Positions 1 to 64,000 of a DNA stretch of 64,000 nt are shown one piece after another; positions within the stretch are counted from its first letter, which is position 1; each line of letters starts with the position of its first letter. This DNA comes from Porodaedalea pini (Eukaryota; Basidiomycota; Agaricomycetes; Hymenochaetales; Hymenochaetaceae), in contig NBAY01000003.1 in assembly GCA_002794775.1 (NCBI GenBank), positions 1,798,001-1,862,000 of the forward strand, given 5' to 3'. The notes beneath the pieces are model-generated. The model did no database searches. It saw only the letters and a program-made list of their open reading frames with translations, and was not told where the DNA came from. The position numbers and the translations under genes are program-made.

Positions 1-114
1 TCGTCCTCATATCGTTTAAAACACTGACGATATTCTACTTCCCGTCTTGAAGCTATCTTCACTCTCATACAAAGCATCATCTTCCTGAGCATTCTCGTCT
101 GTCTTCCCTTCAAC

Positions 115-3100
115 ATGGTTGTCGGAACCCGCAGGTCCGCTCGACTCCACAGTATGTATCTTTCATGTTTGATAACATACATTTTTCTTACTTTAAGTCA
201 GGAACTACTGAGCCAATACGAGCGCCTCCTACAGAACAGGCAAAGAAAAAGGCGCCTACGAAAAACGTGAGGTGGAGTTTTTTTCTCTCTACATGATGTA
301 TTGCTCATTGTTTATGGAGAATGGCGGGTCTGGTGCTTCATCAAAACACAAGAAGGGAGCCGGGCGGAAGAGGAAAGGCAAGGAGCCAGAAGCGAAGGAA
401 GTAAGACTGCTATCTGAGGAAAGGGAAGATAATGACGCAGTCAGAATGGTAAGTCATTCATCTATATTTTGTCTTCGTTATTTTAAATATAATTAGGTTT
501 TAGAGCCTGTCGAGCGCGAGCTTGAGCAGGCCGGCTCTCACCATACGCAAGCTCAGCATGAGTCTCAAGAGACTGAACCTCAGCGCCAACAGGCCGAGCG
601 CGAAGCAGAGACACAGCGTCTGCAGGTCAAGCTCAATGCTGCCGAGTCTCAGCGTCTGCAGGTCGAGCTCAATGCCGCCGAGTCTCAACGCCTACAGGCC
701 GAGCGCGATGCAGAGTCCCAGCATAAGCAGACTGAGCACGATGTGGCCGAGTCCCAGTTTCTCCAATCTCAGCGCAGGGAAGCCTTGTTCAAGAATACCC
801 ATCGTGCGTGTCACAGTCATGAGGTTTCCGAAGGCTATCTGCAAAAAATCCTTAGGGAAAGGGAGGCAGACCTTCGTTCTGCTGCGGCGGAGTGCAGGGA
901 TGCTTTACATGAGGTTACTAAAGCATTTCATGCCTCACAAGCACATCGTACTCCTGAAGCGGAAGCCGCTCATCAAGCAGCAGTTAATGTCTATCAGAAC
1001 TTTTTCATGAAAGTGGAGAGAGCTGAGGTAGCTGTTCACCAAGCACGGGAAAACTTACGCGAGAGGGGAATCATTATCAAGCCCCCAAGAGACGAGCCTC
1101 ATGTACGTGAATCTTTTTATAACGTGTTGAAGAAACTAAACGACTTCGTAGTCTAAATATGTTACACATTTTCATGAAGATACCGAAGAGGCGGCAGGTG
1201 ATGAAAACGCTGAAATATCTGAAAACAATGTATGAAATAAGTTTTTCTCAGTTTTTTTGATTTCTTATCGATTGTACTTTCAGATTCGATCTGTCAATGT
1301 GCCGGCAGAGCTGCCCAAGACCTTAATAGCGACCCCTTCAATTCTGCAGCAGAATAAAGCCAATAGTAATGCAAGTTACAAGGCATTGCTTGCTCGTGAG
1401 CAGTTCTTGCCCAAGGATAACTCACTCAATAAGCAAGCCAAAAACCTCGAGCGCGGCGGTACCATGCTGGTGATGTCCCAGCTAGGATAAGGCAGATCAG
1501 CTGCCGATGGCAGCACCACAAAGGCAAAAAAGCTTTCAAGGGCCCCACCGAGTCAGCTTTTGTTCAAACAGAGAGGACGCAACATGGCGATGGTCGTCGC
1601 ACTTGGTGGAGTTCTCAACTCTGGTCCTCAGCATCATCCTGCTCCAGAGACTCAGCGCAGTAAGTTTTCTTCGTTGACCTTTAATGAGCCTTACAGAGTT
1701 CTAATCAGATTTGCGTAGCTTGCGTTAATACTCTTGATGTATCAGGCGAAGGATCTGATTCAGTTGATTTCGCTTCCCCTCGTGATGACTTCGACGTTCC
1801 TGATATACAGGATGATGCAAGCTCAGCCGATGAATTTGATCCTGCGAAAGATCCTTCACCTTCCTCGGAGAACGACTCGAATATAGGCCAGGCAGCCCCT
1901 TCGAAGACCAAGAACAAGACCAAGAACAAGAAGGGGAAACAACGCGCAGTGTCTCCTACCAAGCAATCCATCGATGCGACAGCAAAGCCCTCAAGAAAGC
2001 GAAAGCGAACAGTGGCCTCTGATCCTTTGGAGTCTGCCATCGATGATAAAAGGAGCAAACCCGGTCCACTATCACATAAAGTCTTAGATGAGGCCAACGC
2101 GATATGGCAGCATGCTCTGGAGGAATTCAAGGCCCTCGGAGATAGGGAGGGCAGTCACATCTCAACAATACTAGGATCTCTCGGTCTGACTGAGAAGTTG
2201 AGCCGTGGGCCAAACATGAAAAACAAATTCATTCAATGGTATTCAGCGACACATCGTGAATACAAGAAGGGCAAAGGTACGGTACATATTCTACAGTTTT
2301 CAAGGATTATTAGCTTATAGTGTTACGCAGAGACGCCGCAGGCTTATGCGGCCATTCTAGAGGCCGCCTATAAAGATGTTATGACGAAGCCTGTTGAGGA
2401 ACGTGAACTAGTATTCGAAAAGGCGCTTGCGTATGACAAATTAGAGAAAGAACAGTTACATTCTACGACAAAGAATCTCGTAGCGCTCTGTCAGCCGGGT
2501 GTTAGACATTTCGAGACCTTTGTAAGTCGATCCACCACTTCTTTGCTGCACTGCTGATTAACACTTCCAGGCCTCGAGGGAATTTGAGGAGCTGGCGAAC
2601 GTTTGGGTCGCTATACGCATAAATGTCTCAGATAATGATCAAGCTTATGCCGTCAACCAACTCATTGGGGGGACATCCCTTGTCGAACAGGCGCTCAAGG
2701 ATTACAAGGGTAGCTTCAAAACCTTGGTAAGGGACATGGAAACGGCAGTCAGGTATGTTCTGCTTTATCAAATGTTATACATTTATGCGTATTTATCTCA
2801 CAAATATCTCAACAATTCAAGGGCGACTCAATTGAAGATGAAGGGCCTTGTGACAATAGATCGCCCTATACTCACCTGCCCGTTGAAGGGACCAAGGGAT
2901 GTCCGGCGGAAGGTGTTTATTGACTATTTCAAGATGGATCTTGGTTGGTAGATCCTCTCCGTATGATTTGAATGGTTGCTAACGTAGTCTCAAGAACTTT
3001 TGTTCAAGCGACGCAGTGTTTCCATTGGCGCACCAACATTTGTAGTTCAAGAGTCGGTTTTACCATTCCTCTGGAAGCACAAGATAGGCATCATTGCAAT

Positions 3101-3731
3101 CCCCGATGACATTACCGAATCTGATCTTCAGAAGAACGACGAGAAAGACTTTAAGTGGCCATTGCTGCGTCTTGATTTCCGATTGTTTTGGGGTGGTCCG
3201 AAGAAAGGGGGTCCACTCAAAAGCCTGACAGACCCAATTATCGCAGAGCAAATGTCATTGAGAGACAATGTAGTTTTCTCTGGACATGTCATACGTTTCG
3301 TTGATCTGAAAAAGGGTGCGTTCTTCTCTAAAGAAACATGCTTCTCGTCTGAATACCTTTCAGAACTATTGACCGATGAGCTAGCGGATCTGGAGGACTG
3401 GCCGATAATCCAGAATGTCTCCAAGCAGCCCTTGGTTGTATTGAGGCAATGCGAAGAGTTTCTCAAAGAGCTTAAGTTGTCTAACAAGTTTGATTCGTCT
3501 CAGGAGCTCCTCATTTTGTCACCGGGTTCTACATCCACTCGACTTCCATCTCAGTCACTTAACGCAAATGCCACCCCTGGTCCGTCATCATTGCCAATCA
3601 TTCAGCCTCACTCTTATCAACATACACGCGATGACGGTGACCCTGATGAACCAGCTCATAAGAGGCCAAGATTAAGCACTGCTGATCTCGACGGCTTAAT
3701 TTCCTGTCCAGACATCCCAGGTGCAGACTAA
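115..3731 (+). CDS. Multi-exon coiled-coil protein of unknown function
   Basis: I do not recognise the family. A continuous spliced reading can be built from the ATG at 115: exons 115-151, 202-266, 320-448 and 496 to about 1104, then a series ending with the exon from 2995 to the stop at 3731. Introns are short with good GT-AG ends, and phases match at most joints. The junction near 1455-1500 is uncertain because the best intron there is only about 33 nt. The N-terminus is basic (KKGAGRKRKGKE). Exon 4 encodes a long coiled coil built from 13-14-residue repeats of the type AESQRLQVELNA. The middle has an acidic stretch, then a Lys/Arg-rich stretch that may be a nuclear localisation signal (KPSRKRKRTV). 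The C-terminal part is globular and ends in a Ser/Pro-rich tail. It may be one gene or two adjacent ones. It shows no stop damage. Confidence 0.55.
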
Positions 3732-4660
3732 TATGTCATCGGTCTTGAAGGAGTGGAGGAAGCAGGTCAACGGAGAAGAATGGGAACTGTAATTAGTAGA
3801 TAGATCCTATTATTTTTGTCTATCTGTTCCTCGCTATTCAAGAACTCTTTTCCTGGAAATCTGAGCTTGATTTGAATTTAGGGCTGCTTTCTAACTTATG
3901 TCGAGTCAAGACCATCTCGGATAGGACCGAAAGATGCAGTACCAGAAAAAGTGTTCATTTCACAATTCACTGACTTTCATGCTGATGATGAAGTCACTGC
4001 GCTGCATTTCACAGCTGGCTGCAGGATGAAAACTGTACCATGGCGCAGCTGCTCCAGAGATGCATAAAAGGCGCACTGTCCTGCCTTGTGATGGCTAAGA
4101 CCCTTCTCCTAGCCACCACTATCTACTCTCCAAGATTCTCTTTGACCTCTGGAGGGCAAGTTGTCAACTGAAGCTTTCAGCGAGACTCTACAATTCATCA
4201 CAAACGTCAAACTCAATGAGCTCGATAAAAGAAACAGCAAGTTTGGCCAGCATGTATCTCAGGTCATCACTGATGCAAATGTGTACGCCAATTTCAGTCC
4301 CATTGAACATGTTCTGGTCTTCATGGATGGCCTCAAAATGTGGTCCGGCACACATTCTGATGACTTCAGTCTTATCAATATCAAGCATTGTCTGGAACAG
4401 CTGTGGCATGACCCTAGTTTCCCACCCTCTGTGATTGAGGAATGAAACCACAGGGCGCAAGTGCGATTTGACCATGAGACTATGTGCTTTGATTTTTGCC
4501 TGGTTGTTTGGAATGCTTCTTAATGATTGGCTCAAGTCCAAGTCTTTTTGACTTCACAAGTGACTCTCATCATCACCGTGCTTCAGTCTTCTTCTTGCCT
4601 TCACAACTGTTCCAGTGATAAATTTTGTACTCTTTCATATCTTGGTGTAAACACAAACAG
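3732..4660. other. Interval with no confident gene
   Basis: After the stop at 3731 there is an AT-rich 3' region. A 94-codon open frame at 4161-4445 on the plus strand has a plausible composition (it contains NVKLNELDKRNSKFGQHV), but it has no recognisable domain or splice context. It may be a remnant of a larger gene or element. Nothing else is supported here. Confidence 0.3.
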
Positions 4661-5761
4661 TTATATATTATCATGGGACATCCCAATTATTTAGTTTGGG
4701 ATGTCCCACCCAAGTTGCTCTGGGATATCCCATATAATTTAGTTAGGGATGTCCCAACTAAGTCATTCTGGGATATCCCATTATAATCTAATTTGGGATG
4801 TCCCAACCAAGTTGCTATGGGATATCCCACATGATTTAGTCAGGGATATCCCAACTAAGTCATTCTGGGATATCCATTATAATCTAGTTTGGGATATCCC
4901 AACCATGTCACTCTGGGATATCCCAAATAATTTAATCTGGTACATCCCAGGAAATTCACCCTAGAACATTCTACATGTTTTATTCTGTGACATGTCAGAG
5001 GTAAGTAATAGCAAGGATAATAAATCAGTCAACTGAATCATAACAGTTCTGGTTTCAAAGTTTTGCTGATGCTACCTGTGGCATCAAAAGCTAAGGGTTC
5101 AGTACTCTATATAGTTATTATCAGCAATGCCTAGATCTCTCCTACTGATCCTGCATGAGTCATTATTGACCAATTCTCTCTAAGTAGTTATATAATTTAT
5201 ATAGCTGTATCCAAATACTACATTGTCTAAGTTGTACTGATAGTCCTATGCTATATTAGTATCAAAGGCCTCTGATCATCTAGTATATAGCTGTAAACAT
5301 AATACATCCAAGTCTATATAAAAGACAATGTAATGCAGCTGTAACCAAGTATAATATAATTCTGAGCTCCAGTAATGGCATTTGAGAGCTAATCTGACCT
5401 TTCTAACATCAGTCTAATCTATCTATCTATGCATTTTAAGGATAATGATCTTATATATATTTGACCTACAGTTACTGACTGAAAATATACCAGAAATGGG
5501 TCAAAATAAGCCTTGAACATCTATTGAACTGTACAAATTTAGGGCCAAACTGTATGGGATATCCCACCAAGAATCCCCCAGGCACCCTGTGACAGCAATG
5601 AGTCAGCTCAGATGCATAAGGTACTAACTTACTGGTACAGCCCAGCTATGGGATGTCCCACATGCTGGGATGAGCACTATAAAAATGAGGCCCTTTAGGC
5701 AGAACTACCCATAGGGATAGTTCCACCTAAGAGGTACCTTGTAGAAGGGGTACCTGAAGTG
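4660..5761. mobile_element. Putative small element related to the 16.5-kb foldback element
   Basis: Homology to Gypsy reverse transcriptase begins abruptly at about 5762. Directly before it, 5746-5761 reads AGAAGGGGTACCTGAAGTG-like sequence, which closely matches the right terminus of the 16.5-kb element (…GGGGTAGCCTGAAGTG). The interval also holds the GGGATATCCC array and a TATAAAAA box near 5680. I infer a non-autonomous relative whose right end is at 5761. I could not find the matching left terminus or a target duplication, so the left boundary is approximate. It could instead be unrelated AT-rich sequence. No coding sequence is supported between 4960 and 5760. Confidence 0.3.
4674..4951. 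repeat. Array of GGGATATCCC/GGGATGTCCC palindromes
   Basis: About a dozen 10-12 bp palindromes of the form TGGGAT(A/G)TCCCA recur every 22-25 bp, separated by AT-rich linkers such as CTAAGTCATTC and ATAATTTAGT. Linkers alternate, giving a higher-order unit of roughly 47 bp. The same motif occurs singly near 5555 and 5645. The pattern resembles the GGGNNNNCCC arrays in the large foldback element at 6018-22553. Confidence 0.85.
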
Positions 5762-6017
5762 CTGAAACCATAGAGGAACACATCGAGACATTGAGGTGTG
5801 TACTTCAAATCCTTCAAGAGAATGGCCTCTACCTGAAACTGGAGAAATGTGAGTTCGACATCAAGGTTGTTAAATATCTCAGTCACATCATCGGTAACGG
5901 TGAGCTTAAGGCTGACCTGGCAAAGATGGAAGCAATTGCTAGCTGGCCTGCTCTACACAACCTGAAGGAACTTCAGAAGTTCCTTGGCATGGGCAACTGG
6001 CTAAGGTGGTTTATCAA
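5762..6017 (+). pseudogene. Gypsy reverse transcriptase fragment, left of the insertion
   Basis: The frame from about 5766 encodes the C-terminal part of a Ty3/Gypsy reverse transcriptase, with recognisable pieces such as NGLYLKLEKCEF and ELQKFLGMGNWLRWFI. The part upstream of the YxDD catalytic region is missing, and homology starts at 5762 next to another terminus-like sequence. The frame is cut at 6017 by the 16.5-kb foldback element and resumes at 22554 in the same codon register. The retrotransposon is fungal, 5'-truncated and inactive. Confidence 0.85.
6010..6017. repeat. 8-bp target site duplication, left copy
   Basis: TTTATCAA directly precedes the terminal CACTTCAGG of the foldback element. 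The identical octamer follows the mirror terminus at 22554-22561. The interrupted host sequence is the retrotransposon reverse transcriptase, and its reading frame continues across the duplicated octamer, which confirms it as the target site. Confidence 0.93.
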
Positions 6018-6094
6018 CACTTCAGGCTACCCCTCTGAGCAGACCAAGTAAGACTATTCATACACACAACTAATTGACCATTTAGGTATTGACC

Positions 6095-6305
6095 CTGGGC
6101 ATGCCCAATCTGCTGGGCACTCCCAGTGGGTGCGGGTTGGATGTGCCCCATTTTTTTTACTGTGGGAATGTTGGGTGCACCCAGATCATTTGGGCACTCC
6201 CAACTGGGCCTGCCCAGTTTTGGGCACCCCCAGTGGGAGTGCCCTGGGAGTGCCCAGATATGTCACTGTCACTGACTGTCTGGGGGACTTTTGGGCACAC
6301 CCAAT
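6095..6305. repeat. Subterminal TGGGNNNNCCCA palindrome array, left arm
   Basis: At least nine copies of a 12-bp palindrome-like motif occur in about 210 bp, including TGGGCATGCCCA, TGGGTGCACCCA, TGGGCACTCCCA and TGGGAGTGCCCA. The array starts about 75 bp from the element tip, where transposase-binding repeats often lie. Open frames here are by-products of the repeat and have no protein similarity that I recognise. Confidence 0.85.
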
Positions 6306-7200
6306 TTGTTTTTGCCATAAAATCTAGGGGCTTTATAAATGCTGTATTTTATTGTTTTTAATCCTACAATTTAGTGATCTTGCTATTGTTTAGTTTATGA
6401 TTCATTAGCTATGTGACTGACCTTTGGTATGAATTGAATTTTGGTCAACAGTAGTCTGGGTCAGACAGGAAAGAATGCTGAGCATGCTAGACACACAGGA
6501 CAAAATGATATTTGTTGCTATTAGAGAGACTAAGATAATAAAGATAATAGAGATAGTATTGAGCAGTTCTATATACTGTAAGACAAATGGAGAAATAGGG
6601 AAATTGTACAGCAGTGTGAGAGAAATGGAAATAAATATGAGTCAGCTAAAAGTGTAATGACTACCTAAGAAATCATCAATGGTATTCTAACATTAAACAT
6701 TGGGAATCAAGCTCTAGCATTCTAACTATATCAGAGAGATTATATGTCATAGGCTCTATGAGAACTTCTAACTAGAGTGATATAGCTGCACTGGACACTT
6801 AAGTAGAGCTATTTAAAATTAAACAAGTGCAAGGGTCTGATACATTAGGATCAGTTTGAATGCCTAAGTAGAGTAAAGAGTATAAACTAAGAGAGAAACT
6901 GAGATCAAAACATAGAAAGAGTATAAGCCCACTGGAGCATTCTTATCATTTCTGACATGTTGCTGACCTTCTGAACATCATAACTTGACTTTGAGGTACT
7001 AAGCATCTAACGCTCTGAGATACACAAAGTATCAATACAGTGTAAAATCTCAGGATGCAGGGGAAGAGATTCAAAGTTGAAATGAAAGAGAGACTTGAAA
7101 GCAATCAGGCTTGAGCTGTGCTTAAATATTAGGCCTGGACTACTAGCTTAAAAGATTAGATATGACTAGTTGACTGTATCTAAATCTTTTACAGGTGCCT
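6306..7200. other. AT-rich non-coding arm sequence, left
   Basis: This part of the left arm between the two palindrome arrays is AT-rich and holds no gene I can support. Short frames (for example 6475-6657) have the composition of chance ORFs, although the sequence is mirrored at about 21370-22265. Confidence 0.6.
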
Positions 7201-7214
7201 AGTTGAGTATACTC

Positions 7215-7345
7215 AGTATACCAATTATCTGGTGCCAATTATCTGGGGCACCCAGTTGGGTGCTCCCAATTATCTGGGGGTGCCCAGTTGGGTGCTCCCA
7301 ATTATCTGGGGGCGCCCAGTTGGGTACATCCAAATGTCTGAGAGT
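7215..7345. repeat. Second palindrome array (AATTATCTGGGGG…CCC), left arm
   Basis: Three copies of a unit of about 42 bp are arranged in tandem. Each combines AATTATCTGGGG with a TGGGTGCTCCCA palindrome. The mirror copy at about 21220-21350 has small indels relative to this one, so the array is among the less stable parts of the arms. Confidence 0.8.
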
Positions 7346-7689
7346 ACCTAGCTATATAAGGTCTTTTTTAATTCCTGCCTTAGAATCATTTTTTAAAATG
7401 CAAAAAATCATTATGTCATGAAAATTAAATAAGTCTAGAATGGAAGCCTTAATAATTCTATAGATCAATTTCTCAATCATTTTGTTTTAGACTCTGCATC
7501 TTGGCAGCTTCGCTCTGAAGACAAATCAATACACTGCAATCATTGACCCAACACCAGAGCTGCCATGAGATCAAAGACAAGCAAGCATAAAACTTCATTT
7601 TGAAGAGATTACCACCCTGCTCCTCAATAGTGCTCTGTATCTTCTCAATTGCATGCTCAAGGCACTCAGTTGCTGCATACTGCAAACTC

Positions 7690-9027
7690 AAAATAAGTAT
7701 AGGGTTGACGAGGAATACATGTTGACGCGTGTCGCTCAGATTGAACAGGACGCTGCTCATCAAGAAAAGGATGCAATGGCAGTGTATGGCATGCTTTCCG
7801 GTTCAGAGCCTCATATTTCTCCTCTTCGTCATGCTCTCGCTGTCTTTGGCCTTACGCCAGATGACATCGATGTTCTTTCCATCCACGGCACCAGCACCAA
7901 GGCCAACGAAAAGAATGAAACACAGATCTGGAACGATGTTTTCTCTACGCTTGGTCGTACACTTGGAAATGCAGTTCCAATTATGGCACAGAAGAGCTTA
8001 TGTGGTCATTCAAAGGGTGGATCTGCTGCTTGGCAACTCGCCGGTCTGATTCAGACCGTTGGTTCAGGTATCGTTCCCAGAAACCGAAACGCAGAGTAAG
8101 TCATTTTTGGTTCCTCTATAGTGCCGATCTCATTTCTTTCTTGTTTAGTAACGTCGATGCCGATTTCTGCAAGCATGAGTATCTTATGTTGCCTTCGAAA
8201 ACTATCCATACAGATGGCATCTGTTCCGGTATCATGGTATGTTGCTCCATTATCTTTCACATACTAGTCCCGATCTCAACATCTTACAGTCGTCTTTCAG
8301 CTTCAGCCAAGTTGGCGGCACCGTACTCGTCATCCACCCTCGCTTCCTTCTCGGCGCTGTCGAGCCCGCACAGTACGAGGGGTACAAGCTCCACAACCGC
8401 GAGCGTGCATTGGCATGCTACAAAGCCATGACCTCCATGATGACCATAAACTCACTGGTTGAGATCAAGGACGCACCTCCGTATTCGAGCGAGCTGGAAG
8501 TTCCTGTTCTCCTCAACTCTCTGGCACGTGCGGCGCTTGACGATAAGACCGGCAGCTACTCGCTCCCGAAAAAGTTTGCCACAAAGGCGACATTTAATGT
8601 TTCGAATGTCGAGGCTGCTGCCAAGGCCCTTGCAACTGGTAAAGGCTCTCCTGGTGTTGGCGTCAATCATGGTAAGTCTAATTCATATCAATCATCTGAA
8701 ACTCACAGCATACTAATTGGCATTTCGGAGCTCATTTCCGCTGTCCCGTCGTCTAACCCGACTTTCATCTCACGTAACTTTACTGATACGGAGATCGCTT
8801 ACTGCCGCTCGCAGCCTTCACCCGCGGCATTGTTTGCTGCGCGCTGGGCTAGCAAGAAAGCGGTCTTCAAGTTACTTGGAGTCGCTTCGAAGGGATCAGC
8901 GGCAGCGATGGAGGACATCGAGATCCTTCCTGATGCATCGGATGTGCCGTCCGTGACGCTTCACGGCGATGCGCTTGCTGCTGCGGATAGTAAGGGAGTC
9001 ACGCAGGTGCACGTGAGTCTCAGCCAC
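7690..9027 (+). pseudogene. fas2: Captured FAS2 3' fragment (KS C-terminus plus PPT domain), left copy
   Basis: The translation matches the C-terminal part of fungal fatty acid synthase subunit alpha. The end of the ketoacyl synthase domain is clear (YRVDEEYMLTRVAQIE, ALAVFGLTPDDIDVLSIHGT, QVGGTVLVIHPRFL). It is followed by the 4'-phosphopantetheinyl transferase domain (FISRNFTDTEIAYC, WASKKAVFKLLG). Introns are still present, for example 8097-8148 with a GT-AG frame-preserving junction. The fragment lacks the malonyl/palmitoyl transferase, ACP, ketoreductase and most of the KS. It ends at SLSH, where sequence from an unrelated gene begins. In the PPT domain the usual metal-binding Asp-x-Glu region reads ISE, and the usual Lys-Glu-Ala motif reads KKA. 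Activity is therefore unlikely even if it were expressed. Confidence 0.9.
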
Positions 9028-9071
9028 GTAGCAGAGCGCCGACTGCAGGACGCTACGTCTCGTGCGTGAAT

Positions 9072-9687
9072 GGCGAGGCGAGTGCGATGCAGCGCGTATG
9101 CGACGAAGTGCGCAAGCGTATTCGGTATCACTGGTGCTCCTCCTGATCCTGCCGTTGCGGTAACAGGGGAACGCGAGACGACTGTGGTCGAGGACGATGT
9201 GGAAGAGGTGAAGGACGACGGAGGAAGGATCTCGGTGCAGTTGAAGGTATGGCTGACGAAGCGCGCACAGAGCTTGCTGGTGTCTTCGTGCCCGTAGTAA
9301 GTGGCGACTGCCTGTGGGGGTGCTGCCGGCGCGGGGTGGTGCGAGTGGTGTGCGCGCGGGACTGCCGATGACTGTTTTTTTGTCGAACGTTTTCGGCGCG
9401 GTCGGAGGAAAAAAAACGCGATAGAGAAAAAGACACCGATCAACAGCCACTCATCACTCAAGTATCAGAGATCGGGGGGAAAGAGGGGGGACGCTTACAG
9501 AACTCGAGGTAGATGCTGCGGCAGCGGCGGACGCAGAAGACGATTTCGCAGGTGGAGGCGGGGCGTACGTCGCGCGGTGCACGCGCCGGAAGGGCGAGTG
9601 GTTCGAGCTGGCACTCGATGATGATATCGAATGCTGATGCGGATGCGGATGGGGGTGGGGATGGCGCGGGGCGTGGACGGTGGCCAT
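9072..9687 (-). pseudogene. Captured Pho85-type (PCL) cyclin N-terminal fragment, left copy
   Basis: On the minus strand, exon 1 (9499-9687) starts with an ATG and encodes a His/Pro/Ser-rich leader. A 127-nt GT-AG intron with matching phase 0 leads to exon 2 (9072-9371). Exon 2 contains KLCARFVSHTFNCTEI and LAHFVAYALHRTRLA, which I recognise as the start of the cyclin box of PCL-type G1 cyclins. The similarity stops at 9072, where the sequence runs into the reversed FAS2 fragment. The rest of the cyclin box is missing, so it cannot bind a kinase. A second piece, EKDLVPIKTFVA, at about 9776-9844 may come from the same or another cyclin. Confidence 0.65.
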
Positions 9688-9989
9688 ATTCGCTGCGGCG
9701 GGCTCTCTGGCTCTGGGCGTTGACGAGCGTCTGTGAGCGTCAAAGGACAGGTGGAGTTGATGCGTGAGAAGAGGTCGCTACGAATGTTTTGATTGGAACG
9801 AGATCCTTCTCGGACACAACGGTTGCGTCGCGTTCGCCGAAGTGCGCAGTGAGAAAGGCAGATGAGAAAACGGCTGACGTCGATGTTGAGGCGTGTGGAA
9901 CATTGGCGGGGGCAGAAGGAAGAGGTGAGGAATGCGTCCCAGGTGAACAGGGCGAGGGAAGTTGAACCGCTCGACGGTTTCGGTGAATG

Positions 9990-10258
9990 TCGCCAGTCCC
10001 TCCCTGCCTGACAATGACGAGAGAGAGGACAGCGACGTTGCGACCGATGATGCAGCCACGGGCCGGCTTGCACTTTCTCACCAGTGCGGCAGAGACGGTA
10101 GCAAGAGTGACCAGCAGAAAGGAGAAGGCGAGCAGTTACGAATGAGTACACCCTGCTTCATCGGGAAGTCCTGCTCGTCGTTTCCGCCAGAGACGCGGAA
10201 GACGTAGCCCTTGAACTCATCACCGACCAAGTCGCTGGGGACACCTGGGACATCTTCT
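9990..10258 (-). pseudogene. rps6: Captured ribosomal protein S6 fragment, left copy
   Basis: The minus strand encodes [16 protein letters not shown] and MKQGVL, then, in shifted frames, [11 protein letters not shown] and RGCIIGRNVAVLSLVIV. All are hallmarks of eukaryotic ribosomal protein eS6. The start codon, N-terminus and most of the C-terminus are absent, and frameshifts break the rest. The fragment abuts the HSP90 fragment within about 20 bp, in the opposite direction. It is a dead piece of a housekeeping gene, and an intact copy must exist elsewhere. Confidence 0.82.
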
Positions 10259-10276
10259 TGCCGTGGAAAATGCGGT

Positions 10277-11372
10277 AACGACCACCTCGCTATGAAGCAC
10301 TTCTCGGTAGAAGGTCAGCTCGAATTCAAGGCTATTCTCTACATTCCGAAGCGGTGAGTCTCCTTGCTGGCCTTGCTATGAACCTGTTTCTGACGTCTCT
10401 TTTAGCGCACCGTTCGACCTCTTTGAGTCCAAGAAGAAGCGTAACAACATTAAGCTCTACGTCCGCCCCGTCTTCATTATGGACGACTGCGAGGATCTCA
10501 TCCCCGAGTACCTTAACTTCGTCAAGGGTATCGTCGACTCTGAGGATCTCCCGCTCAACATCTCGCGTGAGACGCTCCAGCAGAACAAGATTCTCAAGGT
10601 CATCCGCAAGAACATCGTGAAGAAGTACCTCGACCTCATCCAGGAGATCTCGGAGGACAAGGACAACTTCAAGAAGTTCTACGAGGCGTTCGGCAAGAAC
10701 CTCAAGCTTGGTATCCACGAGGATGCGCAGAACCGCAGCAAGCTCGCCGAGTTCCTCCGCTTCTACTCGACGAAGTCGACTGAGGAGCAGGTCTCGCTGA
10801 AAAAGGGTACGTGTTCAAGCGGCGGCCCTGTTCCGTTATTTGGTTGCTGACAGCTTACCGCAGACTACATCACGCGGATGCCTGAGATTCAGAAGTCCAT
10901 CTACTACCTCACTGGCGAGTCGCTCAATGCCGTCAAGGACTCTCCCTTCCTTGAGGCTCTCAAGAAGAAGGGCTTCGAGGTACTCCTGCTTGTTGACCCG
11001 ATCGACGAGTACGCCGTCACTCAGTTCAAGGAGTTCGACGGTCACAAGCTCGTGTGCGTGTCGAAGGAGGGTCTGGAGCTCGAGGAGACCGAAGAGGAGA
11101 AGGAGCGCGAGAGTGAGGCCTCGCAGTTCGAGGAGCTCTGTAAGGTCGTCAAGGATGCGCTCGGCGACAAGGTCGAGAAGGTCGTCATCTCGAACCGCGT
11201 CACCGACTCACCATGTGTGCTCGTCACCGGCCAGTTCGGCTGGTCCGCAAATATGGAGCACTTCATGAAGGCGCAGGCGCTTCGCGACTCGTCAATGTCA
11301 TCGTACATGGCGTCGAAGAAGACGCTTGAGCTTAACCCGCACAACGCGATCATCAAGGTCCTTCGATGTTGA
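10277..11372 (+). pseudogene. hsp90: Captured HSP90 middle/C-terminal fragment, left copy
   Basis: Three exons (10277-10353, 10406-10806, 10864-11372) with clean GT-AG introns encode the middle domain and most of the dimerisation domain of cytosolic HSP90. Clear motifs are [49 protein letters not shown] and [17 protein letters not shown]. The N-terminal ATPase domain is missing upstream of 10277. The C-terminus is lost after NPHNAIIK, so the MEEVD tail is absent. The reading frame within the fragment is undamaged and codon use is GC-rich like host genes, so capture was recent. Without the ATPase domain it cannot act as a chaperone machine. Confidence 0.95.
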
Positions 11373-11770
11373 TCGTCTTTTGCTGGCCCATCGCCAGGTC
11401 AGCGATGTCGACACTCCATGGCCGGTGGTGTCTTGAGGAGGAGCTCGTCGTGTTCTGTCCCTTCAGGCAAGCAAAAAAAAAATGATGAGAAGTAATTATT
11501 AGTATATTCAAATAGTTTTTATGATTTTTTTTTTGCTTACCTTGAGTGTGTGGCCGGTGGGACAGCCGTGCTCGTCGTCGATGGTGAAGACGAAACGACA
11601 CGAACAACGCGAAAACGTAATACGCCCCGTGATTTCTGATTTAGGCCCCGTGACAGATCCGCGTGCCCCGTGACATATGATTTAGGCCCCATGCACTTTG
11701 TTACTGGCCCCGCTCCTAACCTTTGAGCTAATAACTCAAGAACGGCTGGGCACATCGCAGTGATATGGGT
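11373..11770. other. Unassigned arm segment with GCCCCGTGA repeats
   Basis: After the HSP90 fragment comes a GC-rich piece with intron-like sequence (11463-11540, T/A-rich, bounded by splice-like ends on the minus strand). It may be another captured gene fragment that I cannot name; on the minus strand it reads FTIDDEHGCPTGHTLK. From about 11620 there are four copies of GCCCCGTGA or GCCCCATGC, then TTTGAGCTAATAACTCAAGAACGGC, possibly the end of yet another nested element. Confidence 0.4.
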
Positions 11771-12170
11771 ACCAATCGAAAGCTATTGATGATTAGAGTA
11801 CAGGAAAATTAAGGGTACATAGAAATTCATCCTAATTAGGAAGTTATGAGTAGAACACTCCTGAGCAACACCACCCAGGTCAGCAACTTGTAATGAGACA
11901 ACCACAGCATGTACAGCAATATTAAGACATGTTCTGGAGAGGTGTTGATGCTAGTAATGAGGGAAAAATAATGAATTGTTACCACATACAGTGATTCCCC
12001 ACGAGAGAGTGCCAAAGGAATGGCAGGCTTGTGCAGCTGCTGCCTGGCCACCTAGATCTAATTTTGACTCCTGAGGCAACACAGACATGTAAATTAGATA
12101 GATGAGAGTCATATAATACCATGTATGTATTTGTAATTCTGCTAAAATCAAAAGTTGTAATACTATAATA
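11770..12170. other. Inner part of left arm, no gene
   Basis: AT-rich sequence mirrored at 16395-16795. Small open frames on both strands show no recognisable similarity. I see no support for a gene. Confidence 0.5.
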
Positions 12171-12318
12171 CTAACAATGCAGGGGCAGGATGTTGTGAGA
12201 CCACGTGATGTAAAGACCCACGCATGTCGATGTCATGACCCACATGTGCAGGTCATGACATCGACACGTGAGGGAAAAGTGTCAATCATATACATGGGAT
12301 GCAATTCCTGTGCACAGA

Positions 12319-13434
12319 GCATTGATCATAAAGTGCTTCCAGTAAAGAAATTACAGTATATTATGTGCAATGTCCATGTAATGCAATGTGAACTAGATAT
12401 ACATGTATTGATATATACCAAGTGAGGAAGAGAATGGAAAATTAAAAGAAAAGGAAAACAACAGTAAGAAAATTACAAGAGTAATGAGACAGCATGTCCA
12501 GCAGTTGGTCGAGCAAGGGGATCCCTCACATGGTACTGGCTTGATAAATCCAGCAAACAGGTAGAAAGTTCACCTACAACAATTTCATTGTCATTGAGGA
12601 TGTCAGGCAGTGAGTCTGTCATGAGAGCAATGATAAATGCAGGATCCTTCAAGGTTCATCTCGAACAAATGAGACTATGGTTTCCCCATTCCCCCCTTTG
12701 GTCTACCACATCACCCTCTACTCCACGGTCCATTTATCAGTCGAAATCATCCTTCATCAGTCCATTGAGTGAGTCCAGTGGCAATTCAATTTCAGACAGT
12801 GCAAATAATTTGTATTAGATATTCAGTCTTTGGGAGGATGACCAAAAGGTGTTACAGCACTTCACCCTGGCCATCTGCCTACGTATTGCCACTTTGGGTC
12901 TCCAGGGCATCATGTTAAGGTTTTCCCAGACAGTCAAACCTTTCAAAATATGAGACGCACATTGAAGTCTGTAAACAGGAGGATCAGTGATGATTTCATC
13001 AACCTGAAGTCCTCTCCTGACCACTTGTCACCTGTCAGTAGCCCGATGAACATGCTGATGCTCAGGAAAAAGCAAGATGCGAAAGAATACAGCGAGTTTT
13101 TTGCTCTGTATGGCTCAGCTTCTTTCAAAAAAAGAAGTGATGAGCTTGTCGTGCAATTTGGAGCTGATAAGTTCAATGAAAATGGATACAACGATGTGAG
13201 TGATGCCTTCTTTGTATGTCTCACATTTACCTGATGTTTTCCAAGCACTGTGTTGAAGATGCTGCCATTGTGGCCAGAGAGAATCTTGCATGGGCTTTCC
13301 CAAACTATGAGTTGAGAATTGAGGAGATGGAAAACTTTGTTGACATGCTCAATCAGCTCTGTGTCACCATGTGTCTCCCTTTCATATGCCTCATGAACAA
13401 CAAAGTTAAAACTTATGTCGAGCAGGCAGTCTAG
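12319..13434. other. Left part of the unique centre, possible decayed exons
   Basis: Open frames at 12588-12818, 12950-13234 and 13216-13434 (plus strand) and 12943-13443 (minus strand) overlap, and none shows a domain I recognise. They may be decayed 5' exons of the peptidase-like gene that follows. The interval is not part of the inverted repeat. Confidence 0.3.
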
Positions 13435-13950
13435 CAATCCCATGACGATGTCAATCGGAGTGCATACCCCAAACCAGTCAGCTCCAATGCTTTGAGCGAC
13501 ATTCTTTCACTCATGCAGAATGAAATACCATTGCATGGTGTTCTCTTCTTTGTCCTCTACAAGCACCATTATATTCTCTATGAACACAGCTTCAAGACTA
13601 ATACCATCATGATTCATGACTCCCTAAGCCCTGGCAATTGGCTCCAGGAAAAGATCCTTCAGTCCCTTGACATTTGTGGTCATATGTATCTTGCAGCTTT
13701 CTTATCCAAGGATCACCCCCAAGTTCTGGTACATTGTTATGAATTTGTTTTGTAAAATTTCATTATTCAAACACTCCTCTATCACTAGCTGTCACTCTCT
13801 GAACCTCGTAAAGTATCTGGCATATGTTTCTGGGGAGTTCAGAAGTCTGGAACATCATGCGGCTTTTGGGTGTGCTTTTTTGCTTTGATGATCATTCTAT
13901 GCTGTCAAGAACCTCATCCGTTCAACACTGAGGAAGCCTTATGCTGTTGG
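13435..13950 (+). pseudogene. C48 (Ulp1-like) peptidase remnant A
   Basis: The plus strand encodes LFFVLYKHHYILYEHSF, then NTIMIHDSLS. After one frame change comes a Gln-led Cys motif, QKSGTSCGFWVCFFALMII (Cys codon near 13858). This order (hydrophobic strand with His, Asp strand, then Gln…Cys) is that of Ulp1/SENP-like cysteine peptidases, which are often carried by DNA transposons. Stops separate the parts, so it is inactive. The SUMO protease function is a family inference; transposon versions have unknown substrates. Confidence 0.5.
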
Positions 13951-14679
13951 GTAGGTGAACTGTACCACAAGTATATCTCTAGTGCACTTGGTGGCTTGTC
14001 GGGTTCCTGTGTCTTGCAACATGTCCAGGTTATTGATGTAGCTGCATATAACCAATTGCAGCAGATGTATGATGAGAATAGCATGGTGAGTCATTTTTTG
14101 CACCTCGAGTTGCATACACATTGATTCTCTACATGTCTTTTTTAAAAGTGGGCTCCCAGATCAATGGCGGCAGACAACATTCATAAACGACACATTGCAT
14201 TTCATTCTTCACCATCTATCAACAGAGCTTTGGATCATCTGCCTATTGTAACACCCTGAGTGCTTTCTTTTGATAATTCTCTCAAAGACTCACAGTTGAA
14301 AAATGCTAAGATCAAAACAAAGAACTCATCATCAGACTCCTTCCTTACTGTGCCTTCATTCTCATCTGATTCATTTCAGACTGCACAAAGGCATTCCTCC
14401 ACACCTTCCGCTCTCGGTGAACCATTTGTCCTTCGAACACCTATCAAGCCTCCTCCCCCGCACAACTTAACAGCTCTTCAGGCCTCTATAATACATTGAC
14501 AGAGCCCCTTGCTTCGCAACTTCGAAGAGAGGTGTGTCTCATGCTTGTCCTTTTTATCCACAACTCAGCAGTTGTCTGGCTGATAGCTTCAGCATAAAAT
14601 ACGTATTTCAACGGCATCTCCCCAATGCAGACCAAAATACAAACTGAAACCTGCACATGGAAGGCAGATTTCTTATCAT

Positions 14680-15449
14680 GCAGATGAGCTTTCTAGCTTG
14701 CACTCAAAGGACTTGGTGAGCAGTGATGCTTTGTGCCCATTTGCTGCTCTCCTGTCCTAATGTCTTGGGCCAAAGTTGGTCTTCATGTCAACGTTTTTTA
14801 TGTCACAGCTGTGCCAACAAAGCTACAAAGCTGTTTCCAGACCATTTGACAAAACAAAGGTATTTATTTCTCACATTTTGCATGACTGCGTCTCATACTT
14901 TCAAACTCTTATCAGACAAGACTGTTTGATGGCAGCATCAGAAAAATGTTCTGCCCTGTGTCACAACCTCTTATGGAGTGCAGGACCAAAGGTCGCAAGA
15001 GTAGTGGGAGCCATTGGAGCCTTTGTGTCATCGATTTTGAGAAGCAGCAGATCCAGTATTGGAATAGCATTTCAAGTGCTGCTTTTGATGACTCTAAAGT
15101 GATTGAAGTGGTATGTTTTTTACTTAAAATGTGCTTTTCTGGCTTATAAGATGTTTATGTGCTTGTAGGAAATTTATAAATACCTCTGTAGACATTGGTC
15201 TGCTGAGAAACACCCCAACTCCCTTCCTTCCAAATGGAGTTTTGTAACAATGAAGGCAATTTTCATTCGGTCCCTCATTTTCAGTATGTCTTTACTTCCT
15301 CATTGCTTCAGTCGAATTTGCAGAACAATGGCTATGACTGTGGTGTTTTTATGATGGCCAACATGCTGTCTATTGCTATAGACCTTCCTCTCTTCTCTCA
15401 AGACCATATAGGGAGCTTGTGGCAGCATTTTACTCTTCAGCTCCTTTGA
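14680..15449 (+). pseudogene. C48 (Ulp1-like) peptidase remnant B
   Basis: A clear Ulp1-type catalytic core is visible. SHWSLCVIDFEKQQIQYWNS carries the catalytic His (codon near 15012). After a GT-AG intron at about 15109-15167, LQNNGYDCGVFMMANML carries the Gln/Asn and catalytic Cys (codon 15339-15341). The upstream part (14723-15100) is split between frames. No SUMO-binding N-terminal region is recognisable. A Ser/Pro-rich stretch follows (15477-15800). With remnant A this gives two peptidase modules in the centre, either a duplicated gene or two genes. Confidence 0.7.
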
Positions 15450-16141
15450 AAAACAATATTCCTCCCTGAATACAACTTGGCCAGGATTTCACATGACGAA
15501 CAGCCCAAGCCTTCAACTGCAAGCCCCCAGCCCACCAGTTCTCCATTTCATATCACCTTTCATCTCAACACATCAAGCCCATCAACTCCTCACACTCCAA
15601 AAATCGACTGCAAGTTGATTACCAGCAAGGAAGATATTCATGCAGCTGCCTCTCTTCTCAAACTTGCAACAACACCGCGTTCAGAGGCCACTGACTTTGC
15701 TGAAGTAGAAGGAATGGAGGAGCTCAACTTGCAGGACACACAGAATGTTCATTTTGCCTCAAAAGCATCAGTTAGGATATATACAACGCTCTCCAGGTAA
15801 GAAGATTTTCCATTACTGTCTGCCCTTCTTTCTGACCATTTATTGTGATAAACAGAACTTCTGCCGTGAGGGACCTTCAATCCTCAGATGAGACTCTCCT
15901 CGGTTCTAAGGAATAGAATAGATAATGATACAGACATTTCCAGCCAACTATCATTGCTTGTCTACTTATTTGGACTTTCTCTGAACGCTGCACTTCCAGC
16001 GCATAAGTATACCTATTTTACTTGTCATATGAAACTCAATGACATATTTGTACTGGCTGCAACACTACCTGTGTGTCATTTGACAATTTGCTTCATTTCT
16101 GAGTCCCTTAGCACACTAACAAATGAGGGCAGCTCCATGCC
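15450..16141. other. Right part of the unique centre
   Basis: A 107-codon Ser/Thr/Pro-rich open frame (15477-15800) may be the tail of the peptidase-like gene, since a donor-like GTAAGA follows at 15796. Beyond it I see only short frames without recognisable similarity. Confidence 0.3.
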
Positions 16142-16170
16142 AGTCTCTGTGCGTGGGAATTGCATCCTGA

Positions 16171-16350
16171 TGTCATGACATCGATGCATGCAGGTCATGA
16201 CATTGACGCGTGTGGGTCATGACATTGACGCATGCAGGTCATGACATTGACGCGTGTGGGTCATGACATCGACGCACGCAGATCATGACATCAATGCGTG
16301 TGGGTCATGACATCAACACGTGCGGGTCATGACATCGACATGCGTGGGTC
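16171..16350. repeat. 22-bp tandem array at the inner end of the right arm
   Basis: About eight units of the pattern GGTCATGACATCGACGCGTGT stand in tandem, with alternating variants (ATTGACGCATGCA, ATCAACACGTGC). GTCATGAC and ACGCGT are themselves palindromic. The left arm has only about two units at 12214-12265, one of them in the opposite orientation. The array therefore changed copy number after the arms formed or differed from the start. Confidence 0.9.
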
Positions 16351-16394
16351 TTTACATCACGTGGTCTCACAACATCCTGCCCCTGCATTGTTAG

Positions 16395-17192
16395 TATTAT
16401 AGTATTACAACTTTTAATTTTAGCAGAATTACAAATACATACATGGTATTATATGACTCTCATCTATCTAATTTACATGTCTGTGTTGCCTCAGGAGTCA
16501 AAATTAGATCTAGGTGGCCAGGCAGCAGCTGCACAAGCCTGCCATTCCTTTGGCACTCTCTCGTGGGGAATCACTGTATGTGGTAACAATTCATTATTTT
16601 TCCCTCATTACTAGCATCAACACCTCTCCAGAACATGTCTTAATATTGCTGTACATGCTGTGGTTGTCTCATTACAAGTTGCTGACCTGGGTGGTGTTGC
16701 TCAGGAGTGTTCTACTCATAACTTCCTAATTAGGATGAATTTCTATGTACCCTTAATTTTCCTGTACTCTAATCATCAATAGCTTTCGATTGGTACCCAT
16801 ATCACTGCGATGTGCCCAGCCGTTCTTGAGTTATTAGCTCAAAGGTTAGGAGCGGGGCCAGTAACAAAGTGCATGGGGCCTAAATCATATGTCACGGGGC
16901 ACGCGGATCTGTCACGGGGCCTAAATCAGAAATCACGGGGCGTATTACGTTTTCGCGTTGTTCGTGTCGTTTCGTCTTCACCATCGACGACGAGCACGGC
17001 TGTCCCACCGGCCACACACTCAAGGTAAGCAAAAAAAAAATCATAAAAACTATTTGAATATACTAATAATTACTTCTCATCATTTTTTTTTTGCTTGCCT
17101 GAAGGGACAGAACACGACGAGCTCCTCCTCAAGACACCACCGGCCATGAAGTGTCGACATCGCTGACCTGGCGATGGGCCAGCAAAAGACGA
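16395..17192. other. Unassigned inner right-arm segment
   Basis: Mirror of 11373-12170, with the same GCCCCGTGA repeats (about 16835-16945) and the same intron-like T/A-rich stretch near 17025-17100. No gene is recognised. Confidence 0.4.
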
Positions 17193-18288
17193 TCAACATC
17201 GAAGGACCTTGATGATCGCGTTGTGCGGGTTAAGCTCAAGCGTCTTCTTCGACGCCATGTACGATGACATTGACGAGTCGCGAAGCGCCTGCGCCTTCAT
17301 GAAGTGCTCCATATTTGCGGACCAGCCGAACTGGCCGGTGACGAGCACACATGGTGAGTCGGTGACGCGGTTCGAGATGACGACCTTCTCGACCTTGTCG
17401 CCGAGCGCATCCTTGACGACCTTACAGAGCTCCTCGAACTGCGAGGCCTCACTCTCGCGCTCCTTCTCCTCTTCGGTCTCCTCGAGCTCCAGACCCTCCT
17501 TCGACACGCACACGAGCTTGTGACCGTCGAACTCCTTGAACTGAGTGACGGCGTACTCGTCGATCGGGTCAACAAGCAGGAGTACCTCGAAGCCCTTCTT
17601 CTTGAGAGCCTCAAGGAAGGGAGAGTCCTTGACGGCATTGAGCGACTCGCCAGTGAGGTAGTAGATGGACTTCTGAATCTCAGGCATTCGCGTGATGTAG
17701 TCTGCGGTAAGCTGTCAGCAACCAAATAACGGAACAGGGCCGCCGCTTGAACACGTACCCTTTTTCAGCGAGACCTGCTCCTCAGTCGACTTCGTCGAGT
17801 AGAAGCGGAGGAACTCGGCGAGCTTGCTGCGGTTCTGCGCATCCTCGTGGATACCAAGCTTGAGGTTCTTGCCGAACGCCTCGTAGAACTTCTTGAAGTT
17901 GTCCTTGTCCTCCGAGATCTCCTGGATGAGGTCGAGGCACTTCTTCACGATGTTCTTGCGGATGACCTTGAGAATCTTGTTCTGCTGGAGCGTCTCACGC
18001 GAGATGTTGAGCGGGAGATCCTCAGAGTCGACGATACCCTTGACGAAGTTAAGGTACTCGGGGATGAGATCCTCGCAGTCGTCCGTAATGAAGACGGGGC
18101 GGACGTAGAGCTTAATGTTGTTACGCTTCTTCTTGGATTCAAAGAGGTCGAACGGTGCGCTAAAAGAGACGTCAGAAACAGGTTCATAGCAAGGCCAGCA
18201 AGGAGACTCACCGCTTCGGAATGTAGAGAATAGCCTTGAATTCGAGCTGACCTTCTACCGAGAAGTGCTTCATAGCGAGGTGGTCGTT
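17193..18288 (-). pseudogene. hsp90: Captured HSP90 middle/C-terminal fragment, right copy
   Basis: Reverse-oriented twin of the fragment at 10277-11372, with the same three exons, introns and truncations. A few substitutions distinguish the copies. For example, the exon 2 codon after KNIVKK is changed here so that the tract reads KKCLDLIQE instead of KKYLDLIQE, and single bases differ near 17695 and 18150. Neither copy has an ATPase domain. Confidence 0.95.
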
Positions 18289-18306
18289 ACCGCATTTTCC
18301 ACGGCA

Positions 18307-18575
18307 AGAAGATGTCCCAGGTGTCCCCAGCGACTTGGTCGGTGATGAGTTCAAGGGCTACGTCTTCCGCGTCTCTGGCGGAAACGACGAGCAGGACTTC
18401 CCGATGAAGCAGGGTGTACTCATTCGTAACTGCTCGCCTTCTCCTTTCTGCTGGTCACTCTTGCTACCGTCTCTGCCGCACTGGTGAGAAAGTGCAAGCC
18501 GGCCCGTGGCTGCATCATCGGTCGCAACGTCGCTGTCCTCTCTCTCGTCATTGTCAGGCAGGGAGGGACTGGCGA
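18307..18575 (+). pseudogene. rps6: Captured ribosomal protein S6 fragment, right copy
   Basis: Twin of 9990-10258. It reads [16 protein letters not shown] on the plus strand, then drifts through other frames for AGHSCYR and AVLSLVIV. It has the same breakpoints and frameshifts as the left copy, so these arose before the arms duplicated. Confidence 0.82.
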
Positions 18576-18877
18576 CATTCACCGAAACCGTCGAGCGGTT
18601 CAACTTCCCTCGCCCTGTTCACCTGGGACGCATTCCTCACCTCTTCCTTCTGCCCCCGCCAATGTTCCACACGCCTCAACATCGACGTCAGCCGTTTTCT
18701 CATCTGCCTTTCTCACTGCGCACTTCGGCGAACGCGACGCTACCGTTGTGTCCGAGAAGGATCTCGTTCCAATCAAAACATTCGTAGCGACCTCTTCTCA
18801 CGCATCAACTCCACCTGTCCTTTGACGCTCACAGACGCTCGTCAACGCCCAGAGCCAGAGAGCCCGCCGCAGCGAAT

Positions 18878-19493
18878 ATGGCCACCGTCCACGCCCCGCG
18901 CCATCCCCACCCCCATCCGCATCCGCATCAGCATTCGATATCATCATCGAGTGCCAGCTCGAACCACTCGCCCTTCCGGCGCGTGCACCGCGCGACGTAC
19001 GCCCCGCCTCCACCTGCGAAATCGTCTTCTGCGTCCGCCGCTGCCGCAGCATCTACCTCGAGTTCTGTAAGCGTCCCCCCTCTTTCCCCCCGATCTCTGA
19101 TACTTGAGTGATGAGTGGCTGTTGATCGGTGTCTTTTTCTCTATCGCGTTTTTTTTCCTCCGACCGCGCCGAAAACGTTCGACAAAAAAACAGTCATCGG
19201 CAGTCCCGCGCGCACACCACTCGCACCACCCCGCGCCGGCAGCACCCCCACCGGCAGTCGCCACTTACTACGGGCACGAAGACACCAGCAAGCTCTGTGC
19301 GCGCTTCGTCAGCCATACCTTCAACTGCACCGAGATCCTTCCTCCGTCGTCCTTCACCTCTTCCACATCGTCCTCGACCACAGTCGTCTCGCGTTCCCCT
19401 GTTACCGCAACGGCAGGATCAGGAGGAGCACCAGTGATACCGAATACGCTTGCGCACTTCGTCGCATACGCGCTGCATCGCACTCGCCTCGCC
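18878..19493 (+). pseudogene. Captured Pho85-type (PCL) cyclin N-terminal fragment, right copy
   Basis: Twin of 9072-9687: exon 1 at 18878-19066, a 127-nt intron, exon 2 at 19194-19493. It encodes a His/Pro-rich leader and the start of the cyclin box, and is cut off by the FAS2 fragment. The possible second cyclin piece EKDLVPIKTFVA lies at about 18721-18789. Confidence 0.65.
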
Positions 19494-19537
19494 ATTCACG
19501 CACGAGACGTAGCGTCCTGCAGTCGGCGCTCTGCTAC

Positions 19538-20875
19538 GTGGCTGAGACTCACGTGCACCTGCGTGACTCCCTTACTATCCGCAGCAGCAAGCGCATCGCC
19601 GTGAAGCGTCACGGACGGCACATCCGATGCATCAGGAAGGATCTCGATGTCCTCCATCGCTGCCGCTGATCCCTTCGAAGCGACTCCAAGTAACTTGAAG
19701 ACCGCTTTCTTGCTAGCCCAGCGCGCAGCAAACAATGCCGCGGGTGAAGGCTGCGAGCGGCAGTAAGCGATCTCCGTATCAGTAAAGTTACGTGAGATGA
19801 AAGTCGGGTTAGACGACGGGACAGCGGAAATGAGCTCCGAAATGCCAATTAGTATGCTGTGAGTTTCAGATGATTGATATGAATTAGACTTACCATGATT
19901 GACGCCAACACCAGGAGAGCCTTTACCAGTTGCAAGGGCCTTGGCAGCAGCCTCGACATTCGAAACATTAAATGTCGCCTTTGTGGCAAACTTTTTCGGG
20001 AGCGAGTAGCTGCCGGTCTTATCGTCAAGCGCCGCACGTGCCAGAGAGTTGAGGAGAACAGGAACTTCCAGCTCGCTCGAATACGGAGGTGCGTCCTTGA
20101 TCTCAACCAGTGAGTTTATGGTCATCATGGAGGTCATGGCTTTGTAGCATGCCAATGCACGCTCGCGGTTGTGGAGCTTGTACCCCTCGTACTGTGCGGG
20201 CTCGACAGCGCCGAGAAGGAAGCGAGGGTGGATGACGAGTACGGTGCCGCCAACTTGGCTGAAGCTGAAAGACGACTGTAAGATGTTGAGATCGGGACTA
20301 GTATGTGAAAGATAATGGAGCAACATACCATGATACCGGAACAGATGCCATCTGTATGGATAGTTTTCGAAGGCAACATAAGATACTCATGCTTGCAGAA
20401 ATCGGCATCGACGTTACTAAACAAGAAAGAAATGAGATCGGCACTATAGAGGAACCAAAAATGACTTACTCTGCGTTTCGGTTTCTGGGAACGATACCTG
20501 AACCAACGGTCTGAATCAGACCGGCGAGTTGCCAAGCAGCAGATCCACCCTTTGAATGACCACATAAGCTCTTCTGTGCCATAATTGGAACTGCATTTCC
20601 AAGTGTACGACCAAGCGTAGAGAAAACATCGTTCCAGATCTGTGTTTCATTCTTTTCGTTGGCCTTGGTGCTGGTGCCGTGGATGGAAAGAACATCGATG
20701 TCATCTGGCGTAAGGCCAAAGACAGCGAGAGCATGACGAAGAGGAGAAATATGAGGCTCTGAACCGGAAAGCATGCCATACACTGCCATTGCATCCTTTT
20801 CTTGATGAGCAGCGTCCTGTTCAATCTGAGCGACACGCGTCAACATGTATTCCTCGTCAACCCTATACTTATTTT
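19538..20875 (-). pseudogene. fas2: Captured FAS2 3' fragment, right copy
   Basis: Twin of 7690-9027 with the same domain content (end of ketoacyl synthase plus phosphopantetheinyl transferase), the same introns and the same substitutions at the expected metal-binding positions. The breakpoints are identical, so this is a copy of the same captured piece rather than a second capture. Confidence 0.9.
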
Positions 20876-22264
20876 GAGTTTGCAGTATGCAGCAACTGAG
20901 TGCCTTGAGCATGCAATTGAGAAGATACAGAGCACTATTGAGGAGCAGGGTGGTAATCTCTTCAAAATGAAGTTTTATGCTTGCTTGTCTTTGATCTCAT
21001 GGCAGCTCTGGTGTTGGGTCAATGATTGCAGTGTATTGATTTGTCTTCAGAGCGAAGCTGCCAAGATGCAGAGTCTAAAACAAAATGATTGAGAAATTGA
21101 TCTATAGAATTATTAAGGCTTCCATTCTAGACTTATTTAATTTTCATGACATAATGATTTTTTGCATTTTAAAAAATGATTCTAAGGCAGGAATTAAAAA
21201 AGACCTTATATAGCTAGGTACTCTCAGACATTTGGATGTACCCAACTGGGCGCCCCCAGATAATTGGGAGCACCCAACTGGGCACCCCCAGATAATTGGG
21301 AGCACCCAACTGGGTGCCCCAGATAATTGGGCACACCCAGATAATTGGGTATACTGAGTATACTCAACTAGGCACCTGTAAAAGATTTAGATACAGTCAA
21401 CTAGTCATATCTAATCTTTTAAGCTAGTAGTCCAGGCCTAATATTTAAGCACAGCTCAAGCCTGATTGCTTTCAAGTCTCTCTTTCATTTCAACTTTGAA
21501 TCTCTTCCCCTGCATCCTGAGATTTTACACTGTATTGATACTTTGTGTATCTCAGAGCGTTAGATGCTTAGTACCTCAAAGTCAAGTTATGATGTTCAGA
21601 AGGTCAGCAACATGTCAGAAATGATAAGAATGCTCCAGTGGGCTTATACTCTTTCTATGTTTTGATCTCAGTTTCTCTCTTAGTTTATACTCTTTACTCT
21701 ACTTAGGCATTCAAACTGATCCTAATGTATCAGACCCTTGCACTTGTTTAATTTTAAATAGCTCTACTTAAGTGTCCAGTGCAGCTATATCACTCTAGTT
21801 AGAAGTTCTCATAGAGCCTATGACATATAATCTCTCTGATATAGTCAGAATGCTAGAGCTTGATTCCCAATGTTTAATGTTAGAATACCATTGATGATTT
21901 CTTAGGTAGTCATTACACTTTTAGCTGACTCATATTTATTTCCATTTCTCTCACACTGCTGTACAATTTCCCTATTTCTCCATTTGTCTTACAGTATATA
22001 GAACTGCTCAATACTATCTCTATTATCTTTATTATCTTAGTCCCTCTAATAGCAACAAATATCATTTTGTCCTGTGTGTCTAGCATGCTCAGCATTCTTT
22101 CCTGTCTGACCCAGACTACTGTTGACCAAAATTCAATTCATACCAAAGGTCAGTCACATAGCTAATGAATCATAAACTAAACAATAGCAAGATCACTAAA
22201 TTGTAGGATTAAAAACAATAAAATACAGCATTTATAAAGCCCCTAGATTTTATGGCAAAAACAA
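20876..22264. repeat. Outer right arm, non-coding, with second palindrome array
   Basis: Mirror of 6306-7690. It contains the AATTATCTGGGG/TGGGTGCTCCCA array at about 21220-21350 and AT-rich non-coding sequence. No gene is supported. Confidence 0.7.
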
Positions 22265-22475
22265 ATTGGGTGTGCCCAAAAGTCCCCCAGACAGTCAGTG
22301 ACAGTGACATATCTGGGCACTCCCAGGGCACTCCCACTGGGGGTGCCCAAAAACTGGGCAGGCCCAGTTGGGAGTGCCCAAATGATCTGGGTGCACCCAA
22401 CATTCCCACAGTAAAAAAAATGGGGCACATCCAACCCACACCCACTGGGAGTGCCCAGCAGATTGGGCACGCCCA
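22265..22475. repeat. Subterminal TGGGNNNNCCCA palindrome array, right arm
   Basis: Mirror of 6095-6305, with the same nine or more palindromes and a few substitutions (for example one TGGGCGTGCCCA where the left arm has TGGGCATGCCCA). It ends about 78 bp from the tip. Confidence 0.85.
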
Positions 22476-22553
22476 GGGTCAATACCTAAATGGTCAATTA
22501 GTTGTGTGTATGAATAGTCCTACTTGGTCTGCTCAGAGGGGTAGCCTGAAGTG

Positions 22554-22561
22554 TTTATCAA
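22554..22561. repeat. 8-bp target site duplication, right copy
   Basis: TTTATCAA directly follows the right terminus and matches 6010-6017 exactly. The retrotransposon reading frame resumes here. Confidence 0.93.
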
Positions 22562-24660
22562 AGACTATAGCAAGGTGGTCCAACCACTAATGTTGCTGAT
22601 GGGAAAAAGGGGCTGGGTATGGGAGACCGAACAGTAGTAAGTGTTCGAGGAGCTAAAGTGTCACCTCAGCTCACCTCCAGTCCTGGCAATCACCAACAAC
22701 AAGGGCCCTTTCTGTGTAGAGGCAGACTCATCAAACTTTGCACTCAGAGGTGTGTTGTTGCAGAAGCAGGAAAGCAAGTGGAGGGTCATTACCTACAGGT
22801 CAGAGGCACTCCTGTCAGTGGAACAAAACTATGAGATCTACAACAAGGAGATGCTCGTGATCATTTTGGTGCTCAAGGAGTAGAGACAGTACCTTCTCGG
22901 TGCCCATCACAAGATTGAGATCTGGTCTGACCATGCCAACCTCACATATTTCAGGTCAGCACAGAAGCTGAGCTATTGTCAAGCTCACTGGTGAACAGAG
23001 CTCGAGGAATTTGACTTCCACCTTGAGCACAAGTCAGGAAAGACGATGGGCAAGGTGGACCTGCTGTCACACAAGGTGAGATACGATGAAGGCAAGGATG
23101 ACAACAATGGTATTGTATTCATCAAGGAGAAGTGGTTGAATCGTGGAGTGGTGAGAATGTCATGAGACAAAGTGTTGGACCGAGTGGATGAAGCACAGAG
23201 AGTGCAGGATGGGTCAGAGAGGCTGATGGGACTGACAGAAGTTAACAGGCTGTGATGGATGAAAGGAAAAGTATACATCCCATCAATGTTAAAGGAGTTG
23301 GTGCTATAAGAATGCCATGACTCCATCCTGGCAGGGCATCCAGGAGCATCAAAGATGGTGGAGCTCGTATGTCACAACTTCTGGTGGGCCTCAATATTCT
23401 CGGATGTAAGATCATATGTCTGAGGCTGCAATTGCTGCTAACAGATGAAGGCACTTAGGACATTGAGATTGAGGCTGCTCTATCTGAACATGGTTCCTGA
23501 GGGCCCTTGAGAGATCATCATGGTTGATCTCATCAGAGAACTCCCAGACTTAAAAGGACACAATACTATTTGCATCTTCGTGGACAGCTTCTCAAAGCAG
23601 ATACATGTGATCTCGATGATGACAAAGCTTTCAGCTGAAGGCATGGCTCAACTGTACCAGGATCACATCTTTCATCTGCACAGCCTACCTAAGAAAATCA
23701 TCCATGCCCGTGGCATGCAGTTTGATGCCTTAATGATGAAGGAGCTATATAAACTCCTACACATCAAAGGAAACCTGTCGACGGCATACTGCCCACAGAC
23801 AGACGGTCAGATGGAGCATGTCAACAAAGAGCTTGAGCAGTACCTTCAGCTCTTCATTGACCATCGGCAATCGGATTGGAAGGACTGGCTCCCGCTGGAA
23901 GAGTTTGCATATAACAATCGTGAGCACTCAGCAACAAAGATGTCTCCTTTCTATGCGAATACAGGACGTCACCCCATAAGCTTTGACATGATGTAAACCT
24001 CCTCTGCCAACATGTCAGTGGAAGAATTCACGAAGCACATCAAGGAGACTCATCACTTTGTGAAGGAAAATCTGGTTAAAGTAGCTGAGGACATGAAATG
24101 CTACCATGACTGAACAGCAGGGGCATTGGTGGAGTACAAGACCAGTGACAAGGTCTTCCTTAATGGGCAAAACATCAGCATGGACTCACTCACGAAGAAA
24201 CTCACTGACAAGTGATATAGACCCTTTGAAATCCTCGACAAGGTAGGAGCGAGCGCATACAAGCTCAAGCTCCTGAAGCAATGGAAGAAGGTCCACCCAG
24301 TCTTCAACAAAGCCTTACTGAAACCCACCATCAAACCATCCTTTGAGAGCTAGAAACAACTGTCACCACCACCACCTGACATCGTTGATGAGAAGGAGGA
24401 ATATGAGGTCAAAGAAGTCATTGACTCATGTCTGCACCGAGAGAAACTACAGTACCTCATCAAGTGGGTCAGATACAATGAACCAACCTGGCAACCCAAG
24501 ACAGACTTTGGCGAGAACACAAAGGAGGCGATCGCTGAATTCTATCAAAAACATCCTAGCGCCCCTCAAAAACTTGACATTCCTTGCCAATGACTCCACC
24601 CAATCTATGTTGACACCAAGCCAGATGACCATGACCTTGGATGGTCAGGATGGCCAACCT
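22554..24660 (+). pseudogene. Gypsy RNase H, integrase and chromodomain, right of the insertion
   Basis: The retrotransposon polyprotein continues from the interrupted reverse transcriptase. In order it has: end of RT (PPVLAITNN), RNase H (FALRGVLLQKQESKWRVI, NYEIYNKEMLVIILVLKE), the integrase zinc region (CHDSILAGHPGASKM), the integrase core (ICIFVDSFSKQ, AYCPQTDGQMEHVNKELEQYL, EFAYNNREHSATKMSPF), and a C-terminal chromodomain (EEYEVKEVIDSCLHREKLQYLIKWVRY-like, about 24385-24480). A chromodomain places it among chromovirus-type Gypsy elements of fungi. Stops cut the frame, several of them TGA at positions where arginine is expected (22992, 23421, 24111, 24213). It is not functional. Confidence 0.92.
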
Positions 24661-24670
24661 TGAGGGGTAA

Positions 24671-25110
24671 TGTTAGGACTCGAACTTTCACCCTTTCTTT
24701 TATTTTCCTTTTACCATTCCTTTTACTTTAATCGCTCCCTTTTCATGATATTTAACTGTCTTTTCAATCATTTCCCACACTCCCTTGCACCTAACCTCAT
24801 TTGTTCCATTCCGCTCCCTTTATATAATCTTAGACAATTGGGCAACCAGTTCTCATGAGGTGATCGCTGTATATAAGGAAGAGGAATTGCATCTGAATAC
24901 CTGTTCTGCTTTTCCTCTTACCTCCGCAATGACCTAGGTGAGACCACGTCCCCCCCTGTAAATAGAGTATATTGTATTAATCCTCTTACCTCCGCGATGA
25001 CCTAGTCTGAGTACAGTGTGTCCCAAGTCTCCACTGGAGTATAGCATGTCCCAGATGACAGTTAGCTGAGGCCTGCCCAGTTCAAGCGCTACCTGAACTC
25101 CCACTTAACA
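24671..25110 (+). repeat. 3' LTR of the Gypsy element
   Basis: The 440-bp segment begins TGTTAGGACTCG and ends CCACTTAACA, with the short inverted tips TGTTA/TAACA. A purine-rich tract (GAGGGGTAA) lies directly upstream, as expected for plus-strand priming. A promoter-like TATATAAGG is at about 24872. A piece of about 28 bp (CCTCTTACCTCCGC…GATGACCTAG) occurs twice near 24915 and 24980. The matching 5' LTR is not in the window. Confidence 0.8.
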
Positions 25111-25112
25111 TA

Positions 25113-26187
25113 CTGCCCTTTTCAGAAGCATTGTCACACATAATTTCACTGATTTTGTGCCACAAGAGCCTCAAAACACAAACATTTTCATATCTCAACC
25201 AAAAGTTGACCTTTTTGCATCATCTAAGTTGCTAAATTCATTGTTTTATCTCATCTTTCATATTTCAACAAGAGTGATAAGAAATAGTCAAAATTGGAGT
25301 CCAAAACAGCAAAAATGCTGTTTTTGAACCTATTTCCCTTGTTTATTTTTTCCTGCACTCAGATTTCACTGTACAGTGCTCCAGACCAGCCCAGAATTCC
25401 AGTATTAGTCTATTATGAATTTAAAGACTGATTTTGAGATGTATTGTGAGGGAGATGTGCTGAATTGGTGCATGCCTAAAACGCACAAATCCCCTCTGTT
25501 TCTGCAAGCCCCCCAGCCCCCAGGAAAAATTCTTCTCAACTAATTTCATGCATGTAAATTCATTCAAAGTGTATTGGAAGAGATTTGAGCAGCATCCATA
25601 GATACAGGCTTGCTTCATGAATCAGGGATATGTTCACAAGAATAGTGCATACAGTCAGAATCTGGTACTCAATTCAGCTCACTGGTTGATGCTAGAGCCC
25701 TGGATGCAGCTCAAATCTCTTCCAATACACTTTGAATGAGTTTACATGCATGAACTTAGTTGAGAAGAATTTTTCCTGGGGGCTGGGGGGCTTGCAGAAA
25801 CAGAGGGGATTTGTGCGTTTTAGGCATGCACCAATTCAGCACATCTCCCTCACAATACATCTCAAAATCAGTCTGTAAATTCATAATAGACTAATACTGG
25901 AATTCTGGGCTGGTCTGGAGCACTGTACAGTGAAATCTGAGTGCAGGAAAAAATGAACAAGGGAAATGGGTTCAAAAACAGCATTTTTGCTGTTTTGGAC
26001 TCCAATTTTTACTATTTCTTATCACTCTTGTTGAAATATGAAAGATGAGATAAAACAATGAATTTAGCAACTTAGATGATGCAAAAAGATCAACTTTTGG
26101 TTGAGATATGAAAATGTTTGTGTTTTGAGGCTCTTGTGGCATGAAAATCAGTGAAATCACATGTGACAATATTTCTGAAAAGGGCAG
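25113..26187. mobile_element. TA-flanked foldback element (1.07 kb)
   Basis: The tips CTGCCCTTTTCAGAA and TTCTGAAAAGGGCAG are reverse complements and are flanked by TA on both sides (25111-25112 and 26188-26189). The arms are about 485 bp each, joined by a loop of about 105 bp, so the whole element folds into one hairpin. A TA target and no coding capacity fit a non-autonomous Tc1/mariner-superfamily element. It sits directly against the end of the LTR at 25110. Confidence 0.88.
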
Positions 26188-26189
26188 TA

Positions 26190-26872
26190 ATTCATACTAT
26201 CTTACGATTTTTTCTTGATTTTTAATTACATGTTGAGGAAGATATGGAGCTGGCGAAAAGGGAAGATTTTGAGCATCACTTTTTTTTGACACTCCGACAC
26301 TTGGGATCACTGCCGAGGTGCGTGGGAATGCACGCACAACTCGCGGCAATTGCGCACCCCCACTCACGAACCTTTCTTTCTTTCCTGTAGAAGTCTTACA
26401 GCGCTATGGATCTTACGACCGCAGACGTTCTTTAATATGTCCAATAGATTTATCCTCATCCATTTTACCAATTGGCATGCTTGCGGAATGGATAACTCAA
26501 GACACTGTCTGGTGCAATGACACCCGTGGACTGTGGCGCTACATGTCATAGTCCAACCACAAAGAACATCTCAGCTACCAGATACAAAAGCATTTAAGCA
26601 ATCGACTCCTAATGAGAATCTGATCGCATCAAGTCTAAGCTTGGAAAGCTCCTCCAGCATCAAGTTCGCTCAGCAATAGACAAGACAAAAGCAAGTTCTA
26701 TACAATACACGCAGCCACGGATCATCTCTAGACCAAACTATCAGTACGCTCTCCATAATGGCGCGTTCGCCCCCGCCGGGCTATTCCTGGCAAATGTATT
26801 GTGTCAGAAAGCGGCGATGTTCGCATCTGAGCCGGAAATTTGTCAGAGGTTGTAATTGCTGGTCTCTTGCTT
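26190..26872. other. Interval with no gene; contains a dispersed repeat fragment
   Basis: The piece at about 26235-26330, containing GTGGGAATGCACGC, resembles 62045-62145. Small frames further right may be 3' untranslated sequence or an alternative last exon of the minus-strand gene ending at 26873; the frame at 26728-26919 is one candidate. Nothing firmer is supported. Confidence 0.35.
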
Positions 26873-28266
26873 TTACCACAGTATGCTTGCTCCTGCCCGC
26901 TCCGAGCCGGCCTGAGCATTAATATCCTTGGTCAGAATGTGATGCTCGAGGCGACCCTTGGATCCTCCACCTTCATTCGAGAATTGGATATCCCAAGGGA
27001 AGACAAGATGTTCCGAATCATGGAGGTGCGTAATAGCAAGCCCAGGAATGCTGGCACCTGACACAGGCCTTGTTGACGTCGTAAACCGGACAGTTACAGA
27101 CTCCGAGCTGGATATATGGTCGATGTTCTTGAGCGAGGGGTTTTCCGAGATCTTCCAGCAGTACTCCAGTATCCTCTGGTCGAAGGCTTCGCTGGTTGGG
27201 TACGTCCGAATGGTAACTGCCTTGCTTCGCGAAGCGACCATTGTCGTGGTCATGTCGTGGTCAGCGACTTTAGCATCGCAAAGGGAAGAAAGACTCCGTA
27301 GGTTTCTTCCGGATCCATCGTCGGAGAGTCGCCAGCAATATGCCAATATATCTCTGTCGTATAACGTGTCTTGGCTTTTATCTTCTGAGTCGTCGGCGAG
27401 ATTATAGCTGAGCGCCGTGCTAGTGCGTCCTACTCCGGAGGTGGCTTCTGCATTCTGACCCGCAACTCTCGCCAACGCTCCTGTTGAGTATTCAGATTTC
27501 AGCAAAGCCGGGACATTACAGTTGCTATCATCCCCGTTGATCAGAGTGCTGGAAAAGTACGGTTTTATAAGCAGACATACCTGTTAATCGAACTGAAAGA
27601 CTCAGACGTGCTGCCTGCCTCCGATAATGAGCTGTGAGACTGAGACTCCAGAGATTCTTGTTCCATGTGGAAGTCGTGCCACCAAACACCTTCCAGTGTT
27701 TGTACACACTGAGGGCCAGACGGTAGATTAGCAGAGCTACAAATCGGTCGACCATCTCGATGGCAGATAGTGTTGAAGTCTGCTTTGATATTGTCACAGT
27801 TTCTATGAGTCAAACAGGATCGTTCGAAGATTGGAATATTTTTAGCTCTAGACCTTGAGATCTTTGGCAGAGGGTAGAGTTCATCTTCTTCATCTTCTTC
27901 ATCCTCGTAGTGAACGCGGCGGATCTTGACAGTAGCGGGTTCTTCCATGACGAGCGATTCCGCTCCGAGAGGTTTGAACGATGCGATCATCTGGTCAAGG
28001 GCAGCCTCACCTTCGACAACGACAGTCGACGCAGGGAACATAGAAGTGTCGGTGATGACAAGTCTCGGGACGGCCTCAGCATTTGCTGTTGCGTGTTGTT
28101 GTTCACGGATACGACGATGCAAAGCTATTGCAAGAACCACGATGAGGAGAACGGACGAAATGACGGCCACAAATGAAACGACGATGATGACAGGGATAAC
28201 GAGCGATGAAGTTGTTAAAAGAGTGGATTGGGTAGCATCACCCAAGAGAGAAGAGCTTGGTGCCAT
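26873..28266 (-). CDS. Single-pass membrane protein, unknown function
   Basis: Exon 1 (27581-28266) and exon 2 (26873-27524) join across a 56-nt intron (GTATGT…GATAG) with the phase preserved, giving about 445 residues. Residues about 22-48 form a strong membrane segment (VIPVIIVVSFVAVISSVLLI), followed at once by basic residues (HRRIREQ). This suggests a type III/I orientation with most of the protein in the cytosol; the short N-terminus has no clear signal peptide. The cytosolic part has an acidic cluster (YEDEEDEEDELYP) and Ser-rich stretches but no domain I recognise. Two related-looking segments, DILAYCWRLSD and QRILEYCWKISE, hint at an internal repeat of about 60 residues. It lies about 460 bp downstream of HID1 on the same strand. 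No damage is seen. Confidence 0.7.
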
Positions 28267-28729
28267 GTCGATGGCGCACGTTTTTGAAAAAGAGTGGAAG
28301 GGCGGTGGTCAAGAAACTTGAGAGCAAGGGCTCGATGTTCCCGCTGTGGTAATGGTATAGCATGCAGGGCTGACAATAAATGTGGAACAAAAATGGACGG
28401 TCGGTCAAAATCTGAATTCGCGATAAACATATGGACATTTCGAGACGACGATATGATGTCGCTTTTATTGTCAAAGCCCTGATATTATGTGGGTGGGTAG
28501 AAAAACAGTACTAGTGAAATTGCAAGTACAATCACATAGAACATGAAATAAAAGAGCGAGTGCGATCGACACTTTAGGAAAAGTAAGCAGCAAAACTTTA
28601 ACTGTCACTACATAGTACTGACCATCCATAGTACCGCTCACAGGTTCCAAAAAATACACGCGTAATAGCGAAAGCTAGCTGAATACATTCTGTATCTACA
28701 TTGGTATAGGTAATGGTTGCAAACACACA

Positions 28730-31700
28730 TCAACGCGGATTTCTCCCTCTGGTAGTCAAGCTCTCCGAGCTTCCAGCCCGCCCAAGAAGTCCTCCAAGAC
28801 CACCTACAACGTGCGATACCGCGTCACTGATCTGTCTTGTTTGTGACTGCGTATGCTTGACGTGGAAGAGCCGAACATTTGTGGCGTTCCAGATGCCCAG
28901 AGGCGTCATGCCGCGCACATATATCTCACCCCATATCAGCGAGGTCAGCCAAACCATTGATGAGTCCGACCACTGAAGAACACATAAGGACATCGCATGC
29001 CGAGCAGGACACAGAACATACCAAGAATTTTCGACAAGGGGGAGAAGGTGTTTCAGGGAGTATGTTTTGTATCGTCGCAGAGCGCAGGAAGTCGATGATC
29101 GCGGACGTTGAATTCGACGAGCTCATTGAAGACTGTATACTCTGCACTTTAGGCAGCAGCTCAGAAATCATAAGTAGGACTGTGTCAAGCGGCAGGCTAA
29201 GTCGCAAAGGACGGATCTGATAAGAATAGCATACTGATATGACATTGACATCGCTTACCCTTGCTGCCAGGACGTCACCCAATCCTGTGTCGGCACAAAA
29301 CCATTTCGTCCTATGCCTGCGGCTGCAATCCTTTCCAAGCTTCCAGACACATCAAGCGAGTTCGACCGTTGGCGCTCCCGCATCTTTCCCCTAGCCTTCT
29401 CAGACCTCGACTGCGGTGAGTCGCTGGTAGACGGCGACAAGGGAGGCTGCTCAGAGACACTCTGCTCCGCTTCAGTTTCAGGCGACCGTGCAATTGAATC
29501 ACTCCGAGTCGGTAGCGGCCGATCTCGAGGCATCCGCGCTTCCAGATCAGGTTCGACCGAAAGGCCAAGTGCATCTCTGCTCTCCGTAGTCAGCAATCGG
29601 GCCTTCTCATGCTCAGGCGCCTCTTGGTCTGCGGTATCCGCTTTTTTGCCCTTGAGATTCCCAGCCTGCCTCTTTGCCTGCTCTTCCTTCGCTAGTTGTA
29701 CACGTCGAATCTCACGGAGACCACGCGCCAAAGTAAATGTCCCCAGATCTTCGAACGTCTTGTGCGAGCGGAGGATTGAGTACGTGAGGTTGGGATTTTC
29801 ATTCAAATGATTCAAGATAACGCCGTTGAAGACCTCAAGCCTTAAGCTAAAATCAGCAATCTGCAGTGAGGATAGAGATGCTGAGACATACAAGAAGAAC
29901 AAAAGTCTTGGATGACCCTCATCCGCAAGCAAGAACGTCGGGTTCGTGAACGCATTAAACAAAGAGACGAGGCGGCTTGACGAAATGACAGACAAGTGCT
30001 TGAAGTACGGAGCTGAGTTCGACAGAGCGATGATGAGTGCTGGATAGAGAGAGTTCAGTGCACCGGATGTAGTCGCTACAACAGAATAAATCGACTAGTT
30101 TTAAAGTATTAGACTTTTGAGAACAACCGAGAAACGAACGTTGCTCACATTTATCATGAAGTCACCCGCTGTTCCTTGACATGCCCATTTCGCTGGCAGT
30201 TGCATTCGTATAGGTGAGGAGAGTTTTCCGTTAAATGCTGGCTCCGCTGAAAGCGTCTGCAAGATATAGGAAATGGCGCGACATAAACCATGTTGCTCTT
30301 CCTTCCAGTTAGCTACCGGGAATGATATAGGGAGGAAGAAGAGCCCACCTGGTTTATCCTTTGACTCCATAAAGTAGCAGAGAAGGTAAGTCATGAGGTC
30401 GACTGCTTTCTCCGATTCAAGGATGTAGGTTCGGAATTTCTGGGAAATGCGAGAACGGCTGATTAGCACAAATCTCGAAAGCCAGAAAAGTAAGGCAAGA
30501 GTCTCGCCTTATTGAGTTCGACCACCTTCCAGAAGAAGATAACTTAGGTGCCGAATTAGCTCAAAAGATTTTGGGCAGCTTGGAAAACTCAACTCGTTTC
30601 TAACAGATGAGGGATAGGCTTCTTCGAGCCAGGCAGGACATTATTGACCGCAGCCATGTACTGTTCCAGAATGCCTATAATTCCGTCCGCTACGAAAACA
30701 AAATCAGCCTGCCGATGCTGTCAATTGTTCGAAAATTAGAGCCATCGAAGAGCCTATATTGCCAATGATATAGCTCATACCAGCTTAGCCAAAAAGTAAC
30801 GGAATGCGTTCGTTTTCACTGTTGGTGCCGCAGAGAATGGATCGGCAGGGATGCTGAGGATGTCCCGCGCGGGACCGCTCTGGAAGTCTAGCAGAGCGCA
30901 GAGCACTTGCAACGTCTGGCCGACGAGTGTGAGCCTCACGTCCTCGCCCTTAAAAACAAGATGGTTATAGGGTAATGCTGCCGCGACACTTCCCATCCTA
31001 GGCGAAGTACCGGATTGAGAAGAGTTCATGGCAGTATTGAGCAACGAGCACAGAATGGTGAGAATATGTCTCCTGGGCGTCTGCTGGACGAGGACAATAG
31101 AATATGGAGAGGGCACGGTCAGAAGAGATCCCGGAGGCATATATATCTGTTTCGAAAGGAGTACAAGAAGAAAACGCAAGACTTCGACTTTGTTCTGATC
31201 GTGTGCATGATTGGGTCCCGGGTCAATGGTCGAGCCCACTCCTTTCTCCCTGAATGGGTTCATCCTGTCAGCACAGTGGTCACGAACTAAGAGGTACATA
31301 ATGTACGCACCAGATGACATAGTTGATCTTATACCGGTCTACTTGTATTTTACTTGGTAGAGTAAATCCGCAGCAGAAAAGCAGGTCTACCGTGCAGCCT
31401 ATCAACCGTTCTGCTAGTGTTGGTAGCGTCTTCTTCTTCCCTTCCCCATTTCTAGCTGGGTCTGAGGCTCTATTCCGACTGTCTGGGCTTAATGGTGACT
31501 TGGGAAGGCCCGCAGTGGAAGCATCATCGTCTTCGTCCTCGTCGTCAATCACAAACTGCGGCCTGTCGTCCAGAGCCTCGGGTTGCCTGTTGCCTACGTC
31601 TTCCCGCACTTCCTCACGTTCCCAAAAAAGCCTCTTCTCGAATTCTTCGTTTTCCGCCTCGAAGATGACAGGAAGTACTCTCTGCAGCACTCTCAGGCAG

Positions 31701-32285
31701 TTAAGTGCTTCCTTGGTAGGATCTCGCTGTCCTGACTGCGCTGAAACACCAGCTGTTGTTGCCGCATTCTTGATGAATGAAGTAGCAAAAGAGCTCGCGC
31801 CTGTGGAAGGTAGTGTAGGGAATGTATGGTCCGTGAGCAAGTTGAAAAGACGAGTCGAAAGAACGCGGACGAGAGTAGCAACGTTCTCCGGCGCGTCGGT
31901 GAGTGCTCGTCGGACTGCGCAGCCCACTGGTGAGAACTAGTCAGACTTATTCAAAGGACCACGTACTGTCATTCGACGAGATCAAAGAGAACGCATCCGA
32001 AGGAGAGTCGAACAATGTTACATACTACCGTTTGGTCAATCACTTGTGTACAAGACTAAAGGCCACAGTCAACGCACTTGTTCCCAGTACGCATCAGTTA
32101 TAGTGATACCCTATGCAACCGCGTGATTTATATATGCATTTTTAACGAGCCTTGAGAGTATCACGACGCACTCTGCTTTCTGCAAGCTTCCTGATTCCTC
32201 CTGGTTGTGTCCTGAATGACAGTTTTGCGTCGTCGCCCAGTATGCCAAACGGAGAAGTCAGTCTCTGAGGTAGTTTAGAAAACAT
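28730..32285 (-). CDS. hid1: HID1 family protein (Golgi/dense-core trafficking)
   Basis: The family is recognised from the N-terminal KLSFRTQ region, the block LFDSPSDAFSLISSND leading into NVATLVRVLSTRLFNLLTD, and the conserved segments LAERLIGCTVDLLFCCGF, KINYVIW, VEVLRFLLVLLSKQIY, KFRTYILESEKAVDL and LCRAISYILQTLS. The first exons are 32172-32285, 32078-32110, 31967-32024, 31311-31926 and 30781-31264, with phases that match, and more exons follow to the stop at 28730. HID1 proteins are peripheral Golgi proteins that act in secretory granule and Golgi sorting in animals; fission yeast homologues bind a ubiquitin protease. The N-terminus is often myristoylated (MG…), but here the chosen start reads MFSKLPQ, so a different first exon is possible. 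The middle has the usual acidic linker (DDEDEDDD). No stops interrupt it. Confidence 0.85.
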
Positions 32286-34498
32286 ACTTGCAGGTATTCG
32301 TGGGTCCTTTCGAAGAGTTAGTTAGAGCAGAATGTTTGTGACGTGTTTACAGCAGAGCATAGTGCGGTGGAAGACGATAATTGTCGGACGGCGAGATGCG
32401 GATGGCTGTACTGCGGCGATGTTGGTGATCTGCATCCGCTTTCGAGTTAGTAAGTAACTCAGGCTTTGACCACCGACTTTCACTCCCTTGCGACTAAGTC
32501 CCCATGCTGGGGCTATCAAAAAGTCTCAGAACACACGCAGCAGTCACGTAGCTTGCAGTCGCCTTGACTCACTTTCCATCAAGGTTAACGGCTCTCTATT
32601 ATACAGATTCATCCAAAGAGGTTCGAATTCTCCTATAATGCAATACTAGATCACGGTCGAGTATTTGGACAGCAATATGAAGACGCCGAATCAAGTGCTT
32701 CATACGTGCTTTCTCCCTCCTGTCGCATCTGACGCAATTTAGTTTGGTTTTCCTTTGAATTTTCTGACTTTTTTCTTCTGACTTTTCATGTTTCGGAACG
32801 ACGATGCTCTCAACTTATCTCACTAAGTTGTACTTGCCAACACAGAATGCATATTCTCAGATCTCAAGAACTGATATGTACTGATGTAGAAAAAGTAGAA
32901 CATGATTATCTCAAGACCTATGGCGACAAGCGCACGTTAACTCCCAGGGCTTTCCTCTCCCTTCCGCGCGGTTTTTCATGCCGGAAGCTCCCCAGCCTCG
33001 CAACATACTATAATGTAGACCGGCAGTATCTCCTCGATGCCCGCCTAAGACACTCAAACCGCAGCCTCAGACCTCTCAAACTCCGGCTGTTGGCCCGGCT
33101 CAATGACGACAACCCGAATCGAGCAGCGATAAGGAGAGCCACCTCCTGCACATCACCGACGACCACAGCATTTCGCTCGTCCTTCTTTGTCCTTCGAATT
33201 GCAAGAAAACTGTCAGTATAACTTCATATTCAGGCTTCTGAAACGGCCTACTCCGGTCAGACAGATGATCTCAAGGAGAAGCAGCTCCAGAGATAGCCCA
33301 CCCTCCCTTGCGAACAGCCTCAAACCGGATCGAACGCCTCGGGCCTCCTCGCGATGTCCGCGCGGCGTGCGGCCTGTCGAGGGACAGTGGGTCGGGACGC
33401 TAGTTTTCCGTGCTCGTGAATCCCGTCGGCTCGACATTGTTGTCTTCGATCGGGGCAGTGACGACTTGTCGGTGGTCGAAGACGTTTATTAGGCGGGAAC
33501 CTCGGCACGGAACTGTCAGAGAGCGGAGCGGCCTCCCCCCTCGAAGTCGTACGTCGGCTTTGCGAACTGCGCGAGCGCAAGGACTACGGCCCTCTTGAGC
33601 GGGAATGGTGCGGCTCCGGTCTCGAGAAGCAGGAAAGACGCGCGACTCGCTCATGTCTGTGATGGTCGTAGCGGCGTAGAGATAGAGAACATGGTGTGGA
33701 GTGGTTGTCGACCGTGGCAAAGAATAACTTGATGGTAGTAAGAAGCAGTGGGGCCTTAGCCGCTTTCTCGTCTGGCTTTGCCTGGCTCTGTAGGACGAAT
33801 CAATGTGTCAGTGTCGTACCGTCCCAGACTGGACTGAGAGACGGGCTACTTCACTCGCTCCTCTCGTCATTGCAAACCAGACCGGCTGATATAGATCTCC
33901 TGAATCTTGCATTAAAATAGTAAATATGGCCTCTTATTCACCCAGGCATCACAGGAACTTAGTTCAGACAGTGACCGATAAGTAGTCAGAACGGATCTTC
34001 TCTGAAGATCCGTTCTAACTATTATATTATGCTAACTACCAACTACTGTACAGTAATGTAAACTACTACGCTATCTATGAACGGTTCTGGGGCAAAACAG
34101 TAATGTAAAGAAGAGATTAAAAAGGGGGTGAGATGAAGATAAAAAGTGAACGGAATGGATCAGAGGGGAACAACATCAGCAAAAAAAAAAAAATGAAGCT
34201 AATATAACTCGCAGAAAGACCTGTGTCGCGATGAGATCATTTACAAATGGATCAAAAAAAGTACTTACATACAAGGCGCACATTGGAGTGCTGTGCCATC
34301 AATCCAGTCAATCGGTTCATGCACAAAGATCAAAAGGGAAGGAAATGACGAGATCACCAAATGAATCATTCAAAGTCTAGATAGCAGTGTCTATTTTCTG
34401 TACTTCTTGTTCTTTGCTGAGTCTGGAAAATCGAGATTCATACGCTGCCTTTTTAAAAGATCAGCTCCATTGTCATGATTTTAAATGGAAAATAAAAC
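32286..34498. other. Long interval without a confident gene
   Basis: It includes the HID1 5' region. From about 32850 to 33900 there is a GC-rich piece with overlapping frames on both strands (32847-33221 and 33187-33492 plus, 33400-33720 minus), none with a domain I recognise. It could be a decayed gene, since GQWVGTLVFRARESRRLDIV and VGFANCASARTTALL look protein-like. From 33920 to 34498 it is AT-rich with a perfect short palindrome at 33988-34016. Confidence 0.35.
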
Positions 34499-36415
34499 TT
34501 ACGGCTGCTTGATCTTGCGTGTACTTTTACGCTGAGTACTGGCTGCAGTCATGTCTTTGGTGCATTGCTTCTTTGACCTCTGTTGACCACATTCCTGGTA
34601 ATTGTTGCTTGATTCAATGCAACGCTTCTTCAATGTTTGTGGAACTTCAGTGATTTGGCCCATGAGGGCAATTGACTCTGGTGGTTCAGCAACACAGTGC
34701 AGCTTCAGAGTCGATGCTGGACTGGCAACATGATGGGTAGGAGTGGTAGCCAGACCGACTGGTTGCATGGCAGCAGTTGGAAAGTGAGATTCACCAAATT
34801 CTGCAGATTCCATGCATACATCCAAAGGGCTTGTGGTACCATGCTCAGGCTGTACTGAACCGTCAAGGGGAAGCGAGGCCAAAGATATTGAAGGATAAAC
34901 TACATTTGTTGGCATGGACAGACCAAGTGCTTCTGCTACCTCTGAGCCGCGATCTGTCATGACTGATGTTGAGGCGTCAGATATGGCTGATGGTATAGTT
35001 TCCATGGGCCGTGCAAGTTCATGGATAGGTGCTGGGTCAAGAATTTTGATATCATCAGAATGATGCGAATATGAAGCTGCTTTGGTCTGAAGATTGGGAA
35101 GTGTGGTCTGGTAGTCTGCCTCAGCCGGTGGTGAAGAATCAATTGTGAATCCTTCTTCCTGTTGTAATTTGGTCTGGTCAGAAGATGGATCACGCTCCTG
35201 CAAGACGGGCCATGACTTTGTTCCAGCTATAAGATAGGTTTATTTGAGTAAAGCGCATTTCAATTTTATGATTAAACACGCACATTGACTAAATAATTTG
35301 GACACAAAAGACTCCCAAGACTTGGTGACTTTGCCTTTTTTGTAAGCTCGATTATCATAGAAGAATTTCCCTTCAAAGCCGGTATGGATCCTGCAGTCAC
35401 CATCAGCAGTTGTAATCGGCAGTAATTTAAAATTTAAACATACTTGTCTACGATAACTTCACCACTTGGACTTTGAAAGGCGAACTGAAGGTGAAATACA
35501 GTGTCTCCAACTGAATAACCATTTCCACAACCACTCAAGCCACTCAGGAGCCATTGCAACACACTGGAGGCTTTTTGCTGGTTCCTAAACAAGTCCAATT
35601 CAGCAGAGATACAAAACAATTGAAGCAGAACTAACATACTCTTCTACAGTGGTGTCATCGATGCCACCATCACTAGAAACCTTTGCTTCTGCATTCTCTG
35701 CAGCTGCCCGATTGTCATACTCGGCCTTCTTTTTTTCTGATAGAATGTCGTACACCTCCTTCTGAATGGTGGACAACAGTCCTCGCTTGGTCTTTCCAGG
35801 CTTGAGAGCCAAGACTTTTGCATCGGTACGCTCTTTGATCAATGCTTTGTTTTTGCGAAGAAACAAAGCTCTACCAGTAATAGTTCGGTCTCTGTCAAAG
35901 AAGTTCACGAGTATATTTGAGTCCTTTTCTGACATTCTTCTGTTCGCTAAGCTTGGACAGTCAACACGTTTCTGATTGGAGATCCATCGTCTCACTCTCT
36001 ATATTATCATCAGCTTTATGAAACAAAGCATTAGTGATTTAAAACATACACTTCTGTGTTTATTCAGGTCTCCTGTAAATTTGAACTCCTTAACATACTC
36101 ATTCGCGACCTCATCCTTGTATGCTTTAACTCATGGGTGGTGGGGCTGCTGATGTGGAAGCGAATAAAAATGTGGGAGCTTTGAGCTCAACCACATCTTC
36201 TGAGCTTCAGTAAAAGGCTCACGTTTGCCATTCTTCTCGTCAAGCTCAGGATCAAACAGCTCGACTGAAGCAGCATCATTAGTATCTGTTTCGTCCTGCA
36301 CTTCCTTCACCTGCTTGATGGGAAGCTTCATCTGCTTCAGCTTCAGTTTTGTGGACATCGAGACACTCACAGAGTATGGGCAATGCGAATAATGGGTGAA
36401 GAGGTGGTCAGCCAA
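34499..36415 (-). pseudogene. Multi-exon unknown gene with one in-frame TGA
   Basis: The minus strand encodes a basic N-terminal region (STKLKLKQMKLPIKQVKE), then EPFTEAQKMWLSSKLPHF. A single TGA at 36131-36133 interrupts a frame that otherwise continues (VKAYKDEVANEYVKEF) to an intron at about 36000-36052. Further exons (35644-36002, then pieces around 35434-35637, and 34499-35203) carry a Lys-rich segment with KKKAEYDNRAAAENAEA and a long low-complexity tail ending in QRKSTRKIKQP. The start of the motif recalls agaricomycete-specific proteins of unknown function near transposons, but I cannot name it. The TGA could be an old CGA codon. It might instead be an unannotated intron boundary, which would make the gene intact. 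Confidence 0.4.
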
Positions 36416-36822
36416 CGATGTCTCAATATTTATAGAATGGTGGCCTGCATCTCACATTTAATGCTTTGCTCAACAACCACATAGCTGACCACAATTATTT
36501 GGCCTTGGCGCGATCCAAGTGCACTGGCCAGCTTATCGAGGTGCTTTGTTTCATGGCGGCCACAGTAATCTGCTATGTTATAAGTCTAAGCAAACAAATA
36601 ATAGAGCGCCAGCCTGATGAACCAATTGGTCTTGCTTGAGCTTAGCTTGTACGTAGCTAAAGCATTCTTCTGCAATAAATAAAGTATAGACAGTGAACAA
36701 TTGTGGGCTTCGAGAAGCCTATATCACAGAAAAAGACACAGATGAAAAGAGGAGAGTATTACAAGTCTTTATGGTGCTCCAGGAGCCGTACACAAGTCAT
36801 ATATGTATATTCTACATGTGTT

Positions 36823-37527
36823 CTACTCCCCAAGGTGTTCCTTCTTCATGATCGTCTCATCCGTTTCTTTGTCCATTGCAACTGAACATTTGTGCTTCTT
36901 CACCAGAGGGCTGGATGAGAGTGTTTCATCTTTGTCGTCGGAAGAGCTAACATAGATGATCAGAATCTTGGATAGTCCTGCTGCCACATTACTGTTTGAT
37001 GTCGAGGTGGTGGGCTTGAGCTGAGGGTTGCTCTTCATCGCCGCATTGAACTCTTGAAGGAAAGTTTGCGGAGTCGGTGGGGAAGAGCTACCAAGCTCTG
37101 ATTTCATAGTGGTTGTACGTTTTACAGGGTGGGGAGTTACCTTTGGGCGCATTGCTGCTGTCTTCCCCTTCATCTTTGGTGTTTCCACTTCCACAGTGTA
37201 TTTACAGAGTGGAGAAGACTGGGGGCGGGCATGCGCCACAATCGTGCCCTTCAACACCTTATATGCCAGAGATGACTTTGAGAGATGGCCACTTTGAGGA
37301 GTACTGATTTCGAAGTTGGATACAGAGTCGGAGTGAAGAGGGGATTGATACACCTCTGATGCTCTCCTTGCCAATATGTCATCCATCTTGCAATGGAACA
37401 CAGTGGGAATTAGGTCCTTCAAAAGCTTTGTATCCGCTTCACGCTCCTTCTTGCTAATGATCACAGGAGGATCCAATGCTAGAAATTCCTTGACGCATGC
37501 AACTTTCGTGATGTCATTCATTTGCAT
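36823..37527 (-). CDS. Hypothetical protein, 234 residues
   Basis: One uninterrupted exon with an ATG start. The protein is Ser/Thr/Pro/Lys-rich, mostly of low complexity, with no membrane segment, signal peptide or domain that I recognise. The N-terminal piece VACVKEFLALDPPVIISKKE looks folded. It lies about 400 bp upstream of the previous gene on the same strand and could belong to the same accessory region or be a missing 5' exon set. It may also be a remnant of a larger element. Confidence 0.4.
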   Translation of the reverse strand: MQMNDITKVACVKEFLALDPPVIISKKEREADTKLLKDLIPTVFHCKMDDILARRASEVYQSPLHSDSVSNFEISTPQSGHLSKSSLAYKVLKGTIVAHARPQSSPLCKYTVEVETPKMKGKTAAMRPKVTPHPVKRTTTMKSELGSSSPPTPQTFLQEFNAAMKSNPQLKPTTSTSNSNVAAGLSKILIIYVSSSDDKDETLSSSPLVKKHKCSVAMDKETDETIMKKEHLGE

Positions 37528-39219
37528 GTTAAATCATTCAAGATGAAGCTGGCCTCGTGCTTTGCACTGTGTAGAATAAGACACGGTACTGATCGTAGAG
37601 TAGAGACCACGTACGTGCAGGTAGAGTACACCTACATTCAGTCAGTTTGATTCTCCTTCACATAGATGGATCTCGTGTGCATTCTTGCAGCCACACTTGC
37701 AGTGGGCTTGGACCTTAGCTGTGAATGCAAGCCCAATTTCCTGTCTGGGAGGCAGGTGAGCTTGTAGAATTCATGAGATACGAATATCAGTGTTGGGAGA
37801 TGGGAGCGACGTAGTAGGATAGATCAGCATGTTTGCAAAAGAGAGAAGCATTTTGTCATCAGCAAGATGCTCACATTTTTAAAAGGCATATGCTACACAC
37901 CTACAAGACCGCTTGGACTTCTTTTGTGTGAAACATAGCAGCATGTCGCTGAGGCCTCAAACCGACCACATTGAGGCCTCAGCGACATGCCGCTATGTTT
38001 CTTCTCGTTGGATGCTTTCGGTACTTCAAGGTTTGCCAGCCACAAAGGCGTACAGCTGATCTGAAGCAGAAGATGTTAGTTCTCTCGAGCAAAAGCAACT
38101 GAATGTACTTTGACATGCAGATGCTAATCAGTGATGCTCATTGCTGAGCCAACGACACAAATGTCTGCAAGGTCCCTCTAACTCAATTATGCCGAAGACA
38201 GCCCCTTCAACGAATCTACTTGGAATGCGATCCCTACTTCACCAGCAGCATTCTCGTCGCGTCTTTTTCAATTCACAACTGTAAGGTATAATTAATGTAT
38301 CTACATGTTTTGTATTACATGGAGAGGGAGGGGGAGAGGTACTGGTCAGCATGCGGCCACTGGGCCTGGGCAACAGTGATGATGGAGAGTCAGAAAGGCG
38401 CATCCCGGACTCGGCCGAGTGCTTTTGTTTGCGTGGATTGTGGGAACTGCTTACCTTGAACTATACATCACTAAAGCTTAACAATGCATCACATGTCTAT
38501 AGTCTAATTTAAAATGCTTCCACTAGGAAAGTGTTTCCCACAATCAGCACAAACAAAAGCAATCGGCTGACTCTGGGACACGCCTTTCTGACTCTCCATC
38601 ATCACTGTTGCCCTGGCCACCCGTCGACCTCGTTATTGTCCACCATTCTCTCCCTGTGGCTCCATATCTTTTCATGCCCTTGTCTCTCTGCATTCTTTGT
38701 CCTTGATCCGCTTTCTGTGCAAGACCACAGCACAATTGGATCAGGTGAGTGAGCTGTCCATGCATGCCGTTCCAATATCTGACCCTTCTTTCTAGCAGAC
38801 CAACATGCTCAAACAATTATGACGCATCGAGGGCTTGGGTCTGTGACAGCAAGCAGAATTTTTGTTTATTCTTCATCTGTCTTTCAGTGAGCACATCCTG
38901 TAACCCACAGATCACACCACCTTCAAGCTCAGAATCCACAAGAGGATCCATCTACGCCTTCGCCATAGCATGCTCGAGCGAGATCGTCAAGCAGATTGTG
39001 CATCCTTCCAGGCCTGCATTCTTGGCAATCCATTCCCTTAGTTTCTTGATTCGTTGTTGTCATAGATTACTTGTCAGTAGGTAGTAAATTGTACAGTGTA
39101 GACGAGTAGACTAGACAAAGATATTGCAAGAGCTCTGCAGAAACCAAACCAATCACTTTGAGAAGGTGAACTCGCACTTGCGAGGAGTAATCAGGAAATT
39201 GAAAAAAAGAGTAATTTAG
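37528..39219. other. Interval without a confident gene; two foldback repeats
   Basis: It contains a 30-bp-stem hairpin (37930-38001) and a larger inverted repeat (38357-38447 against 38533-38620). Frames at 38531-39084 overlap the inverted repeat and show no domain. I see no gene I can support. Confidence 0.4.
38357..38620. repeat. Inverted repeat with arms of about 90 bp
   Basis: The left arm (38357-38447) and right arm (38533-38620) are imperfect reverse complements, sharing CAACAGTGATGATGGAGAGTC and CTTTTGTTTG…GATTGTGGGAA blocks around a loop of about 85 bp. No clear target duplication is visible, so it may be a decayed foldback element or a hairpin formed by inverted duplication. Confidence 0.65.
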
Positions 39220-40342
39220 ATGGCCAAAAGTGATATGCGTATGCTCGTGGAATTGTTCCTTGACAGGGAGGCAATGGATTTTGATGATGATGAGGACAGT
39301 ATGTTTGAGGACAATGAAGGTACATATGTATACACTTATGTGGTATGATAACTCACAGTACTTTGGCTAGATATATTTTTCATTGATGATGACGTCCCCT
39401 TGAACACTACGTTGGCCTCATTGTCTCAAATTCCATGAGACTCGGGAACTACGTGTTACAAGAAATTGCTATTTCAGGAAGGATCAGCAGATTGACATGG
39501 GATCAACAGGATCAATGACGAACCAATTTGCCTACCAGCCAGGATTCAGCCAGGAGGCACCTGCAACAGTCTATGACAAAGCCAGGAAGTGAGCGCAAGA
39601 AGCATATCGAACAGCATGGCCATGCCGAAGCAATAAGATGCACCTACCTGAATCAATGGAGTTGTGCAACTTCTGTCAGGAGCTATACCATTACTCATGG
39701 GCAGCACACGAGCGAATCTTCCTATGCGTCCTGGAAGCAGTATCCATACAGAACACAATGCTCATTGCCTCGCAGCACAGACCGCTCAGTGAATGACAGC
39801 AAGAGCCAGTTATGCAGGAAAGGACAAGTACTGCATACATGCACAAGCTCAAATGGTGGCTAGCAGACGAACAAATGTACGCAGCACTAGCAGGCCTTAC
39901 AATATGGATCACACAAAGGGAACACCACCGACAATGTGGCCAATGGGCAATCCTCCTCAACTGGCCAATCACTACCCGCCAGACACAACAGGAAGCACAT
40001 CATGAACTCTGGGAACTCAGAGATGAAATCATTGATGACCTCATCACTACATGGCGAAGGGGCTTCGACAGCTACTTAACAGTAGACTGTCGCACCACCC
40101 AAACCTACTATGGAGTACAACTCAAAGTGGTAATTGGCATCAATGTAGCACCCAGCGAAGTTGGCTTAACAACGGGATACACCCAGGTCTACGAAGAATG
40201 CCTAACAGTGGCAACCAGACTAGTGGACGATAGAAGCAGTGAAGGAAACCCATTACCAGTCCCCACACCAGGAGGAAGCCAGACAGGCACCACCGAATCT
40301 ACCGATCAACCGATGGATGACTCATCCCTGGAAAGGGAATAG
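39220..40342 (+). pseudogene. Gag-like or transposon-associated protein remnant
   Basis: A short acidic exon begins at the ATG at 39220 (MAKSDMRMLVELFLDRE, then DDDEDSMFEDNE). After an intron-like gap, one frame runs from about 39478 to 40342, broken only by TGA at 39590-39592 and 39794-39796. The protein contains a CNFC pair, an Ala/Trp-rich helical middle (WWLADEQMYAALAGLTIWI) and a low-complexity acidic tail ending in DDSSLERE. I do not recognise the family. Size, composition and context suggest a retrotransposon gag-like protein. The sequence after 40342 has LTR-like traits, including TATAAAG at 40596 and a C/T-rich leader, but no matching second LTR was found. Confidence 0.35.
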
Positions 40343-40784
40343 ATGAGACTCTCGGAACCAAGTGGCTATTTATAGCACACTAACATCACCATGATGCAAT
40401 ACTCCACACTGGTGGGGTAAAGCATGGGAACTGTGGAGCAAGTGGCATGAGTGGCTATTTATAACACCCAACGATGTCATAGCAGAGCGGAAGGTTATAG
40501 GAATTACTACGGATCATGGGAGAAGTGGAGAAGCCACTCCCCAACTAGTTAGAATTAGGTTAGCTGTGGAGCTAAGGTTCAAAGAACCCAAACTCTATAA
40601 AGAGGCGAGCAGGAGCGCCCTTGTCTCCTCAGCAAAATTCTTCTGCCCTTGACATGTCTTCAATACTAGTTCAGCTTGAGCCCACATCTCACTGCTATTA
40701 CTGTTATTCTCCTGCTAAGACCAAGCGCTCAACAAGCCAATCACCCCTCCATATGACTAGCTCAAGAACACTTACCTCAAGTCT

Positions 40785-43396
40785 TTGAGAAGGACGTCTA
40801 CTAGTTCCGGTACGTCGGACAGATTAGTCACCTGTTCCAACACTGGTCCTAACACTACAGAAGATCTAGAAGGTATTGCAGAGAGATTCAGGAAGTGCGC
40901 ACGCACTGGTCCCGCCTCGTACAATTCTTCGAAGAACATACATCCAGTGCTTCAATCCACATTAAGGCCCACACGCTTCCCTTCTGAAGCTAGCGTCGAC
41001 GATTCGAAGCACAAGCTGTTGATGATCCACACTGCTGTGCGTACTTTATTCTCATCTAAAAACTCTATTCTAATCAGAATTTGAAGCCCGACAAAGAAAA
41101 CGCTCTCGCTGTTGTGATGCAGGACTGGCTTCCCACGAACTGCTTAGTCTTTGCTGTGAAGGTGCTTCCTTGCCGTATCTACGTTTGGACACCCAACGCA
41201 AAGATTGTGCATGACTGTTATGCTGCTCATGGAACTGCACTTCCACCGTGCTTGCTCAGCTATGTCTCAGCAGATGAGATAAATACGGTATTCGACTGCC
41301 GCGATGGAGTATACTCCATTAAATTTGAAGTCAGGAACTGGGTGTTTGTGCGTTGAGGCACTTATCGAGGCGATCTCACTGTGGTGCGTGAAGTCTTGGA
41401 AGGTGACGCTATGAAGTTGGCAGTTGTCCTGCATATATCAAGAAAGGGCGAAAGCCGCATTCAACGTGCTGAGTGTAAGCTCGCCACACCGGAGCAGCTG
41501 GCTGCAGAATTTCTGGGAGAATGTATTTGTGTTTTGTCGGACAATCATTTCAAATTTCAGAACAAGGACTGCATGGACTATCTTTGCATTCTTCATGTTA
41601 ATGGGCTGCATTCTGTGCAGAGAGCTTCACCATCTCTGCATGATGTCTTTCTTTTTTCACATACGGACTTGGAAGAGCTTCAGGGCATCAAATATTATGT
41701 ATGCCACGCGGATACCGTCGTCATTGTTTCTGGTCAATTTCAGAACATGGCTGGAATTGTTTCTTCACTCAATGATGATTCTGTTGTACTTGGTCAGGTC
41801 TGTCGCATAGACAGCATCATAGTTGGGATGTCAGATGACAAAATCGCGGCGGCCAAGATTCAGTACTTGATTGCTCATCATAAAGTAGAAGAGCTTCAAA
41901 AGATGGAACCACTCCTTCAAGATATCACTGTGCTGCAAAATGTCATTCAGAGGATTTTTGAGGTTGGAGACAATGTCACTGTGAAAGCGGGACTGTGCAA
42001 GGATGCAGTTGGCATCATAGTGGCGATCGAAAAAAAAAATGCTATCGCTTCATATCGACGAAAACGAGGACTTCGTACATTTCACAAATATAGAATGTGT
42101 ATGTGTACAAACTTATATTTCTCAATAGCTCGTGATTAGGCTGAGCTGGGTCGAGTCAAATGACTCAGTGAATAGCTCCATTATGCGCAAGTCGGGGACT
42201 CAAGGTTTATGTTATGGAGTCAGCATCATGGTCTTGGAAGGGCTGCACAAGGGTGACAGGGCTTTCATAATGTCCGTCGAAAAGGATACAGTGCGTGTGT
42301 GTGTGTTTGCCCATGTCAGAAAGATGGTAAGCATGAGAATATACATAGACACAGTTCACTTATTTGTATTAAGCTACTACTTCCTCTGAGCTCCATCGTC
42401 GAATGCTCACTTGCGGATGATGTGAAGGACAAACAGAGGTCTGTCCTCGCCTATGAACAAGAGGGGCGTAACCCATATGTCAGGATGAATGTGCTCATTC
42501 GGGGTCAGGATGGTAAGGCGAAGTACGCGAAAGGTTTTTACGGCTATGTCTTGAGTGTCGACAGCACGATGAACACTGTGCAAGTCTCATATGGGAACTT
42601 TGACAACGTCGATACGTTCCTGCTAAAAAATTTGATATCCATGTGCATCTCTGTAAACTTCTCTTTTTTTTTGTGTTGATTTATTGATTGTGGCTCTAGC
42701 AACCGCATCTCATGCTTAGATCCTCAGCATCTGCTAACCTTAGCAGAGCGACAGGAATACCTGAAGCAGTTCAATGAGTCAAATGATGAAATGCAGATTC
42801 CACATCCATCGACTCCACCGCCTTCATCGCCTTCATCAACACCCTCAAGTTTGACCGCCTGGACTGTGCAGCTGTACAATACACATGATTCTCGTACATT
42901 GGCACGTGTAACAGGTAATGATGCATTGTATTCAGTTCAAACTTGTGCTAATGAAGTAGTAGATTTCTCAGGACTAGGCATGTGGATATTTTCTCCTCCT
43001 GTTCAAGCAAAATTATCTACATAAAAGTTCCACATCAAGGTCTGGTCCAAAGAGAGATGTGGGACAATCGTCATCAGCAACACGTATGGCAATCACGCAG
43101 AATGTGTCATATTGCACAATCGGTGTCACATCAATGTCAACTTGGACACTGGACATGGCTTTTCAGCTTCGCTTTTCCCTGTTTCTGACTTAATCGGACG
43201 TCCACCTACTAAGAAAGGCGAGCTTGTTATACAGATCAGAGCCCTCCTCGAAGAACATGTTGGCAGAATTCTTCAAGTTGTGGCCCTGCCGCAAGCAAGA
43301 GGTGGGCCAAAGAAAGTCACTGTCTGCATTCTGGGGGACAAAAAGAAGCTTTGGGACAAACTTAGTTCTGATGTTACGCTGGTCGAGCCATTTTAG
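40785..43396 (+). pseudogene. Spt5-like NGN/KOW protein pseudogene
   Basis: A plus-strand series of exons resembles the NGN and KOW parts of transcription elongation factor Spt5. The NGN-like segment includes VLPCRIYVWTPN. The first KOW reads WVFVR-TGA-GTYRGDLTVV, with the TGA at 41354-41356 in place of an expected Arg codon. Later KOW-like segments are FEVGDNVTVKAGLCKDAVGI, VLEGLHKGDRAFIMSV, a GFYGYVLSVDS piece and GELVIQIRALLEEHVGRI near 43200. The acidic N-terminus and the Spt4-binding features of true Spt5 are not seen, and the order fits the expanded Spt5-like families of mushrooms rather than the essential gene. It lies about 220 bp upstream of the KDZ transposase remnant on the same strand and could be an accessory gene of that element. 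Confidence 0.6.
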
Positions 43397-43619
43397 GGTT
43401 GAAGGAGTAAGTTGTCCTATATGTCTAACACTAAATGGTTCACTAATAAAACACATCGCTCTTCATTTTTCATAGACTTTAGACGATCATTGTAGAATGA
43501 TAAGTTATTGTTAATTTATATGATGCTTCGGCCTTGGCCTGATCACACAAAAGAAAAAAAGAACAACTACTAGGTATTTCTTCTGACTGTTGTCTCTCAG
43601 TCTTGTCTAGAACTCTACC

Positions 43620-46600
43620 ATGTCTCCAATTCACCTGCTGCAAATCAATCCGCTTACTGTCCATGAGCATTACACTGACAGTAGTGAGAGCAGTTACAGC
43701 AGCAACAGCAACAGCGATGATGAAGCACCTGTCAGTGATCTAGCAGAGGATCCAAGGGTCTCTATCTCAGCAGCAAGCAACGGTAGAAAGCAGGCAAGTT
43801 TTTTTTTTTTTTTGCTGAGCAGGCGACTGATTAGCTATCGATACAGGTAAGGCTTTTGGGGGATGATGAGACATGGAGTACAGTTAAACAAGAGCTTTAT
43901 ATGTCATCAGACGATGAGTCAATAGCAGTGAGTGGCCATCAACCTTTTACATAACGCATTAATATTCACCTGATTCTATTCAAGACAAATCACAAGGAAA
44001 AATTAGAATGGGATGATTGTGAGGGTCAAGATAGTACTAGTGAAGATGAGGACTCAGAGTTCATGGTGAGAAAAGAGGTTGTTTTATTTGGATGCCTATT
44101 GATACATAACCAGCCGCAATCCGCAGAAAACCTATTGTCGGATTTCGAAGAGTATAAAAGCAAGATTCAAGATCTTATTATGGAAATGGAGTACAATTCC
44201 AAGGTTGCTACGCCATGTGAATGCAACAGGCCAGCTAAGATGTGTTTATATCATTGCTTCGACTGCACACGGGTCAATGTTGTCTGCGATACATGTCTAT
44301 TAGAATGACATGTTTATTGTCCTTTCCATTGGAGCAATGGACAGGCTCATATTTTGAGTGCATAGATCTCAGTTTACTTGGTCTCAAGATTCACCTGGGC
44401 CATAGCAGTCATGAATGCCCATCAACAACATCTGAGGGCTATGATCTTTCAGTAGGTGATGTGAACGGTCTTCACAAATGCCGAGTTGTGTACTGTGCAT
44501 GTGCAGAGAGGCTCGAAACCGTCCTACAATTGATAAGATACAGTCTATTTCTCGCATCTGTCAAGCTGCCCAAAGTAGCCTTTACATTCAATGTGCTTCG
44601 AGATTTCCATACACATACTACTGTGTCAAAGAAATCTGCTTATGACTATATGATCGGCCTTCAAAAGAAAACTAATAACTTTCTCCCTTCCAAAGTAAAG
44701 GTATGTTTATTCACTTTGTATTCTTTGGTCTTCAAATGAAATTTATCATATAGGTTCCTTCTCAACAATTCATTCATATAGCGCATTACTGGTGATTTCT
44801 ACTCACCAAGCAAAGGAGTGGTCAGCTTCACTGAGTTGAAGATACATTGCTCTCTCGACCACGTGGATCATTCGTGGTTGTTTGTCTGGCATGTCCAATT
44901 CCAGGCTTCAATGCTGACCAGGAACTTAGCTTGCAGTAAGTGATATGTTACTCATACAAATAATTATCTTTATAGACGTCATTCTGGGAAGCTACAAAAA
45001 TCAGAAAAATATGTCAGTGGATGCAAACTTTCACCTCATCGGTCTGAACAAGAAGAATAACCTTCACGAGAGGGCAATGTGGGATGGACATGGATACGTC
45101 AGAAAACAAGAGGATCTTGATGCTCATATCAATAAGTATAAGGTGTTCACGGAAGAGGTATGTATGCCACGAAGTATTCAAAGATTTAATTCTTATAAAA
45201 CAATAGAAATCTACTTGTTCGAAATTTCAAGCCATCGAGAACGCAAATATGCTGAAGCATCATGGCCAGAATGCAAGTGGCCTTGTTATGGTTCTATGTT
45301 GGCATGGACTCGGAGAACCCGAAGGTGCGGTGAACCTACAATATGGCGAAAGGTGTGTTGGTATGACCATCATAGTCTTGTAGATAACATTGAAGTTGGT
45401 TTAACAGACATGTTAATGTGGACTACGTGCTTGCAGGTGTGCTAAAGGGCAAGGACCATATTAAATGGTTCCTTCTTTCATATGATATTGGCTGCCAGTA
45501 CTCCATTAAACTCGTAAAGCAATTCAAAGAATGTTTCCCCAAGGCTGTCAATATGATCCATGATATGAAGATTCTCGTTGGCAAGTTACATCTTTTTGGA
45601 CACATTGAGTCATGCCAGTATGGCTTTTCATTCAATTACACTAATGGTGTTGGTCATACCGATGGTGAAGAAGTCAAACGCTGATGGTCATAAGCCAATC
45701 AAGTTGCTGGTAGTACAAAACAAATGGGACCAGGTCATTGTTGTGATACACTGGATGACATTATTGGTGCATGGAACTGGATGAAGTTGGAATTTATGGG
45801 TACATTTTGTGCAATTTCATGTCTTATATAACAATAATAAAGGCTTTTCTAACTTAGCTCGGACACTTGCTAAGCGCTACACAAAAGCGCAGGAGACCTA
45901 CAAAAAAGTAAAGCTTAGCTTTGATTCGTCAGATGCAAGTATGCGACACATCTATGGGGAAAAGCTCATCAAGAAGTGGGAGAGCATGGACACGACGCCT
46001 TACAAGGATGAAAAGGGTGAATGGGATAGTGTCTATCGGCCTAAGCTTTCTTGTAAGTTTGGTTTCCCATTCATTGCAAGGATGTGCAGATGTTGAGCTT
46101 TAGCCTCTTCCCAGTGTCGGAACCAGTGCTTGTGCTTCCAAAAGAGTTTGCTGAGTTTATCTGCTAGATCCTTCACAAGCCAAGGTACTTGAGAGTGAGG
46201 CTCTCCAGAATGGGAATGGGCACCTCGCAAAGGCAAGAGGTAAGCTTGCTATTTTCATAAGCTTTGGTATGACCCTTCAGTTTCAGTGGTGAGAAGTTCA
46301 GTGAGGTTTTCATTTTTATAACTAACTTCTATTATACAGATGTGAATTGATGTCGAAGAAAGGAGGCTCACCCTCTCTCACTAGCTACAAACATGATAAG
46401 AAGATTTTTTGCTCTCGGCAAATGTTGTTCATGCCCACTCTACGAGATTTTGTGGAAGAGCACAAGATAGATGGCATTGAAGAAAAAATATGGCTTCCTT
46501 CCTCTTTTTCAAAAGCTGACCATGTTACTTTCCAGCTGGACGAACTTGCAGAGATAGAATATAGATTACGAGAAGGCAAAGCATATGATGCTCTCCATGG

Positions 46601-47331
46601 ATTGAAGTTGGCTCTTCATGAACAAAGCTATTTAGAGAGTCAGCATGGCAAATACAGGTTTGGAAACAAAAGCAATACATAGACTGTGGTGGCACAGAAG
46701 CAAGCCAGAGACAAGAAGTGGAAATGGGCTAACAAGTATCAAGTGACGCATGCTGCGCTTGTCTCACTTGGAATGGATGAAGCAAAGATTCCCCTTCGTC
46801 CACTGAAGGATGAAGATATGTATCGGCCATCAATCACCAAGCCACACAAACTTGGCTCTGGGAGAAAGACAGATGGATGGGTATGGAAAATGGGCCATAA
46901 AGTGAAGGACTCTGAGGATTGGGTCAAAGAAGGCACGTTTACTCACCTTCATATGAGAAACTTAAGCTAATATTTTTGCAGAGGACTGTGTTCTTTGGTT
47001 TCGATCTTGAGCATCACATGACCAGTGGCATGAAGAGCTTATCATAGTCGAGGAAGAATTCAATTGACTGATTCATGGCTTTGAGGCTATGTTGGGGATG
47101 TGGGCCACTGCGGCTTTGCAGACCCCGACTGATGATATACTTGGAGCTTCCGTATATGCTGCTCGCAAATCACACATCTACCACACCATGTCCGACTATG
47201 CTCAAAAGCTCTACACTAAAATACTTTTGCCTTTTGTAGAAAAAAATTCTACCGTCACAGGCATGGTTTGCGATGAAACAAGTCCAACAATGAAGTGCAA
47301 ATGCTCTCCCTCAAGGCAGTCTTGGAAGTGA
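43620..47331 (+). pseudogene. KDZ transposase, decayed
   Basis: KDZ (Kyakuja-Dileera-Zisupton) transposases have a Cys-rich N-terminus and an RNase H-like DDE core. Here, after an acidic Ser-rich start (43620), come a Cys-rich cluster (CNRPAKMCLYHCFDCTRVNVVC), QWTGSYFECIDLSLLGL, FNVLRDFHTHTTVSKKSAYD, MSVDANFHLIGLNKKNNLHE (expected DDE Asp region) and FLLSYDIGCQYSIKL. The family-typical FNYTNGVGHTDGEEVKR (45630-45681) is followed by TGA at 45682, then KQMGPGHCCDTLDDIIGAWNW and the helical C-terminal part (RLREGKAYDALHGLKLALHE). Several stops and frame changes mean it is inactive. Short introns remain, for example near 45135 and 45790. Confidence 0.85.
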
Positions 47332-47715
47332 GGTATTTGTTTTCCTTTTTTTTTCATAATTAACATATACCTGATTGATTATTCTTTTGCAGGATGCAAG
47401 TAACATGCATGTTCAGTGAATTGATCTCATTATTCAATAACTTAGACAATCATTTTGTTTTCTGGTCTATGAACCATTCTTTGTGAATGGATCTATATGT
47501 GTTTTGCCATTTGTAGCAAGTCTAAGCAGGCTCTGGTTCGAACTGTTCTTAGCTTACAAACATATTCTTTAAATGGCAACAAACTACTTAATATGTACAT
47601 ATACCGAATGGATCAGGTGGCTGATCCATTCTAACTGAAAACCAATTGTTTAACTGAACGAAGCTCCTGTGAATTTGCATTCACCCTAAGCGCTCTCCCT
47701 TTTGCTATGTAGATA
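47332..47715. other. AT-rich interval after KDZ remnant
   Basis: It may contain the last KDZ exon after an acceptor at about 47394. It holds a perfect 11-bp-arm palindrome at 47606-47631. No gene is supported. Confidence 0.4.
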
Positions 47716-48606
47716 CAGTAGGCAAAAAAAGTATTGCATCACCCCTCTGAACCAAAGTTTAGTCTGTAACTCCCTCGAAGAACATATCTTTTCTTCATGC
47801 TCTATAGGCTTGTAGGCCTCCATGAAGAGACTATCTATCCTGTATAAGAACCCATGCTCTGTAGTGTAAGAGATGAAATGAGCTCTAATATATATTTCAA
47901 AATAAGGCTAAAAGAGAGATTTAACTTGCCCTATAAATTTAATATGAGGCAAGACCTTTTTGCACTGCCTGTATTTAGAGATGTATACAGTATTTCTATG
48001 CTTCTGTAACATTAGGAGAGAAGAATTGTATCTGTGAAAAATATACTTCAGTAAATTGTGATGAAAATCTAAGCCTAAATATTAGACCATGAAAGATAAA
48101 GCACACTTGATGCAAGCACATCAATATGTCCATTTATTTTATGTCACTGCAGAAGGTATTAGTAGCCTTCTTACATGCAGGTACCCATAGTATTATATAG
48201 ATAGTTGTACTCTGAAAAGCATACTTTTTCTGATGTTCTTCTTTATAGACCAAATTTTCATCACAATTTACTGAAGTATATTTTTCACAGATACAATTCT
48301 TCTCTCCTAATGTTACAGAAGCATAGAAATACTGTATACATCTCTAAATACAGGCAGTGCAAAAAGGTCTTGCCTCATATTAAATTTATAGGGCAAGTTA
48401 AATCTCTCTTTTAGCCTTATTTTGAAATATATATTAGAGCTCATTTCATCTCTTACACTACAGAGCATGGGTTCTTATACAGGATAGATAGTCTCTTCAT
48501 GGAGGCCTACAAGCCTATAGAGCATGAAGAAAAGATATGTTCTTCGAGGGAGTTACAGACTAAACTTTGGTTCAGAGGGGTGATGCAATACTTTTTTTGC
48601 CTACTG
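47716..48606. mobile_element. TA-flanked foldback element (0.89 kb)
   Basis: The tips CAGTAGGCAAAAAAAGTAT and ATACTTTTTTTGCCTACTG are exact reverse complements flanked by TA (47714-47715 and 48607-48608). The arms are about 350 bp each around a loop of about 185 bp. The CAGT… tip and TA target are characteristic of the Tc1/mariner superfamily. No transposase ORF is present. Confidence 0.9.
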
Positions 48607-48978
48607 TATGTATCAAAATCGTGCAATGGGTATTGAATAACATTCATGGATGACTCGTATTGGCTGGGAACACAGTTCAAAGCATGAACAGGACAACATT
48701 TGGAAGAAATAAAGGAACTATTTACCTCCATTTTATAATGTGAACATTCAATGAATTGTTTGCATTTAAAACTCTACATCGCCTAAGGTTTCTTTGCATT
48801 TTGAAACTCCGCCATGAATGAGGCGCGTTCTTGCCCCGTGATTTACAATTTATAAGTGCTGCTGTCTACTACTAGCAGGCTCCCAACCACTACATGAAAC
48901 TGAGAAACTAACAAACTGAGCCAGACGTAGTGCATAATAAGGTGGGGCGTAAAAATGTGATGTGTAACTAAAAGGTTA

Positions 48979-49953
48979 CAGCCTTTTTCATAAGTCCTGT
49001 GACACATGCATGTCACGTGAAGTGAGCTGCGTCAGAGCCAAAGTATCGAAAAATTAGAATGAATGCCTATTTTCTTTGTGAATTCTGCACAGAACCTGCT
49101 CATTATAGCCTTTTTCATAAGTCCTGCGACACGTGCATGTCACGTGAAATGAGCCACGTCAGAGCCAAAGTGTCAAAAAATTAGAATAAATGTTGATTTT
49201 CTCTGTGAATTCTGCACAGTACCTGCTCATTAAGTACTCAAAAAAAAGGCACGGTTCTCAGGAGAAGAAATATGTAAAATATGGAGCAATAAATTGACTG
49301 TGTAGGCAGGTGGAGATCAAACAAGTGCAGCTGGTCTGTTCTCTCACCCATTTCCACTGAGATTCAAAAATTATGGCTCCCCTACATCTACCTATAAAAT
49401 TCTTTCCTGTATCTGTAAATTAAGTATATGACTATACCAACATCTCCTGCAAGTTTGAAGCCAATCCATTCAGTATTCATGGTGCAGCAGCAAGATTTGT
49501 GTTCCACTTCAAGCTCTTTCCACCCTCCTTTTCTCACAATAGGTCTTGCAGAGTAGAACACAAATCTTGCTGCTGCACCATGAATACTGAATGGATTGGC
49601 TTCAAACTTGCAGGAGATGTTGGTATAGTCATATACTTAATTTACAGACACAGGAAAGAATTTTATAGGTAGATGTAGGGGAGCCATAATTTTTGAATCT
49701 CAGTGGAAATGGGTGAGAGAACAGACTAGCTGCACTTGTTTGATCTCCACCTGCCTACACAGTCAATTTATTGCTCCATATTTTACATATTTCTTCTCCT
49801 GAGAACCGTGCCTTTTTTTTGAGTACTTAATGAGCAGGTACTGTGCAGAATTCACAGAGAAAATCAACATTTATTCTATTTTTCGACATTTTGGCTCAGA
49901 CGCAGCTCATTTCACGTGAAATGCACGTGTCGCAGGACTTATGAAAATGGCTG
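48979..49953. mobile_element. TA-flanked foldback element with duplicated left tip (0.97 kb)
   Basis: The tips CAGCCTTTTTCATAAGTCCTG and CAGGACTTATGAAAATGGCTG are flanked by TA (48977-48978 and 49954-49955). The arms meet around a loop of about 50 bp near 49530. The left tip occurs twice in tandem, at about 48979-49107 and 49108-49235 (period about 128 bp), while the right has one copy. The inner left copy matches the right tip better. No coding capacity. Confidence 0.85.
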
Positions 49954-49955
49954 TA

Positions 49956-50669
49956 AACAGGACTAGTACTGTTCCTTTGAACACTTCGCATTTTCTCCCG
50001 CAACACACAATTTCTGACTTTCAAAAAAATATGGTAAGTGTATATGTAGTAGGACTATATATGTGCCAATTTTCATAGGAATATGTTGAGTGATTAAATT
50101 CAAATAAATCAAAAACCATGAAAAACAGAGCAGGATTTGCACAATCTGTGTTGTGCAAATTTGTTTCTATTATTTCTTGCCTAATATTTCTTTAATAAAT
50201 CTAAGTGAGTGATGAAGCACTATCTTGGTTATCTATTGGATGCTTTTTTTTGGCAAAAGGATGTGATGTATAAATTATGGATGGCAGAAAGTGCTGGGAG
50301 GTCCTGAAATGTGATGAACAAGTAAGGCAATGGGATGACATAATATGTTACCTTGCCGATCCAAGCTTACAAACAGTGTAGTCTCACAGGTGTTCAAAGT
50401 GGGGATCGGCATTGCCCATTAGAAAAGTGTGAACACTTTTTTTTGGTCGGAGTGTAAATACCTACTTAGAATAGAAATTTGTGGCAACACGCTTGGCAAA
50501 AGTTTTGTTAGCACACGTAGAAACGCTAGAAATTCTGCTGGCAGTTCCCCGGACAGAATCTGTCGAGATTAAGTTGTGGGGTGTGTAATGAGAAGCCCCG
50601 AGGGAACGTTTTTGAGGTCGATCAGTCGATTATATGCTTCTGCCGCCGCTTATTTGCCCAGCAGCAGCA
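49956..50669. other. AT-rich interval without gene
   Basis: No reading frame or RNA gene is supported. The sequence is AT-rich, with short inverted words only. Confidence 0.5.
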
Positions 50670-53600
50670 CTAAGAATTATCTACAGAATTACTAGTACAA
50701 GCCGAATTATCATACCTATCTAATGCATTAAGTAGTTCCATTAATTTATCTGCTTTTTTCTTCATCTTGCTGTCTATGGGTATCTGGGTATCTATAATCC
50801 TAAGCTTGTCCAATTGATCCTTCAGCTGTGGCACAGTCATCTTCATCACAAGTTCACGATGGTGCTGGATATCGATCGCATCAAGACGCTCTTGCTTTTC
50901 TGACTTCTTCTGGGCTCGAGCTTCGTCTTTCTGTCGTTTGCTGGCTATATCCTCCATGTGTTCCTCGTGAATTTCTCGCCGCCGCTTCCTATCGAGTCCC
51001 ATGGCATCCCTTTCACGTGCTTCTTTTCTCAGAAAGAACTCGTGCTCATGACCGGTAAGCATTGTATCCATGAAATCTTGCGTGTCGTTTTGTCGAAACC
51101 TAAAAATTGAATTGAATAGCTTTATTGTTCCCGATGGATTTTTTCGCGCGAAGATTCGATAGGTGCCAAGAGCACCCTCATTTGCGTCATTCGTCGGCGG
51201 CATCCATGCAAGCTCTTTTTCTCCTTCGGTAAGTGCTGCGATTGTTCCGTTGTCTGAAAACTCTGATGTAAACCTCTCCCAAGTCTCCAGTGCCCCGGAA
51301 AGAAATGCTTGGAAGATTTCCTCGAGGTGCGGCAGCTCTGACGAAATCTTGTGGATTGCATTGACTGCGTCGGCACGTTTCCAGCTCTCGTACCCATTCA
51401 AGGTCACAACGCACGGATCCGAGTCAGGAGAAAGGATGAGATGAGGTTCGTCTATGAGCTTTTTTATGTGGGTCTTGACTCTTTGCTGCAAGGGACCAAG
51501 CTCGAGCGTGTTCGTGTGCGTGAGTCCAGTGCTGCGAACAGACGAAATATACGAAAACGAGACGGCCTCTTGGTAAAGCGCAAGTGTTGCAAGCTCTGTG
51601 AGCGTCAGGAGATCCTCGAGACCCTTCAAGACGTTCGACTCGAGGTGATTGAGGGTTCGCTTTTCTTTTGAGTCTCGAATAAAGTGCATATACTCAACAT
51701 AAAAGTCCAGGTTTGCTATAATCTCAGCTGCCGCTTCGAGGTACGAGGAATAACGAGTGTTGGAAGTGTCAGGGAAAGTGAAGATACGTCCAAGGATCAT
51801 TAATGCGTAGTCTCGAAATGTGTGTTGCTGACCTTTTTTGTCGTCTTTGTGATTCAGTAGCGCACCTATCAGACTAGCCAGCTTGACGGCGCCCCCTATT
51901 GTTATGTCATGCGCTCATTTCTCGGCTGCACTCTCCCCCTCTCCCTGGCCTTCCGTGAGCTCAAGGACGGCCGCGTTATCTCGATTCGCGAGCCCAACAG
52001 GTGAGATCCCGAGTTTTTTCCATTGTTTGCGCATCCCTGAATCGCCTCCCTTGACGGCATTCAGATCCTTGTGCATATCGCACCCAGTCCAGACGAAGAG
52101 CTTCAGCTGTCGTCTTTCCTCCTCCGAGAGCGCAAGGTAAGCCTCCCCAGAAAAAGATTCCGACAACCTATTCATCATTTCTAACTCCTTCTCTGCTTGA
52201 TCTTGCGCACTCAGGTTTTCCCATACAGACTCACCGCCAAGCTCGGCGATCAGGGCCACCTTAGCCTCCAAAATGAGGACATCACACTCCTCCGGCCTTT
52301 TGGAAAAGAGACAGAGCGCGCCAAGTCCCCGCATAGACAATTCTTCCTTCCAAGCGGCAAGCAGACGATGCTTCGACTTCTGGTCTTTGGCGTGGTCCCC
52401 ATGCGAGCCCGCGTACTTCATGGCCAGGAACGCCTCATCAAATGGCTGTGCCAGCAGCTCGGTCGTCGAAGCCAGGGGGCTTTTCTTGAAGGTATTGATA
52501 ATGTCGTCAAGGCAAGTAATATCACCTTGTTTCTGAGTTTCGGAGCGATGATTCGCTGACATTCGGACACCAGCGAATCGAACCTTGTGCTCGACAGCCT
52601 CGAGAGGAGCAGAATCCGAGGAATGTTCGGTGGATACGGAGGTCGGATTCAGGTACGTTTTCGACGCTTGAAGATTGATATGGAACGATTCAAAGTTTTG
52701 GTTCTTGTTACTTGTTCCGTCTCCTCCGGTCGTAAAACCTAGGAAGGTGAGTATATGCATTTGGCTTTGTATTTTTAAATTAACTTACCTGGAGTCTGAA
52801 GGAGTTCATAGCCCAGCTGTACGTCGACAGCTACGTCTCCTTCACCCAGAATCCGGCCAACCATTCGCTGACTTGGCGAACGCTTCCTTTTTTTAGACTT
52901 CGAGGCTTTCGTCCCAAGAAAGATGCCTGTAAACTGGACGAAAGCCTCGACGATCTTGCCGGCATTCGAGGTAGGACATCCAAGTAAGACGAGCCGACGA
53001 ACAAGCGAGTGAACCGGTGAAGTATAAACACCCTTCTCTGTGAGTCGAATCGTCCTACGAGCATCTGATCTGAACCATTTTAGGTGTTGTATACGTCCTT
53101 GAGCTCGAGAGAGCCGCATAAGAAGCATGCGGCTTTTCTTTCGTGAAGTCAAGTGGCGCTTCTGTGAGTTCAAAATAAATTGCTGCTTTTCTGTTTGCAG
53201 TTTGCTCAGCGATTTCTCTTGCAGTTCCAGATGATAGTGAGCATCCTGAAGCTCGGAGCTTGCTAGATTGAGTGAGTGGAGGTGGGAATGTGCTACGGAT
53301 TGGATGTATTTGGCTTGAGTATGAGCGGCGGTAAGTTCAGCTTCAGATCTTGTAAGTTTGTTTTGATTTTTGCTGATATGAGATTCTAATAACTTGTTCT
53401 TGGATCGCAGGTTCGAGACGACGGCTTGTAAGCATCTGACGGCCTTTCGCTCGTTATAAAGGCCAGATGAAGAACGAGAAGCTCGAGTTCAAGCTCTGTC
53501 GAGGCGTTTGGAGGTGGAAATAAGTGAGTCTTTTGTTGATTTAAGCTCCAGTTCATTAGCTGCGATGTTCGCTTGTAGGTTTTCAATGGTGATTCGAAGG

Positions 53601-53860
53601 TTGTTATTGAGTTCGGTTTGTGAGTTAGTGAGATCGTGAAGTTCGGTGAGTTCCTGCTGTTTCTCTTGTAATTGAGCCGTAAGGCTCTCAATCCTCTCCG
53701 TGGCTGACCGGGTATGTCTAGGTATTGTATTATTTATTTGTCTGTCGACATCCCGTGCATCGCTATCGATTCCGGCAGGTACGTCTGCATCAGGAGGTGA
53801 ATGTCGAAGCAAGCGTGCCACCCGCAGCGCCGACCGCTGCTGAGCCGCTCGTTTCGACAT
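50670..53860 (-). pseudogene. Agaricomycete-expanded protein with possible DDE-like core; one TGA
   Basis: The minus strand encodes a coiled-coil N-terminus (ESLTAQLQEKQQELTELHD), a basic region, then RRTIRLTEKGVYTSPVHSLV. A core follows with TTGGDGTSNKNQNFES, VWTGCDMHKDLNAVKGGDSG and, after an in-frame TGA at 51915-51917, SLIGALLNHKDDKKGQQHTF, FPDTSNTRYSSYLEAAAE, LETWERFTSEF and WMPPTNDANEGALGTYR. The C-terminus is a Lys/Arg-rich coiled coil. I recall this layout as a large family of unknown function in mushroom genomes. The spaced Asp (GDGT), Asp (GCDMHKDLN) and Glu (NDANEGALG) suggest an RNase H-like DDE transposase, but this is inference. The TGA replaces one codon in otherwise continuous coding. 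It probably became inactive recently. Confidence 0.6.
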
Positions 53861-54635
53861 CTAAGGACTTAAAACAAGTTGTAAGTTACTTGTATGCATA
53901 TATACATTCTATACATACCATCAGGAAAAAGTTGCGCGGCCTGTATAGTCTTATATACCATATAAGGCATTGTACATCTTTTGATAGGTTTATAATCGAC
54001 TTATCGGTCATTGATTGCAATACAGATTGAATACAAGTTGTTTAAACTCATATAAGGTGTATACAAGTTAGATAGATGCTTACAAGAGTTATAAAAGTGT
54101 ATTGATCTTCGTATATATCAAATTGAAGCCCAATAACATACTAATAAGGTCTGAAAAGTACTTATTATGGTCAGACAAGACGGCAACAAGACCTGCCGAA
54201 TGCTTGTAATGAATCTGTAAGCATGCTGATGCTCTTAAAATTATAATACAGTCAAACCTGTGTACAAGCATTGGCCTCGGTGGACATGTCGGCCAATGCA
54301 TATACACAGGAATGCTTGTCTGTGTTATTGCGTAATAAACAAATAAAGTTATTTCCATTTATGGAATGCTGTCTCACACGATCCAATGTCAAGACCCACG
54401 CGTGCGGGTGATGACATTTACATTATTTTTAGCTGTTAAAAAGTTGCAAAGGACATTTTAGGTATGCTTATACACAGGTTCAACTGTACATGACTTGCAA
54501 AAGTGTTATAAGTTAAGAGGAGAGTATTAATATGATTATATACGAGTTATATGATTTGTACCGAACAAGAGTGGCTCGAGCTTACTGGAGACGCGTGATC
54601 ATAAATTATCCATATAAGAATACACATGTGATACT
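53861..54635. other. AT-rich interval with a small MITE
   Basis: Apart from the 238-bp MITE at 54249-54486, I see only AT-rich sequence. The open frame at 54532-54999 on the plus strand is the complement of the acidic tail of the Plavaka protein. Confidence 0.5.
54249..54486. mobile_element. Small TA-flanked MITE (238 bp)
   Basis: The tips CAGTCAAACCTGTGTACAAGCAT and ATGCTTATACACAGGTTCAACTG are imperfect reverse complements flanked by TA (54247-54248 and 54487-54488). The CAGT(C/T)(A/G)AACCT tip resembles pogo/Tigger-type members of the Tc1/mariner superfamily. Its middle (54385-54420) contains AAGACCCACGCGTGCGGGTGATGACAT, related to the 22-bp repeats at the inner ends of the giant element's arms. 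Confidence 0.75.
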
Positions 54636-57600
54636 CTACAGATCTGCATATCCCTCGGATTCATCTCCTCCATCGTCTTCCCCATCTTCGGCTCCAAGGT
54701 ATGTAAACTCGGCACCTTCATCCTCCTCCTCATCTACTTCTTCTTCGCTGTCTTTGTCCTTCTCACTGTCTGAATTCTCTTCATATTCTTTGCCGCTTCC
54801 TTCCTCAACCGCTTCTTCGTGCTCCGGCTGCGTTAGAACGTCCCTCAGAAGACTATCGTTTAAGTGCCAAGTAGCTTTATGTCCAATTCCTCCTCCGCGA
54901 TGTCGCATGAAAGTGTCACGATCAACAAATCTGTTATACTGTAATATTAGAATAGAGCGAAAGAGAAGAAAGAAGAAGGAAACATACATGTTAACATAAT
55001 AATAAAGATAATCTTCATCACCTTCTGACTCCTGGCGAACAAGAGAGCGCGGAAGAAGGTTTCGGGTCCCACCTTGAGTGAAGTGAGGTATTAAATGCGC
55101 TCCTCGAAGAATGAGCTCCGGGTCAATAAACCCAAAGGCTTCAGGGTCCGCATGATTCAAGAATTGTACTTGAGGAAGGCATCTTGCGGAGAATCCATAG
55201 CAGCAATTCGTCTCGACTCGAAACCAGCGTACCCAAGCGAAGTTGATCCTCGTGAAATGCTGGCTAGTCAATCCAGGTCCCGTGTAAGAAACGTCAGCGT
55301 GAAAAAGTCCGATAATCCTTGCATATGCATAGGGATGCTCCGTATCGCCAGAGAGTAGCATGACGTCGGCATGCGTTCGTGGATTGAGTGAGTCCTGTGA
55401 TCGCCGAAGGTCATAAGTAGTATAGTTTATTCTTAATACCTTGTGTTGAAAGAGTCGGTCTTGCTTGATTCGGAGGCCGCATATTTCATCCGGAGTAAAA
55501 GCTTCGTCCTCGTTTCTAGAGAGTACCCGCCCTAATAAATGAGTGCGAAGATCCGACATGAAGTTCTACAGAATTAGATTAGTATAAAAATCATGAAGGA
55601 GCATTCAACAAATACTTACAGTAAGCGCTGGATCTTGCTCGTTTTCATCGAGCCATAAAGATAAATTAATCCAGTATTTTTTTGACGCCGCCATATGATA
55701 GTGTTCATGAGGAGCGGTTTTGGGGAGTGGTTCGGAAGCAGAGAAAGAAAGCGAAGGATTTTTGACATTGTCAGAGCTCTTGGATGCTTCTGCACGAATT
55801 ATTCGAGTCCGTATGTCTCGTAGCCTACGTACGCGACCCTCAAGCCTAGAGACGTCCTTGGCTGCATTCCTCTTGTTTGTTCTCCCAAACATGCGTTTCA
55901 CCCGTTTGTGCTGCGCCTCGCCCTTAAATCAATCAGAATAAGTATATAAATGTCAGAAAGCAAACAGAAATAATAGTTAGCTTACATTCTGTGTGCTAAA
56001 CGAGTCCGTTGTACCGAATCGTCAAATTGCTTCCACATAGCCACCAAGAGCGTGAAACTTGGGAGTATTGATGTTGAGTATCTTCTGTTTCGCAGAGCCT
56101 TGTGCCGCTTTCTCGTCCAGTTTTCTTTGTGCTTTTTGGATCAGTGCGGCTCGGCGACGTCCTCGAGCTGCTATTTCCTTTGCCAGCTCTCGAGTGTCGT
56201 ATGCAGCGCAGACGACGTTCTTGAATAATCGAACGTACCGTCCCAAATAAGTTGTCGTATCTTCAAGGAGTCGTACTGTCGTTTCCGTATGGACTCTAAG
56301 TTTTGCGAGCGCGTGCCAAGTAGCTAGAATGAAAAGAAGATCCAATAAAATCTTGTTATCCCTGTTTGGTAGAAGGCCCTCGAAAACTGGGATAGCGCAC
56401 TAAAGTGCTTGTAAGAGTTGATATACATGTATTATGAATTTTCTTGCCTGAAGCATGTCCTCAAAATCACGAGCCGCAAGCTTTCTCATAGCAGCTGTGT
56501 TGTCCGTAAAGCGCCTTATTGCATTTATTCCGAATGTTGGGGTTTGGCGGTACCTGTATGCTACTAATTAGTTACTGGATAGACGATCTGAAATGTGGAA
56601 TAATGATTCGCATTCTCACCTGAGGTTGAGGATGGGAATACTATCACCTCCTTGCACTACTAGAACTTGCATAAGATGAATAAAGATTGTTTTCCAGACC
56701 CCTAACTCAAACTCGTGCAAAAGGTCTGGAACGAACAAGTCATGAAAGTTGAATCCATGCGGCGCAAGGACAGAAAATGTGTTCTATTAAAAAAAGATTA
56801 GTTAGAGCCCTAATAGTAAAACAAAATGGCGAAAAAGAAACTCACATGTATGGGAATCATCGAACCGTCTTTCACAATGTCTTTTATTTTACTTGATTCG
56901 ACTGGTTTTCCAGACTCAAAGATTAGCTTGCGTGCCCGAGTGATTCTTTCACGCCTCTTGGTGTCGTCTACTCGTTTATGACTTCGCCGCTGTCTGTCGA
57001 CTGTAGTACCGAGTAGATGAATATACTTTCCCTGTATGAAACTCGTAGGGCTTGGGAATGTACCCAAGACCCGAAGAGTGGCGATAAGCATCCTGGTTTG
57101 AATATTAAGTGAAGCTTATCAATATAAGAAAATAACATTTGACTTACTTCTCTGGATAATCAGCTGAATACAGTACGATTCTTGGGAAGAACCGCCGCAG
57201 TACTTTATCAGCGCAAAGAAACGAGGACCCATTTGAGTAGACCTCGAGAAATTCCAGATTAAGAACGACCAAGGTTAAGACCATTTGAAACAGCTCGCGC
57301 TTGAGGTGCGTAAGGAGCTCGGATGAAGCAGCGCGTCCGTATACCTCCCTATATGCATCCTGTATTGAGGCCGGCAGCTATATCATCCAGGCAGAAACAT
57401 TTAAGGCGAGAGAACACACCAATACGAAGCCATTATGGGAATTAGGACGTTAACAGAACGAGAGTGAAGTCAGAAGAAGTTCAGTAGGTGAATTGATAGA
57501 GTATGAACTCACTGATGGGATATATGCTAAATGGTGACAAGTTGGTTCCGTGATTTTTCCGCGCATATACTTTGATTGGCCGCCTAGATACATGTAAAGC

Positions 57601-58908
57601 GGCCAAAGAGAAGCAGTACCAAAGTTTGCTAAGTGTGTCGAGTCTGAGTAAAGCATGATAGGGAGCATGTAGTTCTCAATTTCGTCTTGCTTCGGTAGAG
57701 CTCAGATTTCTTCATGAGCTTCAAGCCAAGAGTCAGATGAATATAACTCTCCATAGACCCGCTCCGGTGAAGAACGATGAGCCGTATTCCAGTACTCTCG
57801 ATACGGTGTATAGTGGAATGGTGGTGCATCGGTATCATCGAGGGCTTTTGCAATCGTTTCTAGCAAAGGGCGATAGAAAATTCCTTCCACTTCGAAATTC
57901 GGAGCCCTGTCTTCATATCTAGAGCGTATCTTGCTATCTTCAGCAGGTAGTTTAATTCTGACCGACCCTTCATGCCAGCCATCTGCAGCAGTAAATGAGT
58001 CTGGATCCTCGGGTTCGTCGTTAAAGCCATCGAGTAGAGCGTTTTCGTGTCTTGAGTTGTAGTTCCTCAAGTCATCTCCATTGAAGTCTGGGTGTAGGAT
58101 GATATTGTGAACAAGTTCATCGACCTCGTCATTCGTCTTCTCTTTTACTTCACGATTTGCCCATTCTGTGATTAAATAGCTCGACGCATTCTTGAATGGA
58201 GCGTATATGTTTGTTACGAGAGTAGGAAGTGATGGCGGCTGCGGTGTCTTTTCAGGAACAGAAAGATTCCGTGAGTCACAAAGGTCTTCGAGGTCGAGGT
58301 ATTCGTCGGGACTTTCATTTGGTTCATCAGGATAAACACGAAACAGGCCGTATTCGTTTGGTATGGTCGTGAAAGATCTGCAAAAAGCTTCCTTTTCAGG
58401 AGATGGAGTGGGAGAAGGGGTAGATGGAATGCGAGGACCAAGCCGAGGCGGTACGAGGTCTAAAAGGTGAGGTAATGAGACGGTTGGGAGGACTGTAGAA
58501 CTTGAAGTGGAAGGTAGGAGATCTATGAAGCGCTTTGGTAATCTCTTTTTGCACTTTGTGCCAGTTGGAAGCTCCACAGGAGTGTCGAAAAGTGCTATTG
58601 ATGAAGGTTCGTATATGTCCGCCAAGTCATCTTGGGTCTCGAGTGGAAATGCTGGCTGTGTCGCTTTAGCTATTAAATTTATGTATTAATGTGCATATAC
58701 GAAGGGAATGAATGAAATAACACTCACTTTTCAACTGCTGCTTCTTTTTTGCAGCATTGGCCATCTCAAGTCGCCTCAGCCTGCTCGTACTGCCCGTACT
58801 GCGCTTCTTGCAGTGGTAACGATGAAGCGAGAGTCCTTTCTTGAGAGGGAAAAATTCACCGCAAGCTTCACAGACAAAATCAGACACTTTGAGCGAGACT
58901 CCTGGCAT
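54636..58908 (-). pseudogene. Plavaka-type (CACTA superfamily) transposase, nearly intact
   Basis: The first exon encodes a C2H2-like finger (VCEACGEFFPLKKGLSLHRYHC). The large second exon has the Plavaka signature: PFKNASSYLITEWANREVK, VHNIILHPDFNGDDLRNY, DGWHEGSVRIKLP and FEVEGIFYRPLLETI. Downstream come MLYSDSTHLANFGTASLWPL (probable catalytic Asp region), LLFILATWHALAKLRVHTET, CAAYDTREL, RFGTTDSFSTQ, HKVLRINYTTYDLRRSQDS and LRGAHLIPHF, and the protein ends in a very acidic tail. Two in-frame TGA codons break it, at 57702-57704 (before ALPKQDE) and 56022-56024 (before RFGTTD). The Cys-rich CPRC-type motif expected around 57050 reads PSPTS, which may be real loss. Otherwise the introns and frame are preserved, so inactivation looks recent. 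Element ends were not found. Confidence 0.85.
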
Positions 58909-59127
58909 CTAGAAAGCTTTTCCAGTTTTGTTTTCGGGAGGTTGTGGATGTGAAGTTGAAGTTGGAGTGTAAGAACTTCCGAGAGCGCGCAGCGCACAGG
59001 CGCGTAACAGACGCGCTGCACGCCATTAATTGCACCCACGTGACCGTACAGTACTTATTGAGAACTGGACCAACTTCCCCCCCAACGTCTTTGCCTCCTA
59101 CTGTCAAGTCACCCTTTGTCCATCAAA

Positions 59128-60909
59128 ATGCCGTTTGTACGCATAGCTGCCCACAACAACCGCCGCTCCAGTCCAGCTCCACCGGCCTCGAGCCAGCCAC
59201 CGGTCCGCAATTTGGACTCAACCCTGCAAGTGTCGTCCCCTACGCAAAACGGGGACGGTGAGCACCCGGCCAAACGTCGAAGGCTCATCCTAGAGGAGCT
59301 TAGGACCCGTAAGGGAAGGGCCAAGACACGCAAGTGAGTGTATTTTAATCTAGTTGCCTATTTACTGACATTCTTTAAAAGGCAGAAGGATTCGACCATT
59401 GGTCGAATCCTTCAGTTTGCCCAGTTCATTCGGTGGGGCATAGACCTTTGGGTCTATGTTCCACAGGTCATGAATGTCGGGCTTGCGTGGGATATCATCG
59501 AGCAGTACAAAGTGATGGACGAGACAGACGAACACTATGACGAGCAGGAGAAAATGAAGGCAGAGGCGGTTCTTGAGACTTGGTGAGTACATAATTGACT
59601 ATATGCGTACTTTCACTAACAAAAATCCTGGGTATATCAGCGCGAAGGACAAAGACGCTCTCCTCAAGGCGTATAAGGGTATCATGTCCCTTTATTCTGA
59701 GCACACGGAGTTCATTGCAGGGCTCGACGACGAGGAGAGTGAGGAGTTCTGGCGAAAGGTGCGTGCCTCGGTCTCCTACTTTCTGTCTTTCGCTGATTCT
59801 CTCACACTGTTCTAGGTCAATTCTTTTGTGGAACAGGGGCGGTACAATGACACGGCGAGTATCAAGATGGCGGCGCACAAATACGTCCTCAAATCGGGAC
59901 ATCTATCGCCGCCGATCGAGGACATGGACAAGGCAATGCGCGGGACGAGCCATCCGCAACTTTTGCGGATGATTGTACCTATGTCTGTCCTGCACAAGTA
60001 CGGTGAATCAGACGGGTATGTAACTGGTACACGCTGTATGAATGACAGTACATTCTACAGCGTGTACTGATAGCCACTTATTTTTTTATCAATCTCTCGT
60101 TTCGCTTCACTCATTAATCATTTGTTATAACAGATTCGCGGATGCCGTGAAGTCAAAGAAGTACAAAATAAACCATAAATCCCCTCCCGTGTTTCTCTAC
60201 GACATCGAGCAGTGGGACCCAGAAGAACTGGATTGCGGCCTTCTAAAGGGCCATTTCATTGTTAGAGTAAGTTATTCAATTTCATTCGTTATCGCTTCTC
60301 GACTAATGATATAAAATACATAGATCTTGCGGCATATATTCACAAGCCCGTCTTCCGCAAAGTCTGAGCCTGGTAAGAAGGGAAGGGCGACAAGAGCGAG
60401 TAACGCGAATATCGTAGGGCAGAAGGAGGTCACTCCTGAGATGATTGCGTATGCTTGTGTGCAGGTAAGTCTACAAGCACAACTATCATTCTAATTTAAT
60501 TTATTCTTTTCTTCGACGCAGGCGCGTTTTTTTATCTGCAAACTTGAAGTCTTCGGCGAGATCGACGAAGACTTCAACATGAAGGCTTTTTATTACGGTG
60601 TCATCAAGCTGTTTGAGGACCTCGAATCCCCGTGGGTGAAAGAGACTCTTGCTTGGTGGAATGAGTAAGATCAGTTTTATTTATTAATTCTCATTTGAAG
60701 TAGTAAATTACATGGCTCATAGACAAGTATTCGGAACACGTGAAGAAGAGGACGAAGAGGACGAGGACGACGAGGACGACGAGACGTCCTTTGCGAACAT
60801 CCTGGATGCACGAAAGGCTCGTGAAGCCGCGCGCGTGCAAGACAGGCTCGGATCTCAAACTCAAGAGGACTCTCAGTACAACGAAAACGTGTTCGGCGAT
60901 GACACCTGA
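59128..60909 (+). CDS. DUF6698 family protein, intact, eight exons
   Basis: Exons 59128-59333, 59382-59582, 59641-59758, 59816-60015, 60134-60266, 60324-60464, 60522-60664 and 60723-60909 join with every phase matching, giving 442 residues. I recognise the agaricomycete DUF6698 layout: an N-terminal low-complexity part with a basic patch (PAKRRRLILEELRTRKGRAKTRK-type), helical segments (QFAQFIRWGIDLWVYVPQV), then GLLKGHFIVRILRHIFTSPSS, ASNANIVGQKEVTPEMIAYA and ETLAWWNEQVFG, and an acidic C-terminal linker. The function is unknown. The family is expanded in mushrooms and often lies near mobile DNA. The start was chosen for its position about 220 bp from the divergent Plavaka gene and because upstream frames contain stops. 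No damage is seen. A perfect 29-bp palindrome lies in exon 2. Confidence 0.85.
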
Positions 60910-60984
60910 ACTTCTCTGGTCTGCTCTCCAATACTACTTTCCACAGTACGCTCATCCTAAGCCCACAGATCAGTACGCTAACAT

Positions 60985-61075
60985 CTCAATCTCAACCTCA
61001 ACCTCAACCGCTCAACCGCTCAACCACTCAACCGCTCAACCACTCAGCCTCTCAGCCTCAACCTCAACCTCAGTT
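60985..61075. repeat. CTCAACC-rich simple repeat
   Basis: Overlapping variants of TCAACC, CTCAACCG and CTCAGCCT run for about 90 bp in the 3' flank of the DUF6698 gene. It is a degenerate minisatellite. It is not the canonical fungal telomere repeat TTAGGG/CCCTAA. Confidence 0.75.
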
Positions 61076-62364
61076 CTTCGTCTGACCCGAACATTGATGA
61101 CTGCCGCTCACACTGTACCTTTTTTGCTCAACATGTCTTACTGTCGTTTACTGGCCTCTGACGCTCAGCGCAACCGTTCTGCTCTGCTTTCGACTTCGTT
61201 ATTGTCGGACTCATGTAAATAATAGATGTTCAGTTGATACGATAAGGAAGAATAAAGCAAATGAAAATTTAATCGGCTTGTTATATCTTACATTGGACTT
61301 GTTAGTCTTTTATTTGCCTAATATGAAATAATAAGTCAAAGGAATGCAAATAGGGACTGTGAGGCTATATACTGCCTTATATACCTTACCATCTACTAAC
61401 ACACTTGTAACCGTAAGTAAGTATGATTATCGTATGTAAGAAACGAGGTTCAAAACATACAATTATGCATGTTGAGAAGTGCCGATCAGCATTATATATC
61501 TTGGCAAGGTTTATTCGTCATTTGTCTTCTGGCCATAACTTGTCGTTACTTGTCAGAAAAGAGGTTCAATAAATATCCTTTTATATTATTTAGATTTTTT
61601 ACATCTTTTATACACATATATGCTAGTCTAAGACTTTGGCCTTTTTCCTGATGATGCTAACAAGCTGTTTCTGCCGGTGTGCCAGGCATGAAATATGAGC
61701 TGAAGCGTGTCGACGCGACGACACGACGACGCGATTCCCTATATGCTATCACGTGAGCGCTCTCTCTGGCCTGTCGACCCCTACTTCTGCAAAATTCATC
61801 ACCAGCAACTCACTCAGAATCCCGCTAACTTTTCTAATGAATCTCATTTTTTTAAAGCTAAACTTGACTTTGTCTTGAGGAATTTTATTTAAAAAAATAA
61901 TTCATTGTGAAATGCTTGATTCTCTTATTAAGTCAGTTGAATTTCAATGAATATTGTATTTATTAAAAATCCCTCAAGACAAATCAAAGATATATTCATT
62001 TATTGTTATATAGACATTTTTACTGATTTATTTCAGAGCTGCGGATGCAGCAACGGAAGTGGCGGAAAAGCGAGCATTTCTTCGGTCAACTTTTTTCCCA
62101 GCTCCGACCGCGGCATTGGATGCCGCAGGCCGTGGGAATGCACGCTTTTCACTCGAGCAATGCCGATCCCCATTCAAAGGAGTGGTTTCCGTGTCATAAA
62201 GCCTGTTTTTTTCTTGCCTTCAAATCAATTTCACTTGCACACTTCAAGGCTCAAAAAAATTCATGTAGATACTTTCGATATGGATCTCCACATTAATGTA
62301 AAAATTTAGCAAAAAACTGTTGTGTAGACATTTTGCGGAAGGAATCCAAGTTGGTGTTCAAAGG

Positions 62365-62463
62365 ACGCGTCTTTGACTGTATGAAAAAGGCTGTAATGGC
62401 CGTTATGTATTCAGTGATTTACAAATTGCTTTAGCGCGTCTGGCCACAGACGCGTCGACGCGT
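62365..62463 (+). promoter_or_regulatory. MluI cell-cycle boxes upstream of POL31
   Basis: ACGCGT occurs at 62365-62370, 62450-62455 and 62458-62463, the last two separated by 2 bp and only 26-39 bp from the proposed POL31 start. In ascomycete yeasts, ACGCGT is the MBF site that drives G1/S expression of DNA replication genes, POL31-type genes among them. Use of the same site here is inference. Confidence 0.5.
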
Positions 62464-62488
62464 TCCTCCCACTTTTTCGTTTACCACC

Positions 62489-64000
62489 ATGTCGATATGC
62501 GAGCCCTTGTACGTACTTCCCACAGAGAGAAAACTTCTCATCCGCTCAGATTATGATTTTATCTAGACCAGCTCTAGATTCTATCCAACGAGGAGAATGT
62601 ACCCAGATTGACCTTCCCGCCGAAACACCGTCTTTTCTACTCGGTGCCGACCATAAATCATATAGACACCAATTCTCAAGCATTTATTTCGCTCGACTCA
62701 CACTTTTGAAGAATGTCGTGGAGCAAAAGGCGAGAGAGAGATGGAGAGGGTTGCGTGGTGAGCATAGGAATTCGACTATTAAATAGCCACGTCCTCATTT
62801 GATTTCTGTAGGCTCACCGCCTCTTGTGCCTCGTGTGCTGGACGTTGTAAAATCTCAGGTCTGCTTTATTGTCGGAACTGTCTACCTGGACATGCCTCAG
62901 AAGCCAAATGTCCTGGAGGACGTCGGGCGCGATGTACGTATTTCTTTAGTCCTTCACCTCGGTTAGTCTCTGACCTACCATACCTCCAGCGCTATCTTCC
63001 GGAACCTGTCCCTCGCGAAAAATATCTCTCTACTGAAGACGAAATTGTGCTTGAAGATGATTCGGGGCGGGTACAGCTCGTCGGGGAAGCATTGCGACGA
63101 GTCATCGACGACTCGCTATCCGAGGGAGAGGCAATTGAAGGCAGTCAGAATGGTTGGGGAAATGTGCTCGTGACAGGTGTAATCATGGCAGCTCTCGGTC
63201 GAGAGACTTCTTCAGGTGCATTTGAGGTCAAGGATGTCTGCTTTCCTGGGATGGCACCCATGCTTTACAAAAGTCTGGATACCGATGAAGGCATGGAAGT
63301 AGACGGTAAGCTTGCCTTGTCTCTCAATCAGTTGGATGACTTTAGCTTATTCCTATTCTTCATTATTTAAGCCGAGTCACAAGATGAATGGGTTGCTGTC
63401 ATATCTGGTCTTGAGATGGGTCCAGAGTCAGCTGCAGATCCTCAAGTTCAAGCGCTCGTAGAGTATCTAAGCGCTGAGGGCGGGGCGCAAGAAGATTCCA
63501 TACCTCAGATATCGCGATTGATCATAGCCGGCAACTCCCTAGCACCTGTAGCAGCGACATCGGACACCAAACCTACTGTAATCGAGACTGGCTCTAAATC
63601 TGTGAGTGCCTCGTCACACCAGATTCGTCAGTTTGACGCTTTACACGTACGGTCTCATAGAAACGATTCGGTCAAGAAGCATCTAACTTCTCCCCGGTTC
63701 CTACGAATACACTCGGCGACTTTTTATACGATATCGCAAATGTGATGCCCGTTCACCTACTTGCAGGCGCAAGAGATCCTTCTGGCACCCTTCTTCCCCA
63801 ACAGGCACTTCCGCGTGCGATGTTCGGGGACGTCAAAACGTTCGAGAATTTCACTTGCGAGACCAATCCGGTATGGCTTGGCTTTGGCAAAAGCTCCTTA
63901 GGCTCCCCGCAGAAGAATGCGCAGCGGCGCTCGATGTTTGTGCACTCGGGCCAAGCAATTGAGGATATGTATAGATACGTGCCTTCGCCACCGACGACGC
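62489..64000 (+). CDS. pol31: DNA polymerase delta small subunit, 5' part (runs off window)
   Basis: The protein is the B-subunit of DNA polymerase delta (POL31/cdc1/POLD2), an essential non-catalytic subunit bound to the catalytic subunit in the nucleus. It is recognised from SYRHQFSSIYFARLTLLK near the N-terminus, the OB-fold segment VCFIVGTVYLDMPQKPNVLED, WVAVISGLEMG, and in the phosphodiesterase-like domain HLLAGARDPSGTLLPQQALP followed by TNPVWL near 63750-63900. The metallophosphatase residues are lost in eukaryotic B-subunits. The proposed start is ATG 62489 with a first intron (GTACGT…TATCTAG) giving frame-consistent joining at 62571; an alternative start is ATG 62553. Introns are short. 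The 3' end is beyond 64000. No stops are seen. Confidence 0.88.

Follow-up and report, generated by a model that had tools for sequence, protein, structure and literature searches.

Foldback elements such as FB and FARE have long, variable inverted repeats that are able to carry other sequence. The closest described systems, each taken here from part of the paper cited, include the KDZ (Kyakuja-Dileera-Zisupton) transposons, whose target duplications measure 8 bp in Zisupton and Dileera and 7 bp in Kyakuja, the latter with CA..TG ends (Kojima 2025, PMC12730594). In fungi, the KDZ1-3 elements of Cryptococcus are ~9-11 kb in size with inverted repeats of 139-241 bp (PMC12810828), and the two Kyakuja families of Laccaria have no inverted repeats. 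Tm1, of the foldback type, produces mostly 9-bp duplications and has long, variable repeats that can carry other sequence; its elements are ~0.5-3 kb, and the mean identity of the two repeats is 93.15% (PMC3169594). In Drosophila willistoni, copy 112 of Galileo (P superfamily) is 9021 bp long, with inverted repeats of 4246 and 4680 bp, target duplications and no transposase, and long-TIR Galileo copies have recruited internal and foreign transposable-element sequence into both repeats (PMC4168063). Pack-MULEs hold host gene fragments between inverted repeats and are mobilised in trans (PMC6431247). Finally, a process yielding hairpin-capped linear DNA and inverted copies has been described (PMC10766183).

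We analysed a 64,000-nucleotide stretch (the window) of contig NBAY01000003.1 (C3) in one assembly of Porodaedalea pini (GCA_002794775.1; 53-Mb genome). The element in the window is very probably one insertion of a non-autonomous, almost fully palindromic DNA transposon family, mobilised by the KDZ transposase of larger relatives with the same tips.

The copy in the window

Comparing the window with itself returned a single long inverted pair (5994-12259 against 22577-16304, identity 99.47%), and the element occupies 16,536 bp (window 6018-22553; C3:1804018-1820553). In a global alignment of the arms 25 of 6250 columns differ, several of them at the inner edge; after trimming, arms of 6233 and 6241 bp show 16 substitutions and 5 gap runs around a loop of 4062 bp. 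The 18-bp tip (≤2 mismatches) matches the window twice, at 6018 and 22553, against a chance expectation of 0.01. The element lies between two perfect copies of TTTATCAA and, once it and one duplication are removed in silico, the interrupted Gypsy frame runs on (FLGMGNWLRWFIKDYSKVVQPLM), confirming the exact boundaries proposed in an earlier note on this DNA. The Gypsy target gene is decayed, with stops elsewhere in the same frame. A chance palindrome and an artefact were both rejected for this copy on the basis of the tip expectation, the 16 arm differences, the duplication and the unmirrored flanks. Arms, tips and duplication all bear out the note's reading of a DNA transposon of foldback type whose inverted repeats are very long.

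The arm length claimed in the note, ~6.3 kb, agrees with the inverted pair of ~6.2 kb, but the ~640 bp at the inner end of each arm, together with the 4-kb centre, belong to another inverted-repeat transposon, and the family arm measures ~5.6 kb. The centre that is conserved in the family has been replaced by this inner transposon, whose flanks mirror each other instead of forming a target duplication. The window copy is a rearranged family member, its arms mirrored around a foreign inverted-repeat transposon, which would have displaced the usual ~300-bp loop and would now act as the pivot.

Table 1 Features of the window copy, in window positions
Feature	Position	Strand	Basis or remark
Gypsy polymerase frame, left part, interrupted; continues from 22562	5758..6017	+	reading frame
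Left target duplication TTTATCAA, 8 bp	6010..6017	+	sequence comparison
Family tips CACTTCAGG	both element ends		
Left arm, 6233 bp, tip CACTTCAGGCTACCCCTC	6018..12250	+	tip match and arm alignment
FAS2 fragment, ketoacyl synthase C-terminal part and ACPS domain, two frames	7702..9027	+	95.2% to resident gene (contig C9)
eS6 ribosomal protein fragment, separate frames, PF01092	9740..10314	-	
HSP90 fragment with short intron	10280..11362	+	95.6% to resident gene C3:769757-771424
Other inverted-repeat transposon, ~640-bp ends	11610..16955		right border set by arm register
Ulp1/C48 protease fragment within inner transposon, PF02902, 9.6e-5	15207..15449	+	profile match
Right arm, 6241 bp, reverse complement of left arm	16313..22553	-	arm alignment
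HSP90 fragment, mirror copy	17203..18285	-	position by arm register
eS6 fragment, mirror copy	18251..18825	+	position by arm register
FAS2 fragment, mirror copy	19538..20863	-	position by arm register
Right target duplication TTTATCAA	22554..22561	+	sequence comparison

The palindromic family and its KDZ relatives

Further insertions with these tips, which the note had named as the support to look for, are abundant. The tip matches the 53-Mb genome 65 times (29 forward, 36 reverse; control pattern, 0), forming 24 convergent pairs including that of the window, although some contigs may be allelic and these copy numbers therefore inflated. Mirrored arms were present in 13 of 13 other copies fetched. 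Eleven of these are near-complete palindromes of 10.7-13.8 kb, with arms of 5.1-6.7 kb and loops of 113-502 bp, while C19 and C69 are palindromes each broken by one unmirrored 6.25-kb LTR-retrotransposon-like insert. Among the copies read, the commonest form is a complete palindrome of ~13 kb, and 9 of the 11 loops compared contain a homologous ~300-bp loop.

At 23 of the 26 tip pairs tested, the flanks hold a target duplication of 6-8 bp, against 2 of 650 in a mispaired control; the perfect 8-bp duplication claimed in the note thus holds for the window copy, but the family-wide value is 6-8 bp. By size there are nine of 8 bp, eleven of 7 bp, one of 6 bp and two of 7 bp with a mismatch, and no duplication was found at C25, C14b and C105. 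Like a foldback element, the family moves as a unit, with these duplications at the element ends, and inverted repeats make up most of the element (11 copies; the window copy has its 4062-bp loop). The palindrome stops at the tips, the flanks being unmirrored in 11 of 12 copies compared; in C29a, a 69-bp flank stretch is mirrored at 79.7%, as though the element had landed in a palindromic MITE that was already there.

As the note had claimed, host genes have been captured. Arms across the family carry eS6, FAS2 and HSP90 fragments, with DENND11 in one copy. Cargo differs between copies, and its breakpoints are common to the fetched copies that have it (FAS2, 6 of 6; HSP90, 5 of 5). Because the HSP90 intron is kept, the pieces probably entered the arm as DNA. 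The two-frame layout of FAS2, the same in the resident gene, presumably reflects an intron between the frames. Relative to the resident genes, HSP90 fragments show 23-25 silent and 6-8 replacement codon differences (five copies, one with a stop), and FAS2 fragments 29-35 silent and 27-32 replacement differences (five copies; C20, 59.5 and 53.5). The HSP90 pattern suggests constraint, or else a donor that had diverged from the resident gene beforehand. Two further FAS2 matches, C50:80702-81442 and C121:2008-2718, lie outside mirrored pairs, which the family as described does not account for.

None of the 77 genomic matches to the KDZ transposase profile PF18758 lies within C3:1804018-1820553. 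The search for a transposase-coding relative, proposed in the note, yielded a KDZ exon in two larger elements, the candidate sources of the enzyme. The element at C28:3533-25584 has the 24-bp tip at both ends with 0 mismatches, ACTTGTAT on either side as an 8-bp duplication, inverted repeats of 4.02 kb and a PF18758 exon (2.4e-60); its terminal ~400 bp match the C46 arm at 79-85% and the window copy at 84%. The sole close DNA relative of this exon (84%) is in C2:501266-530822, with ten others of the 12 matches at 68-71%. The C2 element, read directly at its tips, shares the first 18 tip bases (3 mismatches in 24) and has an 8-bp duplication; mirrored segments lie 2.5-4.6 kb inward from each of its ends.

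The palindromes thus have terminal sequence in common with a KDZ-coding element and target duplications in the 7-8-bp range (8 bp in the window copy). Since larger elements with shared tips and duplications hold copies of the KDZ exon, the palindromes are most likely non-autonomous derivatives of KDZ-transposase elements, and the transposase of these relatives probably mobilises them in trans. C28 contains nothing that matches the palindromes' central core, represented by 862 bp of C46, so the palindromes are not simply deleted forms of the C28 element.

Likeness of the arms and its origin

In 11 of 12 copies the two arms agree at ~99.7-100% along ~6 kb, and the central 783-791 bp show 0 substitutions between arms in 11 of 11 copies (a comparison that leaves out the window copy, which is without the family core), whereas divergence between copies is 0-12.9% (median 5.2%, 55 comparisons). 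In C20, a MITE that is absent from C46 sits at mirror positions in both arms, with 0/865 differing. Near-identity within copies against divergence between them, together with the mirrored MITE, leads us to infer that the arms of a copy have repeatedly been copied one from the other. This homogenisation is neither instant nor universal, since the LTR inserts of C19 and C69 are unmirrored, the two arms differ in length in C29a and C66 (163 and 261 gap columns) and the outer 3 kb of the C144 arms derive from two lineages (38 differences counted).

Outside C144 we counted 26 arm differences, skipping gap positions and positions near arm ends, and true differences may in part have been erased by assembly polishing. 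Twenty occur in a single arm of a single copy and nowhere else, 3 are uninformative and 3 have both letters present in other copies. Across 6080 columns in four sister copies, 43 private sites are mirrored and 8 unmirrored (9 'other' columns fall outside these counts), and no column differs between arms in two or more of these copies. Counts from a second copy group (33 'other' columns) were not used, and the 258 mirrored-private sites of the window copy are inflated by its different centre; in this second group, the arms of both C121 and C46 differ at the same six loop-edge columns. C19 and C69 are outside the arm-identity, arm-difference, central and sister-copy counts.

Arms of mammalian Y-chromosome palindromes are kept alike by gene conversion. 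Ordinary intrachromosomal conversion could act in the same way here, in place, on palindromes inserted by plain cut-and-paste transposition, and we give this close to an even chance. Copy-specific substitutions often occur in both arms, as the sister copies show, and none separates the arms near the centre; both points favour conversion in place. Against this, the C19 and C69 inserts have LTRs 99.8-100% identical and are still unmirrored, short palindromes in the window are not homogenised (25111-26189, 91.6%; 47710-48612, 90.6%; 49103-49956, 93.0%), and the MITE within C20, itself a palindrome, reaches only 90.7%. These objections are not decisive, because conversion may need long homology. 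Homogenisation might instead be part of the transposition cycle: the element, once excised or while replicating, would fold so that one arm is synthesised from the other and new insertions are symmetric. We consider this quite possible: it fits the 20 of 26 differences private to one arm of one copy, the lack of shared differing columns among the sisters, the unmirrored flanks, and the window copy, whose duplication is perfect even though its arms mirror each other around a foreign pivot. However, an element that folded back in place and then moved tip to tip in the ordinary way would look no different, and C121 and C46 share their six differing loop-edge columns.

Folding could also have arisen in the assembly, through fold-back chimeric reads. 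C25, whose arms have no substitution over ~6660 bp and which combines an atypical loop with the missing target duplication, may be such a case; as an account of the family this is scarcely credible, given the differing flanks with target duplications at 23 of 26 pairs, flanks that are unmirrored in 11 of 12 copies, and arm differences that remain in the window copy (16) and C144 (39). A composite of two smaller elements, head to head and moving by their outer ends, would account for inverted arms and a unique middle. It is very unlikely, as 9 of 11 loops are homologous, and it was rejected because the copies scanned for the tip, with up to 3 substitutions allowed in 16 bases, had no inner one.

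For the non-autonomous KDZ palindrome that we favour, the enzyme would cut at both tips and reinsert the element, and host gene pieces would enter one arm as DNA. The arms would be made alike repeatedly, one serving as template for the other, either when a folded hairpin or cruciform is repaired or when the template switches at an inverted repeat close to the centre. In this way, a single-arm insertion or capture could become mirrored. A bolder and rather doubtful version makes self-templated copying part of the transposition cycle: the DNA would fold at its centre and the ~6-kb arm be rebuilt at each move, so that copies are born symmetric, single-arm captures are doubled in inverted form, and the pivot can be exchanged for the inverted ends of another transposon.

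Significance and comparison with known systems

Palindromes this large and this close to perfect should be unstable, yet the family occupies dozens of assembly sites. Its cargo differences, mirrored insertion, chimeric copy and unmirrored young insertions offer a natural series for measuring palindrome maintenance. With this family, the link between KDZ elements and gene capture would reach further than the TET/JBP gene, and fungal assemblies may be broken or folded by such elements. If transcribed, the arms would form kilobase hairpins homologous to HSP90, FAS2 and eS6, of relevance to RNA silencing.

A search of PMC, which mostly does not cover subscription papers and is therefore weak evidence, found, among the papers listed, no full-length-palindrome KDZ element or fungal family of this kind. 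Described fungal KDZ elements are similar in their 7-8-bp duplications, and the KDZ exon occurs here in two relatives whose first 18 tip bases are shared. Unlike the described elements, one coding relative here carries repeats of 4.0 kb, and its non-coding kin take the form of palindromes holding captured genes. Within the parts of the papers cited, Pack-MULEs differ from the P. pini family, which has gene fragments inside both arms, mirrored, and Tm1 differs from the P. pini copies, 11 of 12 of which have arms ~99.7-100% identical along ~6 kb. The hairpin-capping process, which has no transposon connection in the part cited, is one candidate copying step here. Galileo belongs to another superfamily and kingdom and, as far as that part of the paper goes, its copy is exceptional rather than a proliferated family and has no housekeeping-gene cargo; its long-TIR copies are nonetheless the nearest structural precedent. 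The class of giant gene-capturing foldback elements suggested in the note has its counterpart in a multicopy family with mirrored gene cargo, and this palindromic family is a variant of an already known kind of element, not a new kind.

Arm symmetry within copies

We compared the two arms of each copy of this foldback family, a set of non-autonomous palindromic elements sharing the tips of the window copy. In the 783-791 bp core adjoining the loop, no arm-versus-arm substitution was found in 11 of 11 copies (the window copy, where the core is absent, is excluded), while the same core differs between copies by 0-12.9% (55 pairs, median 5.2%). Over whole arms, 10 of 12 copies carry 0-8 substitutions, the exceptions being the window copy (16) and C144 (39); arm lengths are unequal in C29a (163 gap columns) and C66 (261). 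All 38 differences counted in C144 fall in the outer 3.0 kb, none further inward. There the left arm is mostly C25-like and the right arm mostly C121/C46-like, so that the arms derive from two lineages and C144 is a chimaera.

Copies other than C144 gave 26 counted arm differences in total. At 20 of these, one arm holds a letter unique among copies and the other that of sister copies; neither context occurs elsewhere at 3, and both letters occur in other copies at the remaining 3. Among four sister copies, 43 private sites are mirrored against 8 unmirrored, and no alignment column has an arm difference in two copies; a second group has six such columns, at the loop edge. In C20 a MITE, apparently flanked by a TA duplication, sits at the matching position of both arms (0 of 865 positions differ), where C46 has an empty site. 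Nine of 11 copies keep the loop of about 300 bp, which can lie either way round; it is different in C25 and C57.

The window copy arms match C46 up to 11609 and then give way to sequence that in other places, such as C34, forms an inverted-repeat element of its own. Its two flanks in the window copy are reverse complements, not a target duplication. The simplest reading is that the palindrome re-formed around the inner transposon, or that a mirrored insertion later lost its centre; both require copying between arms. DNA beyond the tips is unmirrored in 11 of 12 copies, C29a being the exception, and the copying was therefore either inside the element or in place before later tip-to-tip transposition.

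Support is roughly equal for gene conversion in place and for copying of the arms within the transposition cycle. Conversion accords with the many copy-specific sites that are mirrored; were it fast, however, the two inserts with near-identical LTRs (C19, C69) would not be expected to stay unmirrored, nor short palindromes of the same genome to remain at 90.6-93%.

Family size, insertion sites and captured genes

The genome searched comprises 53.27 Mb in 201 contigs. Cut at its tips, the window copy measures 16,536 bp, with arms of 6233 and 6241 bp (16 substitutions, 5 gap runs) and a 4062-bp loop. TTTATCAA stands on either side as target duplication, and the tip is present in the window at just these two ends. 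As the earlier note had claimed, the Gypsy frame resumes across the insertion, reading on once the element and one duplication are deleted.

The further insertions with the same tips that it named as support were also found: the family is multicopy, many members having target duplications. Using the first 500 bp of the window copy, we scored 40 places of 137 candidates, among which were at least 13 further plus/minus pairs 10-19 kb apart; all 13 were retrieved as sequence. A pattern search with the 24-bp tip (≤3 mismatches) gave 65 genome matches (control pattern, 0), including 24 convergent pairs with that of the window copy counted. Eleven of the 13 retrieved copies are near-complete palindromes of 10.7-13.8 kb with 113-502 bp loops. 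The other two, C19 and C69, are each broken by a single 6.25-kb insert in one arm only, called LTR-retrotransposon-like because its ends are direct repeats of 414-423 bp (identity 99.8% in one insert and 100% in the other). These inserts are related (89% to each other).

Scoring 40 of 106 candidates for the core and 40 of 44 for the HSP90 piece gave, in each search, at least 20 mirrored pairs. The members of the C50 pair lie far apart, and C90 has a single core match without a partner among scored matches. A sister tip (CACTTCAGGCTACCCCTAA...), found in C51, C90, C105, C50, C74 and C81, with mirrored HSP90 copies nearby in the first four, is the mark of a second subfamily. Since some contigs may be alternative haplotypes, these counts are of assembly loci, not haploid copy number. 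In six contigs (C63, C74, C81, C119, C162, C168) a single tip is found ≤13 kb from the contig end toward which the element would extend, as expected if palindromes break assembly.

Target duplications were assessed at 26 tip pairs (the 24 convergent pairs, C51 and C105). Exact duplications of 8, 7 and 6 bp were found at 9, 11 and 1 pairs, and 7 bp with one mismatch at 2; C25, C14b and C105 had none. Mispaired flanks gave duplications in 2 of 650 cases.

Wherever a retrieved copy holds a FAS2 or HSP90 piece, that piece is present in both arms. Breakpoints are shared by all such copies (FAS2, 6 of 6; HSP90, 5 of 5). A short HSP90 intron is retained, so this piece was captured from DNA. The mostly silent HSP90 differences from the resident gene would fit either a donor (a different allele or another species) that had diverged beforehand, or constraint on the piece. 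Other middle segments are common to C120, C29a, C29b and C35; eS6 is present too in C57 and C66, and C57 holds a DENND11 piece. A FAS2 match at C50 has no scored mirror partner.

Coordinates of features (bare positions refer to the window, 1798001-1862000 of contig C3)
Feature	Position	Observation
Window copy, inverted pair	5994-12259 vs 22577-16304	Sole long inverted pair of the window (self-comparison), 99.47% identity
FAS2 piece, window copy		PF02801, PF01648
HSP90 piece, window copy		PF00183
eS6 piece, window copy		PF01092 in separate frames
Smaller decayed self-palindromes	25111-26189, 47710-48612, 38363-38618, 49103-49956	Halves 75-93%; ends of the last like the MITE mirrored in C20
KDZ transposase fragment	45406-45777 (C3:1843406-1843777)	Two stops, low score, not close to C28 exon
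Resident HSP90 gene	C3:769757-771424	95.3-95.6% identity to pieces; 23-25 silent, 6-8 replacement differences from arm pieces (5 copies)
Resident FAS2 gene	C9	90-95% identity to pieces
Further FAS2 match	C121:2008-2718	
Inner element, example	C34:195883-201487	~640-bp ends, interior as in window copy
C19 copy	C19:44609-63683	
C69 copy	C69:59507-78735	
C144 copy	C144:21888-34813	
C25 copy	C25:129738-143564	Arms without substitutions, no target duplication, unusual 502-bp loop; possible assembly foldback or rearranged copy
C29a flanks	C29:3350-3848, 17198-17697	Inverted MITE-like sequence, 69 bp at 79.7%; C29a seems inserted within an older palindromic MITE
C28 element	C28:3533-25584	22 kb, ACTTGTAT at both sides
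C2 element	C2:501266-530822	8-bp duplication

KDZ transposase and comparison with known elements

A profile search gave 77 genome matches to PF18758 (KDZ; Kyakuja-Dileera-Zisupton), which falls inside 2 of the 24 tip-bounded intervals, the larger relatives C28 and C2. The inverted repeats of the C28 element measure 4.02 kb and are 98.3% identical (5 mismatches, 64 gap columns). Its KDZ exon matches PF18758 at 2.4e-60, and the only close DNA relative of this exon lies in C2 (84%; the other 10 matches, 68-71%). In the C2 tips the first 18 bases are those of the family tip, with 3 mismatches over the 24, and the C28-type repeat recurs in C2 as mirrored segments 2.5-4.6 kb inward of each end. A multi-kb inverted repeat is thus already present in a coding element of this kind, the ends of which are common to the palindromes. 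No match to the core of the palindromes was found in C28. We infer that KDZ transposase mobilises the palindromes.

A family of this kind was not among the papers listed by our literature searches. In the excerpts of two papers, inverted repeats of KDZ elements are described as short or absent (PMC12730594, PMC12810828). The best structural precedent is Galileo copy 112, which is 9 kb long with 4.2-4.7-kb repeats and foreign TE sequence in both; transfer from repeat to repeat has already been proposed for Galileo (PMC4168063). What seems new in the present family is its scale, near-perfect symmetry, housekeeping-gene cargo, dozens of loci and link to KDZ.
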